Part shown: positions 1-54,174 of the stretch, piece after piece
How the letters are laid out: the number at the start of each line of letters is the position of its first letter
How positions within the stretch are numbered: the first letter of the stretch is position 1
Assembly: GCA_017461775.1 (NCBI GenBank)
Contig: JAFTXD010000098.1
Location: 1 to 54,174, forward strand
Length of the DNA stretch: 54,174 bases
Source: Lachnospiraceae bacterium
GTDB lineage: Bacteria; Bacillota; Clostridia; Lachnospirales; Lachnospiraceae
Direction of reading: 5' to 3'
The notes under the pieces: generated by a model
Seen by the model: the letters and a program-made list of their open reading frames with translations, nothing else
Told to the model about the DNA's origin: nothing
Databases searched by the model: none
Translations under genes and position numbers: made by a program

Positions 1-164
1 TGCTATAAGCAATGAGAGACTAACCCGATTTGGATTAGTTTCATTGTTAGATTACTACACCGAAAGGTGTGTCATTTGTTAAGTTGATTGAACCGCCGTG
101 TACGGAACCGTACGCACGGTGGTGTGAGAGGTCGGGGAATCATTAAATTCCCCTCCTACTCGAT
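1..164 (+). mobile_element. 3' end of a group II intron (domains V and VI)
   Basis: The sequence has the look of the last part of a bacterial group II intron. Around 90-124 a strong hairpin pairs CCGCCGTG with CACGGTGG around a short GAAC-type loop, as in catalytic domain V. At about 127-164 a second hairpin (GGGGAAT paired with ATTCCCC) is followed by CCTACTCGAT, matching domain VI with its bulged branch-point A and the usual 3' end in AT. A small ACACC-GAAA-GGTGT stem lies upstream at 57-70. The intron body and any reverse transcriptase gene would be upstream, outside the window, so I cannot say whether the element is complete. The 3' splice boundary is placed at about 164. Confidence 0.75.
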
Positions 165-191
165 TGGTAAAATATATTGGGAGGATTATAC

Positions 192-1100
192 ATGAACTAT
201 ACAGGATATTTATTCGTGCATTTTATCGGAGAACAGAAGGATGGGGAGCAGGTGTATTTTTCCCTCAGTCGTGACGGACTTCACTGGCAGGATTTAAATG
301 GAGGCAAGCTCATGCTCCGTTCTGAAATCGGCGAAGCGGGTGCCAGAGACCCATTCATCATCCGTTCTCCATGGGAAAAGAAGTATTATCTGATTGCCAC
401 AGACCTTCGTATCGAGGCCGGAAAGGGCTGGCATGTGGCACAGTATGAGGGAAGCAGGGATCTGCTTGTGTGGGAAAGCTCCGATTTGGCTCATTGGGAG
501 GGTCCTGTGGCGAAGACGGTAGGAAAGCCGGGTGCAGGCTGTGTATGGGCTCCTGAGGCCGTATACGACGTAAAAAAGGATGCTATCATGGTATTTTGGG
601 CATCCATGACCGTAGAAAATGAAGGAGAAGAGCCAAAACAGCGCATCTACAGAGCTTATACAAAGGATTTTAAGACCTTTACCCAGCCGGAAATCTATAT
701 CGAAAGAGACAATCATGTGATTGATACCACCATCATTGGCACGGAGGAAGGATATTACCGTTACTCCAAGGATGAAACCACCAAGTTCATTCGTGTGGAT
801 TTTGGTAAGGATTTGGAGCCGGAAAGCTTTACAGAGGTAAAATCTGAGACTCTGGATGGCATTTATGGAGTAGAGGGTCCGGAAATCTTTAAGTTAAACG
901 GGGAAGAGAAGTGGTGCTTGATTGTGGACCGCTTTGCCACCCATAAGGGGTACCTGCCCATGGTGACAGATGACCTCAAATCAGGCGAGTTTAAGGTGCT
1001 TTCTGAGGAGGAATTTGACCTTGGTGTTACCTTAAAACGACACGGCGGAATCATGAATCTGACAGAGGAAGAATATCAGGTTTTAGCCCAGTTTATCTAG
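192..1100 (+). CDS. Glycoside hydrolase family 43-like protein (arabinosidase/xylosidase type)
   Basis: A 302-residue protein with features of the five-bladed beta-propeller GH43 clan, which cleaves arabinose or xylose side chains and oligosaccharides. The start is the ATG at 192, with GGGAGGA at 179-185 as ribosome binding site; a TTG further upstream would place that site inside the gene. Visible motifs are GARDPFI near residue 50 (the Asp is the likely catalytic base), CVWAPEAVYD near 118 and VEGPEIF near 227 (the Glu is the likely acid). There is no signal peptide, so it should act in the cytoplasm. It stands alone, directly behind the group II intron end. Substrate cannot be told from sequence. 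Confidence 0.75.
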   Translation: MNYTGYLFVHFIGEQKDGEQVYFSLSRDGLHWQDLNGGKLMLRSEIGEAGARDPFIIRSPWEKKYYLIATDLRIEAGKGWHVAQYEGSRDLLVWESSDLAHWEGPVAKTVGKPGAGCVWAPEAVYDVKKDAIMVFWASMTVENEGEEPKQRIYRAYTKDFKTFTQPEIYIERDNHVIDTTIIGTEEGYYRYSKDETTKFIRVDFGKDLEPESFTEVKSETLDGIYGVEGPEIFKLNGEEKWCLIVDRFATHKGYLPMVTDDLKSGEFKVLSEEEFDLGVTLKRHGGIMNLTEEEYQVLAQFI

Positions 1101-1125
1101 GTTTTATGAGGATTTGTGACTTGGT

Positions 1126-1155
1126 ATGACATGCGTGTCATGCTGGAAATACGAT
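1126..1155 (+). promoter_or_regulatory. Possible promoter with overlapping palindrome
   Basis: In the 97-base gap before the next gene, ATGACA-TGCG-TGTCAT is a perfect 16-bp palindrome (1126-1141). It overlaps a weak -35-like TGACAT (1127-1132), which lies 17 bases before TACGAT (1150-1155). This could be an operator on the promoter of the Cys-cluster protein/HAD pair. Weak evidence. Confidence 0.3.
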
Positions 1156-1197
1156 ACATGTGCCGGACTGATTCGGTCAATAAAAAGGAGTATTTTT

Positions 1198-1872
1198 ATG
1201 AAGCGGAATGTGGATTTGGCGGAGATTTCTGACGGAAAATTGTATACGGAAAACGATATGGCAAAGCTGGGCTGCAACGATTGTGAAGGCTGCTCTGCCT
1301 GCTGTCGGGGGATGGGAGAATCCATCATTTTAGACCCCTTGGATATTTACCGTCTGACTACCGGCCTTGGAAAGAGTGTAGAAGAGTTGCTACAGGGGGC
1401 CATTGAGCTGCATGTAGTGGATGGCGTGATTCTACCCAACATTGCTATGCAGAGTGACCGGGAAGCCTGTGCTTTCTTAAATGAAGCTGGGAGATGCAGT
1501 ATTCATCCTTACCGTCCCGGCATCTGTCGCTTGTTTCCTCTGGGAAGGTATTATGCAGATGGGGACTATAAGTACATTTTGCAGGTAAATGAGTGTGTCA
1601 AGGGGAATCGTACCAAGGTGAAGGTAGATAAGTGGATTGATACGCCCAAGGTGAAGGAAAATCATGCTTATCATGTGAAGTGGCACTATTTTTTGAATCA
1701 TATGGAGGAGATACTATCTTCCATAGAGGACGAGAATATGGTGAAGCAATTGAACATGGTAGTGCTGCAGATGTTTTATTTATCTCCTTATGATGGAGAA
1801 ATGGATTTTTATGAGCAGTTTTACGCCCGTATGAGCAGAATGGAAGCCTTTTTACAGGAGGCAGGAGTTTAG
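1198..1872 (+). CDS. YkgJ-family cysteine cluster (CxxCxxCC) protein
   Basis: 224 residues. Near residue 23 it carries the cluster CNDCEGCSACC, the hallmark of the zinc/iron-chelating YkgJ domain (CxxCxxCC family). It is followed by a second conserved segment, CSIHPYRPGICRLFPLGR, near residue 100, where further Cys and His can complete a metal site. The family is widespread and mostly uncharacterised; metal or Fe-S binding is the accepted expectation. Start at 1198 is set by AAAAGGAG at 1183-1190; an upstream ATG at 1126 lacks such a site and would add a tail unlike the family. The stop touches the ATG of the HAD gene at 1873, so the two are translationally coupled. Confidence 0.8.
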   Translation: MKRNVDLAEISDGKLYTENDMAKLGCNDCEGCSACCRGMGESIILDPLDIYRLTTGLGKSVEELLQGAIELHVVDGVILPNIAMQSDREACAFLNEAGRCSIHPYRPGICRLFPLGRYYADGDYKYILQVNECVKGNRTKVKVDKWIDTPKVKENHAYHVKWHYFLNHMEEILSSIEDENMVKQLNMVVLQMFYLSPYDGEMDFYEQFYARMSRMEAFLQEAGV

Positions 1873-2604
1873 ATGTACGATAACTATATTTTTGATTTAT
1901 ATGGTACTTTGGTAGATATTCATACCAATGAAGAAAATCCCTACCTGTGGAAGAAAATGACGGAAATCTATGCATCTTATGGCGCCTATTATGACAAGGG
2001 TGAATTAAAGAAAACATTCCGAAGTAGGTGTCAGGAACTGGAAAAAGTCGCAGAAAATCAATGGTTTGAGACGAATGTGACAGAGGTTTTTCAGTGGTGC
2101 TTTTCTCAGAAAGGAATTTCTGTCAGTTTGGAAATTGCAAGAAATATTGCAATTTTCTTTCGGGTTCTTTCACGGAAGTATATCAGGTGTTATGATGGAG
2201 TGGTAGAACTTTTGAAGATGCTGAAGAAGTCGGGGAAGAAGATTTACCTTTTATCCAATGCCCAGAGTGACTTTACCAGACCGGAGATTACCCTCCTTGG
2301 ACTGGAGAAGTATTTTGATGGAATTTTCATCTCCTCGGAGGTGGGAGTGAAAAAGCCCGGGAAGGAATTCTATGAGAAGCTGATTTACACCTATAATCTG
2401 AAACCAGCCCGAAGCATTATGATAGGTAATGATATCAAGGCAGATATCCTGGGGGCGAAGGCCGTGGGATTTCATACCTTATACATTCATTCCAATATTT
2501 CTCCGGCAGAGGATGTGGAGCAGATGGGGAAAAACTTTGGAGCGACTTATATTATATGGGATGGAGATTTCTGCAAGATAGCTCCGCTGATTTGCAAAAA
2601 ATAA
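1873..2604 (+). CDS. HAD-superfamily hydrolase
   Basis: 243 residues of a haloacid dehalogenase-type phosphatase. Motif I is FDLYGTLVD (residues 7-15). The second position has Tyr instead of the phosphatase Asp, as in the DxYGTL group that includes haloacid dehalogenases. Motif II is LLSNAQ near 125, the Lys motif is KKPGKEFY near 159, and the final motif is MIGNDIKADILGAKAVG near 184. The helical cap sits between residues 20 and 90. Cytoplasmic; the substrate is probably a small phosphorylated or halogenated metabolite, not known. The gene begins directly at the stop of the Cys-cluster gene and shares its mRNA. Confidence 0.8.
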   Translation: MYDNYIFDLYGTLVDIHTNEENPYLWKKMTEIYASYGAYYDKGELKKTFRSRCQELEKVAENQWFETNVTEVFQWCFSQKGISVSLEIARNIAIFFRVLSRKYIRCYDGVVELLKMLKKSGKKIYLLSNAQSDFTRPEITLLGLEKYFDGIFISSEVGVKKPGKEFYEKLIYTYNLKPARSIMIGNDIKADILGAKAVGFHTLYIHSNISPAEDVEQMGKNFGATYIIWDGDFCKIAPLICKK

Positions 2605-2633
2605 TACTATATAGGCAAAATTTATGAATGCAA

Positions 2634-2671
2634 CTCTTACTCATATTTAGTACAATGTGGGTAAGGGTTTT
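2634..2671 (+). terminator. Rho-independent terminator after the HAD gene
   Basis: CUCUUACUCA (2634-2643) pairs with UGGGUAAGGG (2658-2667), allowing G-U pairs, and a run of five T follows at 2667-2671. The T-run abuts the next gene, which argues that its real start lies downstream of 2671. Confidence 0.6.
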
Positions 2672-2691
2672 TGTATATGAGGGACAATGAA

Positions 2692-3069
2692 ATGATTTTA
2701 TATCACGGCAGCACAGAAAAATATGATACCTTAATTCCGCACCAAGCCTACGACATCGGATTTCAGGAAGGCTGCCAAAATGCAGTCTATGCCACAACAA
2801 GTAAAGTAATGGCAATCTGCTTTGCCTTAGGAGCTGTACCTGACGAAAACGGAGAAGTGGACCGGGAGATGATGCCGGAATATGGAGAGAAAATGGTCTT
2901 CAAAAAGGGACACCCCAATTATGGTGGAAAGGGTTATCTTTATGTGCTGGATGGAGAGGCATTTGTCCATGCTATGGGTACTCAGTGGGTGTGCTTTGAA
3001 GAGGTGAAACCGCTGGAGATTATTGAAATAAAAGTGGATGATTATTTAGATTATTGCATCGTTGTGTAA
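2692..3069 (+). CDS. Small ADP-ribosyltransferase-like protein (hypothetical)
   Basis: 125 residues. The start at 2692 has GAGGGA at 2679-2684; the alternative ATG at 2677 lies almost on top of the preceding terminator. It begins MILYHGSTEKYDTL and continues with NAVYATTSKVMAICFALG. This H-G followed by Y-A-T-x-x-x-x-A-x-x-F-A pattern resembles the NAD-binding half of ART-fold proteins (ADP-ribosyltransferase, KptA and DUF3990-type families), in which HG contacts NAD. A GYLYVLDGEAF strand and an acidic VKPLEIIEI segment follow; a clear catalytic R-S-E or H-Y-E set cannot be assigned by eye. Function is inferred from motif shape only. Confidence 0.5.
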   Translation: MILYHGSTEKYDTLIPHQAYDIGFQEGCQNAVYATTSKVMAICFALGAVPDENGEVDREMMPEYGEKMVFKKGHPNYGGKGYLYVLDGEAFVHAMGTQWVCFEEVKPLEIIEIKVDDYLDYCIVV

Positions 3070-3084
3070 AAGAGGAGCTTACAT

Positions 3085-3552
3085 ATGAGAAGAAATGATA
3101 GGGAAATTACAAATCAGGAAGCTATAGAAGCATTTATTGCAAAAGAACAGATTCTTAGGATTGCCTTCTGTGAAGAAGGAGACATTTATATTGTGCCTGT
3201 AAACTATGGCTATACCTGCGAAAATGGCAGGTACACCTTCTTTTTCCATGGTGCCAAGGCAGGGCGGAAATATGAGCTTGCGAAGTCACTGCCTAAGGTG
3301 GGATTTGAAATCGATGGGAAATATACGTTGCTTGAGGGAGAGAGTGCTTGTGAATTCTCTGCAACTTTCCAGAGTGTCATAGGAACCGGTACCCTTTGTC
3401 TGGTATCAGACCGAGATGAAAAGATACAGGGCTTAAATGCTATCATGAAGCAAACCACCGGAAAAGCGGACTGGAGCTATGAGGATGCCATGCTAGAGGC
3501 AGTTGCGGTTTTCCGGCTGGATGTGGAGAAAATGTCTTGTAAGGCGAAATGA
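3085..3552 (+). CDS. Pyridoxamine 5'-phosphate oxidase-related flavoprotein, NimA-like
   Basis: 155 residues with the FMN-binding split-barrel layout of the Nim/PNPOx-like family. These small flavin-binding proteins include 5-nitroimidazole reductases and many of unknown role. Visible blocks are the N-terminal helix plus LRIAFCEEGDIYIVPVNYGY (strand pair), YTFFFHGAKAGRKYELAKS (phosphate-contact region typical of the family), and SVIGTGTLCLVSDRDEK. Start 3085 follows AAGAGGAG at 3069-3076. The downstream NUDIX gene starts 16 bases after the stop, so they are probably co-transcribed. Whether it acts on nitro drugs cannot be judged from sequence. Confidence 0.75.
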   Translation: MRRNDREITNQEAIEAFIAKEQILRIAFCEEGDIYIVPVNYGYTCENGRYTFFFHGAKAGRKYELAKSLPKVGFEIDGKYTLLEGESACEFSATFQSVIGTGTLCLVSDRDEKIQGLNAIMKQTTGKADWSYEDAMLEAVAVFRLDVEKMSCKAK

Positions 3553-3568
3553 GAGAGGTAGGAAAGAG

Positions 3569-4054
3569 ATGACCTTTGATTGTGGTTTCAAGAAAGAAAA
3601 TAACTGGTTTCGCTATCGGGCAGCAGCTATTATTGTAGAAGAGGGGTGTGTACTCTTTGCAGGAAATGAAATTGATGATTACCTGTATTCCATCGGCGGC
3701 GGTGTACATATGAACGAAACATCTGAAGAGGCTGTGGTGCGGGAGGTTTTTGAAGAGACCGGCGTGCATTATGAGGTGGACAGGCTGGCGGTAATTCATG
3801 AAAATGTATTTGAGGGTGATGGTGGAACCTTGGGAGAGAATCACTGTCATGAGGTTGCTTTTTATTACTTGATGAAGCCCAAGGGAAGTAGGGAGCTATG
3901 CAGTGACAGCTATACCTGTGGCGTGAAGGAAGAAATGCACTGGATTCCCATAGAGGATTTGGACAAGCACAGGGCTTATCCTACATTCCTGAAGAAGTAT
4001 TTGCAGGAGAAGCCGGAGGGAATCGTGCATATTGTGACGGATGAGAGAAAATAG
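3569..4054 (+). CDS. NUDIX hydrolase
   Basis: 161 residues. A complete NUDIX box lies near residues 46-68: GGGVHMNETSEEAVVREVF followed by EETGV, matching GX5EX7REUXEEXGU, so the Mg-binding glutamates are present. The family hydrolyses nucleoside diphosphates linked to another group. The C-terminal half contains a conserved ENHCHEVAFYYL strand. Start 3569 is chosen because GAGAGGTAGGAAAGAG precedes it directly, while upstream in-frame starts lie inside the previous gene. Substrate unknown; no signal peptide. Confidence 0.85.
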   Translation: MTFDCGFKKENNWFRYRAAAIIVEEGCVLFAGNEIDDYLYSIGGGVHMNETSEEAVVREVFEETGVHYEVDRLAVIHENVFEGDGGTLGENHCHEVAFYYLMKPKGSRELCSDSYTCGVKEEMHWIPIEDLDKHRAYPTFLKKYLQEKPEGIVHIVTDERK

Positions 4055-4074
4055 CCAACTGAGAGGGAGATAAC

Positions 4075-4440
4075 ATGGATATCCGGGAAATTGCAGAAGA
4101 GATTTTATGGGATAAGGTATCGGACTATGTTGAGAAAGTAGAAGCGTTTCGTAATATGGTGGGCAGAATATCATACATAGACCATAGAATAGTGGAGGCT
4201 GTGGAATGGTGCGAAGTATTTGATACAGAAGAGATTAATGCCACAATCATTGAGGAAAGTGGAAAAAGAATATGCATAGAATTTGAAATGCCATTTATTA
4301 TGAGTTGTTGGGAAGCAAAGCAACAATTATTCCGAGTAACTGCATGCGCAAAGGGGAAAGCTGTGTTGGAGAATGAAGAGGTAATGGAAATATATGGTGT
4401 TATGTATGATGACGTTGAAGTTGATAGTGTGTATGCATAA
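4075..4440 (+). CDS. Hypothetical protein
   Basis: 121 residues, not recognised. It starts at 4075 after GAGAGGGAGA and lies 20 bases after the NUDIX stop, which suggests the same transcript. The sequence is acidic, with an amphipathic N-terminal helix (IREIAEEILWDKVSDYVEKV), a central ICIEFEMPF strand, and an acidic tail ending YGVMYDDVEVDSVYA. It has no membrane segment, signal peptide or catalytic motif visible. It could be a small alpha/beta protein of an immunity or adaptor type, but nothing supports a specific role. Confidence 0.6.
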   Translation: MDIREIAEEILWDKVSDYVEKVEAFRNMVGRISYIDHRIVEAVEWCEVFDTEEINATIIEESGKRICIEFEMPFIMSCWEAKQQLFRVTACAKGKAVLENEEVMEIYGVMYDDVEVDSVYA

Positions 4441-4474
4441 GAACATAGTAAAATTTGTTTTGGAGATGTGAATT

Positions 4475-4732
4475 ATGGATGTAAAGCTACTTAGTAAGTG
4501 TGGATTCTACTGTGGTGCTTGTTCTACATATCTTGCAGGAAATTGCAAGGGATGTACAGAAGAGCATATTAAGGGTGATTGTTTTTCTCACGATTGTGTG
4601 ATTGAAAAGGGCTTGGATTTCTGTGGTCAGTGTAGTAGTTTTCCTTGCGATGAAATCATGAACAAACCACATTCAACGGTACTAGATAAAGACTGGCTTT
4701 TATGGAAAAGAAACTCGAATACAAATCGATAG
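4475..4732 (+). CDS. DUF3795-family cysteine-rich protein, probably C-terminally truncated
   Basis: 85 residues. The Cys pattern CGFYCGACSTY, then CKGC, then FCGQCSSFPCDEIM is that of DUF3795 proteins, a small presumed metal-binding family of unknown function. After DKDWLLWKRN the protein stops abruptly. Relatives as I know them continue for a further helical region, so the tail seems lost where the repeat-containing spacer begins (4733 on). Start 4475 follows TTTGGAGATG. A second DUF3795 remnant without a start lies at the far end of the window (53937 on). Confidence 0.65.
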   Translation: MDVKLLSKCGFYCGACSTYLAGNCKGCTEEHIKGDCFSHDCVIEKGLDFCGQCSSFPCDEIMNKPHSTVLDKDWLLWKRNSNTNR

Positions 4733-4798
4733 TTCCCCGGTTATCAAGAACTTGGACAGAACGAAAAACCGAAGTAATCGTGAACAATAGTAGAGAAT

Positions 4799-5096
4799 CC
4801 GACTAAATCAAGAAATGTGCAGTTTGGTCGGGGGAAAAAGAGGCAGATTTCCAACTAGATTGAGAAAAGTGCAAATTAGTCGGGGAGAAAAAGGTATGAG
4901 AATCCGACTAAACCAAGAAGAAAGCAAATTAGCCGGGGTGGAAAGGATGTGGATTACCGACTAATGATAAAAAATGGCAGATTAGTAGGAGTTAGAATCA
5001 TGTGAAATCCCGCCTAAAGATGGGAAAACGTAAAAATAGTTGGGAGTGTATACAAAGGCATATCCGACTAAAATCAAAAGAATAGAATTTTGTTGG
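4799..5096 (+). repeat. Array of six hairpin repeats, ~53-bp period
   Basis: Six copies of an inverted repeat, CCGACTA ... TAGTCGG, start at 4799, 4851, 4904, 4957, 5010 and 5064, so spacings are 52, 53, 53, 53 and 54. Each copy spans about 33 bases and the interior is similar (A-rich, often TCAAGAAA then GTGCAAA). The ~20-base stretches between hairpins are also alike, often GGGGAAAAAGG then GAGAAT. Several arms carry single mismatches, so the copies are diverged. No open reading frame crosses the array. It fills most of the 432-base gap between the DUF3795 gene and the GNAT gene; the remaining flanks (4733-4798 and 5097-5164) show only the ribosome binding site of the latter. Confidence 0.85.
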
Positions 5097-5164
5097 GAAA
5101 ATTGGTGGAGTTGTAAATAATTTCACTATTCAAAGAATGTAAGCTAATTTTTGGAGGCGTTGTA

Positions 5165-5602
5165 ATGGTCAGAGAAGTTTACGAAAATGACTTAAGTAAA
5201 GTATTAGAGTTATATTTACATTTGCACGAGGAAACAATTCCGGAAAGGACAGAACATTTAGAGAGTACCTGGAACATGATTCTACAAGATAAAAATCATC
5301 ATATTATCGTTAAGGAAATAGATGGAATAATAGTGTCTTCCTGTGTTTGTGTGATTATTCCAAATTTAACAAGAAACATTAGACCATATGCTTTTATCGA
5401 AAATGTAGTTACACATTCTGATTATCGGGGAAAAGGATATGCTACGGAATGCCTGGATTATGCAAAGAATCTGGCAGAAAAGGAAAACTGCTATAAAATG
5501 ATGTTACTCACAGGTTCAAAAAAAGAAACCACCTTGAACTTTTATGGTAATGCGGGATATAACAGTACGGATAAAACTGCTTTCATTCAATGGCTTGAGT
5601 GA
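5165..5602 (+). CDS. GNAT family N-acetyltransferase
   Basis: 145 residues with the acetyl-CoA-binding fold. The strand FIENVVTHSDYRGKGYATEC near residues 77-96 contains the R/Q-x-x-G-x-G/A loop (RGKGYA) that holds the pyrophosphate of acetyl-CoA. It is followed by a helix and by FYGNAGYN, the usual motif B end. The full length matches a minimal single-domain GNAT. Start 5165 follows TTGGAGGC at 5152-5159. The acceptor is unknown. It sits just behind the hairpin array. Confidence 0.85.
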   Translation: MVREVYENDLSKVLELYLHLHEETIPERTEHLESTWNMILQDKNHHIIVKEIDGIIVSSCVCVIIPNLTRNIRPYAFIENVVTHSDYRGKGYATECLDYAKNLAEKENCYKMMLLTGSKKETTLNFYGNAGYNSTDKTAFIQWLE

Positions 5603-5656
5603 TATAGGGCGGGTATTGGAAAATATTTAATCAACAAAAGGAAGAGGTAAGGTTTT

Positions 5657-6325
5657 ATGAAAATACAAATCAGTGACAATCTCATTAAACATTATTTGCA
5701 AAATGTTTATTTCATAAACGGTCATAGTTATGCGGGCAAATCGACTATGGTGAAGATGTTGGCAGAACGCTTTGATATGGTCGCGTGTGGAGAAAATTAC
5801 CATGATGTATTTCCCCGTGAAAAGTTATCTCGCTGGAAGCAGCCGGGCTTATGCTATTTTGATACTATGAGTGGCTGGGAAGAATGGCTGAACATGACAC
5901 CCGAGGAGCATTACAATTGGACGTACAATGTATCTCAGGAGTGTATTGAAATTGAAATACTTGAACTATTAAAACTGGCAGCAAGCGGGAAAAAGATAAT
6001 TGTTGATACCAATATTCCACCGGACGTTCTCAAAGAGATTTCTGACTACAATCATGTAGCCATAATGCTTTGTGACCCACCGGATATTTGCGCTACAAGG
6101 TTTTTTGACCGTGAAGATCCTGACAAGAAGTTTATGATGGATCAAATCAAATTGTGTAAGGATCCAGAGAAAACATTAAAGAATTTTAACTCATGGGCAT
6201 TATATCATCCTCCATTGGAGACGGATTGGGAACACACAGGATTTTTCACTTACACCCGTTCAGATTTTGAAAATGATACAAGAGAAGAAATGATGGAGGC
6301 CTTGGTGAAGCATTTTAGGCTGTAA
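5657..6325 (+). CDS. P-loop kinase-like protein
   Basis: 222 residues. A Walker A motif, GHSYAGKSTM, lies near residues 23-32 after a hydrophobic strand (NVYFING). A Walker-B-like strand KKIIVDTNIP is near 115, and a lid-like arginine region (ATRFFDREDPDKKFM) near 150 resembles nucleoside or shikimate-kinase-type small-molecule kinases. Hence it probably phosphorylates a small metabolite or antibiotic. No closer family recognised. Start 5657 follows AGGAAGAGGTAAG. It is a free-standing gene, 33 bases before the acetyltransferase. Confidence 0.65.
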   Translation: MKIQISDNLIKHYLQNVYFINGHSYAGKSTMVKMLAERFDMVACGENYHDVFPREKLSRWKQPGLCYFDTMSGWEEWLNMTPEEHYNWTYNVSQECIEIEILELLKLAASGKKIIVDTNIPPDVLKEISDYNHVAIMLCDPPDICATRFFDREDPDKKFMMDQIKLCKDPEKTLKNFNSWALYHPPLETDWEHTGFFTYTRSDFENDTREEMMEALVKHFRL

Positions 6326-6358
6326 GTAAGAGAAGATAATGTTTGGAGGCAACTGTAA

Positions 6359-6991
6359 ATGAATAATATAGAACGTAGAGACAAAGAATTGGCATACATT
6401 TCTGATGAAGCAGTTATGGCAGAGCAGGCACAGTGTAGAAAAATTTTGCAAAAACTGAATTTTATGGATAGAAGTGATTTTGCAGGAATTGTGGAGGTAG
6501 TAAAAGAATTGTTGGGAGATGTAGAAGGGGCATTTATCAATCCCCCATTTTACTGCGATTATGGTTCCCATATTGAAGTTGGCAAGAATTTTTTTGCGAA
6601 TTATAACTGTACAATTATTGATGTGGCAAAGGTAAAAATCGGAGACAATTGTCAGCTGGCACCCAATGTATCTATATATACAGCCGGTCACCCTGTTTAT
6701 CCGTCCACGCGTAATTCTGCCTATGAATATGGAAAAGCGATTACCATCGGGGATAATGTGTGGATAGGCGGTAATACGGTGATTTGTCCCGGTGTGCACA
6801 TTGGTAGTAATGTGGTTATTGGGGCAGGAAGTGTAGTCACAAAAGACATTCCGGATTGGTGTATCGCTGTTGGCAACCCATGTAGGGTAAAACGCAGGAT
6901 TACAGAGGCGGATAAAAGAAAATTGTTTAAGGATGAAGAGATTGATGAAGAGGCATGGGAAGATATTGTGGGACGCAGTTTGCGTATTTGA
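6359..6991 (+). CDS. Sugar O-acetyltransferase (maltose/galactoside type, hexapeptide repeat)
   Basis: 210 residues of the left-handed beta-helix acetyltransferase family (Maa/LacA/NodL type), which moves acetyl from acetyl-CoA to a sugar hydroxyl. The N-terminal helical domain (residues 1-55) precedes the hexapeptide coils. The catalytic His is in IYTAGHPVYP near residue 107, followed by WIGGNTVICPGVHIGSNVVI coils and the typical GNPCRVKR end near 180. It is trimeric in known members. Start 6359 follows TTTGGAGGC. It may belong with the neighbouring flavin reductase gene (13 bases downstream). Confidence 0.88.
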   Translation: MNNIERRDKELAYISDEAVMAEQAQCRKILQKLNFMDRSDFAGIVEVVKELLGDVEGAFINPPFYCDYGSHIEVGKNFFANYNCTIIDVAKVKIGDNCQLAPNVSIYTAGHPVYPSTRNSAYEYGKAITIGDNVWIGGNTVICPGVHIGSNVVIGAGSVVTKDIPDWCIAVGNPCRVKRRITEADKRKLFKDEEIDEEAWEDIVGRSLRI

Positions 6992-7004
6992 CGAGGTGGA
7001 GTAG

Positions 7005-7574
7005 ATGAAGGTTGTAAAGCGAAAATCAATAGGAACACACTTTTCCATGTGTGTTCAACCTGCTTTCATTATTGGTACAAACAATGAAGATGGAACATAT
7101 AATTTTGCTCCAATTACATGGGTTAGTGTTACAAATGAGAAAGAGAACGATTATTTACTGACGATCAGCATGTTTGGTACGAAAAGAACCAAGCAGAATG
7201 TGATTAGAACGGGTATTCTAAGCGTAAATCTTGTCAGTACAGATATGCTTGAACTTATGGACTATTTTGGCACACATCATGCAAAGGATGGAATGAAAGA
7301 TGGAGTATTGTATGATGTTGGCAGGGGAGATGTTGTAGATGTTCCTATTCTGGAGGTGAGTCGTTGGATATATGAATGCGAAGTAGCTCATTCAGTTGAA
7401 ATAGGAGAGTCTACCACCTTTTTCTGCAGAATAAGGAATATTCAAATAGATGAACAGCTCGAATTCAGGGATACTTTTGATGTAAATCTTACGAAACTAG
7501 AACCTGTGATTTATTCGGGAATGTATCATAGTATCGGGAAGTTACTGGGGAAAATAGGGGATTTTACGGAATAG
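7005..7574 (+). CDS. Flavin reductase-like, FMN-binding split barrel protein
   Basis: 189 residues. The start (KRKSIGTHFSMCVQPAFIIG) and NFAPITWVSVTN near residue 30 match the flavin reductase/DIM6 family, where N-x-x-P-x-T/S-W contacts FMN. SMFGTKRTKQN and LSVNLVSTDMLELMDYFG fit the family order. These proteins bind FMN and may reduce free flavin or small electron acceptors with NAD(P)H. Start 7005 is preceded by GAGGTGGAG. Probably co-transcribed with the acetyltransferase upstream. Confidence 0.8.
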   Translation: MKVVKRKSIGTHFSMCVQPAFIIGTNNEDGTYNFAPITWVSVTNEKENDYLLTISMFGTKRTKQNVIRTGILSVNLVSTDMLELMDYFGTHHAKDGMKDGVLYDVGRGDVVDVPILEVSRWIYECEVAHSVEIGESTTFFCRIRNIQIDEQLEFRDTFDVNLTKLEPVIYSGMYHSIGKLLGKIGDFTE

Positions 7575-7598
7575 ACAAACTTGACAAAGGAGACTAAA

Positions 7599-8138
7599 AT
7601 GTTTGCAAAAACGATTAAGATTTCCGCAATAATTTTTGTGGTGTTAACAATAATTTTTACGCTAGTTTATCAATGCAGTCCCAACACAGTGATATTGAGC
7701 ATAGCGATTACATTCGGTACGATTAGCTATCATTTTTTGATGCGTTTGGCTGTAGGATATGTTGTGAATGGAATCTTTCATAACAGATTTAATTATAAAA
7801 GAAAGTGGTTTCAAGAAAAGAAATTTGAAAAGCGTTTGTATGAAGTATTACGAGTGAAAAAGTGGAAAGATAAAATGCCTACCTTTGCACCGGAAATGCT
7901 AGATTTAAAAGTACATACATGGGAAGAAATTGCAGGGGCAATGTGTCAATCAGAAGTGGTGCATTCAATTATCGTGGTATTATGTTTTGTGCCGATATTA
8001 GCTACATTAATTTGGGGGACATTTTGGGTGTTTTTTATTACATCTGTTTTATCCGCTTGTGTTGAGAGTATGTTTGTGATAATGCAACGATATAACAGAC
8101 CGAGAGTAATAAGGATGATTGAGAAGGAGAAGAAATAG
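7599..8138 (+). CDS. Integral membrane protein, CrtO-type acyltransferase-like
   Basis: 179 residues with two N-terminal membrane segments (about 5-25 and 28-50) and a hydrophobic pair near 122-160. Between them lies LRVKKWKDKMPTF, resembling the x-x-W-K-D-K/R-L/M-P motif of glycosyl-4,4'-diaponeurosporenoate acyltransferase (CrtO)-family proteins. That assignment is tentative; no carotenoid genes are nearby, so the real acyl acceptor would be different. The start at 7599 is chosen for AAAGGAGA at 7586-7593; a TTG at 7581 would include this site in the coding sequence. Confidence 0.55.
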   Translation: MFAKTIKISAIIFVVLTIIFTLVYQCSPNTVILSIAITFGTISYHFLMRLAVGYVVNGIFHNRFNYKRKWFQEKKFEKRLYEVLRVKKWKDKMPTFAPEMLDLKVHTWEEIAGAMCQSEVVHSIIVVLCFVPILATLIWGTFWVFFITSVLSACVESMFVIMQRYNRPRVIRMIEKEKK

Positions 8139-8143
8139 AATGA

Positions 8144-8349
8144 ATATTGGTGGGGGATTATAAACTAACCCAGTATATTGTGGATGATGAAGAAGCTTGC
8201 AGGTAAGTAAATTTGAGTGTGAGTATAGAAGCATCCGAAGAGATGAGATGACAAAATTATTGCTTGCGCATGGTTGTAGTAAGGTGGAGTGGATGTTCCC
8301 GGATAAGACGGGATTTTATCAGCCTGTCGTGGTAGCAAGAAAAGCGTGA
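8144..8349 (+). pseudogene. C-terminal remnant of a SAM-dependent methyltransferase, frameshifted
   Basis: Only the last ~65 codons of what looks like a class I methyltransferase remain. Reading from 8144 gives GDYKLTQYIVDDEEAC up to about 8200. The sense then continues in another frame as QVSKFECEYRSIRRDEM and ends SKVEWMFPDKTGFYQPVVVA before the stop at 8347-8349. The W-x-F/M-P-x-x-T-G-F-Y-Q-P ending is typical of such methyltransferases. There is no start and a one-base shift at about 8200, so it is dead. It begins six bases after the preceding stop. Confidence 0.65.
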
Positions 8350-8367
8350 AATTGGATGGAGACAAAT

Positions 8368-9087
8368 ATGGGAAAAATATTATTTCTTGCCGACATACAT
8401 GGGAATATGCCGGCGTTACGGGCATTGGAAAAAGAGATTGAGAAGCTTTTGCCAGATGAGATTTGGTTTTTGGGAGATGCGGTAGGCAAGGGGCCGGAAA
8501 ACGACCAGGCGGTAGACTGGATACGTAGTCATTGTCATCATTTCATAAAGGGAAATTGGGATGGCTATGTGTGCAATACGTACCGGACAGGAGAAGTTCC
8601 GGAAAACTTTTTTTACTGTGAGCAATTAGGAGAAGAACGTATCAGTTGGTTGGAGAATCTTCCTTTGGAGGGTGAAGTGTTGATTGGAGGTTTGTGGTTT
8701 CGGTTAGTGCATGGCAGACCAACGGACAGGCTCTATCAGGCATATGATGATTTTGAGATTATGGAGCTGGGATTTTCATCAAAGATATCTGATCGGCTGT
8801 ATCATGGGTATATTTGCGCGGATAGCCATATGCCATATTTTCGCACATGCAAGCTGGGGTATGCAGTAAATACGGGAAGCGTTGGGAATAGTATAGGGTT
8901 TCCGAGAGTGCATGCAGTGCTTTTGGAAGGTGAAATTGGCAGCGAAAAGCTTTCTGCAATTCGCTGTGAGATTTTAAGCATTCCTTATGATAATCAATCG
9001 GCAGCAGACATTGCGGAAAAGTATCCGCTTCTTCCCAATATGCAGGCTTATCGGACGGAAGTGCTGACAGGGGTATATTCGAGATAG
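8368..9087 (+). CDS. Metallophosphoesterase (YfcE/diadenosine-tetraphosphatase-like)
   Basis: 239 residues with the calcineurin-like phosphoesterase motif set: FLADIHGN (D-x-H, residue ~8), FLGDAVGKGP (G-D, ~40), KGNWD (G-N-H/D position, ~71) and LVHGRP (H-G, ~117). These bind two metal ions for phosphoester hydrolysis. GNWD in place of GNHD is common in this subgroup. Start 8368 is chosen because GGAGAC (8359-8364) fits it; the ATG at 8356 has no such site. A degraded partial copy of this gene lies at 10053-10129. Confidence 0.8.
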   Translation: MGKILFLADIHGNMPALRALEKEIEKLLPDEIWFLGDAVGKGPENDQAVDWIRSHCHHFIKGNWDGYVCNTYRTGEVPENFFYCEQLGEERISWLENLPLEGEVLIGGLWFRLVHGRPTDRLYQAYDDFEIMELGFSSKISDRLYHGYICADSHMPYFRTCKLGYAVNTGSVGNSIGFPRVHAVLLEGEIGSEKLSAIRCEILSIPYDNQSAADIAEKYPLLPNMQAYRTEVLTGVYSR

Positions 9088-9115
9088 GCAATTTTGATTT
9101 TTGAGGACAACCAAG

Positions 9116-9391
9116 ATGATAAAAATAATGGATACACTTTCACAAATAGACGCTTTAGCAGACTTTCATTTTGATTTACCAACGATGACAAGAGCTAATC
9201 AAAAGTATTTTGGTGATTGGGTAAAATATTGTGGGAGAGGAGATGTTGGATATTATCTCGGAACAAAGTTTGTTCAATATCTTTGTGGTATATATGGCTT
9301 TGAACAGTTAATTAAAATGAATATTGATAGTGTTTATCAGGAATTTATAGTTTTTGCAGAAGAAAGATATAAGTACAAAAATATGAATTGA
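9116..9391 (+). CDS. Hypothetical protein, possibly the tail of a larger enzyme
   Basis: 91 residues, ATG at 9116 with GAGG at 9103-9106. The segment GDVGYYLGTKFVQYL followed by an alpha-helical end resembles the C-terminal part of Zn-dependent peptidase-like DUF2268 proteins, whose catalytic HExxH part is absent here. I therefore suspect a truncated remnant that happens to keep a start. The stop codon overlaps the region of the next ribosome binding site. Function cannot be assigned. Confidence 0.4.
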   Translation: MIKIMDTLSQIDALADFHFDLPTMTRANQKYFGDWVKYCGRGDVGYYLGTKFVQYLCGIYGFEQLIKMNIDSVYQEFIVFAEERYKYKNMN

Positions 9392-9405
9392 ATGAGGTGA
9401 AGAAT

Positions 9406-10023
9406 ATGCTAAATAATATAGGTTTTGATTTATGGGCAGATGACTATGATAAGAGTGTAGGATTGTCTGATGAAGATGGAACATATCCTTTCGCAGGGTA
9501 CAAAACTATTCTTAATGCAATATATAATCGCGTTTTAAATGCTTCTTCTAAGACTGTTTTAGACATTGAGTTCGGGACAGGAACGCTGACCTCTAAACTA
9601 TATGAACATGGTTGTGAGATTTATGGACAAGATTTTTCTGATAGAATGATAGAATTGGCACAAGTGAAAATGCCAAATGCTAAATTGTTCCAAGGCGATT
9701 TCTCAAATGGATTGGCAGAACCTCTAACACAACAAAAATATGATGCTATCATTGCAACATATTCCCTACACCATTTGACAGATTTACAAAAAGTTACTTT
9801 TTTGAAAAGTTTACTTATGCTATTAAGCGAGGGTGGATGCATTTATATTGGAGATGTGGCATTTGAGAATCGTGTTGCACTTCAAAAATGTATGGTTGAA
9901 ACTGGAGATGAGTGGGACGATGATGAGATATATTTTGTATATGATGAATTAAAGGCGTATTTTCCAAGAATGCAGTTTGAACAAATGTCAAACTGTGCAG
10001 GACTTATCTCGTTACAAAGATAA
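9406..10023 (+). CDS. Class I SAM-dependent methyltransferase
   Basis: 205 residues. Motif I is VLDIEFGTGTLTSKLYEHG near residue 54, motif II region EIYGQDFSDRMIELA near 76, then YDAIIATYSLHHL near 115 (motif IV/post) and LLSEGGCIYIGD near 145. Together these form a Rossmann methyltransferase of the YrrT/ubiE-like group acting on an unknown substrate. In motif I the usual D-x-G-x-G-T-G has Glu at the first Gly (DIEFGTG), which could weaken SAM binding. Start 9406 is fixed by GAGGTGAAG at 9394-9402. No signal peptide. Confidence 0.75.
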   Translation: MLNNIGFDLWADDYDKSVGLSDEDGTYPFAGYKTILNAIYNRVLNASSKTVLDIEFGTGTLTSKLYEHGCEIYGQDFSDRMIELAQVKMPNAKLFQGDFSNGLAEPLTQQKYDAIIATYSLHHLTDLQKVTFLKSLLMLLSEGGCIYIGDVAFENRVALQKCMVETGDEWDDDEIYFVYDELKAYFPRMQFEQMSNCAGLISLQR

Positions 10024-10052
10024 ATTTTAAGATTTGTGAAGGCTTGAAAGCA

Positions 10053-10129
10053 ATATGCCATATTTTCGGACATGCAAGCTAAGGATGCAGTGAATACAGG
10101 AAGTGTTGACCGAGGGATATTCAAGATAG
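10053..10129 (+). pseudogene. Degraded partial copy of the metallophosphoesterase gene
   Basis: 10053-10108 matches 8830-8885 of the intact metallophosphoesterase with few changes (shared ATATGCCATATTTTCG, ACATGCAAGCT). It then jumps to a sequence matching the gene's last codons (GGATATTCAAGATAG here, GGTATATTCGAGATAG at 9072-9087). The join falls where the parent has two short direct repeats, GGAAGCGTTG (8877) and GGAAGTGCTG (9058), so a deletion between repeats explains it. No start; non-functional. Confidence 0.75.
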
Positions 10130-10164
10130 CTGATTTGTCAGGACAGTGAAAAATGAATAGATAT

Positions 10165-10193
10165 TTGACATAATGGCGGTAAGGTGCTACTAT
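10165..10193 (+). promoter_or_regulatory. Promoter of the putative antitoxin RNA
   Basis: TTGACA (10165-10170), a 17-base spacer and TACTAT (10188-10193) form a near-consensus sigma-A promoter pointing right, with no protein gene downstream on that strand before the bidirectional terminator at 10252-10288. Confidence 0.7.
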
Positions 10194-10199
10194 GATAAC

Positions 10200-10290
10200 A
10201 GAAAAGGTGCTATCGATAGACGGTTAGTCCTAGTATATAACGATTAAAAATGACCGCCAAGTTTTGCAAGGACAGGGCGGTTATTTTTGT
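10200..10290 (+). ncRNA. Putative antitoxin RNA of a type I toxin-antitoxin pair
   Basis: The predicted transcript runs from about 10200 to the terminator T-run near 10288, roughly 90 nt, without a credible open reading frame. It converges on the toxin gene and overlaps the toxin's 3' end and the shared terminator (about 10250-10290), giving around 40 nt of antisense pairing, as in the Fst/par and TxpA/RatA pairs. Near its 5' end (10207-10229) it carries a GTGCTA...TAG.CGGTTAGTC element that also occurs at the 5' end of the toxin RNA. Ends are inferred from promoter and terminator positions. Confidence 0.55.
10252..10288. terminator. Bidirectional terminator shared by toxin and antitoxin
   Basis: TGACCGCC (10251-10258) pairs with GGCGGTTA (10277-10284). 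Plus-strand T-run at 10284-10288 and A-run at 10246-10250 (T-run on the minus strand) make it work both ways. Confidence 0.8.
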
Positions 10291-10379
10291 GCCTTACTAT
10301 TCTTGCCAAGCGAATAGCCAAGACTGAAACAAGTCAAACATAAACTGATGACAGCAATCAAGCCTTCGATGGTCAACAT
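10281..10379 (-). CDS. Small hydrophobic peptide, putative type I toxin (Fst/TxpA-like)
   Basis: 32 residues on the minus strand: MLTIEGLIAVISLCLTCF, then SLGYSLGKNSKAQK. This is one membrane-spanning segment of about 18 residues ending in a short Lys-rich tail, the shape of Fst, TxpA, BsrG and 'putative holin-like' toxins that insert into the membrane. GGAGG at 10388-10392 sits 8 bases before the ATG. The gene has its own promoter (10489-10517) and a ~100-base leader, and converges with a predicted antisense RNA. The identity of the toxin family is inference from size, topology and layout. Confidence 0.7.
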   Translation of the reverse strand: MLTIEGLIAVISLCLTCFSLGYSLGKNSKAQK

Positions 10380-10488
10380 AAGCAAATCCTCCATTCTAAG
10401 ATTTTCACAAGTGAATTTCTATGTAAACAGAGGTCACAGTCCTCTGGAAGAAGACTAACCGCCTACCGTTATGGTAGCACTCTACAGT

Positions 10489-10517
10489 ATTATATCGAAA
10501 ATTTGTTCGAAAATCAA
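10489..10517 (-). promoter_or_regulatory. Toxin promoter with LexA-like palindrome in the spacer
   Basis: On the minus strand TTGATT (10512-10517), 17 bases and TATAAT (10489-10494) form a strong promoter. The spacer contains CGAACAAATTTTCG (10496-10509), close to the Firmicutes LexA box CGAAC-N4-GTTCG (left half exact, right half one mismatch), so a bound repressor would block RNA polymerase. Confidence 0.6.
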
Positions 10518-10566
10518 GCGAGATTATAAATTATAGAAAAGAAATTTGAATAAGAAAGGACTCCAT

Positions 10567-11934
10567 ATGAAAAATAATGCACAAACAAACGAAATGGCCA
10601 CAGCCAGTATCCCCAAGCTGTTTTTTAAACTGGCGATTCCGGCGGTGGTAGCCCAGGTGGTGAACCTGCTTTATAACATTGTAGACCGTATTTATATTGG
10701 GCATATTCCGGAGGTGGGGGCATCTGCGCTTACGGGAGTAGGTCTGTTTTCGGCGATTTTGATGTTCCTCAATGCCTTTGCCATGATGGCGGGAGCAGGC
10801 GGTGCACCCCTTGCCGCCATTGCATTGGGGAAGAACGATAAGGAAAAAGCAGAAAAAATCATGGCGAATTCCTTTTCGCTGCTGTTGGTGTTTGCTGTAT
10901 TTTTGACCCTGGGATTCTATATAGCTGCACCCACGCTCCTGACGCTGTTTGGTGCCAGTGAGGTGACCTTGCCCTATGCGGTGGATTATGCCCGTATCTA
11001 TATTCTGGGAAGCGTGTTTGTACTTGTGGTGATGGGCATGAATCCATTTATTACTACCCAAGGGTTTGCGCAAATCAGTATGCTGACTACGATGATTGGT
11101 GCGGTGATTAATATTATTTTAGACCCCATTTTTATCTTTGCGTTGGGTATGGGGGTAAAGGGGGCGGCTCTTGCCACGGTGCTTAGTCAGGCGGTGGGAG
11201 CGCTTTGGATTCTGCGTTTTCTTACCGGCAAGAAGACCACCCTTCGTCTCAAAAAGGAAAACATGAAGCTGGACCCAAGGATATTCGGACCAACACTGGG
11301 ACTTGGTATCTCCACCTTTGTCATGCTTTCTACAGAAAGTATTCTCTCCATCTGTTTTACCACCAGTCTGGCAAAGTACGGCGGAGACCCTGCTGTGGGA
11401 GCTATGACCATCATCACCAGCGTCAGTATGCTGGTAACCATGCCCATGCAGGGCTTTTGTCAGGGGGGACAGCCTATTATCAGTTATAACTTTGGTGCGG
11501 ATAACAAAAAAAGGGTGAAGAAGACCTTTTATCTGCAGTTTGGTATATGTCTGGGATATGCCACTTTATTCTGGGCGTTGTCCATGTTAATTCCCGGTGT
11601 ATTTGCCGGAATTTTTACTGACGATGCAGTACTTGTGGAATATGCAGCATGGGCAATGCGGATTTATATGGCGGGTATCTTCGCCTTTGGTGCCCAGATT
11701 TCCTGTCAGCAAAGCTTCATGGCTCTGGGACAGGCAAAAATCAGTTTATTCCTTGCTTGCCTGCGTAAGATTATTCTTTTGATTCCACTCATATTTATCT
11801 TACCGAATTTTTTTGCGGACAAGGTGTTTGGCGTATTTTTGGCAGAGCCGGTGAGTGATATCATTGCAGCGACGGTGACAGCAATTGCCTTCTTTAGTCA
11901 GTTTAACAAGATTTTGAATAAAGGGAAAAAGTAG
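10567..11934 (+). CDS. MATE family efflux transporter
   Basis: 455 residues with about 12 membrane segments in two similar halves. The N-terminal run (IPKLFFKLAIPAVVAQVVNL, then YNIVDRIYIGHI) has the N-x-x-D-x-x-x-I-G pattern typical of MATE transporters, which export drugs or cationic metabolites by Na+ or H+ antiport. The second half begins near residue 235 (GLGISTFVML) and contains FCQGGQPIISYNFGA, the matching MATE motif. Start 10567 follows AAAGGACT. Its stop is one base before the GH2 start, so the pair is probably co-transcribed. Possible role: export of a product of the neighbouring cluster. Confidence 0.88.
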   Translation: MKNNAQTNEMATASIPKLFFKLAIPAVVAQVVNLLYNIVDRIYIGHIPEVGASALTGVGLFSAILMFLNAFAMMAGAGGAPLAAIALGKNDKEKAEKIMANSFSLLLVFAVFLTLGFYIAAPTLLTLFGASEVTLPYAVDYARIYILGSVFVLVVMGMNPFITTQGFAQISMLTTMIGAVINIILDPIFIFALGMGVKGAALATVLSQAVGALWILRFLTGKKTTLRLKKENMKLDPRIFGPTLGLGISTFVMLSTESILSICFTTSLAKYGGDPAVGAMTIITSVSMLVTMPMQGFCQGGQPIISYNFGADNKKRVKKTFYLQFGICLGYATLFWALSMLIPGVFAGIFTDDAVLVEYAAWAMRIYMAGIFAFGAQISCQQSFMALGQAKISLFLACLRKIILLIPLIFILPNFFADKVFGVFLAEPVSDIIAATVTAIAFFSQFNKILNKGKK

Positions 11935-11935
11935 C

Positions 11936-14692
11936 ATGTACAATTTAGCCGGTATCTGGAAGGTACAGATTGACGATGGAAAAGAATACGAAATGAAGCT
12001 CCCGGGTTCTTTGGATGAGAGCGGCATCGGGCATAAGGATACGGGAAGCAATCAGTGGCATCCGGATTCTGCTCTGGGTAATGCGGAAGGTGCTTTTGAT
12101 GAAAATGCGCCCATTGCCACCCGATTTACCAGAAAGGTAACCTTTGAGGGTGAGGCAAGGATTTATAAGAGAATAAGCTACCTACCCGAAGAGGGAAAAA
12201 GAGTGTTTGTGAAGGTGGACAGGGCAAGGTGCCTAAGGCTTTTTGTGGATGGAACAGAGGTAATCGATTATATCCCCTCTTCCATCAGTACGCCGCACAT
12301 TTTTGAAGTGACGGGGCTGCTTAACGGGGACAACGAAATTTGTTTTCTTTCTGACAACAGCTATCCGGGTCTGCCTCACGACGATATCGTGTATTCTTCT
12401 GCAGCCACGGATGAGACCCAGACCAACTGGAACGGTCTTTTGGGGGAGCTCTGTATCTACGAGGAAGAGCCGGTACATATCAGTAATATTTACGCGTATC
12501 CCAAGGGAGATACCCTGACAGTGCATGTGGAAATGGATGGAGACAGGCAGTATGCCGGTCAGCTTACCTTAAGCTGTGATGCTCTTGCCGAGGAGGCTGT
12601 GAAGACCATGCAGGTGCGTGGCAAAAGGGGCAAGATCACCTTCCTTCTGGAAAATCTGCCTCTGAAAAAGGACGTAAAGCGTTGGGATGAATATGAGGGA
12701 AATCTATATGAGTTGACTGCTCTTTTCATGGGCTATGAGGGAGCCGGAGAGGACCACGGTATCAGCAATTGTGCTTCGGTACAGATGATGGCGGCGAAGA
12801 AGAATATCAGCTTTGGTGTCAGGGATTTTGGCGACGATGGAACAGGAAGACTGGCATTAAATAACAGGCGCATCTTTATCCGAAGTGAGGCAAACTGTGG
12901 AGCGTTTCCAGAGACCGGATATTCCCCGGCTACTGTGGAAGAATGGCTGGATATTTTGGGGCGCTTCAAAGCATATGGGGTAAATCTGATGCGTTTCCAC
13001 AGTCATTGTCCGGCGGAGGCGGCCTTTATCGCAGCAGATAGAATGGGTATTTTGATGCAGCCGGAGCTTTCTCAGTGGAACCCGAAGAATGCGCTGGAGA
13101 CTGAAGAAAGCGTGACCTATTATACCAGAGAGCTGACTCAGATTATCAAAATGCTGGCAAACCATCCTTCCTTTGTGATGCTCACTCTTGGAAATGAGTT
13201 AAGCAACGGAGAAGTGGGTATTGCCAATATGGACAAGCTGGTAAATCTGGCCAGAGAGCTGGATGATACCAGACTTTACGCCAACGGCTCCAACACCCAC
13301 TATGGTGAGCGGGGCTGTGATGCAAACAGCGACTTTGCCCAGAGCCAGCGGTATTTTGGGGCGGACCTTCGAGGCATTTTTGCAGCCATGACGGAGGAAG
13401 GTATTGAGGGATTTATCAATAACGAATATCCGGGTACTTGCCACGATTATGATGAGAGTATGGCACTTTTGCGAAAGGATTATAAAAAGCCGGTGTTCTC
13501 CTTTGAGGTAGGGCAGTTTGAGGTATTGCCGGATTTTGACGAGCTTGATGATTTTCAGGGAGTAACCGATCCGGTCAATTATAAATTAATCAAGGAAAAG
13601 GTAGAAAATAAGGGACTTCTGCCCCGGTGGAAGAAGTACGTGGAGGCTACGGGTGAGCTTTCTCTTATCGGGTATCGGGCAGAGGTGGAAGCCGTGCTGC
13701 GTACCAGGGAACTGTCAGGTATCTCCCTGCTGGGATTGCAGGATTTCCCGGGACAGGGAACGGCGCTGGTGGGCATGATGAATTCGCACTTAAATCCCAA
13801 GCCCTTTGCATTTGCCCGTCCGGAGCGGTTTCAGGCATTCTTCAGAGACCAGCTTCCTATGGTGTACTTACCGAAGATTACCTGGGAAACGACAGAGAAG
13901 CTGACAGGGGCGGTGGTAGTGGCAAACTACGGAAAACAGCCGCTTTCCGGGCATGTGACAGCAGTGCTTGAACAGACCTGTCAGAAATATGTGTCGCAGG
14001 AAGAGTACAACTGTCCGGTGGGAGAACTGACCACATTATGTAACATAGAATTTGACCTAAGCGGCATCGAGAGCTCTACCAGACTGAACCTTAGGGTATC
14101 CTTTGCCGGCACAGAAAATACATACCCTATCTGGGTGTATCCGCCTGTTGCACCAGTGTGTCCGGCGGACGTGTACGAAACAAAAACGTTGGATGAAAAG
14201 ACGCTAAGCATATTAGCAAAAGGAGGAAAGGTATTTTTAGCTCCCGATGCCACCAAAGAGGCTTTACCAAAGTCCATCGGTACCCAATTTACCACGGATT
14301 TCTGGTCCGTGGGCACCTTCGCCATGCAGGAGGGAAGTATGGGACAGTTGATTGCCGCAGAGCATCCTATATTTAGGGATTTCCCCACGGAGTCGCATAC
14401 CAACTGGCAGTGGTGGCCCATGGCAAATACCAGAGCCGTGATTCTGCCCCATCAGATGAAGGCTATCATTACAGAGATGGACAGCTATGCCTATTTGCGC
14501 CCTATGGCCCAGCTTTTTGAGTGCAGCGTAGGAGGGGGTAAGGTATTATTCTCTTCCATGGGACTTTCTAATTTGCAGCAGTATCCGGAGGCAAGAGCTC
14601 TTTTGGATGCCATTTATAAATATCTGGCGTCAGAGGAATTTGCCCCGGCCCAGGAGATGAGCATAGAAGAATTAAAGGAGCTTGTAAAATAA
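11936..14692 (+). CDS. Glycoside hydrolase family 2 protein (beta-galactosidase/glucuronidase-like)
   Basis: 918 residues without signal peptide. The N-terminal jelly-roll sugar-binding domain (1-170: AGIWKVQIDDG..., RCLRLFVDG) is followed by an immunoglobulin-like domain (175-285) and a TIM barrel (about 290-590). The likely acid/base is E421 in LTLGNELSNG and the nucleophile E524 in FSFEVGQFEV. The C-terminal part (about 700-918) has a Rossmann-like KGGKVFLAPDATKEALP and WWPMANTRAVILP, as in GH2 proteins with a glutamine-amidotransferase-like domain. Specificity is open (beta-galactoside, glucuronide or rhamnogalacturonan fragments). The stop overlaps the next ATG (TAATG). Confidence 0.8.
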   Translation: MYNLAGIWKVQIDDGKEYEMKLPGSLDESGIGHKDTGSNQWHPDSALGNAEGAFDENAPIATRFTRKVTFEGEARIYKRISYLPEEGKRVFVKVDRARCLRLFVDGTEVIDYIPSSISTPHIFEVTGLLNGDNEICFLSDNSYPGLPHDDIVYSSAATDETQTNWNGLLGELCIYEEEPVHISNIYAYPKGDTLTVHVEMDGDRQYAGQLTLSCDALAEEAVKTMQVRGKRGKITFLLENLPLKKDVKRWDEYEGNLYELTALFMGYEGAGEDHGISNCASVQMMAAKKNISFGVRDFGDDGTGRLALNNRRIFIRSEANCGAFPETGYSPATVEEWLDILGRFKAYGVNLMRFHSHCPAEAAFIAADRMGILMQPELSQWNPKNALETEESVTYYTRELTQIIKMLANHPSFVMLTLGNELSNGEVGIANMDKLVNLARELDDTRLYANGSNTHYGERGCDANSDFAQSQRYFGADLRGIFAAMTEEGIEGFINNEYPGTCHDYDESMALLRKDYKKPVFSFEVGQFEVLPDFDELDDFQGVTDPVNYKLIKEKVENKGLLPRWKKYVEATGELSLIGYRAEVEAVLRTRELSGISLLGLQDFPGQGTALVGMMNSHLNPKPFAFARPERFQAFFRDQLPMVYLPKITWETTEKLTGAVVVANYGKQPLSGHVTAVLEQTCQKYVSQEEYNCPVGELTTLCNIEFDLSGIESSTRLNLRVSFAGTENTYPIWVYPPVAPVCPADVYETKTLDEKTLSILAKGGKVFLAPDATKEALPKSIGTQFTTDFWSVGTFAMQEGSMGQLIAAEHPIFRDFPTESHTNWQWWPMANTRAVILPHQMKAIITEMDSYAYLRPMAQLFECSVGGGKVLFSSMGLSNLQQYPEARALLDAIYKYLASEEFAPAQEMSIEELKELVK

Positions 14693-15468
14693 TGCATCAT
14701 CAGATTGATATAGAATTTGTGAAGAAAACCATTATGGAGGCGGCGGATATTTTCTCCAATAAGGAATCTGTCGGAAAGATTGTCACCAAGGGAAGAGCGG
14801 ATTTTGTGACCGCAGTAGATATGCAGGTGCAGCAGCTTATGCAGGAGAGATTGACGGCAAAGTATCCCCAGATTCAGTTTATGAGTGAGGAGCTGGACAA
14901 TTCTGCCATCAACAAAGAGGATTACATGTGGGTGCTGGACCCGGTGGACGGCACCACGAACCTGATTCATGATTTTAAACGAAGTGCCATTTCTTTGGCA
15001 CTGATGAAGGGGGGAGAATCCCTGCTGGGATTTATTTACAATCCTTATGCAAGAGAGCTGTTCTATGCGATAAAGGGTGAAGGGAGCTATTTAAATGGTG
15101 AGCCAATCCGTGTAAGTGAGGAAACGCAGATGGCAGACAGCCTGATAACCGTAGGTACTACACCTTATTATAAGGAGCTTGCAAGGGAAAATTTCGGGAT
15201 TATAGAAAAGCTCTATGGGGATTGTGTAGACATCCGTCGCACCGGTTCTGCGGCGCTGGATTTGGCAGATGTGGCCTGTGGGCGCACGGAAGGATATTTT
15301 GAAAAGCGCCTGAAAATCTGGGATTATGCCGCAGGAATGCTGATTGTCCGGGAAGCCGGAGGAGAAGTGTATTATTTTGACGGACGACTTGCAGCCGGAG
15401 AACCGGCAGGGGATATTGTTGCGGGCAACAGGACAATTGTTGAAATCCTGCGGAAGGAGTATTTATGA
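14692..15468 (+). CDS. Inositol monophosphatase family protein
   Basis: 258 residues with all metal-binding signatures of the Li+-sensitive IMPase family: TAVDMQVQQ near 43, FMSEE near 63, WVLDPVDGTTNL near 83 (D-P-x-D-G-T) and IWDYAAGMLIVREAGG near 208 (W-D-x-A-A). It probably removes phosphate from inositol phosphate or a related sugar phosphate, Mg-dependent, in the cytoplasm. It overlaps the GH2 stop by one base and the HD gene start by four (ATGA), so these genes are one coupled operon. The real substrate may be a sugar phosphate tied to the GH2 product. Confidence 0.88.
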   Translation: MHHQIDIEFVKKTIMEAADIFSNKESVGKIVTKGRADFVTAVDMQVQQLMQERLTAKYPQIQFMSEELDNSAINKEDYMWVLDPVDGTTNLIHDFKRSAISLALMKGGESLLGFIYNPYARELFYAIKGEGSYLNGEPIRVSEETQMADSLITVGTTPYYKELARENFGIIEKLYGDCVDIRRTGSAALDLADVACGRTEGYFEKRLKIWDYAAGMLIVREAGGEVYYFDGRLAAGEPAGDIVAGNRTIVEILRKEYL

Positions 15469-16058
15469 ATTTTGAGCGTTTTGAGAAGCAGCTGGCATTC
15501 ATTCTGGAGGCAGATAAGGAGAAAAATATCTTGCGCCAGACCCACCTTAGTAATCATGGCAGACGGGAAAATGATGCAGAGCATGCCTGGCATATGGCTA
15601 TGATGATTTACCTTTTAAAGGAATACGCCAATGAGGAATTCGATGTGGCAAGGGCCATGATGATGGCGCTGATTCACGATGTGGTGGAGATTGATGCGGG
15701 AGATACCTACGCCTATGACCCCAAGGCTGCGGAGTCCCAGAAGGAACGGGAGGAAAAGGCTGCTGAACGTATCTTTGGTATGCTTCCTATGGATCAGATG
15801 CAGGAGCTTCGAGGACTTTTCGAAGAATTCGAGGAGGGTACATCTCCGGAGGCAAAGTTTGCTAAGGCCATGGATAATTTCCAGCCCCTTCTTTTAAATA
15901 ATTCCAACGGTGGTTCCGACTGGAGAGAGCATGGTGTAAAAAAGAGCCAGGTGTTAAAGCGCCACGGCAATACCGCTTTGGGTTCTGAGGTAATTGGAGA
16001 ATATTCCCGGGAGCTTATTGAGAAGAATGTCCGGGAAGGGAATATTAAAGATGAATAA
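15465..16058 (+). CDS. HD-domain phosphohydrolase (YfbR-like)
   Basis: 197 residues with the HD metal site: H-L-S-N-H near 26-30, ENDAEHAWHMA near 35, and LIHDVVEIDAGDTY near 68, plus a conserved Asp in FAKAMDNFQPLL near 138. This is the HD_3/YfbR layout, known for 5'-deoxynucleotidase activity in E. coli. The ATGA overlap with the IMPase gene implies translational coupling. Nucleotide or other phosphate substrate; I cannot tell which. A terminator follows at 16076. Confidence 0.8.
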   Translation: MNFERFEKQLAFILEADKEKNILRQTHLSNHGRRENDAEHAWHMAMMIYLLKEYANEEFDVARAMMMALIHDVVEIDAGDTYAYDPKAAESQKEREEKAAERIFGMLPMDQMQELRGLFEEFEEGTSPEAKFAKAMDNFQPLLLNNSNGGSDWREHGVKKSQVLKRHGNTALGSEVIGEYSRELIEKNVREGNIKDE

Positions 16059-16075
16059 GATGGGGGAGACATAAG

Positions 16076-16106
16076 GGAGTCGTTGCAGTTTGCACCGGCT
16101 CCTTTT
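16076..16106 (+). terminator. Terminator after the HD gene
   Basis: GGAGTCG (16076-16082) pairs with CGGCTCC (16096-16102, one G-U), followed by TTTT at 16103-16106. Confidence 0.6.
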
Positions 16107-16125
16107 ACTTTACAAATATTTCGCG

Positions 16126-16162
16126 CAGGTGTCTTGTCAGGTGAAAATATATGTGCTATACT
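16126..16162 (+). promoter_or_regulatory. nadA promoter with candidate NiaR operator
   Basis: TTGTCA (16134-16139), 17 bases, TATACT (16157-16162) form a good promoter. The -35 lies inside GCAGGTGTCTTGTCAGGTG (16126-16144), which resembles sites reported for the niacin-responsive repressor NiaR/YrxA (core GTGTCTTG-A/T-CA). The niaR gene closes this same operon, so autoregulation is plausible. The operator assignment is from memory of the motif and not verified. Confidence 0.5.
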
Positions 16163-16208
16163 CCTCTGGATATTTGAAAACAGACAATTTTAGGTAGAAG
16201 AGGAAGCT

Positions 16209-17114
16209 ATGACAATACAGGAAGAGATTCGGAAATTAAAAGAAGACAAGCAGGCGGTAATACTGGCCCACTATTATGTACGTCCGGAGGTGCAGGAGAT
16301 TGCGGATTATATCGGGGATTCCTTTTATTTGAGTAAGGTGGCGGAGAAACTGGAAAATCCGGTGATTGTGTACTGCGGTGTGTCCTTTATGGGAGAGAGC
16401 GGATACCTGCTCTGCCCGGACAAAAAGGTACTGATGCCGGATATGACGGCGGATTGTCCTATGGCACATATGGTTTTAAAGGAAGAGGTGGAAGCTGCCA
16501 GAAAGAAATTTGATGACCTTGCAGTGGTATGTTACATCAACTCCACCGCAGAGATTAAGTCCTGGTGTGATGTGAGCGTTACCAGTGCCAATGCGGTGAA
16601 GATTGTAAAGAATCTGCCCAATAAAAACATCCTTTTTGTGCCGGATAAGAATCTGGGACGCTATGTAGCGGCTCAGGTGCCGGAGAAAAATGTGATGCTG
16701 GTTAAGGGCTACTGCCCCATCCACGAAAATGTGCAGGCAGAGGAGATAAAAGCGCTGAAGGAAGCCCATCCGGCGGCGGAGATTTTAGTGCATCCCGAAT
16801 GCTGCGAGGAAGTGACCGGTATGGCGGATTATCTGGGCTCTACCTCAGGAATTATTGATTATGCTACGGCAAGTGAGAAGACGGAGTTCATTATTGGTAC
16901 GGAAATCGGTGTGCGTTATGAGCTGGAAAAACGTAATCCTGATAAGAAATTTTATTTCCCTGCCACGGAGCCGGTATGTCAGGATATGAAGCTGATTACT
17001 CTGGAGAAGGTTCTTCATGTACTGAAAAACGAAGAAAATCAGGCTTTTGTGACCGGAGAAAATGCCGTAGCGGCCAGAAAAACGCTGGACAGAATGCTGG
17101 AACTGGCCAAATAG
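16209..17114 (+). CDS. nadA: Quinolinate synthase
   Basis: 301 residues, the usual length for the shorter NadA type. It condenses iminoaspartate with dihydroxyacetone phosphate to quinolinate and carries a 4Fe-4S cluster. Visible are the start LAHYYVRPEVQEIADYIGDS, substrate motif CYINSTAEIKSWCDVSVTSA near 104, VKGYCPIHE near 162, HPECCEEV near 193 and FPATEPVCQDMK near 253. The three cluster cysteines likely lie in PDMTADCPMA/CGVSFM, near 193-197 and in PVCQDMK. First gene of nadA-nadB-nadC-niaR; RBS AGAAGAGGAAG. Confidence 0.95.
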   Translation: MTIQEEIRKLKEDKQAVILAHYYVRPEVQEIADYIGDSFYLSKVAEKLENPVIVYCGVSFMGESGYLLCPDKKVLMPDMTADCPMAHMVLKEEVEAARKKFDDLAVVCYINSTAEIKSWCDVSVTSANAVKIVKNLPNKNILFVPDKNLGRYVAAQVPEKNVMLVKGYCPIHENVQAEEIKALKEAHPAAEILVHPECCEEVTGMADYLGSTSGIIDYATASEKTEFIIGTEIGVRYELEKRNPDKKFYFPATEPVCQDMKLITLEKVLHVLKNEENQAFVTGENAVAARKTLDRMLELAK

Positions 17115-17130
17115 AGGTGAGAGAAACGAC

Positions 17131-18309
17131 ATGATAAAGAAACTGGAATATGATGTGGTAATTGCCGGTGTGGGTGTTGGTGGTCTTTATACTGCACTGC
17201 ACCTGCCGAGGAACAAAAGAATTCTTATGATTTGTAAGGGGGATAGGCAGCAGTGTGACTCCATGCTGGCCCAGGGAGGCATCTGTGTCCTTCGGGATGA
17301 GGGAGACTATGAGTCTTTCTACGAGGATACCCTGCGAGCAGGTCATTATGAGAACCGGAAAGAGAGCGTGGATATCATGATTCGCTCCAGCAGAGCAGTC
17401 ATTGATGATTTGCTGCAGCTGGGCGTTCGTTTTGCTAAGGAGGAGGATGGAAGTCTGAAATATACCAGAGAGGGTGCCCACTCTAAGCCGAGAATCTGCT
17501 TTCACAAGGATATCACCGGAAAAGAGATTACGGAGACGCTGCAACGTCACGTGAAAGCCTTGTCAAATGTGACGATTATGGAATATACTAAAATGACAGA
17601 CATCCTTGTAGAAAACGGGGAGTGTAAGGGAATGATTGCGGAAAGTGAAAAGGAGGATATCACTTATCATATTTTCGCTGAGGATACGATACTTGCTACC
17701 GGTGGTATCGGTGGCTTATATAAACATTCCACCAATTTTTCCAGTCTCACCGGGGATGCCTTGGAGGTTGCGAAAAAGCATGGCGTGGAATTAGAGCATC
17801 TGGATTATGTGCAGATTCATCCCACCAGTCTTTACAGTGAAAAGGAGGGACGGCGTTTCCTCATTTCCGAGTCCACCCGAGGCGAAGGTGCCATTTTGCT
17901 AAATGCCAAAGGGGAACGCTTTGTGGACGAGCTTTTGCCCAGAGATGTGGTGACAGAGGCTATACATAAGGAGATGGAGAAGGAAGGCAGCAGCCATGTG
18001 TGGCTTTCCTTTGAAAAGGTGCCAAAGGAGACCATAAGGGAGCATTTTCCCAATATATACGATACTTGCCTGAAAGAGGGCTATGATATTTTGAAGGAGC
18101 CTATTCCGGTGGTGCCTGCCCAGCACTATTTTATGGGTGGCATTCATGTGGACCGAGACTCCCGGACTACCATGGCGCATTTGTATGCAGTGGGGGAGAC
18201 CAGCTGCAATGGTGTCCATGGAAAGAATCGTCTGGCCAGCAACAGTCTGCTGGAGAGTCTTGTATTTGCCCGGAGGGCAGCAGAAAAGATTGCAAAGGAG
18301 TTAAAATAA
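17131..18309 (+). CDS. nadB: L-aspartate oxidase (short form)
   Basis: 392 residues. The flavoprotein oxidises L-aspartate to iminoaspartate for NadA. The FAD motif VVIAGVGVGGLYTALHL is at residue 8; QGGICVLRDEGD near 50, DYVQIHPTSLY near 226, SESTRGEGAILLNAKGERFV near 245 and HGKNRLASNSLLESLVFARR near 362 are all NadB signatures. The usual ~100-150-residue C-terminal helical domain of 500+ residue NadB enzymes is missing; the protein ends right after the final FAD helix. Sits 16 bases after nadA and one base before nadC. Confidence 0.92.
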   Translation: MIKKLEYDVVIAGVGVGGLYTALHLPRNKRILMICKGDRQQCDSMLAQGGICVLRDEGDYESFYEDTLRAGHYENRKESVDIMIRSSRAVIDDLLQLGVRFAKEEDGSLKYTREGAHSKPRICFHKDITGKEITETLQRHVKALSNVTIMEYTKMTDILVENGECKGMIAESEKEDITYHIFAEDTILATGGIGGLYKHSTNFSSLTGDALEVAKKHGVELEHLDYVQIHPTSLYSEKEGRRFLISESTRGEGAILLNAKGERFVDELLPRDVVTEAIHKEMEKEGSSHVWLSFEKVPKETIREHFPNIYDTCLKEGYDILKEPIPVVPAQHYFMGGIHVDRDSRTTMAHLYAVGETSCNGVHGKNRLASNSLLESLVFARRAAEKIAKELK

Positions 18310-18310
18310 A

Positions 18311-19165
18311 ATGAACGAGATTACCATGCTGCTTGCAGCAGATAAATTTATTCGCCTTGCCTTAGAGGAGGACATTAACAGTGAGGACGTAACCACCAAT
18401 TCCGTGATGCCGGAGTACAAAAAGGGTGAGGTACAGCTGATTTGTAAGGAGGACGGTATCATTGCAGGGCTTTCCGTATTTGAGCGTGTGTTTACTATGC
18501 TGGACCCTTCTACAAAGGTGACCTTTGATGTAAAGGATGGAGATGCTGTGGTAAAGGGGCAGCATCTTGCCACCGTAGAGGGTGATGTGCGGGTACTGTT
18601 ATCCGGTGAAAGAACTGCCCTGAATTATTTACAGCGGATGAGTGGTATTGCTACTTATACAAGTAAGGTGGCAAAGCTTTTGGAGGGGACCAAGACCACC
18701 CTTTTAGATACCAGAAAGACCACCCCATGCATGCGTATCTTTGAGAAATACGCGGTAAAGGTGGGCGGTGGTTCCAACCATCGTTATAATTTATCCGACG
18801 GTGTCCTTTTAAAGGACAATCATATCGATGCTGCCGGCGGCGTAAAAGAAGCGATTCTGGCTGCCAAAGCTTATGCTCCTTTTGTTCGTAAGATTGAGGT
18901 AGAAACAGAGAATCTGGACATGGTAAAGGAGGCAGTGGAAGCCGGAGCAGACATTATCATGCTGGACAATATGACCCCGGAGGTAATGGCAGAGGCTATC
19001 CGTATCATCGATGGTCGTGCAAAGACCGAGTGCTCCGGTAATATCACCAAAGAAAATATTCAGAAGATTACCGAGCTTGGTGTGGACTATGTATCCAGTG
19101 GTGCCCTGACTCATTCCGCACCCATTCTGGACATCAGCTTAAAGCATTTGAAGGTTGTAGAGTAG
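18311..19165 (+). CDS. nadC: Nicotinate-nucleotide pyrophosphorylase (carboxylating)
   Basis: 284 residues. It converts quinolinate and PRPP to nicotinate mononucleotide. Motifs: EEDINSEDVTTNSV near 17, GERTALNYLQRMSGIATYT near 98, LLDTRKTTPCMRIFEKYAV near 130, LLKDNHID near 165, KIEVETENL near 192, DIIMLDNMTPE near 213, and SSGALTHSAP near 261. These Arg, Lys, His and Glu residues line the quinolinate site in known NadC enzymes. Third gene of the NAD operon; the gap to nadB is one base, so they are coupled. Confidence 0.95.
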   Translation: MNEITMLLAADKFIRLALEEDINSEDVTTNSVMPEYKKGEVQLICKEDGIIAGLSVFERVFTMLDPSTKVTFDVKDGDAVVKGQHLATVEGDVRVLLSGERTALNYLQRMSGIATYTSKVAKLLEGTKTTLLDTRKTTPCMRIFEKYAVKVGGGSNHRYNLSDGVLLKDNHIDAAGGVKEAILAAKAYAPFVRKIEVETENLDMVKEAVEAGADIIMLDNMTPEVMAEAIRIIDGRAKTECSGNITKENIQKITELGVDYVSSGALTHSAPILDISLKHLKVVE

Positions 19166-19185
19166 TTAAAAGAAAGGAATCCCAG

Positions 19186-19737
19186 ATGGAACAGGTACTA
19201 AGTGGCTCCCAGCGAAGAAAGAAAATTGTAGATATGTTGAAGCAATCCCCGGTACCTCTTTCCGGTACGGCTTTGGGCAGGGAAACCGGCGTAAGCCGTC
19301 AGGTGGTGGTGCAGGATATGGCACTTCTGCGCTCTCAGGGGTACGATATTATGGCCACCCCCCGGGGGTATGTGTTGGATGCTCCCTCCCATGTGATGCG
19401 GATTATCAAGGTATTCCATACCGATGCCCAGATTGAAGAGGAGCTGACGGCCATCGTGGATTTGGGCGGCTGTGTGGAGGATGTGATGGTGAATCATCGT
19501 GCCTACGGAAAAATTGTTGCTCCCTTAAATGTGAGAAATCGCAGGGATGTACAGAGTTTCATGAATAAAATCAAAACGGGTAAATCCACCTCACTTTTGA
19601 ATGTGACCTCGGGTTACCATTTCCACCGGATTTCCGCAGAGAGTGAAGAAATACTGGATGAAATCGAAGAGGCACTGAAGGAAAATGGGATGCTGGCAGA
19701 GATTTTGCCTTATGAAAAAGAATTAATCGAGATTTAA
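19186..19737 (+). CDS. niaR: NiaR-type transcription repressor of NAD synthesis (HTH-11 plus 3H domain)
   Basis: 183 residues. N-terminal winged helix (residues 8-60, with LGRETGVSRQVVVQDMALLR as the recognition region) and a C-terminal 3H domain with three His clusters (VFHTDAQ, VMVNHRAYG, TSGYHFHRI). This is the niacin-sensing repressor NiaR/YrxA, which shuts off NAD synthesis and niacin uptake genes when nicotinic acid is present. It is the last gene of the nad operon, suggesting feedback on its own operon through a site near 16126. RBS AAAGGAA at 19172-19178. Confidence 0.9.
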   Translation: MEQVLSGSQRRKKIVDMLKQSPVPLSGTALGRETGVSRQVVVQDMALLRSQGYDIMATPRGYVLDAPSHVMRIIKVFHTDAQIEEELTAIVDLGGCVEDVMVNHRAYGKIVAPLNVRNRRDVQSFMNKIKTGKSTSLLNVTSGYHFHRISAESEEILDEIEEALKENGMLAEILPYEKELIEI

Positions 19738-19740
19738 GAG

Positions 19741-19770
19741 AAGGGGATGCCAGACAGCGTCCCCTTTATT
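19741..19770 (+). terminator. Terminator of the nad operon
   Basis: AAGGGGATGC (19741-19750) pairs with GCGTCCCCTT (19758-19767, one G-U), followed by a T-rich tail TATTTGCTTTT. Confidence 0.75.
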
Positions 19771-19833
19771 TGCTTTTATGTGGGGAAGGTGTATAATAAA
19801 TACATTATTTGTTTGTATACGGAGGTTTCCAAA

Positions 19834-21333
19834 TTGAGTAAAACATTAGAGGATTTAAAACAGTATCTGGAGAAAATGAATCGGTACCAGCATGTGACCA
19901 CACTGCTGTACTGGGATATGCGTACCTGCGCGCCCAGACAGGGCTATGAGCAGCTGGGGGATGCCATTGCCTATTTTTCCACGGAGCAGTTTCAGATGTC
20001 AGTTTCAGAGGAGCTGAGGGGGCTTTTGGAGAAGCTCTCAGAGCCACAGGAGTATGAAGCACTGGATGATAAGTGGAAATTCGTGGTAAAGAAAATGAAG
20101 CGCTGCTTTGACAGGGATGCCAGGATTCCCAAGGAGGTATTTGAGAAGCATGTAAGGATTCAAACGGAAGCAGAAACCGCCTGGGAGGAGGCAAAGGCAG
20201 CTTCGGATTATTCCATTTTTGCGCCCCATTTAGAAAAGCTGATTGACGTGACCAAGGAAATCGTAGGCTATACCAACCCGGAGCAGGAGCTGTACGATGC
20301 CCTGTTAGACCCCTTTGAGGAGGGCATGAATTCGGAGATTATTGACAGGGTATTTGAGGAGCTGAAAAAGGAGTTAATACCTTTGGTGGATAAGATTCTG
20401 GCAAGTGAGCAGCCCGATGACAGCAAATTCCAGGGATATTTTGACGTGGATGCCCAGGTAAAGGTGCAAAAGCTCCTTTTGGACTACATCGGATTTTCCT
20501 GGGATAAGGGTGCTGTGGGAACCACCACACATCCCTTTACCCTGAATTTCTCTTCTAAGGATGTGCGTGTGACCAATCATTATCATGAGGATGCGCCTCT
20601 CAGTGCCATTTTCTCAGCTATTCATGAGGGAGGACATGCCATTTTTGAGCAGAATGTGAATCCGGATTATGATGGTACGGTGGCAGGCAGCTGTGATTAC
20701 ATGTGTATTCATGAGAGCCAGTCCCGTTTCTATGAGAATATTCTGGGAAGAAATAAGAATTTCTGGCTGCCCATTTACGATAAGCTGGGAGAACTGCTGC
20801 CGCAGTTTAAGGAGATTTCCTTGGAGGAATTTTACCGGGAAATCAATCATGTGCGTAACAGCTTCATCCGCACCGAGGCCGATGAGGTTACTTATGCTTT
20901 TCACGTAATTCTCCGATATGAAATAGAGAAGATGATTTTCCGTGAGGGGGTCTCTGTGGAAGAGCTTCCCACCCTTTGGAATAAAAAGATGGAGGAATAT
21001 CTGCACATTACTCCGGGAAATGATGCGGAGGGTATTTTGCAGGATATGCACTGGGCCGGCGGTTCCTTTGGGTATTTTCCGTCCTACCTTCTGGGAAGCA
21101 TCTACGATGGTATGCTACTGGATACGGTGGAGGAGGAACTGGGCGATGTGGATGCGCTCCTTGCCCAGGGCAGAATTTCGGAGATTACCAAGTGGCTGAA
21201 TGAGAAGATTCACCGCTTTGGAAGCACCCGTACCCCAATGGAAACACTGAAGGCGGTGTGTGGCAGGGAGGTCACTGCAGAGCCGCTGGTGCGCTATTTT
21301 AAAAAGAAATATACGGAAATTTATTCGTTATAG
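19834..21333 (+). CDS. Carboxypeptidase M32 (thermostable carboxypeptidase Taq-like)
   Basis: 499 residues, the expected size for M32 zinc carboxypeptidases, which trim C-terminal residues from peptides in the cytoplasm. The zinc site is IHEGGHAIFEQN with H264 and H268. ESQSRFYENILGRN near 290 and RTEADEVTYAFHVILRYEIE near 350 are M32 signatures. Translation most likely starts at TTG 19834: GGAGG at 19821-19825 fits and the protein then begins SKTLEDLKQYLEKMNRYQH, as in homologues. A TATAAT at 19793-19798 is the probable -10. Confidence 0.92.
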   Translation: MSKTLEDLKQYLEKMNRYQHVTTLLYWDMRTCAPRQGYEQLGDAIAYFSTEQFQMSVSEELRGLLEKLSEPQEYEALDDKWKFVVKKMKRCFDRDARIPKEVFEKHVRIQTEAETAWEEAKAASDYSIFAPHLEKLIDVTKEIVGYTNPEQELYDALLDPFEEGMNSEIIDRVFEELKKELIPLVDKILASEQPDDSKFQGYFDVDAQVKVQKLLLDYIGFSWDKGAVGTTTHPFTLNFSSKDVRVTNHYHEDAPLSAIFSAIHEGGHAIFEQNVNPDYDGTVAGSCDYMCIHESQSRFYENILGRNKNFWLPIYDKLGELLPQFKEISLEEFYREINHVRNSFIRTEADEVTYAFHVILRYEIEKMIFREGVSVEELPTLWNKKMEEYLHITPGNDAEGILQDMHWAGGSFGYFPSYLLGSIYDGMLLDTVEEELGDVDALLAQGRISEITKWLNEKIHRFGSTRTPMETLKAVCGREVTAEPLVRYFKKKYTEIYSL

Positions 21334-21401
21334 TTATGATTTGCGTCCATTGCTATGGTGTGATACAATGATGCTTATGTAGTAATTGGAGGTCGGCTCA
21401 G

Positions 21402-22292
21402 ATGAAGAATGTATTATTAAAAACATTTTATAAGCAAAGGGCTGAATTTAATGAAATGACAGCGGCTCGTGATAAGACGCTGATTTTTCCGGAGGATATT
21501 TCAGAATATCGGGACATTCCTTATATGGGAGACGGTGATAAGGCCCATTGCCTGGACATTTTTCGTTCCAAGGGACGTACTGGAGAGGCGTTGCCTGTTA
21601 TTGTTGATGTTCATGGTGGGGGGATGATTCTGGGAAACAAAGAGTTCAATCGTCATTTTTGTGCACAGATATGTTCTATGGGATATCTTGTATTCTGCGT
21701 GGAAGTACGCTCAGTGCCGGAGGTTCGGATATTTGAACAGTATGAAGATTTATCCAGAGCAATGGATTATATCAAGGAGATTGTTCCTCAATATAATGGT
21801 GATTTGCAGCATGTGTATGCAGTGGCAGACAGTGGAGGTGCCAATCTTCTTACGTATGCCATTGCTATGAAAAAGGTAGATGCACTTGCTGAGGCAGCGG
21901 GGGTAACACCTACTACATTGGACGTGAAAGCACTTGGATTAATCAGTGGAATGTTTTATACCACCAAATTTGATAAAATCGGTCTCTGTATGCCGGACTA
22001 TTTGTATGGAAAGGGCTATAAAAAGAGTGCCTTTGCACCATATACCAATCCGGAGCATCCGGAGATTGTAAGTGCTCTGCCACCCTGCTATCTTGTGACA
22101 AGCCAAAATGATAATCTGCAGCATTATACTTTGAATTTTGAAAAAGCGCTCACCAGACATGGGGTACCGCACAAGCTGGTGAATTACCCGGAAAATAAGC
22201 GTATGACCCATGCTTTTAGTGTGTTTGAACCATTCTGGGAGAAGAGTATTGATGCAACTGCGGAGATGTTAGATTTTTTGAAACAATATTAG
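21402..22292 (+). CDS. Alpha/beta hydrolase, acetyl-esterase (HSL) type
   Basis: 296 residues. The oxyanion motif VDVHGGGMILG near 71, nucleophile elbow VADSGGANLL near 146 (Ser in G/A-x-S-x-G), the acid TSQNDNLQ near 235 and the His in RMTHAFSV near 270 complete the catalytic triad of the hormone-sensitive-lipase-like family. These cut short acyl esters, for instance from acetylated sugars or xenobiotics. Asp replaces the usual residue before Ser (ADSGG for GDSAG), a mild variation. RBS TTGGAGG. A single gene with its own terminator at 22299. Confidence 0.82.
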   Translation: MKNVLLKTFYKQRAEFNEMTAARDKTLIFPEDISEYRDIPYMGDGDKAHCLDIFRSKGRTGEALPVIVDVHGGGMILGNKEFNRHFCAQICSMGYLVFCVEVRSVPEVRIFEQYEDLSRAMDYIKEIVPQYNGDLQHVYAVADSGGANLLTYAIAMKKVDALAEAAGVTPTTLDVKALGLISGMFYTTKFDKIGLCMPDYLYGKGYKKSAFAPYTNPEHPEIVSALPPCYLVTSQNDNLQHYTLNFEKALTRHGVPHKLVNYPENKRMTHAFSVFEPFWEKSIDATAEMLDFLKQY

Positions 22293-22298
22293 AGTTAA

Positions 22299-22336
22299 AA
22301 AGGACTGCCAAGGTGATGTGCCTTGGTAGTCCTTTT
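22299..22336. terminator. Bidirectional terminator between convergent genes
   Basis: AAAGGACTGCCAAGG (22299-22313) pairs with CCTTGGTAGTCCTTT (22321-22335, one G-U); A-rich before and T-rich after, so it serves the esterase and the opposing AraC-type gene. Confidence 0.8.
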
Positions 22337-23183
22337 ATTCATTTTCCAAACTCCGGTACCGGGCAGGTGTCATATCGTGCTTTTTCTTAAAGGCACTGCA
22401 AAAGACACTTTCACTGGAAAATCCGGTCTGGAAGCAGATATCCTTTATGGATAATTTTGTGTTTTTCAAGAGGTACCGGGCAGTGGCCATCCGGGTGTTG
22501 ATAATGTACTCGTGGGGCGTAAATCCGGTCTCCTTTTTAAACGTGCGGATAAAATGATAGGGACTGATGCTGGCGCGCTCTGCCAAGGTCTCAATGGAAA
22601 TATCCTCTGCAAAATGCTCGTTGATGTAGGTGATGGTATCCTCTGCGATGCCGGCATAATCCCTGGTTTTATCGGTAACAGGCGAGTAGAGCAGAAAAGC
22701 AGTCAGGATATCATTCAAGTACTTTGAGAGCAAAGGCTCCCGTACGGTACGACCTTTCTCAAAAATGTCAATAATCAATTGCAGCTTGGTCACAACCTTA
22801 TAGGCATCCAGCATTTGAAACACGTTTCCAAATTTTGCAGTAATATTTTGATAAAAGCCTTTGGCGGTAATCCCTTCAAAGTGACACCAGAGACATTCAC
22901 AGCCGGCCTCGGTATAGTACTCATGCAGCCTATAGCAATCTATAAAAAGAAAGCTTCCACTGCTTGCTGTGGAAACCTGTCCATCATAAACTAAGGTTAA
23001 GGCCCCTTTTTCTACATAGAGTAATAATAGACTGTCGAAGGACTCTCGCACCAGATGATACCCTGGTAAATAGATAAAGCGCCCGCACTGTAGTGGATAC
23101 AAAAATATCTCCCTCCCTGTCATACTGGGACTATATACAAAATATTCCGAACCAGCAGCTACCAATTCCTCGCAAGATTTCAT
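22335..23183 (-). CDS. AraC family transcriptional regulator
   Basis: 282 residues, minus strand. The N-terminal half (1-150) is a cupin-like sensor domain (FIYLPGYHLVRESFDSLLLL, then GSFLFIDCYRLHEYY). The C-terminal 100 residues hold the AraC double HTH: DISIETLAERASISPYHFIR and LSIKDICFQTGFSSESVFCS ending FKKKHDMTPARYR. RBS AAGGAG lies upstream of the ATG at 23183. Such regulators usually sense a sugar and activate adjacent genes. Here the divergent DUF5107 gene and the 340-base gap between them (palindrome TGCAGAAAACTGCA at 23233) are natural targets. Confidence 0.88.
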   Translation of the reverse strand: MKSCEELVAAGSEYFVYSPSMTGREIFLYPLQCGRFIYLPGYHLVRESFDSLLLLYVEKGALTLVYDGQVSTASSGSFLFIDCYRLHEYYTEAGCECLWCHFEGITAKGFYQNITAKFGNVFQMLDAYKVVTKLQLIIDIFEKGRTVREPLLSKYLNDILTAFLLYSPVTDKTRDYAGIAEDTITYINEHFAEDISIETLAERASISPYHFIRTFKKETGFTPHEYIINTRMATARYLLKNTKLSIKDICFQTGFSSESVFCSAFKKKHDMTPARYRSLENE

Positions 23184-23232
23184 AATACCATTCTCCTTAT
23201 CTCTCTTTCTCTTACTTAAAATTACGACAATG

Positions 23233-23246
23233 TGCAGAAAACTGCA
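23233..23246. promoter_or_regulatory. Short palindrome in the AraC/DUF5107 intergenic region
   Basis: TGCAG-AAAA-CTGCA is a perfect 14-bp inverted repeat in the region between the divergent AraC-type and DUF5107 genes. It is a possible regulator site. A -10-like TATACT lies downstream at 23312-23317 with no good -35, as expected of an activator-dependent promoter. Confidence 0.35.
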
Positions 23247-23338
23247 AGAGCAATTTTTCTAAATAATTACGCAATCTGTGCTAATGCTTTTCGGCGGATG
23301 CAGAGGTACACTATACTAAACAAATTGTTCGATACACA

Positions 23339-23499
23339 GGAAATTGTATGCCCGCACCTGGCCGATATGTTTTTGTGAATGCCTTTGAAAAACGCCGGTC
23401 CTTGGCGAGGTATTTTCGAGCCTAGTACCGCTGCGTTTTTCATAGAGCGAGAGCGTGCTGAACAAAAACATATCGGCCAGGTGCGGGCATACAATTTCC
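23339..23499. repeat. Foldback element with perfect 38-bp inverted arms
   Basis: 23339-23376 is the exact reverse complement of 23462-23499 (38 of 38). Inside the 85-base loop are further nested inverted segments: GAAAAACGC (23387-23395) with GCGTTTTTC (23433-23441), and GGTCCTTGGC (23397-23406) with GCCTAGTACC (23420-23429, 8 of 10 pairs). The whole 161 bases can fold into one long stem in the leader just before the DUF5107 gene (ribosome binding site 23513). No clear target-site duplication is visible. It could be a MITE, an invertible control segment or a structured leader. Confidence 0.85.
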
Positions 23500-23523
23500 G
23501 TCAATCATTCACAGGAGGCACAT

Positions 23524-26500
23524 ATGAGCAAAGCAAATGTATGGGTAGAAAAAGTGAAGATTCCCACATATGGGATTGGTGCACCGGAAAAAGCCCCTAT
23601 GTTTTTGGAAAAGAGAGTTTATCAGGGAAGCTGTGGCAAGGTTTACCCTTATCCTACCGTGGAATCCATGACAGATGAGAAAAAGGATAAGGAATACACC
23701 GCAGTGTATCTGGAAAATGAGTATATCAAGGTGATGGTACTGCCGGAGCTGGGCGGAAGAATCCAGAGAGCCTATGATAAGACCAACGATTATGATTTTG
23801 TGTATTATAACCGAGTGATTAAACCGGCGCTGGTGGGCCTGACCGGACCATGGATTTCCGGTGGGATTGAATTTAACTGGCCCCAGCATCATAGACCAAC
23901 CACCTTTTCTCCTACCGACTATATTACCGGAGAAAATGAGGATGGAAGCTGCTACGTGATGATTCACGATGTGGACCAGATGTACGGAACCAAGGGTATT
24001 ATGAAGTTTACTCTGTATCCGGGTAAGGCATATATCGAGATTATGGGACAGCTTTACAACAGAACCAGTCTGCCCCAGACCTTCCTGTGGTGGGCCAACC
24101 CTGCGGTAGCGGTAAATGATTATACCCAGTCCATTTTCCCACCGGACGTGCACGCAGTCATGGATCATGGTAAGAGAGATGTCAGTAAATTCCCCATTGC
24201 GGATGGTGTATATTATAAGCACGATTACAGCGCAGGTGTGGATATTTCCAGATATAAGAATATTCCTGTGCCTACCTCCTACATGGCAGAGAAATCCAAG
24301 TATGATTTCGTGGGAGGTTACGATTACAGTAAAGAAGCGGGACTTTTACATGTGGCAGATCATCATGTGTCGCCCGGAAAGAAGCAGTGGACCTGGGGAA
24401 ACGGCGACTTTGGCCAGGCCTGGGACCGTAACCTTACCGATGAGGATGGTCCATACATTGAGCTGATGACCGGTATGTTCACGGACAACCAGCCGGACTT
24501 TACCTGGCTTAAGCCCTTTGAAGAGAAGACCTTCACCCAGTATTTTATGCCTTACAAGACGGTGGGACAGGTGAAGAATGCCACCAGAGAAGCTGCAGTG
24601 GGACTGGAATACGATGGTAAAGAGATTACTATGAAGGTCTACGCAACCGGTGTGTATCCGGAGGCAGAAGTGATACTTTCCTACGCTGGAGAAAAGCTTT
24701 TCGGGGAAAATGTAAAGCTTTCTCCTATCGATACCTATACCAAGACCTTAGAAAAAGAAGGCTTGCAGGAGGATGAGCTTATCTTTTCCGTTTGGGCGGA
24801 TGGCGAATGTCTGGTATCCTATCAGCCGGAGAAGTGGGAAGAGCCGGAGATTCCTGAGCCTGCCAAGGCTGCGAGGGAACCGGAGGAGATTGCCACCAAT
24901 GAAGAGCTTTACCTGACCGGTCTCCATATCGAGCAGTACCGTCATGCAACCTATCTGCCCGACCCTTACTATCTGGAGGGACTAAAGAGGGATCCGGGCG
25001 ATATCCGCATCAACAATGCCTACGGAGAGCTTTTGATGCGCAGAGGATGCTTTGCAAAGGCGCAGAAGTATTTTGAAAAGGCGCTGGAGCGTATGACCTA
25101 CCGCAATCCCAATCCCTTTACCAGTGAAAGCTATTACCTACTGGGACTGACTCTGTTTTATCAAAATCGCTTGGAAGAGAGCTATGATGCCTTCTATAAG
25201 GCGACCTGGAGCAGCGAGCAACAGGAGATGAGCTTCTATTATCTAGCAGCTATTTCGGCAAAACGGGGGAAATTTGCCCAGGCCTATGAGCTGGTGGAAA
25301 AGGCACTGGTAAAAAATGCACACAATATTAAAGCAAGAGGCTTAAAAGCATATCTTCTTCGTAAATTGGGGAAAAACGAAGCAGCATTAATTTGGATTGC
25401 AGAGAACCTTAGGCTGGATCCCTTTGATTTTGTATCCGGCTATGAGCAGGTTATCTTACAGAACTGCTGCGAGGGTGCGCTGGCAGACTGGAAGGCAAAA
25501 ATGCGTGATTTCAAGGAGAACTACCTGATGACTGCCAGAGATTATGCGGAGTTTGGAGCGTATGGTGAGGCCATCTGGGTTCTGGATGCATGCACAGAAG
25601 CTTATCCCATGATTCCTTACTATATGGCTTATTACAGGGCGCAGATAGGTGCAGGTTATATGGATATCCTGACACAGGCAGAAAATGCGGACCCGTCCTA
25701 CTGCTTCCCTAATAAATTAGAGGATATTGCGGTGCTATCCTTTGCAATAAATAACGGTGAAAACTGTGCCAAGGCATGCTATTATCTTGCCTGCCTGTAT
25801 TATGATAAGCGTCAGTATGAGGAAGCGATTGCGCTCTGGGAAAAATCTGCGAAACAGGATGAAACATATCCGTTAACCCATCGTAACCTATCCATTGCAT
25901 ATTACAACAAGGAGAAGGATGCAGAGAAGGCCCTTGTGTCCATGAATAAGGCATTTGCGCTGGATACCACCGATGTGAGAATGTTCTTGGAGCTGGATCA
26001 GCTTCGTAAGAAGATGGGCTGCTCCTTTGAGGAAAGACTTGCGGAGTTTGAAAAACACATTCCTTTGGTGGATAAGCGAGATGATTTATACATTGAATAC
26101 ATCACTCTTCTGAATATGACCGGACAGTATCAGCAGGCATACGGTCATATCATGAAGCACCACTTCCATCCATGGGAGGGTGGAGAAGGCAAGGTAACCG
26201 GGCAGTATGTACTTTCCCTGTTGCAGCTGGCAAAGGCCGATATGGCAGCCGGAAACTATGAAAGTGCAAAGGAAAAGCTGGAAAAGGCCTTTACTTATCC
26301 TCATAACCTTGGAGAAGGAAAACTGGAGGGCTGCAAGGACAATCACTTATATTATCATCTGGGACTGGTGGAAGAGGCACTTGGAAATACGGAGAAAGCA
26401 AGAGAATGCTTTGAACTGGCGACCCTTGGAACGGATGAGCCTGCGGGCGTTATGTACTATAATGACCAGCCGGCGGATAGACTTTTGTACCAGGGGCTTG

Positions 26501-26790
26501 CACACTTAAAGCTTGGGCAGAGAACGAATGCGCAGCAGAGATTTCATCGTCTTACGGGGTATGGAGAGAAACATCTTGAGGATGAAGTAAAGATTGAATA
26601 TTTTGCAGTTTCCCTGCCGGATCTTACGGTATTTGAGGATGATTACACTTTGAGAAACAGAGCACATTGTAATTATTTGATTGGCCTTGGAAACTTAGGT
26701 ATGGGTAATCAGGAAATTGCAAGGAAGTATTTTGCAAAGGCTGCGGAGCTGGAAAGTGCACATCAGATGAGTAGAATTTACTCCTTGTAG
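23524..26790 (+). CDS. DUF5107 domain protein with tetratricopeptide repeats
   Basis: 1088 residues, no signal peptide. Residues 1-450 form the DUF5107 region: EYIKVMVLPELGGRIQRAYD near 62, ISGGIEFNWPQHHRPTTFSP near 110, FLWWANPAVAVND near 186 and QWTWGNGDFGQAWDRN near 285. It resembles a galactose-mutarotase-like beta-sandwich with conserved His, Trp and Glu/Asp. Residues 480-1088 are stacked TPR-type helices (INNAYGELLMRRGCFAKAQK, ESYYLLGLTLFYQNRLEESY and more). Activity not established to my knowledge; its place beside galactan genes suggests carbohydrate binding or cleavage. Start 23524 follows AGGAGG (23513-23518). Confidence 0.8.
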   Translation: MSKANVWVEKVKIPTYGIGAPEKAPMFLEKRVYQGSCGKVYPYPTVESMTDEKKDKEYTAVYLENEYIKVMVLPELGGRIQRAYDKTNDYDFVYYNRVIKPALVGLTGPWISGGIEFNWPQHHRPTTFSPTDYITGENEDGSCYVMIHDVDQMYGTKGIMKFTLYPGKAYIEIMGQLYNRTSLPQTFLWWANPAVAVNDYTQSIFPPDVHAVMDHGKRDVSKFPIADGVYYKHDYSAGVDISRYKNIPVPTSYMAEKSKYDFVGGYDYSKEAGLLHVADHHVSPGKKQWTWGNGDFGQAWDRNLTDEDGPYIELMTGMFTDNQPDFTWLKPFEEKTFTQYFMPYKTVGQVKNATREAAVGLEYDGKEITMKVYATGVYPEAEVILSYAGEKLFGENVKLSPIDTYTKTLEKEGLQEDELIFSVWADGECLVSYQPEKWEEPEIPEPAKAAREPEEIATNEELYLTGLHIEQYRHATYLPDPYYLEGLKRDPGDIRINNAYGELLMRRGCFAKAQKYFEKALERMTYRNPNPFTSESYYLLGLTLFYQNRLEESYDAFYKATWSSEQQEMSFYYLAAISAKRGKFAQAYELVEKALVKNAHNIKARGLKAYLLRKLGKNEAALIWIAENLRLDPFDFVSGYEQVILQNCCEGALADWKAKMRDFKENYLMTARDYAEFGAYGEAIWVLDACTEAYPMIPYYMAYYRAQIGAGYMDILTQAENADPSYCFPNKLEDIAVLSFAINNGENCAKACYYLACLYYDKRQYEEAIALWEKSAKQDETYPLTHRNLSIAYYNKEKDAEKALVSMNKAFALDTTDVRMFLELDQLRKKMGCSFEERLAEFEKHIPLVDKRDDLYIEYITLLNMTGQYQQAYGHIMKHHFHPWEGGEGKVTGQYVLSLLQLAKADMAAGNYESAKEKLEKAFTYPHNLGEGKLEGCKDNHLYYHLGLVEEALGNTEKARECFELATLGTDEPAGVMYYNDQPADRLLYQGLAHLKLGQRTNAQQRFHRLTGYGEKHLEDEVKIEYFAVSLPDLTVFEDDYTLRNRAHCNYLIGLGNLGMGNQEIARKYFAKAAELESAHQMSRIYSL

Positions 26791-26810
26791 AAAAATAATA
26801 TCGCGGAAGA

Positions 26811-26845
26811 GACTTAGTCATTTGAGGATGATTAAGTCTTTTTTT
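26811..26845 (+). terminator. Terminator after the DUF5107 gene
   Basis: GACTTAGTCAT (26811-26821) pairs with ATGATTAAGTC (26828-26838, one mismatch) and is followed by T7. Confidence 0.85.
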
Positions 26846-26875
26846 ATACCCGGTTTATAAATATTTTAGAAAAGG

Positions 26876-27057
26876 TTGCGCAACAAATGTGAAACAAAAG
26901 TTGCGCTATGCGCAATTGTTTTGTAAAAAATGACAGTTTTTTGTGCAAAAATGTTATTGTTCTTGCGGATTGATTTTTGTTTTGTATAAAAATATAATAA
27001 AAGCAACAAGACAAACGTAGCGCAAATGAAAAAAAGAGTGCGCAATATATTGCGCAA
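26876..27057. promoter_or_regulatory. Cluster of TTGCGCAA-type operators, candidate LacI regulator sites
   Basis: Palindromes with a central CG recur: TTGCGCAA (26876-26883), TTGCGC-TAT-GCGCAA (26901-26915), the variant TTGTGCAA (26941-26948), and the 18-bp perfect palindrome TGCGCAATATATTGCGCA (27039-27056). The central CG flanked by TTG/CAA is the geometry of LacI-family operators, and a LacI-type gene ends this transporter operon. The sites flank the promoter at 26970-26998. Confidence 0.65.
26970..26998 (+). promoter_or_regulatory. Promoter of the sugar ABC transporter operon
   Basis: TTGATT (26970-26975), 17 bases, TATAAT (26993-26998). The 18-bp palindrome at 27039 lies ~35 bases downstream of the expected transcription start, suiting repression by roadblock. 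Confidence 0.7.
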
Positions 27058-27077
27058 AAGGTGCGGGAGGAGAAAGC

Positions 27078-28010
27078 ATGAAGGAGCAAACAAAGTTCAG
27101 GCGTTTTTTGAAGAAGCTGTACAAGTATAGAGTGTATTTACTGATGCTTGCACCGGCAGTGATTTATACCCTGGTATTTGCCTACTACCCCATGACCGGT
27201 GTAGTAATGGCATTTAAGAAGTATAACTATCAGGGCGGCATCTGGGGAAGTCCCTGGAATGGAATCGAGAACTTCAAGTTCTTCTTTAAATCCGGACAGG
27301 CAGCACTGGTTATCCGTAATACGGTATTATACAATATTCTGTTTATCGTGGTTGGTACAGCTACACAGATTGCAGTGGCAGTATTCTTAACAGAAATCAG
27401 AAACAAGCGTTTCCGTAAGGTAAGTCAGTCCATGATGTTCTTACCATACTTCATCTCCTGGGTTATCGTGGGAGTTATGGCATTTAACATTTTCAGCTCT
27501 GACTATGGATTTATCAACAGAATTCTGGTTTCCATGGGATTTGAGAAATTTGCCTTTTACAAGGAGCCGGCAGCATGGCCCTTCATTCTGCTATTCTTCA
27601 ACATCTGGAAGGGTGTGGTATATGGCTCGGTAATGTATATGGCAGCTATCATGGGTGTGGATACCTCCATCTACGAGGCAGCAGCCATCGATGGAGCCAA
27701 TGTATTCCAGAGAATTTTCAAGGTAACCATTCCTTCCATCATGCCTACCGTAATCATCCTGTTCTTGATGAGTATCGGTGGTATCTTCAAGGGTAACTTT
27801 GATATGTTCTACAACCTGGTAGGAAGCAACGGGCTTTTATATAACGCCACCGACGTAATTGATACGCTGGCCTTTAGAGCGCTGATTTCCAGCAACGACT
27901 TCGGTATGTCCGCAGCGATTGGTCTCTTCCAGTCCGTACTCTGCTTCATCACCGTACTTCTTGCAAATAAGCTGGTAAGTCTTTATGACAAAGACTACAC
28001 ATTGTTCTAG
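27078..28010 (+). CDS. Sugar ABC transporter permease (LplB/YteP type)
   Basis: 310 residues with six membrane segments. It belongs to the CUT1-type permease group of Firmicutes that imports oligosaccharides (LplB/YteP). The start YRVYLLMLAPAVIYTLVFAY is the first helix. The cytoplasmic EAA loop reads YEAAAIDGANVFQRIFKVTI near 205-224, the contact for the ATPase. No ATPase gene is in this operon, so a shared MsmX-like ATPase elsewhere is expected. Start 27078 after GGGAGGAG; 11 bases before the second permease. Confidence 0.92.
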   Translation: MKEQTKFRRFLKKLYKYRVYLLMLAPAVIYTLVFAYYPMTGVVMAFKKYNYQGGIWGSPWNGIENFKFFFKSGQAALVIRNTVLYNILFIVVGTATQIAVAVFLTEIRNKRFRKVSQSMMFLPYFISWVIVGVMAFNIFSSDYGFINRILVSMGFEKFAFYKEPAAWPFILLFFNIWKGVVYGSVMYMAAIMGVDTSIYEAAAIDGANVFQRIFKVTIPSIMPTVIILFLMSIGGIFKGNFDMFYNLVGSNGLLYNATDVIDTLAFRALISSNDFGMSAAIGLFQSVLCFITVLLANKLVSLYDKDYTLF

Positions 28011-28021
28011 GAGGTGCATAA

Positions 28022-28945
28022 ATGGCTGAAAAGAATCATTTAGGAAAAGTAAAAGCAGGTAAGGATGTTATCTTCCTGAACATTATCGCATATGGCTTTT
28101 GTAGTATTATTGCACTGTTATGTCTGATACCGTTTATTATGATTTTATCCGGTTCCTTTTCTTCGGAAAGTGCCATTATTGCAAATGGATTCTCCATCTT
28201 GCCCCAGGACTTTTCCTTAGAAGCATACAAGACCGTATTTAAAGAGCCCATCACCATCGTCCGGGCTTATGCAACAACCATTATCCTGACCGCAGTTGGT
28301 ACAGTGGTGGGACTGTTAATCCAGACCATGACCGCATATGTACTGGCCAGAAAGGATTTCGAGTGGAGAAACGGATTTTCCTTCTTCTTCTACTTTACAA
28401 CCCTGTTTTCCGGAGGTCTGGTACCAACCTTCATTCTGTATACCAGAACCCTGGGACTGAAGGATAGTTATCTGGCACTGTTGTTACCGCTGACCTTCTC
28501 AGTATACAACCTGTTGGTAATGAAGAGCTACATAACCTCCATTCCCGATTCCCTCATCGATGCAGCAAAGATTGATGGCTGCGGTGAGGTGGGAACCCTG
28601 TTCAAGGTGGTAATGCCGTTAATCAAGCCGGCGCTGGCTACCGTAGGACTTTTCATTGCACTGGCATATTGGAACGACTGGTACAATGCAATGCTTTACA
28701 TTAATTCCGAAGAGAAGTACCCATTGCAGTACTTCCTGTATCAGCAGGTAAACAACATTGAGGCTTACAAGAAGCTGATTGCCAATGCAACCGTCAGCAG
28801 CTCCGTAGTAAGTGCATTGTCTTTACCTACACAGACATTAAAGATGGCACTGACCATCGTAGTAACCGGCCCGATTATCCTGGCATTCCCATTCGTACAG
28901 AAGTATTTTGTACAGGGTATCACCATTGGTGCAGTAAAGGGTTAA
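28022..28945 (+). CDS. Carbohydrate ABC transporter permease (LplC/YtcP type)
   Basis: 307 residues, six membrane segments (first at about 17-40: FLNIIAYGFCSIIALLCLIP). The EAA loop reads LIDAAKIDGCGEVGTLFKVV near 178-197. The C-terminal VTGPIILAFPFVQKYFVQGI is typical of LplC/YtcP partners. It pairs with the preceding permease to form the membrane channel. RBS AGGAGG at 28010-28015 overlaps the upstream stop, giving tight coupling. A small stem, ACTGC-GAGAG-GCAGT (28961-28975), follows in the 74-base gap to the binding-protein gene. Confidence 0.92.
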   Translation: MAEKNHLGKVKAGKDVIFLNIIAYGFCSIIALLCLIPFIMILSGSFSSESAIIANGFSILPQDFSLEAYKTVFKEPITIVRAYATTIILTAVGTVVGLLIQTMTAYVLARKDFEWRNGFSFFFYFTTLFSGGLVPTFILYTRTLGLKDSYLALLLPLTFSVYNLLVMKSYITSIPDSLIDAAKIDGCGEVGTLFKVVMPLIKPALATVGLFIALAYWNDWYNAMLYINSEEKYPLQYFLYQQVNNIEAYKKLIANATVSSSVVSALSLPTQTLKMALTIVVTGPIILAFPFVQKYFVQGITIGAVKG

Positions 28946-28960
28946 TTCATCAGATGTAAA

Positions 28961-28975
28961 ACTGCGAGAGGCAGT
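28961..28975 (+). other. Small mRNA hairpin before the binding-protein gene
   Basis: ACTGC-GAGAG-GCAGT. It has no T-run, so it is not a terminator. Such stems between permease and binding-protein genes can protect the downstream mRNA and raise its level, which would fit the strong RBS AAAGGAGG that follows. Confidence 0.35.
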
Positions 28976-29019
28976 CAAACATACAAGAAGTTATTTCTAT
29001 TCATTCAAAGGAGGTCTTT

Positions 29020-30549
29020 ATGAAAAAGAGGATGAAAAAGTTAGTTTCGCTTTTATTAGCGACAGCAATGACAACAGGCGTACTTACTGCTTGTGGCGGC
29101 AGCGCAAGCAACACAGATGTAGACCTGAAGGCAACCACCGATGAGTATGTGGAACTGAAAATGTACTTATTAGGTGACAGAACCCCTGATTTTGATGAGG
29201 TTTATGGCAAGATTAACGAGATTTTAAAGGAGAAATTAAACTGTACCATCAGTGTAGATTTCTTATCCTGGGGCGAGCATGATACCAAGTATTCTCTGCT
29301 TTTCTCTTCTGAAGAGGAATTCGACTTAATCTTCACCGCTTCCAGCTGGGGACATTATGAGCAGACCGTAGCACTTGGCGGCTTCCAGCCACTGTCTGAA
29401 GAATTTATTCAGACCTTTGCTCCTGATATTTGGGACGTAGTTCCTGCTATGGCTTGGGATCAGGCAAAGATTAACGGAAATATTTACATGGTTCCTAACT
29501 ATCAGAACGAATTCGGTCAGGACGTTATCGCAGCTCGTTCCGATATTATGGAGAAGGTTGGTATCACACAGATTACTAACTGGGAAGAGTTAAAGGCATT
29601 CTATCTTGCATGTGCTGAGAATGGTATCTATGCAAGCCAGGGTGGTCCTTGGTATCAGTACTTCCAGAACGAAGGTCTTACCACTACCGGTGGCGCTCCT
29701 AAGGGCGGTGAGTTAGTATTATTCAATACTCAGGATGCAAGTGACCTTGATTTCTATTATCTTCTTGACTGGCCGGGATTTACCGACTACTGTAAGCAGA
29801 TGAAGGAGCTTGCAGATGCAGGCTGCTGGTCACCGGATGTACTGAGCTCTACCGATGAAAGACAGACCGGTCTCTTAACCGGAAAGACTGCTGGTATGAT
29901 CTGGAACCTTGGTTCTTGTAAGAACTTTGCTAAGCAGGCAAACGCTGAGAATCCTGATTGGAACGTAACCTTATGTGACCCTGTAGCATCTCAGCCTAAG
30001 AAGGTTAACTCTTACATCAACAATGGTGTGGCTATCAACATTAACTCTGAGCACAAAGAGCGTGCGATGATGGTACTGAATGAGTTCTACACCAACCCTG
30101 AAGTATTCGACCTTGCAATGCTTGGTATCGAAGGCAAGCACTGGGAAGCAGTTGGCGATGATCAGTATAAGGTAATCGATGAGTCTAACTTCGGTGTAGA
30201 CAGCAACTGTAACTGGGGATGGACCAACTGTGAAATCAAGAGAACCGAGTATATCGAGGACAGAACTGCTCTGGATGATACTCATGATGCTATGATTGAC
30301 ACCTGGAACAACAACGTTAAGGCTGAGCATCCTTACGACAGCTTCAACTTCGACTCTACTGCAGTAAGTACTCAGTTTGCAGCTGTAGAAGCAGCAATCG
30401 GTACCTACTATGATCCATTGGTAAGTGGTCTTGTTGATGATGTAGATGCTTCCATCGAGGAGTTAAGAGCAGCACTGGAAAGCGCTGGTATCCGTGATGT
30501 TATCGCTGAAATGGAGAAACAGGCTGCAGAGCACGTAAAGAATAAATAA
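29020..30549 (+). CDS. Extracellular sugar-binding lipoprotein of the ABC transporter
   Basis: 509 residues. A lipoprotein signal (KKLVSLLLATAMTTGV, then LTAC with the lipobox Cys at 26) anchors it outside the membrane. The mature part begins with a Ser/Gly/Asn linker, then the two-lobed CUT1-type binding fold (EFDLIFTASSWGHYEQTVAL near 103). The C-terminal DUF3502-like segment (EAAIGTYYDPLVSGLVDDVD) is typical for partners of LplB/LplC permeases. Ligand probably galacto-oligosaccharides, from the GH53/GH35 neighbours. RBS AAAGGAGG at 29009-29016. Confidence 0.92.
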   Translation: MKKRMKKLVSLLLATAMTTGVLTACGGSASNTDVDLKATTDEYVELKMYLLGDRTPDFDEVYGKINEILKEKLNCTISVDFLSWGEHDTKYSLLFSSEEEFDLIFTASSWGHYEQTVALGGFQPLSEEFIQTFAPDIWDVVPAMAWDQAKINGNIYMVPNYQNEFGQDVIAARSDIMEKVGITQITNWEELKAFYLACAENGIYASQGGPWYQYFQNEGLTTTGGAPKGGELVLFNTQDASDLDFYYLLDWPGFTDYCKQMKELADAGCWSPDVLSSTDERQTGLLTGKTAGMIWNLGSCKNFAKQANAENPDWNVTLCDPVASQPKKVNSYINNGVAININSEHKERAMMVLNEFYTNPEVFDLAMLGIEGKHWEAVGDDQYKVIDESNFGVDSNCNWGWTNCEIKRTEYIEDRTALDDTHDAMIDTWNNNVKAEHPYDSFNFDSTAVSTQFAAVEAAIGTYYDPLVSGLVDDVDASIEELRAALESAGIRDVIAEMEKQAAEHVKNK

Positions 30550-30564
30550 TAATGTTACAAAATA

Positions 30565-30595
30565 GGGCTGCCATTTGTGTGGCAGCCCGTTTTTT
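30565..30595 (+). terminator. Terminator after the transporter genes
   Basis: GGGCTGCCA (30565-30573) pairs perfectly with TGGCAGCCC (30580-30588), then GTTTTTT. It should limit read-through into the regulator gene. Confidence 0.9.
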
Positions 30596-30599
30596 AGAA

Positions 30600-30608
30600 T
30601 GGTATAAT
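30600..30608 (+). promoter_or_regulatory. Extended -10 promoter of the LacI-type regulator
   Basis: TGGTATAAT is an extended -10 (TGN plus TATAAT) directly behind the terminator; no good -35 is visible. It gives the regulator and the GH53/GH35 genes their own transcription start. Confidence 0.55.
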
Positions 30609-30640
30609 AAATTATTAGGTGTGGAAAGGGGGATGTTATT

Positions 30641-31621
30641 ATGACGCTGGATGAAATTGCAAAAGAGCTGAATGTATCCAAGAGTACGGTATCCAGAGCT
30701 TTGTCCGGCAAGGGCAGAATCGGCGAGGAGACAAAGAATAGAATCATAGCGTTTATGGAGAATGCGGATAAAAAGGAGCAGGAAGTCAGTACCTCTTCCA
30801 GAACCGGGAATATCGGTGTGGTGTTTCCGGCAGATACCTATATTACAAGTAAGCCCTATTTTCACAGCTGCCTGATTGGGATGTGTGAGGTGGCTAACTT
30901 AATGGATTATAACATCATGCTTGCTACGGCAACGACCACAGATATTTCGGGAATTAAAAAGCTGGTGGAGCGTTCTAAGGTGGATGGGGTGATACTTACC
31001 AGAAGCCTGGAGCACGATATTGCCGTGGATTATTTACTGGAGAAAAATATCCCTGTGGCAATGACCGGAATCTGCAATAAGAAGGATGTTTTGCAGGTGG
31101 ATATTGACAATGGGGAAGCAGCAGAGACCATGACCTCGCTGCTGATTAAAAAGGGATTTAGCAAGTTTGCACTTATTATTGAAGACATGAATTATCATGT
31201 GAACAGAAGTCGTCAGAATGGATTTTATCAGGCGATTTTGAAAAATGGACTGGATAAAAATAAGCAGGTCATTTATACCGGTGGCGGTAAAATGGAACTG
31301 ATGGATGCGATTATTACAGATATTATGTCCAAGAAGGTGGAGTGTGTTATCTGTGGCGATGATACGATTTGTATTCATATTGTATCGTCTCTTCAGGAAA
31401 AGGGATACCGCATACCGAAAGACATTGCGGTGGCATCTCTTTACAATAGCTCCAGCTTAAGCAGCTTCACACCATCCATCACTACGGTGAACATTGATGC
31501 GATACGTGTGGGGAACGAGATTGGAAAACTGATGATTAATAGATTACAGGGCAGGGATTGTCCCAGCAGAATGATGCTGGATTATGATATTTTATTTCGT
31601 AAATCAACAAATCGTGTGTAA
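30641..31621 (+). CDS. LacI family transcriptional regulator
   Basis: 326 residues. The N-terminal HTH is TLDEIAKELNVSKSTVSRAL, then SGKGRIGEETKNRI, the classic LacI head with hinge. The rest is a periplasmic-binding-protein-like sensor (GNIGVVFPADTYITS near 50, SKVDGVILTRSLE near 108, IPVAMTGICN near 133, VDIDNGEAAETMTSLLI near 147). It probably responds to galactose or galacto-oligosaccharide and controls the upstream transporter through the TTGCGCAA sites. RBS GAAAGGGGG. It lies 16 bases before the GH53 gene, so they share an mRNA. Confidence 0.9.
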   Translation: MTLDEIAKELNVSKSTVSRALSGKGRIGEETKNRIIAFMENADKKEQEVSTSSRTGNIGVVFPADTYITSKPYFHSCLIGMCEVANLMDYNIMLATATTTDISGIKKLVERSKVDGVILTRSLEHDIAVDYLLEKNIPVAMTGICNKKDVLQVDIDNGEAAETMTSLLIKKGFSKFALIIEDMNYHVNRSRQNGFYQAILKNGLDKNKQVIYTGGGKMELMDAIITDIMSKKVECVICGDDTICIHIVSSLQEKGYRIPKDIAVASLYNSSSLSSFTPSITTVNIDAIRVGNEIGKLMINRLQGRDCPSRMMLDYDILFRKSTNRV

Positions 31622-31637
31622 ATGACGGAGGTGACTT

Positions 31638-33182
31638 ATGAGTAGAGCATTTTTAAAAGGTGTTGATATTTCCTTTTTGCCACAGTATGAAGAAGAGGGA
31701 ATAGTAACTAAGGATGTGGATGGGACTCCTATGGAGACCTTCGATTTATTGGAAAAATATGGAGTAAATGCAGTGCGTCTTCGCCTGTGGCACACTCCTG
31801 AGAATATAAAAGAAAGTGGCGGATATTGTTCTTTAGCACATACTATCGCCATGGCAAAGAGGATTAAAGCGCACAATATGGAATTCATGCTGGATTTCCA
31901 TTATTCGGACTGGTGGGCGGACCCTGCCAGCCAGAGAAAACCGGCAGCCTGGGCAGAGCTTAGCTTTGCAGAGCTGGAGCAGGCAGTGTACGAATATACC
32001 AGGGATACTCTGCTTTCTTTAAAGGAACAGGGACAGCTGCCGTCGGTAGTGCAGATTGGTAATGAAATCCGTTCCGGCTTTTTATTCCCGGAGGGACAGC
32101 TGCCGGACTGCGCCGGAATGGTAAAGCTGATTAATGCGGGAATCCGTGGAGCCAGAGAAGTAGCAGGCAAGGATGAAATGCAGGTGATGATTCACTTAGA
32201 TCAGGGCGGAAGATTCTTTTTCCTGAAGGAATGGTTTGACAATGCCATTGCAGAGGGGATGGAGGAGTTCGATGTGATTGGTCTGTCCTTCTATCCTTTC
32301 TGGCACGGAACCTATCAGGATTTAAAGGAGACCATGGAGCGTCTCATAAAGCTCTACGGGAAGCCCATTATGATTGTAGAAACGGCTCATCCATGGCGTA
32401 TTTGTAATGAAGGCTTTGTAGACAAAAAGCAGGTGGAAATTGCCGGATTTGAGGCAAGTGAAGAGGGGCAGAAGGTGGTTCTGGACCTGGTAATGCAGCT
32501 GGTGGCCAGTGTAGAGAAGGAAATGGGCCAGGGCGTATTTTACTGGGAGCCTATCTGCAAGGCCCAGCAGGAGCATCAGGGCTGGGACACCAATATGGGT
32601 ATTCTGGATGAGAATGGCAAAGCCATGTGCAGCATAGAGTCCTTCCGGTTTGAAAGAGAGCAGTATAGCCCGGAGGTTTTAAATAGTCTTCTTTCCAAGA
32701 GAAAGGTGAAGGATAACGGAGAGGCTGTTTCCCAGCTTTCCGGCAAAAAGAATCTCCTTAGGAATAGCGACTGGGGCGATGGCCTTCTGTACTGGCATAT
32801 GAGTGAGAACACGGAAAACGTGATGGCACAGATTTACCCGGAATTTGTAGAGCCCTTTCCGGCACCCCCGGTAAACGCTATCCGTGTGGAGGCAAATAAA
32901 CAGTTTACCTATCTGCTGGAGCAGGAGGTGGAGCTTAATCCGGGACAGTATAGTCTGCAGGTGCAGATTAAGGGCGTGGATACCACCAATGTAAATGTGA
33001 GATTGTTTGCAATGGACGGGGAAATGGAGTATTATGAAGTGATTCATCCTACGGAGCATGAGTGGGAGCCTTATACAATCGAAAAAATAAAGTGTGAAAC
33101 CGGTCACCTGAAAGTGGGAATCAGTGTAGATGCACCGCCAATGTACCTTCTTATGAAGGATTTTGTGCTGGTAAGCGAGTAA
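31638..33182 (+). CDS. Arabinogalactan endo-beta-1,4-galactanase (GH53), intracellular
   Basis: 514 residues. The GH53 barrel occupies about 1-340: FLKGVDISFLPQYEEEG at the start, VNAVRLRLWHTP near 45, LDFHYSDWWADPASQ near 86, acid/base E143 in VQIGNEIRSG and nucleophile E248 in MIVETAHPWR. It cuts beta-1,4-galactan. Residues ~370-514 form a beta-sandwich (LLRNSDWGDGLLYWH..., CBM-like) that may bind galactan. There is no signal peptide, unusual for GH53, so it probably trims imported galacto-oligosaccharides in the cytoplasm. Twelve bases before the GH35 region. Confidence 0.9.
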   Translation: MSRAFLKGVDISFLPQYEEEGIVTKDVDGTPMETFDLLEKYGVNAVRLRLWHTPENIKESGGYCSLAHTIAMAKRIKAHNMEFMLDFHYSDWWADPASQRKPAAWAELSFAELEQAVYEYTRDTLLSLKEQGQLPSVVQIGNEIRSGFLFPEGQLPDCAGMVKLINAGIRGAREVAGKDEMQVMIHLDQGGRFFFLKEWFDNAIAEGMEEFDVIGLSFYPFWHGTYQDLKETMERLIKLYGKPIMIVETAHPWRICNEGFVDKKQVEIAGFEASEEGQKVVLDLVMQLVASVEKEMGQGVFYWEPICKAQQEHQGWDTNMGILDENGKAMCSIESFRFEREQYSPEVLNSLLSKRKVKDNGEAVSQLSGKKNLLRNSDWGDGLLYWHMSENTENVMAQIYPEFVEPFPAPPVNAIRVEANKQFTYLLEQEVELNPGQYSLQVQIKGVDTTNVNVRLFAMDGEMEYYEVIHPTEHEWEPYTIEKIKCETGHLKVGISVDAPPMYLLMKDFVLVSE

Positions 33183-33206
33183 GGTCGTCTGTGTATGGAG
33201 AGAAAA

Positions 33207-35267
33207 ATGGTATATCAGTTTCAAGAGTATAAAAAGAGCGAGATTTTACGTGACCATCTTAAGATGGGAAGAAGTAATAACGGTAAGGAAGAAATCAAGG
33301 TAAACAGCCTTTATTTCGAGAGAAATGGCAAGCCCTGGATTGGCGTTATGGGAGAGGTGCACTTTTCCAGACTTTCCAGAGAGGATTGGTATGAAGAGCT
33401 TTGTAAGATGAAGGCAGGCGGAGTAACTGTGGCGGCTACCTATCTGTTCTGGATTTATCATGAAGAAATCGAGGGAGAATTTGATTTCTCCGGGGATAAG
33501 GACATCAGAGCCTTCATTTTGGAAGCGCAGCGCGCCGGGGTAGATGTGGTAATCCGTATCGGTCCCTGGGCTCATGGAGAGTGCAGAAACGGCGGTTTCC
33601 CTGACTGGCTGATGAAAAAGGATTTTAAATTACGTGATAATAATCCGGGCTATATGGAGAAGGCACGTATCTGGTATGAGAAGATTTACGAGCAGGTACA
33701 GGGACTGTTCTTTAAGGATGGCGGTAATATCGTAGGTATCCAGTTTGAAAATGAGCTGGTGGATAATGCGGAGCATCTGCTGGCCTTAAAGGAAATGGCG
33801 CTGGAAATGGGCTATGAAGCACCGATTTATACCGTGACCGGCTGGAACAGTGAAGTGGGGGCCAGAATCCCTGTGGATGATGTGGTGCCGGTATTTGCAG
33901 CTTATGTGGATATGCCCTGGGCAGAGCATACCAACCAGTTGCCTCCTTGTGCACACTATGTGTTTGATACCCGTAGAAATGATTCTACCGTAGGAACGGA
34001 TATAATTCAGGATACCACTTCCGATGATGGCTGGAGAATTCCTTATGAGAAATATCCATTTGCCACCTGTGAGCTGGGAAGCGGCTTGCAGTCCACCCAT
34101 CACCGCAGAATCAATGTGTCAGGAATGGATGCCTATGCACTTTCCCTGATGAAGCTGGGAGATGGTAACAATCTGGTGGGGTATTATATGTACCATGGTG
34201 GTACCAACAAAATCGGTAAGCTTTCCACCTTACAGGAGAGTAAAGCAACCGGTTATCCCAACGATTTACCGGTTCTGAACTATGATTTCCATACCGCGCT
34301 GACCCAGTACGGCGAGGCCAGAGAGCAGTACGGTATGATGAATATGCTGCATTTATTTGTGGCGGATTTCGGTGATGTTTTCGCACCCATGGAGAATGTA
34401 ATGTCCACATATGAGCCGGTGGCATCGGATTTTGATTCCCTGCGCTATTGTATGCGTACTGATGGGGAAAGCGGATTTGTATTTGTAAATCACTATCAGA
34501 GACTGGGCAAGCTTACCGACCATGAGGATGTAGTGCTTGATACCGGTAAGGTAGTATTTCCGGCTTTTGATGTAAAGGGGGAAATCTGCTTCTTCTTCCC
34601 GTTCAACATGGATATCTCCGGCATGCGTCTGGAGTATGCTTCAGCCCAGCCGCTTTGTAAGGCAGGGGATACGTATTTCTTCGTAGCTGTAGAGGGAATT
34701 ACCCCGCAGTATAAATTTGCAGATAAAGAGGCGATTACGGTTACGCCGGGCAAAGACTCTATGGTGGAAGCTGAGGGTGTGAAAATTGTAACCCTGACCT
34801 TTGCTGAGGCAAGATATCTGCGCAAGCTGTCCGGCAGAGTATATCTGGGCGAGAATTGTGATTTGTACGAGGCTGACGGTGAGATAAAAGCGATTCAGAA
34901 TGGTGATTTCACTTACCATATCTGGACAGGGAAAGGCTTTGAGAGAGTGGATGTTACCAGAGAGTTCCACCCTGCGCAGGTGACCTTTGAGGCGGTTTCG
35001 GAGGTATTTACCCCCACCTATTTGGAGGAACTGAATTTTGGTTCAGAGCGCAAGCGCACCTGGAAAAAGGTTACAGTATCCACCGGGGAAGGTTTTATCG
35101 AGATTCCGGACGTGTGTGATGTGGAGCAGATCTACGCAGATGGCGAAATGGTGGCAGATAAGTTCTACGACGGAGAAAACTGGAGAGTGCCCGCGAAGCT
35201 TCTTTACGGAAAAGAGTGTTATCTGGTAATGTCAGAGCTGAAGGACGATATTTACAGAGAGTTTTAG
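33207..35267 (+). CDS. Beta-galactosidase (GH35)
   Basis: 686 residues from the ATG at 33207 (GGAGAG at 33197-33202); an ATG at 33195 is possible and would add four residues. GH35 barrel: GVMGEVHFSRLSREDW near 47, ATYLFWIYHEE near 77, VIRIGPWAHGECRNGGFPDW near 114, acid/base E183 in IQFENEL, nucleophile E289 in TCELGSGLQ. C-terminal beta-rich domains follow. It releases terminal galactose from the oligosaccharides produced by the GH53 enzyme. No signal peptide: cytoplasmic. Last gene of the galactan operon. Confidence 0.92.
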   Translation: MVYQFQEYKKSEILRDHLKMGRSNNGKEEIKVNSLYFERNGKPWIGVMGEVHFSRLSREDWYEELCKMKAGGVTVAATYLFWIYHEEIEGEFDFSGDKDIRAFILEAQRAGVDVVIRIGPWAHGECRNGGFPDWLMKKDFKLRDNNPGYMEKARIWYEKIYEQVQGLFFKDGGNIVGIQFENELVDNAEHLLALKEMALEMGYEAPIYTVTGWNSEVGARIPVDDVVPVFAAYVDMPWAEHTNQLPPCAHYVFDTRRNDSTVGTDIIQDTTSDDGWRIPYEKYPFATCELGSGLQSTHHRRINVSGMDAYALSLMKLGDGNNLVGYYMYHGGTNKIGKLSTLQESKATGYPNDLPVLNYDFHTALTQYGEAREQYGMMNMLHLFVADFGDVFAPMENVMSTYEPVASDFDSLRYCMRTDGESGFVFVNHYQRLGKLTDHEDVVLDTGKVVFPAFDVKGEICFFFPFNMDISGMRLEYASAQPLCKAGDTYFFVAVEGITPQYKFADKEAITVTPGKDSMVEAEGVKIVTLTFAEARYLRKLSGRVYLGENCDLYEADGEIKAIQNGDFTYHIWTGKGFERVDVTREFHPAQVTFEAVSEVFTPTYLEELNFGSERKRTWKKVTVSTGEGFIEIPDVCDVEQIYADGEMVADKFYDGENWRVPAKLLYGKECYLVMSELKDDIYREF

Positions 35268-35306
35268 GGATTATCCTTGCAATTGCTGTAGGAAATGTTA
35301 TATGAT

Positions 35307-35353
35307 AAGGTCAAATTGTGATTTTTTAGGTCATGGTTTGACCTTGTTTTTTT
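35307..35353 (+). terminator. Terminator of the galactan operon (or leader attenuator of the ABC-F gene)
   Basis: AAGGTCAAA (35307-35315) pairs perfectly with TTTGACCTT (35337-35345), then GTTTTTTT. A promoter-like TTGCAA (35277-35282), 18 bases, TATGAT (35301-35306) sits directly before the stem, so the hairpin could also lie in the leader of the ABC-F mRNA and act as an attenuator. Confidence 0.8.
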
Positions 35354-35367
35354 GAAAGAGGAGTAAG

Positions 35368-37329
35368 ATGCGTTATCAGATAAGACACGCCATCGTTCGT
35401 TACGGGGCGGAAACCATATTAGAGGATGTTAATTTTGAAATAAAGGATACAGAGAAAATCGCTGTGGTAGGCCGAAACGGCTGTGGAAAGACCACCTTAC
35501 TTAAGCTAATTGCAGGGGAAGTGCAGATGGATAATCTGGACAGCGACGAAGAATGCGGTATCAGCATGGCGGGAACCCAGCGTATTGGCTACCTTAAGCA
35601 GATTAGCTTTGAGGACACGCTCATTACGGTGGAGAATGAGATTTTAAAGGTATTTGAGCCGGTATTTGCCTGCGAGAGGCGTATGCAAGAGCTGACCGAG
35701 CTGATGAACGAGAATCATGACAGGAGTGTTATGGGAGAGTATGCGCACTTGCAGGATAGGATGGAGGCTTTGGGAGGCTATACCTACCGTAAGGATATGG
35801 AGACGGTGTTCCAGAAATTCGGCTTTGCCCTGGAGGATTTACAGCGTCCTATGGGGTCCTTCTCCGGTGGACAGCAGACGAAGATTGCTTTTATTAAATT
35901 ACTTCTCAGTAAGCCGGATATTATGCTGCTTGACGAGCCTACCAACCACCTTGACATGCCCACCATTGAATGGCTGGAGGGATATCTGAAGGCCTACAAC
36001 AAGGCAGTAGTTATCGTATCCCATGACCGTATGTTTTTGGACCGTGTCATCGATGTGACCTATGAAATCGAATGGAGGCGCATCAAGCGCTATCCCGGTA
36101 ATTATACAAAGTTTATGGCGCTGAAGGAAGAAGCGGCCATTAAGCAGGAGAAGGATTACGAGGAGCAGCAGAAGGAGATTAAAAGGCTGACCGAGTGGAT
36201 TGAGCAGTGGAAGAACACGCCTACCAAGGTGGCAGCAGCCAGAAGTAAGCAGAAGCAGATTGAGCACATGGTGCTGATTGAGAAGCCCAGACGTTTTGAT
36301 ACCAAAGCCTTTCAGGGACAATTCACCCCCAGAATTACCAGCTACACCGATGTGTTGGACTTAAGAGGACTTCAGATTGGTTATACCGATGTACTGAGCC
36401 GAGTGTCCTTTGTACTGAGAAAAGGAGAAAGAGTTGCCATTATCGGAGAAAACGGTAAGGGAAAGTCTACGCTTTTAAAGACCCTTGTAGGAGAAATCCT
36501 TCCCTTAGGCGGAAGCTACACCTTTGGCCAGGGCGTGGAATGGGGTTACTTTGACCAGCAGGCAGCGGTGGCGGAGAGTATGGAGCCCAAAAAGCAGGTC
36601 ATTGATGATCTTTGGGATATGTATCCTACCTGGAAGGAAGTGGAGATTCGTAATGCTCTGGGTAATTTCCTGTTTTCAGGTGAGGAAGTATTTAAGGAAC
36701 TGGGGCAGTTATCCGGTGGAGAAAAGGTGCGCTTGGCACTTTGTAAGATGTTTATGAAGCGTCCAAATCTCCTCATTCTGGATGAGCCTACCAACCATAT
36801 GGATTTGGTGGGGAAGGAGGCTCTGGAGAAGATGCTGCAGAACTTCCCCGGCACGGTACTGTTTGTATCCCACGACCGTTACTTTATCAAGGAAGTGGCC
36901 ACCGGGGTACTGGATTTTGAGAAAGAGCGTGTGGAGTTCTATCCTTATATCTATGAAGAATATCTGGAAGAGCGGGATAAGAAAATCGCCAGAGAAGAAG
37001 AAAAGGCAGCAAGAGAAGCTGCTGCCCAGCCTGCAAAGAAGGCGGATAATACCCCCACCTTGGAGGATGTCTTTGATAAAAAGACCTACTACAATCCGGG
37101 CAAGGTACTGTCCAGATTAAAACAGCAGCAGGCCAAGTATGAGAAGATGCTAGAGGACAGCGAGGCTAAGTTAGAGGCTCTGAAAATGGAGCAGATGGAT
37201 CCGGCGCTGGCTTCCAATTACACCAGACTTATGGAGCTTTCACAGCTCATTGAAGAAGAGGAACATAACCAGGAGACCATCTTAGAGCGTATGCTGGAAA
37301 TTGAGATGGAGCTGGAGGAGTTTGAGTAA
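35368..37329 (+). CDS. ABC-F family ATPase
   Basis: 653 residues, two ATPase domains on one chain and no membrane part, typical of ribosome-acting ABC-F proteins. Domain 1: GRNGCGKTT near 37, FSGGQQTK near 166, LLDEPTNHLD near 190. Domain 2: GENGKGKST near 362, LSGGEKVR near 450, LILDEPTNHMD near 470. The linker (LKEEAAIKQEKDYEEQQKEI..., about 250-310) is the charged helical hairpin that reaches the ribosome, and the C-terminus (580-653) is a coiled coil. Either translation factor or antibiotic protection; subgroup not resolved. RBS AGAGGAG. Confidence 0.9.
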   Translation: MRYQIRHAIVRYGAETILEDVNFEIKDTEKIAVVGRNGCGKTTLLKLIAGEVQMDNLDSDEECGISMAGTQRIGYLKQISFEDTLITVENEILKVFEPVFACERRMQELTELMNENHDRSVMGEYAHLQDRMEALGGYTYRKDMETVFQKFGFALEDLQRPMGSFSGGQQTKIAFIKLLLSKPDIMLLDEPTNHLDMPTIEWLEGYLKAYNKAVVIVSHDRMFLDRVIDVTYEIEWRRIKRYPGNYTKFMALKEEAAIKQEKDYEEQQKEIKRLTEWIEQWKNTPTKVAAARSKQKQIEHMVLIEKPRRFDTKAFQGQFTPRITSYTDVLDLRGLQIGYTDVLSRVSFVLRKGERVAIIGENGKGKSTLLKTLVGEILPLGGSYTFGQGVEWGYFDQQAAVAESMEPKKQVIDDLWDMYPTWKEVEIRNALGNFLFSGEEVFKELGQLSGGEKVRLALCKMFMKRPNLLILDEPTNHMDLVGKEALEKMLQNFPGTVLFVSHDRYFIKEVATGVLDFEKERVEFYPYIYEEYLEERDKKIAREEEKAAREAAAQPAKKADNTPTLEDVFDKKTYYNPGKVLSRLKQQQAKYEKMLEDSEAKLEALKMEQMDPALASNYTRLMELSQLIEEEEHNQETILERMLEIEMELEEFE

Positions 37330-37365
37330 AAAGCTTTCGTCTTATATGATATTTTGCAGTATTTT

Positions 37366-37397
37366 GGCAGGTTCTTCGGAGCCTGCCTTTCTTTTTG
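37366..37397 (+). terminator. Terminator after the ABC-F gene
   Basis: GGCAGGTTC (37366-37374), TTCG loop, GAGCCTGCC, then TTTCTTTTT. Confidence 0.85.
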
Positions 37398-37426
37398 GGG
37401 CGCATAGAGCGTGGACAATTCCTTAT

Positions 37427-37455
37427 TTGACACGCGGAGGCGATGGTTATACAAT
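37427..37455 (+). promoter_or_regulatory. Promoter of the tandem HTH regulator
   Basis: TTGACA (37427-37432), 17 bases, TACAAT (37450-37455): near-consensus, so the regulator is probably made constitutively. No copy of the 39552 palindrome is seen here. Confidence 0.75.
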
Positions 37456-37510
37456 GGACTAAACGAGTAATGGTATAAAGAAAAAATATGTTTGGATAGA
37501 GGATTGTTTT

Positions 37511-39349
37511 ATGAATGAAATGGATTCATGGGAGTATTGCGAGTTACTTAAATCGCAAATTCAGACATCAAAGGTTTCTATAGAAAAGTTGAGTGAAGGA
37601 TTATGTTCCGTCAGTATGTTAAGTCGTATATGCAGTGGAGAGAGAAGTGCTAGCAAAATGCTCCGAGATTGTTTGATGCAGAGGCTGGGGCTGGCGGAAG
37701 AGCGCAATGAGAATTTTCTTTTTCAGGAGGAATATGACAGTTGGAGAATGCGGCAAAGAATTATGGTTTGCATAAATGAAGAGGATATTGCTGCGGCAGA
37801 GAAATTGCTGGATGCATATGAAAAGAATATTAGTAGCCATGTGGAACAACAGTTTTGCCAAGTGATGCGAATTCAGATTATGCGAACAAAAGTGCCAGAT
37901 TGTGTGGAGGTAGGAGATTTATATGAAAAGGCACTAAAGCTTACTGTTCCGGCCATAGATGAGAAAAACGTAAATGAACTTCAATTATCGGTGAAGGAGT
38001 TGGATTTAGTTTTAGAATATGTGTATCATTGCCATAGGGAGAATGTGGCGGAACGATGTGAAGAATTACTGGAATACATAGATACTTGCGTTATGGATGA
38101 GCAGAGCAGAGCGAAGATTCTACCAAAAGTCATATATTATCAGTGTAGAATACTGGCAGATAAGGAGCAGGCGGATTATAGCGCATTACTTAGGAGGTGC
38201 AATCAGGCAATCGAGTGTTTGAGGGATGCCAGACGCCTATATTTCTTTTGGGAGTTGTTACAGGAGAGAAGTAGACTTTATGATAAATTAGAAGAGTCCC
38301 TCAGAGAAAAAAATGAACCAGAGATGGTAGGGATAATCCGCGGCTTGCAGGAGGAAAATGCAAAGTGGTCAGAGATTATTGAGGAGGTATATTTGGCAGC
38401 TGGTATGGAGCCTGTTATGAAGAATTGTTGTTATTTGTATCTGGAGCGAGATACCCATTGCATCAACGAAGTAATTAAGAAAAGGCGTGAGATGCTTGGG
38501 TTGACAAAGAAGCAATTGGCGGAGGGAATATGCTCAGAAAAGACCATAGGGCGACTGGAAAACACCAAAGGGAAGGCGCAGCTGCAGATAGTTAAGGAAC
38601 TGTTTGAGCGATTAGGAATGCCTGGAGAATATCAAAGAAAAGAGATAATAGCAGGGAGCGCAGAGACCTATGAAGTGTTGGAAAAAATTGTGAAATATGG
38701 AAATGACAGATCATACGATGATGCTTTGGCAGAGCTTGAGCGGCTGGAAACCATGCTACCTATGGAGAAGCCTTTGAATCAGCAATATATGAAACGGCAG
38801 AGGGCTATCTGCCTCTTTAGTAAGGGTGATATTACGAAAGAGGAGGCCTTAGAAGAAATAAGGGGGGCTATGAATATTACTACTTCTTATGAAATGGTTA
38901 TGAGGAAGCGAGTTCTCTTTTTGACACATAGTGAAATGACCTGTATTCAGAATATGGCATTAATTCAAGGCAGAGATGTGCTGAATATGCATGATGAGGT
39001 ATTGGTAGAAATTTGTAAGGAATACGAGAGGGAGAATATGATAGCACAGAATATCAGTATGTATGAATTTGTAATGTCAGCTTATGCGAGTGCGCTGGGA
39101 AACATGGGAGAATATGAAATGTCGGACACAATCAGTAAAAGGATTATTAAAGAATGTGTCCGATGTGGAAGATTTGGCGGGATTGCAAACAATTTGTATT
39201 CGCTTGCTTGGAATAGTAAAGAAAAAAATGATGGCACATTCTCATATCAAGCGTGGGTGCATGAAGTAAGAATGGCGGCTCAGCTTTTTAAGATTGGGAA
39301 AAAATATAATAGTGAAGCACTATTATTAAAAGCATTAAAGGATGCTTAG
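37511..39349 (+). CDS. Large cytoplasmic regulator with two HTH/helical-repeat halves, RRNPP-like
   Basis: 612 residues, fully helical in appearance, no membrane segment. Two related halves can be seen. The first has an HTH-like region LKSQIQTSKVSIEKLSEGLC, then SVSMLSRICSGERSAS (residues ~14-50), followed by helical repeats. The second has an XRE-type HTH, IKKRREMLGLTKKQLAEGIC, then SEKTIGRLENTKGKAQ (~319-356), followed by TPR-like helices to the end. HTH plus TPR is the plan of peptide-sensing RRNPP regulators (Rgg, PlcR, PrgX); a tandem double form is unusual. Its stop overlaps a convergent gene for a 48-residue secreted-type peptide. The sensor role is inferred. Confidence 0.7.
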   Translation: MNEMDSWEYCELLKSQIQTSKVSIEKLSEGLCSVSMLSRICSGERSASKMLRDCLMQRLGLAEERNENFLFQEEYDSWRMRQRIMVCINEEDIAAAEKLLDAYEKNISSHVEQQFCQVMRIQIMRTKVPDCVEVGDLYEKALKLTVPAIDEKNVNELQLSVKELDLVLEYVYHCHRENVAERCEELLEYIDTCVMDEQSRAKILPKVIYYQCRILADKEQADYSALLRRCNQAIECLRDARRLYFFWELLQERSRLYDKLEESLREKNEPEMVGIIRGLQEENAKWSEIIEEVYLAAGMEPVMKNCCYLYLERDTHCINEVIKKRREMLGLTKKQLAEGICSEKTIGRLENTKGKAQLQIVKELFERLGMPGEYQRKEIIAGSAETYEVLEKIVKYGNDRSYDDALAELERLETMLPMEKPLNQQYMKRQRAICLFSKGDITKEEALEEIRGAMNITTSYEMVMRKRVLFLTHSEMTCIQNMALIQGRDVLNMHDEVLVEICKEYERENMIAQNISMYEFVMSAYASALGNMGEYEMSDTISKRIIKECVRCGRFGGIANNLYSLAWNSKEKNDGTFSYQAWVHEVRMAAQLFKIGKKYNSEALLLKALKDA

Positions 39350-39492
39350 GTCTCTTCTTGGGACCAATCAAAAATGTCTTCTAAGGGCATGGTTGGATAA
39401 TCATCAGAGGTAAGTTTACAATTAATACCAATGGATAGCAATAATAAGATTAAAGTAAGGATGAGTGTTTTATTCAACAAATCTTTCATCAT
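39346..39492 (-). CDS. 48-residue peptide precursor, candidate signalling peptide
   Basis: Minus strand, overlapping the regulator's stop by two bases. It starts MMKDLLNKTLILTLILLLLS, continues IGINCKLTSDDYPTMPL and ends EDIFDWSQEET. A positive start and a strong hydrophobic core look like a signal peptide. Cys25 gives a poor lipobox (GINC). The acidic, aromatic C-terminal part would be the mature peptide. GAGAGG at 39501-39506 precedes the ATG at 39492 by 8 bases, and its own promoter lies at 39521-39549. Convergent peptide/regulator pairs are known for Rgg-SHP. Reality of the gene is well supported; its signalling role is inference. Confidence 0.7.
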   Translation of the reverse strand: MMKDLLNKTLILTLILLLLSIGINCKLTSDDYPTMPLEDIFDWSQEET

Positions 39493-39520
39493 AAGAAGTT
39501 CCTCTCATTAGTTTACTGCT

Positions 39521-39549
39521 ATTATATTTTCAACGTATGCTTTAAGCAA
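39521..39549 (-). promoter_or_regulatory. Promoter of the peptide gene
   Basis: Minus strand: TTGCTT (39544-39549), 17 bases, TATAAT (39521-39526). The -35 box ends two bases from the 46-bp palindrome. Confidence 0.7.
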
Positions 39550-39551
39550 TG

Positions 39552-39597
39552 CCCAAACCTGTCAAACAAAAAGTAAATTTTGTTTGACAGGTTTGGG
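39552..39597. promoter_or_regulatory. 46-bp palindrome between divergent promoters
   Basis: CCCAAACCTGTCAAACAAAA (39552-39571), six bases, then its exact reverse complement (39578-39597). It lies between the peptide promoter (left) and the secreted-protein promoter (right), two bases from each -35. A dimeric regulator bound here could activate or repress both. It is not followed by a T-run on either side, so it is not an ordinary terminator. Confidence 0.8.
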
Positions 39598-39599
39598 TA

Positions 39600-39629
39600 T
39601 TGAAGAATGCAAAGCAATAACCGTACAAT
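39600..39629 (+). promoter_or_regulatory. Promoter of the secreted-protein/anchored-protein operon
   Basis: TTGAAG (39600-39605), 18 bases, TACAAT (39624-39629), a moderate promoter abutting the palindrome; probably helped by an activator. Confidence 0.55.
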
Positions 39630-39676
39630 AAGAATATAGTTATACAATAGTTTTCTAGAATAAGGAGGAGAAGAAA

Positions 39677-40318
39677 GTGAAGAAAATATTTAAATTATTA
39701 ACTATCTGTTTATTTATGTTATGGGCAACAAGTATCAATGTATGTGCAAAAGAACTTCATAATAATATGGAAGTGACCAAAGTAGGAGATACGGGAACGC
39801 GTAGCACAAGTGAAAGTGTTGAGAAAGATAGCCGTGAACTTTCATCAAATGTGCTGGTGATTGATAAAAATCTTATATTTGACAAAGAACTTTGCGATGG
39901 CGAGAAACGTGTTTTATATGAGAAGGATGGTGAAAAGGTGTGTGTAGAAGTGACGGACGTTACAGAAATGAATGAAGGTGTGTCTGTTGCTGCTGCATCA
40001 GATATTTTAACGACTTCACGTGTATTTACATTTTATAGAGAAAATGTATTAGGAGTTAGGACTAATTTATTTAGTGTGACATCTGTATGTACATGGATAA
40101 AGGGACAAGAGATTCTTGATTTGACTTGTACATATACTATTTTGAAAACAGGAGTATCTTGCTCATGGGATGATACATACAAGAGGGCTACGTATTTTGT
40201 GCACGTATTAGCATTAGACATGACTTATCTGGGAGACTCCTATTTCTTTTTATTTGATGCTACCTTAAATTCGGAAACGTTATCGACGTTGTCATTGGGG
40301 TGTACACATAATGGGTAA
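39677..40318 (+). CDS. Secreted hypothetical protein
   Basis: 213 residues starting at GTG 39677 behind AAGGAGGAG (39662-39670). The signal peptide KKIFKLLTICLFMLWATSIN has likely cleavage after VCA (residue ~26). The mature part is Ser/Thr-rich at first (TRSTSESVEKDSRELSS), then a beta-rich region with four or more Cys (LCDGEK, SVCTWIKGQ, LTCTYTIL, VSCSWDD) that could form disulfides outside the cell. Not recognised. It shares an operon with the next gene (8-base overlap) and is probably controlled by the adjacent peptide/regulator pair. Confidence 0.7.
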   Translation: MKKIFKLLTICLFMLWATSINVCAKELHNNMEVTKVGDTGTRSTSESVEKDSRELSSNVLVIDKNLIFDKELCDGEKRVLYEKDGEKVCVEVTDVTEMNEGVSVAAASDILTTSRVFTFYRENVLGVRTNLFSVTSVCTWIKGQEILDLTCTYTILKTGVSCSWDDTYKRATYFVHVLALDMTYLGDSYFFLFDATLNSETLSTLSLGCTHNG

Positions 40319-41633
40319 TGATAAAAAAAGAATTCTATTAGCTATTGGGGGCTGCATTATCCTGGGATTTACACTTGCTGGTGTTATAATGATAAAAAGC
40401 AGAGATAAGGAAGAGGTGGATAAAAATAGTTTTTATTTTGATTATCTGGAAACTCGTATAGCTACAGAGATAGAAACGATTGATGCGGTATCGAACTGTG
40501 AAATAAATATCAGCTATTCAGGTAATACAATCATTTCTGCTGAGGTGTATATAGATGTGGAGGGTGAAGAAATTGAGAATGTGGAAGCGAAAATAATGAA
40601 TTATGTTTCAGTAGTTTTTGAGCTTCCAGAGGATAAAATCAGTATAATTTATGAACCATTGCTTTCCAGCCAAAGTGATAGTGGGGAAAATACATACTCT
40701 CCCTTTCTAAAGGACAAAGACCGCATCGTAGCAGGAAACTATTATATTGCTGTCCTGGATGATGAGGGGAGCGTAAAATATGCTTATCAGGAAGGCAGGG
40801 GCGATTATTTGGAGATAGAAGAATTGGCATGGGAGAATGTAGCTTGCTTGATAGAAAATGATGATTTTCCCGTGGCAATTTCAGAAAGTGGAAAGCTTTT
40901 AGTGCCTAGGGGGAAGTCTTCGGAAGAGCTCTTGCAGGAATTTCAGGAAATGGAAGCAGAGCTGCCTTTAGATGCGGTGCTGGGAACCGCACATTTTGAC
41001 CATATCGAGACCGCAGAAAAGGTGGAGGCTTGGGACGCTCTGGAGTTTGCAGTGGGCAACTATCCCCATTATGTATTGGGTGTACAGAAAAGTGGTATGC
41101 TTTGCGAAGCCGGCATCTCGGGGAAAGCGGAGCAGGAGCAAATAGACGCTGTACTCAGCAGACAGAATGTAAGGGATGTGGCCATGCTTTACGGAGGTGA
41201 GCAGATAGTCTGTCTGGAGGAAGGCGGAAGTATCTATTCCGCAGGTGCCCGGACCGACGGATGGGCCGATATGGTATCTGTAGAAGCCGGTAAAGTGATG
41301 ATATTCGGACTGACCGCTGATGGTAAGGTAGTACATACCGAGTATCCCTTTGCAAAGGACTACTCCACGGAGAATATGCATGACATTGTATTTATTGCCG
41401 TAGGACATGACATGGATACCAATATGGATGTGCTCTATGGCATACGAAAGGACGGTAAGGTGGTAGACCATTTAGGGCAGGAAGTGACAGGCTTTGAAGA
41501 TATGGCGGAGATTGATGTTACATTGACAGGTGGAATCATCCTTGGTTTGAATAAGGAAGGTCAACTGGTTATCAGTGAGGATGCGGACATTAATTTTCAA
41601 AAGCTGGTGGAAGAATTTAATCGTGTAAGATAG
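40311..41633 (+). CDS. Membrane-anchored protein with repeat (beta-propeller-like) domain
   Basis: 440 residues. One N-terminal membrane segment (ILLAIGGCIILGFTLAGVIM, ~9-28) leaves the rest outside. Residues 45-110 (YLETRIATEIETIDAVSNCE..., EDKISIIYEPL) recall the small alpha/beta ring-building-motif fold of SpoIIIAG/YscJ-type proteins. Residues ~235-425 contain repeats such as YVLGVQKSGMLCEAG, QIVCLEEGGSIYSAG, MIFGLTADGKVVH, LYGIRKDGKVVDHLG and IILGLNKEGQLVIS, in the style of an RCC1-like beta-propeller. Overlaps the secreted-protein gene, so the pair may work together at the cell surface. Function unknown. Confidence 0.7.
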   Translation: MGNDKKRILLAIGGCIILGFTLAGVIMIKSRDKEEVDKNSFYFDYLETRIATEIETIDAVSNCEINISYSGNTIISAEVYIDVEGEEIENVEAKIMNYVSVVFELPEDKISIIYEPLLSSQSDSGENTYSPFLKDKDRIVAGNYYIAVLDDEGSVKYAYQEGRGDYLEIEELAWENVACLIENDDFPVAISESGKLLVPRGKSSEELLQEFQEMEAELPLDAVLGTAHFDHIETAEKVEAWDALEFAVGNYPHYVLGVQKSGMLCEAGISGKAEQEQIDAVLSRQNVRDVAMLYGGEQIVCLEEGGSIYSAGARTDGWADMVSVEAGKVMIFGLTADGKVVHTEYPFAKDYSTENMHDIVFIAVGHDMDTNMDVLYGIRKDGKVVDHLGQEVTGFEDMAEIDVTLTGGIILGLNKEGQLVISEDADINFQKLVEEFNRVR

Positions 41634-41640
41634 GGAAATA

Positions 41641-41686
41641 AAAATCAGGGAAAGCGTTTGGTTTTGAAGCTTTACCCTGATTTTTT
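41641..41686. terminator. Bidirectional terminator
   Basis: AAAATCAGGGAAAGC (41641-41655) pairs with GCTTTACCCTGATTTT (41669-41684, one mismatch), with T-run after and A-run before. It separates the anchored-protein gene from the convergent BceB gene. Confidence 0.85.
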
Positions 41687-41709
41687 GTGCCTTATGAAAG
41701 ATGTGTCTT

Positions 41710-43743
41710 TTATTCTTGTTTACTGCTTACTATCGCATAATAAGCATTGGAGGTTATCTTGTATACAACAGCGTAGGCCAGTGCGAAGACTGCAAAGCAG
41801 GCTGCCGTGACTATAATCATCAGGCGCACATTATCAAAGTTAAACATCTGCAAAAGCTTCCACAAAATGGGGAAGGCAAAGCAAAGGTGCAGTCCTGCCA
41901 GCAGCAGGGGTGAAAAGAATACTGTCAACACCTGAGAATTAATGGATTTTCGGATATCCTTCCTGGTCATACCAACCTTTTGCATAACCTCAAAACGCTT
42001 CTGATCTTCAAAGCCCTCGGAGATTTGCTTATAGTAAATGATAAGCACCGCAGCAAAGAGAAATACTATGCTTAAAAGAATGCCGATAAAGAACAGTCCG
42101 GCGTATAAGCCATAGAAGGTAGAGCGCTCTGCTTCCCGGCAACCATGGGCGTAGCTTGCGCTACCGTCGGCATGGGGGATGAGAAGCTTATTTATTCCGT
42201 CCCGGATATTGTCATAGACCTGAATTTGAACCTCGTCATTTCCATCCACATTAAAATCACAGCTCCAGAAGGCTTCCAAAATGGAGTAGCCCAAAGAATT
42301 TGTCAAACCAGAGATGGGTTGCAAAAGAGCGGGAATATCCGTTGTCACAAGGGTGATAGTGGGAACCATCTGCATTGCGGAATAACCGGAAATATAGATA
42401 TCCTCCAGCTGCGCTTTCACACGCAGGGGCTTGCAGTTTTCGATGGTGAAGGTATCGCTCGTATACTCCGTGCGGAAGCAGTGCAGGAAGCATTCATCCT
42501 CTGCAAGTGTCTCGTTTGTGCCCATAATCCGGTTGTAGTCTGCCAGAGAGATGATGTGCAGATATCCGATGCGTTCATAGGTGGAGAGGTCGAAGGTATT
42601 GTGTGAGCTTTGGTCCACAAGGATACCTTCCTCAGTAAAAAGTCCTGCTACATCTACACCGGCATATTCTGCCGCTTCCTTCTTTGCGGGAGCAAGCTCA
42701 TTTAGTCCGGTCCGCATGTGGGAGAAGCTTTCCTCGTTGAAATGCTCTATATCCGGGATGGAGAGGCGCAGGGTGATATCCTTGGGGTAGCGGCTCATCA
42801 GGGAGTCTTCCGCACCGATGTACATGCTTAAAGTGGCAGAAAGCATTACAAGCACGATGGTAATCAGAACACAGATGGAGGCCAGTCCCGCGCCGTTTCG
42901 TTTCATACGGTATACCATGGAGGATACCGAAACAAAGTGGCGCGCCTGATAATAATATGACTTTCTCTTTTGCAGGAAGCGACAAAGTGCAACGGAGCCT
43001 GCAATAAACAAAAGGTAAGTGGCTACGATAACCATGACCACCGCTATCATAAACCATACGATGGCAGTTAAGGGCTGCTGGATGGAAAGGGCAATATAAT
43101 AGGCAGCAGTCAAAACAGCGATGCCTAAAATTGCAAGTAGCCAGTTGGCCTTTGGGGGTTTTTCGCCTACATTACTGCTCTGTAAGAGCGCCAGCGGGTT
43201 GCTGCGGCGTACCCTAATCAGGGAATTTAACAGTAGAAGAAAATAAATTACCCCAAATAAAAGGGTGGTCTTTACGGCAGAGGTCAAATCCAGCCGCAGG
43301 CTATAGTCTACGCTCTCCAGCAAGAGATTCAGCATACAAAGCTCGGAGAGCTTGGAAAGTGCGATACCGGCCACAAGACCTCCGGTAATGGAGATGCCGG
43401 CAGTCATCACACTTTCCCACAGCATAATCCGTCCCAGATTGTGCTTATCCATGCCTAATATGTTGTAAAGTCCAAATTCCTTATAGCGTTGCCGGATAAG
43501 GAAGGAGTTACTGTAAAACAGGAAAATCAAAGAAAATACAGCTACAACCACACTGCCAACGGGTAGGAGGGTTCTTAGTACTCCGCCTCCTTTCATATGC
43601 TCCAGCATCTCTGTGGAGGAAAGAAAGAATATAATGTAGCTCATCATCACCATTACCATTCCAGTAAGGAGATAGGGCAGGTAAAGACGCTTGTTTTTTC
43701 GGATGCCTTCCGTAGCCAGTTTAGAATAAATATTTCGTTTCAT
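41710..43743 (-). CDS. bceB: BceB-type ABC transporter permease (FtsX-like)
   Basis: 677 residues, about ten membrane helices and one large extracellular domain between helices VII and VIII (roughly residues 305-520), the signature of BceB/VraG-type permeases. These pull antimicrobial peptides off lipid II and also act as the sensor for their kinase. N-terminus: NIYSKLATEGIRKNKRLYLP; after it FLIRQRYKEFGLYNILGMDK, the typical FtsX-domain text; C-terminal FEDQKRFEVMQKVGMTRKDI repeats it. Its start overlaps the end of bceA by four bases. Which peptide drug it handles cannot be told. Confidence 0.88.
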   Translation of the reverse strand: MKRNIYSKLATEGIRKNKRLYLPYLLTGMVMVMMSYIIFFLSSTEMLEHMKGGGVLRTLLPVGSVVVAVFSLIFLFYSNSFLIRQRYKEFGLYNILGMDKHNLGRIMLWESVMTAGISITGGLVAGIALSKLSELCMLNLLLESVDYSLRLDLTSAVKTTLLFGVIYFLLLLNSLIRVRRSNPLALLQSSNVGEKPPKANWLLAILGIAVLTAAYYIALSIQQPLTAIVWFMIAVVMVIVATYLLFIAGSVALCRFLQKRKSYYYQARHFVSVSSMVYRMKRNGAGLASICVLITIVLVMLSATLSMYIGAEDSLMSRYPKDITLRLSIPDIEHFNEESFSHMRTGLNELAPAKKEAAEYAGVDVAGLFTEEGILVDQSSHNTFDLSTYERIGYLHIISLADYNRIMGTNETLAEDECFLHCFRTEYTSDTFTIENCKPLRVKAQLEDIYISGYSAMQMVPTITLVTTDIPALLQPISGLTNSLGYSILEAFWSCDFNVDGNDEVQIQVYDNIRDGINKLLIPHADGSASYAHGCREAERSTFYGLYAGLFFIGILLSIVFLFAAVLIIYYKQISEGFEDQKRFEVMQKVGMTRKDIRKSINSQVLTVFFSPLLLAGLHLCFAFPILWKLLQMFNFDNVRLMIIVTAACFAVFALAYAVVYKITSNAYYAIVSSKQE

Positions 43744-44504
43744 CTTCTCTCACCACCTGTCGTAAGAACTGTGAGAGTATCAGAAATCATTTGATACAGC
43801 TGCTCACTGGAGTGCTCTCCCCGATAAATCTGATGAAAGACTTCCCCATCTTTGATAAACAGTACGCGACCTGCATGACTGGCAGCTTTCACAGAGTGGG
43901 TAACCATTAAAATAGTCTGACCGGCCTGATTGATTTCTCCAAAGAGACGGAGCAGTTCATCCGTGGCTTTGGAATCCAGTGCACCGGTGGGTTCATCTGC
44001 TAGAATCAGCTTTGGATTGGTAATCAGTGCTCTTGCCACGGCGGCGCGCTGTTTTTGACCACCGGATACCTCATAGGGATATTTCTTTAACAGGGAAGAA
44101 ATTCCCAATTGAGCGGCAATGGGGGTGAGCCTTTTGTGCATCTCCATATGGGATTTACCTGCAAGGACTAAGGGAAGATAGATATTATCCTCCAGCGTAA
44201 AGGTATCCAGTAGATTAAATTCCTGAAAAACAAAGCCCAGATTATCCCGGCGAAAGGCAGCTACCTGGGATTCTTTTAGCTTAGAAAGATCCTTTCCATC
44301 CAAAATAACAGAGCCTGCGGTGGGCTTATCCAGAGCAGCCATGATATTTAACAGGGTGGTTTTTCCGGACCCGGATTCTCCCATGATAGCCACATATTCG
44401 CCCTGCTGAACCTGAAAGGAAACGTTCTTTAGTGCTTCAACTTTGTTTTCTCCAAAGCGGGAAGTATATACTTTTTTTACTCCGCTTACAGTTAACATAC
44501 TCAT
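43740..44504 (-). CDS. bceA: BceA-type ABC transporter ATPase
   Basis: 254 residues, MacB/BceA-like. Walker A GESGSGKTT near 39, Q-loop FVFQEFNLLDTFT near 90, signature VSGGQKQRAAVARAL near 143, Walker B KLILADEPTGALD near 162, and H-loop LMVTHS near 196. Powers the BceB permease. RBS AAGGAGG lies nine bases before the ATG at 44504. The upstream gap carries a BceR-box-like element (44598) and a hairpin (44546-44589), consistent with induction by the neighbouring two-component system. Confidence 0.9.
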   Translation of the reverse strand: MSMLTVSGVKKVYTSRFGENKVEALKNVSFQVQQGEYVAIMGESGSGKTTLLNIMAALDKPTAGSVILDGKDLSKLKESQVAAFRRDNLGFVFQEFNLLDTFTLEDNIYLPLVLAGKSHMEMHKRLTPIAAQLGISSLLKKYPYEVSGGQKQRAAVARALITNPKLILADEPTGALDSKATDELLRLFGEINQAGQTILMVTHSVKAASHAGRVLFIKDGEVFHQIYRGEHSSEQLYQMISDTLTVLTTGGERR

Positions 44505-44545
44505 AACAAAAATCCTCCTTTGCGATTTCTGCCTTCATTGTACCC

Positions 44546-44589
44546 AAAAAGGGATTTGCATCGCCATGGAATCGGCTTACAAATCCCTT
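44546..44589 (-). terminator. Terminator of the bceRS genes, within the bceAB leader region
   Basis: On the minus strand AAGGGATTTG (44580-44589) pairs with CAAATCCCTT (44549-44558), followed by TTTTT. A -10-like TACAAT lies just after it (44537-44542), so the bceAB promoter overlaps the hairpin. Confidence 0.7.
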
Positions 44590-44597
44590 CCGAAATC

Positions 44598-44611
44598 TAA
44601 CAGTTTTGTAA
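44598..44611. promoter_or_regulatory. Candidate BceR binding site
   Basis: TTACA-AAAC-TGTTA on the minus strand (TAACA-GTTT-TGTAA on the plus). It fits the BceR-type consensus TNACA-N4-TGTAA apart from one base, and sits upstream of bceA in the gap after the kinase gene. Confidence 0.5.
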
Positions 44612-44616
44612 GAAGA

Positions 44617-45606
44617 CTAATCTGCCTCCTGTTTTGTCTGAGCAAGGTCAATGGTAATGGTGGTTCCTGCATCCACTACGGAGGCAGCGGTGATGGTATG
44701 TCCCAAATTGGAGCAAATACGTTTGCACAGGTACAGACCTATGCCACTTGCTTTCTTATGGGAACGACCGTTATAACCTGTAAAACCATTTTCAAATATT
44801 CGAGGTAAATCCTCCGCGGCAATACCGATTCCGGTATCGGAAATGCACAGCTTTTTTTCGGCGGTAAGCCGGATGGTAACACTGCCGGAAGGCGTGTATT
44901 TTAATGCATTGGATAATATCTGCTCTATTACAAAAGAGAACCATTTTTCATCTGTTACCACAGTGGTATTTAGTGGCTCATAAATCAGACGTAGCTTTCT
45001 GCTGATGAATTCACCGGCAAATTTTTTGACAGTTTGCCGGATGATAGTATCTAAGTCATATTCCTGCAGAACATAGTCGGTGCTGTCAAAGTCCAATCTT
45101 AGAAAGGTTAATACCATTTCTACATACTGCTCAATCCGAAATAAATCCGTAGAGAGCTTGCGGGACAGCGTAGTATCCTCGTTTTGCAGATGAAGCCGCA
45201 TGGAGGCAATGGGGGTCTTTATTTGATGAACCCACACGGTATAGTAATCCATCATATCTAAATATCTGCGATTCATTTTGGTATTATAATCCGTGTATTC
45301 TTCACCCAGGGTATGTAGAACCTGCTGATATGCTTCCTCTTCCATACCTTCTGCCGGAGGAAAGGTGCCTGTAACCACATCCGTAAGCGAATGAATATGT
45401 TTCAGCTGTTTCACCTTTCGTTTTATTCGCTGAAAGTCAGCCAGCATCCACACCAGGGCAAGTAAGGTACAGAGAAGCATAGGATATATCACTGCGCCCA
45501 GAGGAAGGTGGTATAGGGTAAAGGATATGGTAAAGATAACAAAAAACATAATCCCTAAGGTAATACCACGCCGCCTTGCCTTTAGGTACTGCAAAAATAA
45601 TGTCAT
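44617..45606 (-). CDS. bceS: BceS-type intramembrane-sensing histidine kinase
   Basis: 329 residues. Two closely spaced N-terminal helices (GITLGIMFFVIFTISFTLYH and AVIYPMLLCTLLALVWMLAD) with almost no extracellular loop define intramembrane-sensing kinases that depend on the BceAB transporter for their signal. H-box: YYTVWVHQIKTPIASMRLHL near 130-150; N-box: IEQILSNALKYTPSGSV near 230; G-boxes: CISDTGIGIAAEDLPRIF and KASGIGLYLCKRI. Start 45606 is chosen over an upstream GTG because GAGGTG precedes it correctly. Gene follows bceR by about ten bases. Confidence 0.9.
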   Translation of the reverse strand: MTLFLQYLKARRRGITLGIMFFVIFTISFTLYHLPLGAVIYPMLLCTLLALVWMLADFQRIKRKVKQLKHIHSLTDVVTGTFPPAEGMEEEAYQQVLHTLGEEYTDYNTKMNRRYLDMMDYYTVWVHQIKTPIASMRLHLQNEDTTLSRKLSTDLFRIEQYVEMVLTFLRLDFDSTDYVLQEYDLDTIIRQTVKKFAGEFISRKLRLIYEPLNTTVVTDEKWFSFVIEQILSNALKYTPSGSVTIRLTAEKKLCISDTGIGIAAEDLPRIFENGFTGYNGRSHKKASGIGLYLCKRICSNLGHTITAASVVDAGTTITIDLAQTKQEAD

Positions 45607-45616
45607 AATAAGCACC

Positions 45617-46291
45617 TCAATTTTCGATGAGATAACCTACACCAAATTTGGTGGTAATAAAATCCGTTAGTCCTGCCGCATCCAGACGCTTACGAAGTCG
45701 GTTCACGTTAACGGAAAGCGTATTTTCGTCCACAAAGCTGTCCGTTTCCCAAAGCTGCTCCATCAATCTTTCCCGGCTGACCACCTTTCCCTTGTTTTGC
45801 ATAAGGGAAAGAAGGATTCGAAATTCATTTTTGGAAAGAGATATCCTTTCACCTTCATAGGTTAAGGTGCTGTCTCCGGTATTCAGGAGTGCGCCTCTGT
45901 GCTCTAAAATGGGCACAGAAGAGGAAAAGTCATAGGTTCTGCGGAGCATTGCCTGCAATTTCGCCATTAGTACACTTTGGTCGAAGGGCTTTGCAATAAA
46001 GTCATCCGCTCCCATATTCATAGCCATGATGATGTTCATGTTATCAGATGCAGAAGAGATGAAGATGACAGGAACCTTGGAAACCCTACGGATTTCATTG
46101 CACCAGTGGTAGCCATTGAAAAAGGGCAGCGTAATATCCAGTAAAACGATATGGGGATCGAAGTCTGCAAATTCAGCCATTACATTACGGAAATTCAAAA
46201 CGCAATGTACCTGCAAGTCCCACATCTTAGCCTGCGCCTCTATGGCCTGGGCTATTCCGTTGTCATCCTCTACAATTAGTAATCGATACAT
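45617..46291 (-). CDS. bceR: BceR-type response regulator (OmpR family)
   Basis: 224 residues. Receiver domain 1-115: LLIVEDDNGIAQAIE, phosphorylated Asp in HIVLLDITLPFFNG, conserved Lys in DDFIAKPFDQSV. C-terminal winged helix: ISLSKNEFRILLSLMQNKG, then VVSRERLMEQLW and ENTLSVNVNRLRKRL. ATG 46291 has GGGAGAG upstream; an earlier ATG would include that site. Expected to activate bceAB through the element at 44598. Followed by bceS. Confidence 0.92.
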   Translation of the reverse strand: MYRLLIVEDDNGIAQAIEAQAKMWDLQVHCVLNFRNVMAEFADFDPHIVLLDITLPFFNGYHWCNEIRRVSKVPVIFISSASDNMNIIMAMNMGADDFIAKPFDQSVLMAKLQAMLRRTYDFSSSVPILEHRGALLNTGDSTLTYEGERISLSKNEFRILLSLMQNKGKVVSRERLMEQLWETDSFVDENTLSVNVNRLRKRLDAAGLTDFITTKFGVGYLIEN

Positions 46292-46325
46292 TCTCTCCCT
46301 TTCCCATGACATAGGATTTGTAGAA

Positions 46326-48131
46326 CTATGCCATCAATTCTTCCATTTCATCAATTAAGCTTGCAAAAAGCTTCAGTGCCTGGTTAATCGGCTCCTTGGT
46401 GGACATATCCACGCCTGCATCCTTTAAGATGGATACCGGGTCCTTGGAGCAGCCGGCACTTAAGAAGTTCTCCTTGTAAGCCTTCACAGCAGGCTCGCCT
46501 TCCTTCAAAATCTTCTCGGACAGTGCGATAGCAGCGGAGAAGCCGGTAGCGTACTGGTACACGTAGAAGTTGTAGTAGAAGTGAGGAATTCTTGCCCACT
46601 CTAAGTCAATATAAGCATCATGTACGATATCCTTACCAAAGTAAAGGTCGATTAAATCATGATATACCTTGCTTGCGGACTGGGCATTGATGCTTTCGCC
46701 CCGTGCACACATCTCGCTCATTTTCAGCTCAAACTCTGCAAACATGGTCTGGCGGTAGAGAGTGGTTCTGAACTGCTCTAAGAAGTAGTTGATAAGGTAA
46801 GCACGCTGCTTCTTATCCGTAGTTTTCTCCAGTAAATACTGCATCAGAAGAGCTTCGTTACAGGTAGAAGCTACCTCTGCCACGAAGATTACATAGTCAG
46901 AATCCACCACGGGCTGATATTTGTTGGAATAGTAGGAGTGGAGTGCATGACCCATCTCATGGGCAAGGGTAAACTCGGTATTTAAATCGTCCTGATGATT
47001 TAACAGGACATATGGATGCTTTCTTGCGCCTGCAGAATAAGCACCACTGCGCTTTCCTACATTCTCATACACGTCAATCCAGCGGTTTGCAAAGCCTTCC
47101 TTTAGGATGGATACATAATCATCACCCAGTACCTTGCAGGCCTCGATGGTGTTGATTTTTGCTTCCTCGTAAGGAATCTTGGCATCTACATCTGCCACAA
47201 TAGGGGTATATAAATCGTACATGTGAAGCTCGTCTACGCCAAGAAGCTTCTTGCGAAGACGTACATACTTGTACATGGATTCCATGTTCTCGTGTACGGC
47301 TTCGATTAAGTTGTAATAAACCTTAGTATCTACATTGGTGGCATCTAAGGAAGCCTCCAAGGCACTGCCGTAGCGACGCATATTTGCATTAAACTGCAGC
47401 TGCTTCATCTGGGAGGACAAAATTGCCGCAGAAGTGTTCTTGTGGGCATCGTAGGTGCTGTAAAGGGATTCAAAGGCTGCCTTACGGATGTTTACATCCG
47501 CATTGTGAAGGAGAGGAATGAAGCTGCCGTGGGTTACAGGAAGCTTGCCTCCTTTACCATCATCGATGGACGCAAAGGTCATGTCGGCATTGTTTAAGAT
47601 ACCATTGATATCCCCGGGAGCGCGCATCATTTCGCTGGCAGCAGCCAGGATTTTCTCTTCTTCATTGGAGAGGATGTGAGCTTTTCTGCGGCGGATATTG
47701 TTAAGATATCTCTTGTATACAGCAAGCTGTGGCTCCTGTGCAAAGAAGCCGTCCAGAGTTTCGTCCGGGATGGAAAGAATCTCCGGCTTCATGAAAGAAC
47801 TCATACTGTCGATCTGCGCGTAAAGTCCCATAGCCTGGTCCTTAAAGCCCTGATAAGTGGTGTTCTTGGTGTCCTGGTCGGATTTACGCATAGCATAATT
47901 GATAAAGTTTTCGCCTACGACGCTTAAGTCATCCATCAGCTTTAATGCTGCAAGGAGATTGGCAGAGCTTTCTCCCAGCTTTCCCTGATAGGAAGCAATG
48001 CTGCCGGCCAGCTCCTTTAAGGTTTCCATTTCCTTTTTCCAATCCTCATCGGTGGCATATAAATCCTCCAGCTTCCAGGTATATTCTACCGGAACCTCTT
48101 CACGAAGAGGAATTTTTTTCATTTCGCTCAT
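46326..48131 (-). CDS. pepF: Oligoendopeptidase F (M3B)
   Basis: 601 residues, the standard PepF length, minus strand. Zinc site AHEMGHALHSYYSN with H391/H395 and the downstream Glu in FVAEVASTCNEAL. N-terminal EYTWKLEDLYATDEDWKKEM is the common PepF opening and MQYLLEKTTDKKQRAYLINY a family motif. Cleaves 7-17-residue peptides inside the cell. Start 48131 fits TAGGAGG; the upstream ATG at 48164 precedes that site. The 214-base gap to the next divergent gene holds promoters only. Confidence 0.95.
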   Translation of the reverse strand: MSEMKKIPLREEVPVEYTWKLEDLYATDEDWKKEMETLKELAGSIASYQGKLGESSANLLAALKLMDDLSVVGENFINYAMRKSDQDTKNTTYQGFKDQAMGLYAQIDSMSSFMKPEILSIPDETLDGFFAQEPQLAVYKRYLNNIRRRKAHILSNEEEKILAAASEMMRAPGDINGILNNADMTFASIDDGKGGKLPVTHGSFIPLLHNADVNIRKAAFESLYSTYDAHKNTSAAILSSQMKQLQFNANMRRYGSALEASLDATNVDTKVYYNLIEAVHENMESMYKYVRLRKKLLGVDELHMYDLYTPIVADVDAKIPYEEAKINTIEACKVLGDDYVSILKEGFANRWIDVYENVGKRSGAYSAGARKHPYVLLNHQDDLNTEFTLAHEMGHALHSYYSNKYQPVVDSDYVIFVAEVASTCNEALLMQYLLEKTTDKKQRAYLINYFLEQFRTTLYRQTMFAEFELKMSEMCARGESINAQSASKVYHDLIDLYFGKDIVHDAYIDLEWARIPHFYYNFYVYQYATGFSAAIALSEKILKEGEPAVKAYKENFLSAGCSKDPVSILKDAGVDMSTKEPINQALKLFASLIDEMEELMA

Positions 48132-48345
48132 ATTACTAAAACCTCCTAAAAATACACTATACATAGGCTACCATTTTTTCGTGCACTATGCAATGAAGAA
48201 AACGGGAAAGGTGGTAAAGGATTTTGCATTTTCTACAAAATAATGTAGAAAAGTGTAGAAATAATCATGCGTATGTATTAAAATTGTAAATGAGGTTTTC
48301 TGATTCGGCAGAAAACGTCAGACATTTCTAGAAGGTGAAGAGAGC

Positions 48346-50229
48346 ATGATTAATGTACTGTATTCGGAAGTTGCCATATTTTGTTTTATTATTTTGACAT
48401 TTATATATCACCGCGTACACAACACGTATGCCAAGGGACATGAGACCTTCTTGAAGCTGACTCTTGTTTCTGCAATTTACGCTCTGGTGGATGCTGTTTG
48501 GGGACTTTGTTATCTGGAATATATTAATCTGGGGCAGATATTTTTTTCGCTGGTTTCTGATGCTTATTTTTTCCTGTCCAGCGGAGTGGCATATCTGGGA
48601 TTTCTTTATGTTCAGAAGATTCACAAGGTAAATTTTCTGAATACGAAGCTGAAGGAAAGTCTGGGGCAGCTGCCCCTTACGGTACTTGTGATATTGATTG
48701 TGTCCAATCACTGGACCGGAAGCATCTTTTCCTTTGACGCAGCAGGGCAGTACGTCAGGGGAAGTTTGTTCCAGTATCAGTTTATGGCAGCGTATTTCTA
48801 CTTTGTGTGGGCTATTTTGCTTACCGTTCAAAGATGTATGTTGTCAAAGAGTGAGAATGACCATCAGAAATGCAGGTCAGTAATCTCCTTTACCATCATT
48901 CCCTTTTTACTGGGCGTGGCCCAATCCGTGCTGCCGACAAAGCCTTATTTTTCCATGGCGTATACCATAGCCGTCATCGGTATGTTCATTTTCATTACTT
49001 CCCATGATAAGGAGAAAATGGAGAAGGAAAAGGCAAAGAGAGAGGCGGAGCACAACCGTCTTTTGCAGCAGGCACTGGCGGAGGCCCAGATTGCCAATAA
49101 GGCAAAGAGTACTTTTTTATTCAATATGTCCCACGATATCCGTACGCCCATGAATGCCATTATCGGCTTTAATGAAATTGCCAGGGAGAATGTTCAGGAT
49201 ACTGCCCGGGTGGAGGACTGTCTGGAGAAAATGGATGTGGCAAGCAAGCATCTTCTTAGGCTGATTAATGATGTGCTGGATATGGCCCGTATTGAAAACG
49301 GGAAGATTGATTTGGAGCTTGCTCCGTGTAGCATTTCCAAGCTGGTGGGAGAAACCAGAGCTATGTTTATGCCGGAAATGGATAAGAAGACCATCCGGTT
49401 TACCACGGCCATGCATAATGTGAAATATGATTTTGTGCAGGCAGATATTCTGCGAACAAGGCAGATTATTTTCAATATTTTATCCAATGCCATGAAATAC
49501 ACCAAGGATGGTGGAGAGGTGTGGTTTACAGTGGAAGAGTCGGAGATGAGTATTGAAGGCTATGTGACACTGACCATGGTAGTGAAGGATACCGGTATCG
49601 GTATGAGTGAGGAATTCCAGAAGAATGTTTTTGGAATGTTTGAAAGGGAGCGGACTGCCACCCAGTCCGGTGTACAGGGTACAGGCCTCGGACTTGCCAT
49701 CACGAAGAAGCTGGTGGATATCATGGATGGTAAAATCAGTGTACAGAGTAAGGAAGGAGAAGGTACCACCTTCACGGTGGAAATACCCCTACAGGTAGCA
49801 GAAGCCTTTGTAGAGGAGGAGAAGAGCTTTACCGGCAGCTGCTATGAGGGAAAGAAGCTGTTGGTGGTGGAGGATAATGAGATGAATCAGGAAATTGCCA
49901 CGGTGATACTGGAAGGTCATGGTTTCTGCGTAGAGGTCTGTGGTGATGGCGAAAAAGCGGTGGAGCGTGTAAAGGCATCTCATCCGGGAGAGTTTGACTT
50001 GATTCTGATGGATATCCAGATGCCGATTATGGATGGTTATCAGGCTACCAGAGCCATTCGTGCACTGGAGGATAAGGAGAAGGCAAGTATTCCTATTGTG
50101 GCTATGACCGCCAACGCATTCCAGAAGGATAAGCGGGATGCCTTTGAGGCCGGCATGAACGGGCACATTTCCAAGCCAATCTCCATCGAACAGATACAGG
50201 AAGTATTTTGTCCCATATTCAAGGGTTGA
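48346..50229 (+). CDS. Hybrid sensor histidine kinase/response regulator
   Basis: 627 residues. About seven membrane helices form the sensor (residues 5-220), with almost no extracellular loops, like 7TM-type kinases of Lachnospiraceae. A coiled coil (~222-250) leads to the H-box FNMSHDIRTPMNAIIGF with H263; N-box IIFNILSNAMKYTKDGGE near 385; G-boxes VVKDTGIGM and GTGLGLAITKK. The C-terminal receiver has LLVVEDNEMN, phospho-Asp D556 in LILMDIQMPIMDG and NGHISKPIS. No DNA-binding output domain, so a partner must carry the signal on. RBS GAAGGTGAAGAG. Confidence 0.92.
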   Translation: MINVLYSEVAIFCFIILTFIYHRVHNTYAKGHETFLKLTLVSAIYALVDAVWGLCYLEYINLGQIFFSLVSDAYFFLSSGVAYLGFLYVQKIHKVNFLNTKLKESLGQLPLTVLVILIVSNHWTGSIFSFDAAGQYVRGSLFQYQFMAAYFYFVWAILLTVQRCMLSKSENDHQKCRSVISFTIIPFLLGVAQSVLPTKPYFSMAYTIAVIGMFIFITSHDKEKMEKEKAKREAEHNRLLQQALAEAQIANKAKSTFLFNMSHDIRTPMNAIIGFNEIARENVQDTARVEDCLEKMDVASKHLLRLINDVLDMARIENGKIDLELAPCSISKLVGETRAMFMPEMDKKTIRFTTAMHNVKYDFVQADILRTRQIIFNILSNAMKYTKDGGEVWFTVEESEMSIEGYVTLTMVVKDTGIGMSEEFQKNVFGMFERERTATQSGVQGTGLGLAITKKLVDIMDGKISVQSKEGEGTTFTVEIPLQVAEAFVEEEKSFTGSCYEGKKLLVVEDNEMNQEIATVILEGHGFCVEVCGDGEKAVERVKASHPGEFDLILMDIQMPIMDGYQATRAIRALEDKEKASIPIVAMTANAFQKDKRDAFEAGMNGHISKPISIEQIQEVFCPIFKG

Positions 50230-50254
50230 CAAAATGGCCGGAGAGGAATATTCT
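50226..50254 (+). promoter_or_regulatory. Promoter of the 23-codon mini-gene
   Basis: TTGACA (50226-50231), 17 bases, TATTCT (50249-50254), overlapping the kinase stop codon. Confidence 0.65.
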
Positions 50255-50289
50255 GTAAAAAGAAAATATTTTAAAGGAGGTAATGTATT

Positions 50290-50361
50290 ATGGCAATGAT
50301 GAGAAATAACAACAACTTTAAAGCAATAATATGTGTGATTACCTCTGAGAGCAATATGTAA
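50290..50361 (+). CDS. 23-residue small protein
   Basis: The ORF encodes MAMMRNNNNFKAIICVITSE then SNM. It has an excellent ribosome binding site (AAAGGAGG, 50273-50280), its own promoter (50226-50254) and a terminator (50393-50424), so the unit is a complete ~160-nt transcript with nothing else in it. A short hydrophobic stretch (AIICVI) is present but it is too short to span a membrane. It could be a peptide, a leader, or the coding part of a dual-function RNA. Not recognised. Confidence 0.6.
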   Translation: MAMMRNNNNFKAIICVITSESNM

Positions 50362-50392
50362 GGATTGTTTTACAATATCTGTGCGTGTTTTG

Positions 50393-50424
50393 GGTGGTAT
50401 CATTTTGTGGTACCACCTTTTTTT
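50393..50424 (+). terminator. Terminator after the mini-gene
   Basis: GGTGGTATC (50393-50401) pairs with GGTACCACC (50409-50417, one G-U), followed by T7. Confidence 0.85.
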
Positions 50425-50442
50425 GGCGAGAAGTATGGAGAG

Positions 50443-50704
50443 AAGTCGTGGTCTGCCCCAAGGAATGGAGTATGGCAGGGGAAATTTATCAGACTCCGAT
50501 ATTTAAGATTTTCTAAGATTGCTGATATGGACTGTGAGAAGCTACGGGTCGGGTGCAATGTGCATCCGTGCACAGTGCACCCTAATTCAGGCATCCTTGC
50601 CTGAATTCCCCTGATGTTGAAGCAGCAATCTAAGAAAATCTAAAATATCTCCATATTCAAAATTTCCCCTGCCATACTCCATTCCTCGGGGCAGACCACG
50701 ACTT
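50443..50704. repeat. 262-bp foldback (MITE-like) element
   Basis: Long imperfect inverted arms: AAGTCGTGGTCTGCCCC (50443-50459) is the exact complement of 50688-50704. The arms continue inward through GGAATGGAGTATGGCAGGGG and on to AGATTTTCTAAGATTGCTG (50506-50524), which matches 50623-50641 with one mismatch. The centre holds two more hairpins: GGGTGCA...TGCACCC (50550-50582) and AATTCAGGC...GCCTGAATT (50584-50607). No open reading frame of note. Likely a non-autonomous mobile element or a large structured RNA before rsgA. Confidence 0.75.
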
Positions 50705-50766
50705 CATCAAGTCTCTCTTTGGGTAGTCACACAAAATGTAGGACGAAAAGAAAAGAGGACAAGAAA

Positions 50767-51774
50767 ATGAATTGTAAAACAGCAAGTGTAATCGCTGCCC
50801 ACAGGGAGCGGTATGAATTATTGTGTGAAGGAAAAATTGCATATGGAAGATTGAAAACATCCGCATTTTATAATACTGCGGAGCTGGTGGAATTCCCTAC
50901 AGTGGGGGACGAAGTGGAGATTATTGAGAATTGCACCGGGGATAGCACGATTGTGAAGGTACTGCCAAGAAAATCGGTATTTAAAAGGTTAAATGCCACG
51001 CCGGGTCAGCCGGATTTGGCTGTGGCAGCTAATTTTGATTATGTATTTATCACCATGTCTCTGAATAAGGACTTTCATGTGTCCAAGCTGGAAAGGTATT
51101 TGGCGGTGGCCTGGCAGAGTGGTGGCACGCCGGTGATTGTACTTACTAAAGCGGATTTGTGTGAGGATAGGGATAGATATGTTGAGGAAGTACTTAAAGT
51201 GGCACCGGGGGTGAACTTTGCCTGTGTCAGCTCCGTAACAGGGGAAGGCTTTGAAGGGCTGGAGCCATATTTTGCTCCAGGAAAAACGCTGGTGCTTCTG
51301 GGCTCCTCCGGTGTGGGCAAATCGTCCTTTGTGAACATGGTACTTGGCAGGGAAGAGATGCTGACCGGTGGTATCAGAGAAGCCGATGCACAGGGAAGAC
51401 ATACTACGACCTATAAGCAGAGCTTTCAGATTCCGGAGGAGATTTATTTGCCGGATGGAAAAGTACTGAAGGGCGGCGGTCTTATCATTGATACACCGGG
51501 AATCCGTAAGTTAATCGTCAGTGAAGCACAGCAGGGGATGCAGGTATCCTTTGAGGATATCGAAGAGCTGGCAGGAATGTGCCGGTTTTCTGATTGCAAG
51601 CACGGGAAGGAGCCGGGCTGTGCCATCAAAGAAGCGCTGGAAAATGGCACTCTGGACAAAAAACGCTGGCGCACTTATCAGGATATGCAGCGGGAAGAAC
51701 AGTTCGCTGCCCAGCGCCGGAAGATTATGGAGAAAAAGCTGGAAAAGAAAATGTCAAAAAGAAAAAAATATTAG
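50767..51774 (+). CDS. rsgA: Ribosome small subunit-dependent GTPase A
   Basis: 335 residues of the circularly permuted GTPase that helps mature the 30S subunit. N-terminal OB-fold (1-65), then GTPase motifs in permuted order: G4 VLTKADLC near 133, G5 CVSSVTGEG near 160, G1 GSSGVGKSS near 181, G2 HTTTYKQ near 215, G3 IIDTPGIRK near 244. The C-terminal zinc knuckle is CRFSDCKHGKEPGC near 275-288. ATG 50767 follows GAGGAC at 50755-50760; upstream codons reach into the foldback element. Confidence 0.95.
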   Translation: MNCKTASVIAAHRERYELLCEGKIAYGRLKTSAFYNTAELVEFPTVGDEVEIIENCTGDSTIVKVLPRKSVFKRLNATPGQPDLAVAANFDYVFITMSLNKDFHVSKLERYLAVAWQSGGTPVIVLTKADLCEDRDRYVEEVLKVAPGVNFACVSSVTGEGFEGLEPYFAPGKTLVLLGSSGVGKSSFVNMVLGREEMLTGGIREADAQGRHTTTYKQSFQIPEEIYLPDGKVLKGGGLIIDTPGIRKLIVSEAQQGMQVSFEDIEELAGMCRFSDCKHGKEPGCAIKEALENGTLDKKRWRTYQDMQREEQFAAQRRKIMEKKLEKKMSKRKKY

Positions 51775-51786
51775 GAGGATAATAAA

Positions 51787-52041
51787 ATGGAAAACGAATT
51801 TATGGAGTATGAAACCTTTGAAATGGAGATGGGCGGCGAGGAAAGAGAGTTTGCTATCATCGATGAGTTTCAGGTGGAGAACAAGTATTATGTGGCAGCA
51901 GCCCTTGTGGTGGAGGATACCGTAAGTGATGAGGGTTGCTACCTTTTCAGAAGCAAGAAGATTGATGAGGAAATCTGCATCGAGAAGATTGCAGATAAGG
52001 ATGAGTATGAGAAGGTGTCAGAGGCTTATCTGGCACTGTAG
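51787..52041 (+). CDS. DUF1292 domain protein
   Basis: 84 residues, acidic, of the DUF1292 (YrzB-like) family: MEMGGEEREFAIIDEFQVEN then KYYVAAALVVE near 35 and CYLFRSKKIDEEICIEKIAD near 52. These small cytoplasmic proteins are common in Firmicutes and have no defined reaction. RBS TAGGAGGA. Lies 12 bases after rsgA and before the kinase, one transcript. Confidence 0.85.
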   Translation: MENEFMEYETFEMEMGGEEREFAIIDEFQVENKYYVAAALVVEDTVSDEGCYLFRSKKIDEEICIEKIADKDEYEKVSEAYLAL

Positions 52042-52053
52042 GGAGATGAGCAT

Positions 52054-52845
52054 TTGAAAAATATTTTTATTGAAGGAATACAGGGAAGCGGAAAAAGTAC
52101 ATTGATTCAGCGTCTGTCAGAGGCACTACCGGAGTATCACAGATATGCAGAAGGGGATATTTCCCCGGTGGAGCTGGCATGGTGTACCTATATGACAGAG
52201 CCACAATATCAGGAGACCTTGGCGAAGTACCCGGACATTCAGGAGGAAATCCGCAAGTGGACAGCGGTAGAGGGAGAGCGTTATATCGTAGCGTATACCC
52301 GTATTATCACCGATTATCCGGGCTTTCATAAGGACCTGGAGCAGTATGAGATTTATAATGGGAGACGCTCCTTGGAAGAGCTGAAGGAGATTGTGCTTCG
52401 CAGATATGAAGCCTTTCACGGACAGGGAAATCTGTTTGAATGTGCCTTTTTCCAGAACATCGTGGAGGATATGATTTTATTCCATCTGCTCAGTGATGAT
52501 GAGATTGTAGCTTTTTATAAGGAACTTTGGGAAAAAGTGGACAAGGAGAGGTTCCTTATGCTTTATCTGGATAATGAGGATATTGCGGAAAATGTGCGTA
52601 TCATTCGAGAGGAACGCTGCGACCAGCAGGGCAACCAGCTTTGGTATCAGCTGATGGTGGAGTATCTAAAGAGCTGCCCCTATGCTAAGGAGCATGACTT
52701 GAAGGATTTTGAGGGGATGGTGGCCCATTTTGAGCACCGCAGGGCTGTGGAAAAGCGGATTATCAAAGAGGTGCTGGAAGAGCATGCCGTGATACTTACG
52801 GCGAAGAAATATGATATTGAGGAGATATTGGAATATTTGGCATAG
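52054..52845 (+). CDS. P-loop (deoxynucleoside/thymidylate kinase-like) protein
   Basis: 263 residues. Walker A IFIEGIQGSGKSTLIQRL at residue 4-21. Further motifs are RYAEGDISPVELAW near 31, LFECAFFQNIVEDMILF near 128 (acceptor site/base region as in dNK-type kinases), RFLMLYLDNEDI near 168 and RIIREERCDQQG near 185 (lid with Arg). Probably phosphorylates a small molecule; the acceptor is unknown. Starts with TTG 52054 after GGGAGATGAG. Last gene before the decayed transporter. Confidence 0.7.
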   Translation: MKNIFIEGIQGSGKSTLIQRLSEALPEYHRYAEGDISPVELAWCTYMTEPQYQETLAKYPDIQEEIRKWTAVEGERYIVAYTRIITDYPGFHKDLEQYEIYNGRRSLEELKEIVLRRYEAFHGQGNLFECAFFQNIVEDMILFHLLSDDEIVAFYKELWEKVDKERFLMLYLDNEDIAENVRIIREERCDQQGNQLWYQLMVEYLKSCPYAKEHDLKDFEGMVAHFEHRRAVEKRIIKEVLEEHAVILTAKKYDIEEILEYLA

Positions 52846-52872
52846 AGTGATATTCCGGTAGAGGTAATTGAG

Positions 52873-53411
52873 GTGAAAAGCAAAGGGATTGCATGAATAT
52901 ATGCTGTTTTGGCAGCGGCACTGTATGCCATTAACGTGCCATTCTCAAAATTGTTATTGAATTATGTGGAACCCACCATGATGGCTTCCTTTTTGTATCT
53001 GGGGGCTGGCTTGGGGTTATTTATTTATGGATTTGCGGAGAAGGCATTAGCAACAAAAGCTCCATAGAGATTGTGGTTATCAAAGGTACATTTTCGGGAA
53101 TCGGAAGTTTCATTGTAGCTCTTGTCATCGGAGAAACGCTACCGGCTGTGCAATGGCTTTTGTGCGTATTGGTACTAGGCTTTGTTGCGTACGGTTTGAG
53201 CATACATTTTTACATTATGGCCCAGAAGGATTTGGGAGCCGCCAAGACAAGTGCTTATTATTCTATTGCGCCCTTTTTAGGGGTGCTATTTGGTATGTTG
53301 CTATTAGGTGAAAGACCGGGGATACAGTTTTATGTTGCGCTGGTGATTATGATAATCAGCACCTGCTTTATGGTAAGGGATACGCTGGGAGTGGAAAATC
53401 GAGGTAAAACG
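52873..53411 (+). pseudogene. EamA/DMT-type transporter, decayed by a stop and an internal deletion
   Basis: Starting at GTG 52873 the frame reads KSKGIA, a TGA stop (52894-52896), then IYAVLAAALYAINVPFSKLL and on to LFIYGFAEKALATKAP with a stop near 53065. From 53055 another frame gives NKSSIEIVVIKGTFSGIGSF and the C-terminal helices (FYIMAQKDLGAAKTSAYYSI, LGVLFGMLLLGERPG). These are the two ends of one ten-helix drug/metabolite transporter; the middle ~120 residues are missing. The remnant runs in frame into the GNAT gene. Confidence 0.75.
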
Positions 53412-53936
53412 ATGGAATATATATTTGAAACAGAACATTTGAGAATAAGAAAATTTGTAATGGAAGATGCAAAATCTTTGTATGAAAATCATTTAGAGGA
53501 AGAAGTTAAAAGATGGATTCCGAATGAAAGTTATGCTGATATTGAAGAAACACAAGGCGCAATTAACTTCTATGTTGACTGTGTGAATAATAGGCACTTA
53601 CCTTATGTACTGGCTGTAGATTTAAGAGAAACTGGTGAATTGATAGGTGACACGGGTGTAAATGAAGTAGAAGGCAAGGCTAATGAAGTTGAAATAGGTT
53701 ATGGAATTTGTAAGAAATACAGTGGAAAAGGATATGCTACGGAATTATTAAATGCAATGACTGAATTTATAGTTTCAACTTTTGGAATAGATGTTTTATA
53801 TGGTCGTGTTATGCGAGGGAATAATGCTTCTGTGAGAGTTCTTGAAAAAAATGGCTATATCTTTGTTGGAGAAGAATTTGGGGCAGAAGATGACCCTTAT
53901 GGGAATGGAATGCTAGTATATAAGAAAGAATGCTAA
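53412..53936 (+). CDS. GNAT family N-acetyltransferase (RimJ-like)
   Basis: 174 residues from ATG 53412 (weak GAGGT at 53401-53405). Begins MEYIFETEHLRIRKFVMEDA as RimJ/RimL-type enzymes do. The acetyl-CoA loop is YSGKGYATELLNAM near 101, and VRVLEKNGYIFVGE near 139 closes the fold. The same frame is open upstream into the transporter remnant, so a fusion protein is formally possible, but homology begins here and the base composition becomes more AT-rich. Substrate unknown. Confidence 0.75.
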   Translation: MEYIFETEHLRIRKFVMEDAKSLYENHLEEEVKRWIPNESYADIEETQGAINFYVDCVNNRHLPYVLAVDLRETGELIGDTGVNEVEGKANEVEIGYGICKKYSGKGYATELLNAMTEFIVSTFGIDVLYGRVMRGNNASVRVLEKNGYIFVGEEFGAEDDPYGNGMLVYKKEC

Positions 53937-54174
53937 ATCGCAAATGAAGAAATAGAATGTTCAGGTTGTCACTCCCATAAGCAATGTACATACCAATTAG
54001 TAGACTGCACACAAGAACATGGTGTTGAAAAATGTAATCAGTGTAACTGTTTTCCTTGTGATAAGATATCTCAGATGCTGTTGCGGTCTCAGGAATATCA
54101 AAAGGTGTGCAAAGCGGTTTGTACTCCCCAAGAATACGAAAATCAAGAAGAAGCTTCTTTAATAAGGACAACAA
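53937..54174 (+). pseudogene. DUF3795-like remnant without a start, running off the window
   Basis: Directly after the GNAT stop (53934-53936), in the same frame, the sequence reads IANEEIECSGCHSHKQC, then CTQEHGVEKCNQCNCFPCDK, with the spaced Cys pairs and FPCD of DUF3795. It stays open to the end of the window. There is no start codon for ~150 bases, so it looks like a gene whose front was lost. Its end lies beyond the window. Confidence 0.6.

Follow-up and report, generated by a model that had tools for sequence, protein, structure and literature searches.

The stretch of DNA analysed here (the window, 54,174 nucleotides from a Lachnospiraceae bacterium) contains a locus that quite probably encodes a peptide-pheromone circuit of RRNPP-like type, built around a double receptor. 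The locus belongs to a large family. Peptide signalling of the RRNPP type, as proposed in the earlier note, is supported by the homology between the two halves of the regulator, the profile matches to PlcR and to the MutR family, the conservation of the peptide, and the layout of the operator. The locus comprises the following features.

37511..39349, plus strand: regulator of 612 residues with two tandem HTH-plus-TPR halves, a putative RRNPP-like double receptor.
39346..39492, minus strand: propeptide gene of 48 residues with an ATG start, conserved in place in relatives, with dN/dS < 1.
39521..39549, minus strand: predicted promoter driving the peptide gene (−35 TTGCTT, 39544-39549; 17-bp spacer; −10 TATAAT, 39521-39526).
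39547..39602, no strand assigned: candidate operator palindrome with 25-nt arms (39547-39571 and 39578-39602) and a 6-nt centre.
39600..39629, plus strand: predicted promoter driving the surface operon (−35 TTGAAG, 39600-39605; 18-bp spacer; −10 TACAAT, 39624-39629).
39677..40318, plus strand: secreted-looking protein of 213 residues with a GTG start and no Pfam family, a predicted target.
40311..41633, plus strand: membrane-anchored protein of 440 residues with an N-terminal hydrophobic segment, a predicted target.

The regulator frame lies where the earlier note had placed it, and its two halves, bounded at approximately residues 1–300 and 308–612, are homologous from end to end (hhalign 99.3%, E 5e-20, in a single comparison). 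Pfam detects HTH_3 only in half 2 of the window regulator (residues 322–373, E 1.6e-9), and the HTH of half 1 is supported by profile comparison and by the model. Among 45 aligned regulators of the family, 43 contain HTH_3 at E 0.01, in keeping with the XRE-type HTH found in the DNA-binding subfamilies of RRNPP receptors. None of the 45 matches a Pfam TPR family at the same threshold, and the assignment of TPR repeats is based on models and weak profile matches; a related double-HTH regulator of 592 residues (L119) matches TPR_12 below the cut-off (E 1e-4). The family profile of half 2 finds PlcR (E 9.9e-7). That of half 1 finds the structure of a MutR-family regulator (E 0.0022), a designed HTH protein that scores equally (E 0.0024), as well as 5w4m (E 0.0058), which is listed as 'Transcriptional regulator' and is presumably of the Rgg type.

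In the AlphaFold2 model of the whole regulator (pLDDT 90.6) each half is helical throughout, as is half 1 when modelled alone (pLDDT 92.5). In the Foldseek ranking as re-examined with VIA, and within the families present in those lists, the top-scoring solved fold for half 2 is PlcR, and those for half 1 are NprR, PlcR, and Rap, tied with unrelated TPR proteins; the remaining rows are largely TPR proteins. The structure prediction and fold comparison suggested in the earlier note have thus modelled HTH plus TPR in both halves, and its description of two HTH-plus-repeat halves agrees with the hhalign homology, the helical models, and the fold matches to HTH/TPR receptors. TPR repeats, as known from RRNPP receptors, are accordingly a predicted feature of the models. 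The fused chain is longer than the 250–500 residues of the RRNPP receptor signature, for which validated receptors span 285–473 residues (PMC10075063, in excerpt).

Six relatives are unfused and consist of overlapping gene pairs, in all six of which the first gene resembles half 1 and the second resembles half 2. Each of the twelve proteins, 308–323 residues long, falls within the length range of the signature. Convergent peptides are found at four of these pairs, and no convincing peptide was seen at the other two (L136 and L140). The presence of two diverged halves, either within a single chain or split over a pair of overlapping genes, suggests, at the level of sequence, a heteromer. The genome from which the window originates (assembly 82% complete) carries two such loci, the second being the paralogue L005, together with a third, more distant system; only one SBP_bac_5 oligopeptide-binding protein was found in the same assembly. 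Cultured relatives with the system include Acetatifactor muris DSM 23669 and Lachnospiraceae bacterium A4. The distribution of regulator matches is patchy, with 90 of the 138 genomes of the genus being without any, and the viral_contigs scan for phage carriage returned no relative. Some loci represent the same place in duplicate (L019 = L092, L010 = L080, and L022 = L104, among others).

The genes of the regulator and of the peptide are convergent, with their stop codons overlapping by 4 bp, and the basic start, hydrophobic core, and polar/acidic tail of the peptide are evident in its sequence, all as the earlier note had described. The peptide gene directly adjoins that of the receptor, and its length falls within the 10–100 residues of propeptides in RRNPP systems. 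The last 16 residues, PTMPLEDIFDWSQEET, include the motif MPLED, which is followed by the nine C-terminal residues IFDWSQEET; the corresponding residues of the paralogue are YDDYNPKYT. In relatives, the propeptides are 44–93 residues long, beginning with a signal-like segment and ending in a polar tail of fixed register. An Asp residue at position −10 is found in 31 of 37 peptides, compared to a maximum of 14 in any of 20 columns over 2000 shuffles.

Since an open frame facing the end of a gene is nothing unusual (by loose criteria, one is present at 104 of 445 control ends, where a control is any ATG frame of at least 200 residues in the same loci and some controls are shadow ORFs), the peptide frame could be due to chance, with only the regulator and the operator being conserved. 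Several results make this extremely improbable. A convergent, export-type peptide with Asp or Asn exactly ten residues from the C terminus is present in 33 of 43 non-redundant relatives, the window and its paralogue included, but at only 10 of the 445 control ends, and the order of regulator and peptide that the earlier note had proposed to look for is thus found in most relatives. In a strict test for a convergent, signal-like frame beside the regulator, the corresponding counts are 24 of 43 and 2 of 445, showing that the peptide occurs opposite the regulator more often than by chance. Furthermore, dN/dS of the peptide codons lies between 0.12 and 0.72, and hence below 1, in all 35 pairs compared, these pairs not being independent. 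Ten of the 43 relatives gave no passing peptide in the test for Asp or Asn at −10; six of them (L085, L096, L099, L100, L103, and L120) have no acceptable peptide, and in L081, L082, L106, and L107 (= L038) a peptide is present but does not pass this test. L086, in which the stop seems to lie later than in its relative L119, passes probably by accident and was kept in the counts.

The strongest inverted repeat in the 54-kb window, the candidate operator, lies in the gap that separates the peptide gene from the surface operon; it also has longer imperfect arms at 39538-39571 and 39578-39611. A long palindrome is present in 36 of the 43 relatives and absent in seven, compared to 15 of 115 controls, which remained from 150 random ones after removal of those near a regulator. 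The paralogous locus has an operator of the same type; the exact half-site pattern occurs four times in the assembly, as both arms at the two loci, and no further exact operator was found in this assembly (82% complete). The palindrome is the most diagnostic element of the locus and is absent from the earlier note.

The ends of the operator arms supply the TTG of both divergent −35 elements. The distance between the arm-end TTG and the best −10 is 16–18 bp for 24 of 27 peptide sides and for 17 of 29 operon sides, compared to 15% in shuffles, and TTGACA is not found among 56 −35 elements. The regulator is probably an activator rather than a repressor, given that the operator ends at the −35 and that the −35 elements are poor and the −10 elements good. 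Autoregulation of the window regulator was rejected, as none of the seven inverted repeats found in the window is a palindrome upstream of its gene at 37511. The sub-sites of the operator covary with the two DNA-binding domains, in each arm HTH1 with the inner half and HTH2 with the outer, although the states fall in one clade each, with the exception of L082, making this weak and not independent evidence.

Some small hydrophobic peptides encoded next to XRE-type regulators are toxins, and among NCBIfam models the regulator matches one for HipB-type antitoxins best (TIGR03070). The peptide might therefore be an intracellular or membrane anti-regulator or a small toxin, acting in a toxin–antitoxin-like pair in which cell-to-cell signalling plays no part. 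The match scores 26.8 bits, however, far below the cut-off of 71.65 bits, and covers the HTH only, and on this ground a toxin–antitoxin assignment was rejected. The long, register-fixed polar tail of the peptide, the separate operon served by the operator, and the lipoproteins, transporters, or maturase-like enzymes of sister loci also argue against such a role, which we regard as distinctly unlikely.

The secreted-looking and membrane-anchored proteins are encoded in tandem, in agreement with the earlier note, by frames overlapping by 8 bp, and neither has a match above the cut-off in Pfam or NCBIfam. The membrane-anchored repeat protein described there has an N-terminal hydrophobic segment and an N-terminal anchored domain, followed by a weakly RCC1-like repeat region, with a WD40_RLD match below the cut-off (E 0.029). 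Homologues of the 213-residue protein are found in L092 (= L019), L158, L159, and L160, and the anchored domain is shared with a 131-residue protein of L092 (E 4.6e-7) and a 124-residue protein of L158 (E 1e-7); in L092, the cargo pair of the window recurs under another double-receptor-type system. The lipoprotein of L159 matches the anchored domain weakly (E 0.007) and that of L160 does not match it (BLASTP, E 0.21), and because of these values firm homology at the two loci, as judged from sequence comparison, is limited to the first cargo gene. The two lipoproteins match each other (E 4e-8). A match of the L160 lipoprotein to YscJ/FliF lies below the cut-off (E 0.0022) and serves as a lead only.

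In some loci, the sister operons encode lipoproteins, ABC transporters, or radical-SAM maturase-like enzymes. The operons of L065 and L101 include relatives of RiPP enzymes, namely radical SAM/SPASM proteins, as would be expected if the peptide were the precursor of a RiPP that is the end product of the operon. That role is very unlikely, since in the window, in its paralogue L005, and in many sister loci no maturase was seen after the operator by eye or with Pfam, although the peptide architecture is the same, and since the N-terminus of the peptide resembles an export signal rather than a RiPP leader. It is also unlikely that the regulator is a local switch sensing a metabolite or stress, with the peptide being an envelope-active or competition cargo and not the ligand. 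Because one operator serves both the peptide and the operon, the peptide itself is among the regulated products, and the maturase-like enzymes and ABC transporters of some sister operons would suit such an arrangement. However, the peptide stays at the 3′ end of the regulator gene while the operon opposite varies by locus, and a constant peptide with a changing operon is expected of a ligand rather than of cargo. The fixed Asp at −10, preceding a more variable nine-residue tail, suits a processed signal, and the halves of the receptor resemble pheromone receptors.

In the pheromone circuit that we infer, the basic/hydrophobic N-terminus of the propeptide would direct its export, and trimming would leave a C-terminal signal, either the last nine residues, IFDWSQEET, or a stretch of approximately 16 that also takes in the conserved PxxD. 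In RRNPP systems, propeptides leave the cell by Sec or PptAB, and the mature peptide, once re-imported, occupies the groove of the TPR domain. The signal of the window system would likewise be taken up again and would bind in this groove in one half of the regulator or in both. The regulator itself would be a built-in heterodimer, its two HTH domains reading sub-sites within each operator arm, and two regulators would fill the whole palindrome. A single operator would thereby govern two back-to-back promoters, that of the peptide, providing feedback, and that of the secreted/membrane-anchored pair.

A more tentative proposal, possible but somewhat doubtful, is that these systems form a distinct signalling branch of Lachnospiraceae, with an obligate-heteromer receptor A+B, a composite operator, and insulated copies with their own code and cargo. 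Subunits A and B would have diverged before the sampled lineages split, and would be encoded either by a pair of overlapping genes or by one gene for a fused chain, each subunit reading its own sub-site of the composite operator. One subunit alone might bind the pheromone, or two ligands might create a logic gate. Several insulated copies per species would each use their own nine-residue pheromone code and local cargo.

In the literature searched, no description of a double-receptor system was found, nor any paper combining 'RRNPP' with 'Lachnospiraceae'. Little was found on peptide communication among gut Lachnospiraceae; PMC10626739 is a community-level paper containing the words Lachnospiraceae, Rgg, and Phr. 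A published genome-wide detector keeps receptors of 250–500 residues by default (PMC10075063, in excerpt), and fused receptors of this kind would thus be dropped. If the proposed circuit is correct, it provides a ready list of receptor–pheromone–operator triples in gut commensals, a directly testable prediction of the pheromone position (the nine residues after the conserved Asp) and of the operator, and an example from nature of how a family of receptors has given rise to a single-chain heterodimer.

In Agr systems, the peptide is sensed from outside by a kinase, unlike in the window system, with its predicted cytoplasmic receptor, and AgrB is not among the eight neighbouring window proteins scanned. 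A link to Agr is nevertheless seen in L160 (genome G123), where a homologue of the secreted protein (E 1.3e-5), followed by the lipoprotein, comes after Agr-type genes encoding LytTR, GHKL-kinase, and AgrB proteins. RRNPP receptors function as homodimers, and PlcR, a single HTH-plus-TPR chain of 293 residues, has a wide regulon, with papR on the same strand. The window regulator, in turn, contains two diverged HTH-plus-TPR halves in one chain, exact copies of its operator are limited to two loci of the assembly, and its peptide is convergent. TprA, NprR, and Rap are single receptors, and the double receptor of the window therefore differs from those of TprA–PhrA, NprR–NprX, and Rap–Phr. Rap is without a DNA-binding domain (PMC10075063, in excerpt). 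In the pneumococcal TprA–PhrA system, whose receptor is a PlcR orthologue, a PlcR-type receptor and a peptide control an adjoining lantibiotic-type cluster (PMC6753895, in excerpt), and the window system is similar in combining a PlcR-type receptor and a peptide with a neighbouring cluster as the predicted target. SHPs are exported by PptAB (PMC10075063, in excerpt), and Rgg systems have been linked to radical-SAM RiPPs (title of PMC13361665). In Group III Rgg–SHP systems, as defined in that paper (in excerpt), SHPs are rich in hydrophobic residues and the convergent peptide gene overlaps the 3′ end of the receptor gene, a definition that matches the statement of the earlier note that Rgg–SHP pairs can be convergent. 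The window peptide, whose gene is convergent and has its last 4 bp in common with that of the receptor, shares this arrangement, whereas the double receptor, as well as the polar/acidic tail that the propeptide carries despite its hydrophobic core, sets the window system apart from Group III.

The candidate signalling locus consists of four open reading frames (ORFs) and one inverted repeat.

37511–39349, + strand: regulator of 612 aa, from ORF reading
39346–39492, − strand: peptide gene of 48 aa, convergent to the regulator, the two stops overlapping by 4 bp
39547–39602: inverted repeat CAATGCCCAAACCTGTCAAACAAAA-agtaaa-TTTTGTTTGACAGGTTTGGGTATTG, between the peptide gene and the surface operon
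39677–40318, + strand: secreted-looking protein of 213 aa, GTG start, with a Shine-Dalgarno-like AGGAGG upstream
40311–41633, + strand: membrane-anchored protein of 440 aa, from ORF reading

The four ORFs were found, on re-reading, at the positions assigned to them in the earlier note. The inverted repeat, absent from that note, is the top-scoring one in the 54-kb window and is called the operator below. Convergent to the surface operon (41710–48164, − strand) lie genes for an FtsX permease, an ABC ATPase, a histidine kinase, and a response regulator, together resembling a Bce-type module; they are followed by oligopeptidase F (46326–48164, − strand; Pfam Peptidase_M3).

At E 0.001, and with partial and single-half matches included, the regulator has matches in 48 of the 138 genus genomes and in 43 of the 299 family genomes sampled; the own genome is part of both counts. 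Named genomes were scanned too and yielded 56 loci, mostly titled Lachnospiraceae; in 46 of them the regulator ORF was closed and at least 500 aa long, with 250 bases following it. Together with the window and L005, a second locus of the same assembly, these make 48, reduced to 43 regulators by removal of near-identical ones. L115 (Acetatifactor muris DSM 23669) and L028 (a genome of the same genus) share a contig with identical ORF coordinates.

The convergent peptide is conserved together with the regulator. Under a strict rule, the ORF had to begin with ATG, be 38–95 aa long, have a basic start, a hydrophobic 11-mer free of charged residues, and a Shine-Dalgarno-like site, and end between −45 and +100 bp from the regulator stop. 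Such a convergent ORF is found at 24 of the 43 regulators versus 2 of 445 other gene ends at the same loci. A loose rule finds it at 39 of 43 regulators, which by itself says little because 104 of the 445 controls also pass. When Asp or Asn is additionally required as the tenth residue from the C terminus (−10), the counts become 33/43 and 10/445, so that the regulator/peptide order, which the earlier note had proposed to seek in other Lachnospiraceae, does recur there. The stop-to-stop offset is at most 10 bp in 23 of these 33 loci, and exactly that of the window in 10. Asp occupies −10 in 31 of 37 hand-collected peptides, compared with a shuffle maximum of 14 (any of 20 columns, 2000 shuffles); this set includes four peptides picked after a relaxed look (L068, L073, L081, and L098) and one with another operator type (L133), a choice of which the 33/43 and 10/445 counts are independent. 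Across 49 listed peptides, the commonest residues leading to −10 are G-[IV]-[AS]-P-[LQM]-[NS]-D, with 1.04–2.45 bits per position at −16 to −10 and 0.48–1.27 bits in the last nine. The dN/dS of the peptide was 0.12–0.72 in all 35 pairs compared, which are not mutually independent.

The peptides of L066 and L071, from two different MAGs with closely related regulators, are identical in their last 13 residues (PMHDLDIETNFYI) and differ in the remainder, possibly reflecting a shared pheromone code. In L103, a palindrome with perfect 30-nt arms (9990–10055) lies directly 3′ of the regulator, and no peptide ORF was found there; the signal may have been lost here, leaving a receiver without a sender.

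The operator recurs as well. Downstream of the regulator, a palindrome scoring at least 13 occurs inside 800 bp in 36 of 43 cases, versus 15 of 115 control gene ends. A related scan of the DNA upstream of 41 peptide starts, in which two loci were counted twice, gave 35 that score this high, while none of 205 shuffled stretches exceeded 12.5. Its arms are typically CAAGGGACAGAGTTGTCAAAAA or CAATGCCCAGAGTTGTCCAAA and, read outward, mostly terminate in TTG. With this TTG taken as the start of a −35 element, the best −10 hexamer falls at a distance of 16–18 bp for 24 of the 27 peptide sides and 17 of the 29 operon sides, compared with 15% in shuffled flanks (30 chosen palindrome loci; 4 of 60 sides without TTG omitted). 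In the window, the predicted promoter facing the peptide is TTGCTT-17-TATAAT and the one facing the operon TTGAAG-18-TACAAT; TTGACA is not found among the 56 arm-end −35 elements. Activator sites are usually laid out with the operator ending on a poor −35 and with a good −10. We infer from this that the operator more likely serves activation than repression.

The assembly containing the window (2.9 Mb, 82% complete) carries two further systems. L005, on contig C115, has a regulator of 610 aa with 60% identity to that of the window, a 48-aa peptide gene that runs convergent to it and overlaps its stop by the same 4 bp, and a palindrome of the same kind. Its divergent operon is unlike that of the window and encodes a 137-aa protein with no more than a sub-threshold ResA match, a 6-bladed-propeller (DUF5128/NHL) protein, an ABC ATPase, and two permease-type proteins, one with FtsX and the other with a sub-cut-off MacB_PCD match. 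The more distant L133, on contig C1, has a regulator of 608 aa (27% identity), a convergent peptide that overlaps it to the same extent, an operon including an ABC ATPase, and a palindrome of a different sequence, the CCATGACGTTTTCGGAAAATT type. In its 2000–12000 region this palindrome is present in two copies, 2098–2137 and 4811–4858; since the shorter one is upstream of a 115-aa lipoprotein-like gene preceding the regulator, the latter may be autoregulated.

The half-site pattern of the window and L005 has four exact matches in the assembly, namely both arms at both loci, followed by two matches with two mismatches each; at up to three mismatches there are 18, versus 17 in the reversed control. 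Thus, within the assembled sequence, the direct regulon looks local.

The target operons vary. Homologues of both window cargo proteins are adjacent at two loci: in L092, beside a like regulator, peptide, and operator, and at the end of a contig in L158. In L159 and L160, a homologue of the first precedes a short lipoprotein whose relation to the second is weak at best. In L160 (G123:C31:16000–25000, 1657–5412; E 1.3e-5 for the homologue of the secreted protein), genes for a LytTR response regulator, a GHKL kinase, and AgrB precede the cargo genes. Related cargo behind a second kind of quorum-sensing locus, of Agr type, fits density-controlled cargo, without proving it. L005, L082, and L113 combine 6-bladed-propeller/NHL proteins with FtsX-type permeases and ABC ATPases, and L080, L109, and L111 have a small secreted-looking protein followed by a solute-binding-protein-like lipoprotein. 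Two sister operons encode maturase-like radical SAM/SPASM proteins with kinship to RiPP maturases, at 10467–11738 in L065 and 11983–13272 in L101, scoring below the cut-off of every listed NCBIfam model (best shown, 25 of 59 and of 48); by eye, the first operon genes of L066, L072, and L091 are similar to them. In L119, a second regulator of 592 aa (5892–7670), which has HTH_3 in two stretches and matches TPR_12 below the cut-off, takes the place of the target operon, which suggests a cascade. L106 contains two similar long regulators in series (5151–9347).

Of nine foreign regions picked for a short regulator match, six (five genomes) contain two adjacent regulators of ~308–323 aa and three a single one. 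In all six pairs, the better-scoring profile is that of half 1 (the N-terminal HTH and TPR part, ~residues 1–300) for gene 1 and that of half 2 (~308–612) for gene 2, so the halves appear to be distinct subunits of long standing, as opposed to a repeat that arose recently. The three single regulators score higher with the half-1 profile. In four of the six pairs, a convergent export-type peptide lies close to the gene 2 stop, at −8 to +9 bp. Assuming the first start codon, the paired genes (L134, L135, L136, L137, L140, and L141) overlap by 19 nt in four loci and 28 nt in two, with an identical frame offset throughout, possibly indicating translational coupling or a frameshift fusion.

The gene layout, its conservation, the predicted fold, and the local operator are results of the analysis; for the steps after peptide translation, we infer the following course. 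The propeptide would be exported, and its C-terminal nine, or about 16, residues would be re-imported and bound by the double receptor, which would activate both promoters. Because one operator would drive both, the outcome would be positive feedback together with surface-protein output.

By profile and predicted fold, each half looks like a receptor of the RRNPP type (cytoplasmic HTH and TPR pheromone receptors such as PlcR and Rgg). Convergent, overlapping pairs are described for Group III Rgg-SHP (PMC13361665). A literature search, mostly without subscription papers and preprints in its coverage, showed among the matches listed nothing on RRNPP in Lachnospiraceae or on tandem, two-HTH, or heterodimeric RRNPP receptors; a word search in the available portions of the RRNPPA survey (PMC9765709) and of a structural phylogeny (PMC12700828) turned up no passage on tandem, fused, or two-HTH receptors. 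The published signature (PMC10075063) specifies receptors of 250–500 aa (validated, 285–473), whereas the fused chain has 612 and, because of this length, is not filed as a plain RRNPP member. It is best called a variant of that type, probably working like an RRNPP receptor.
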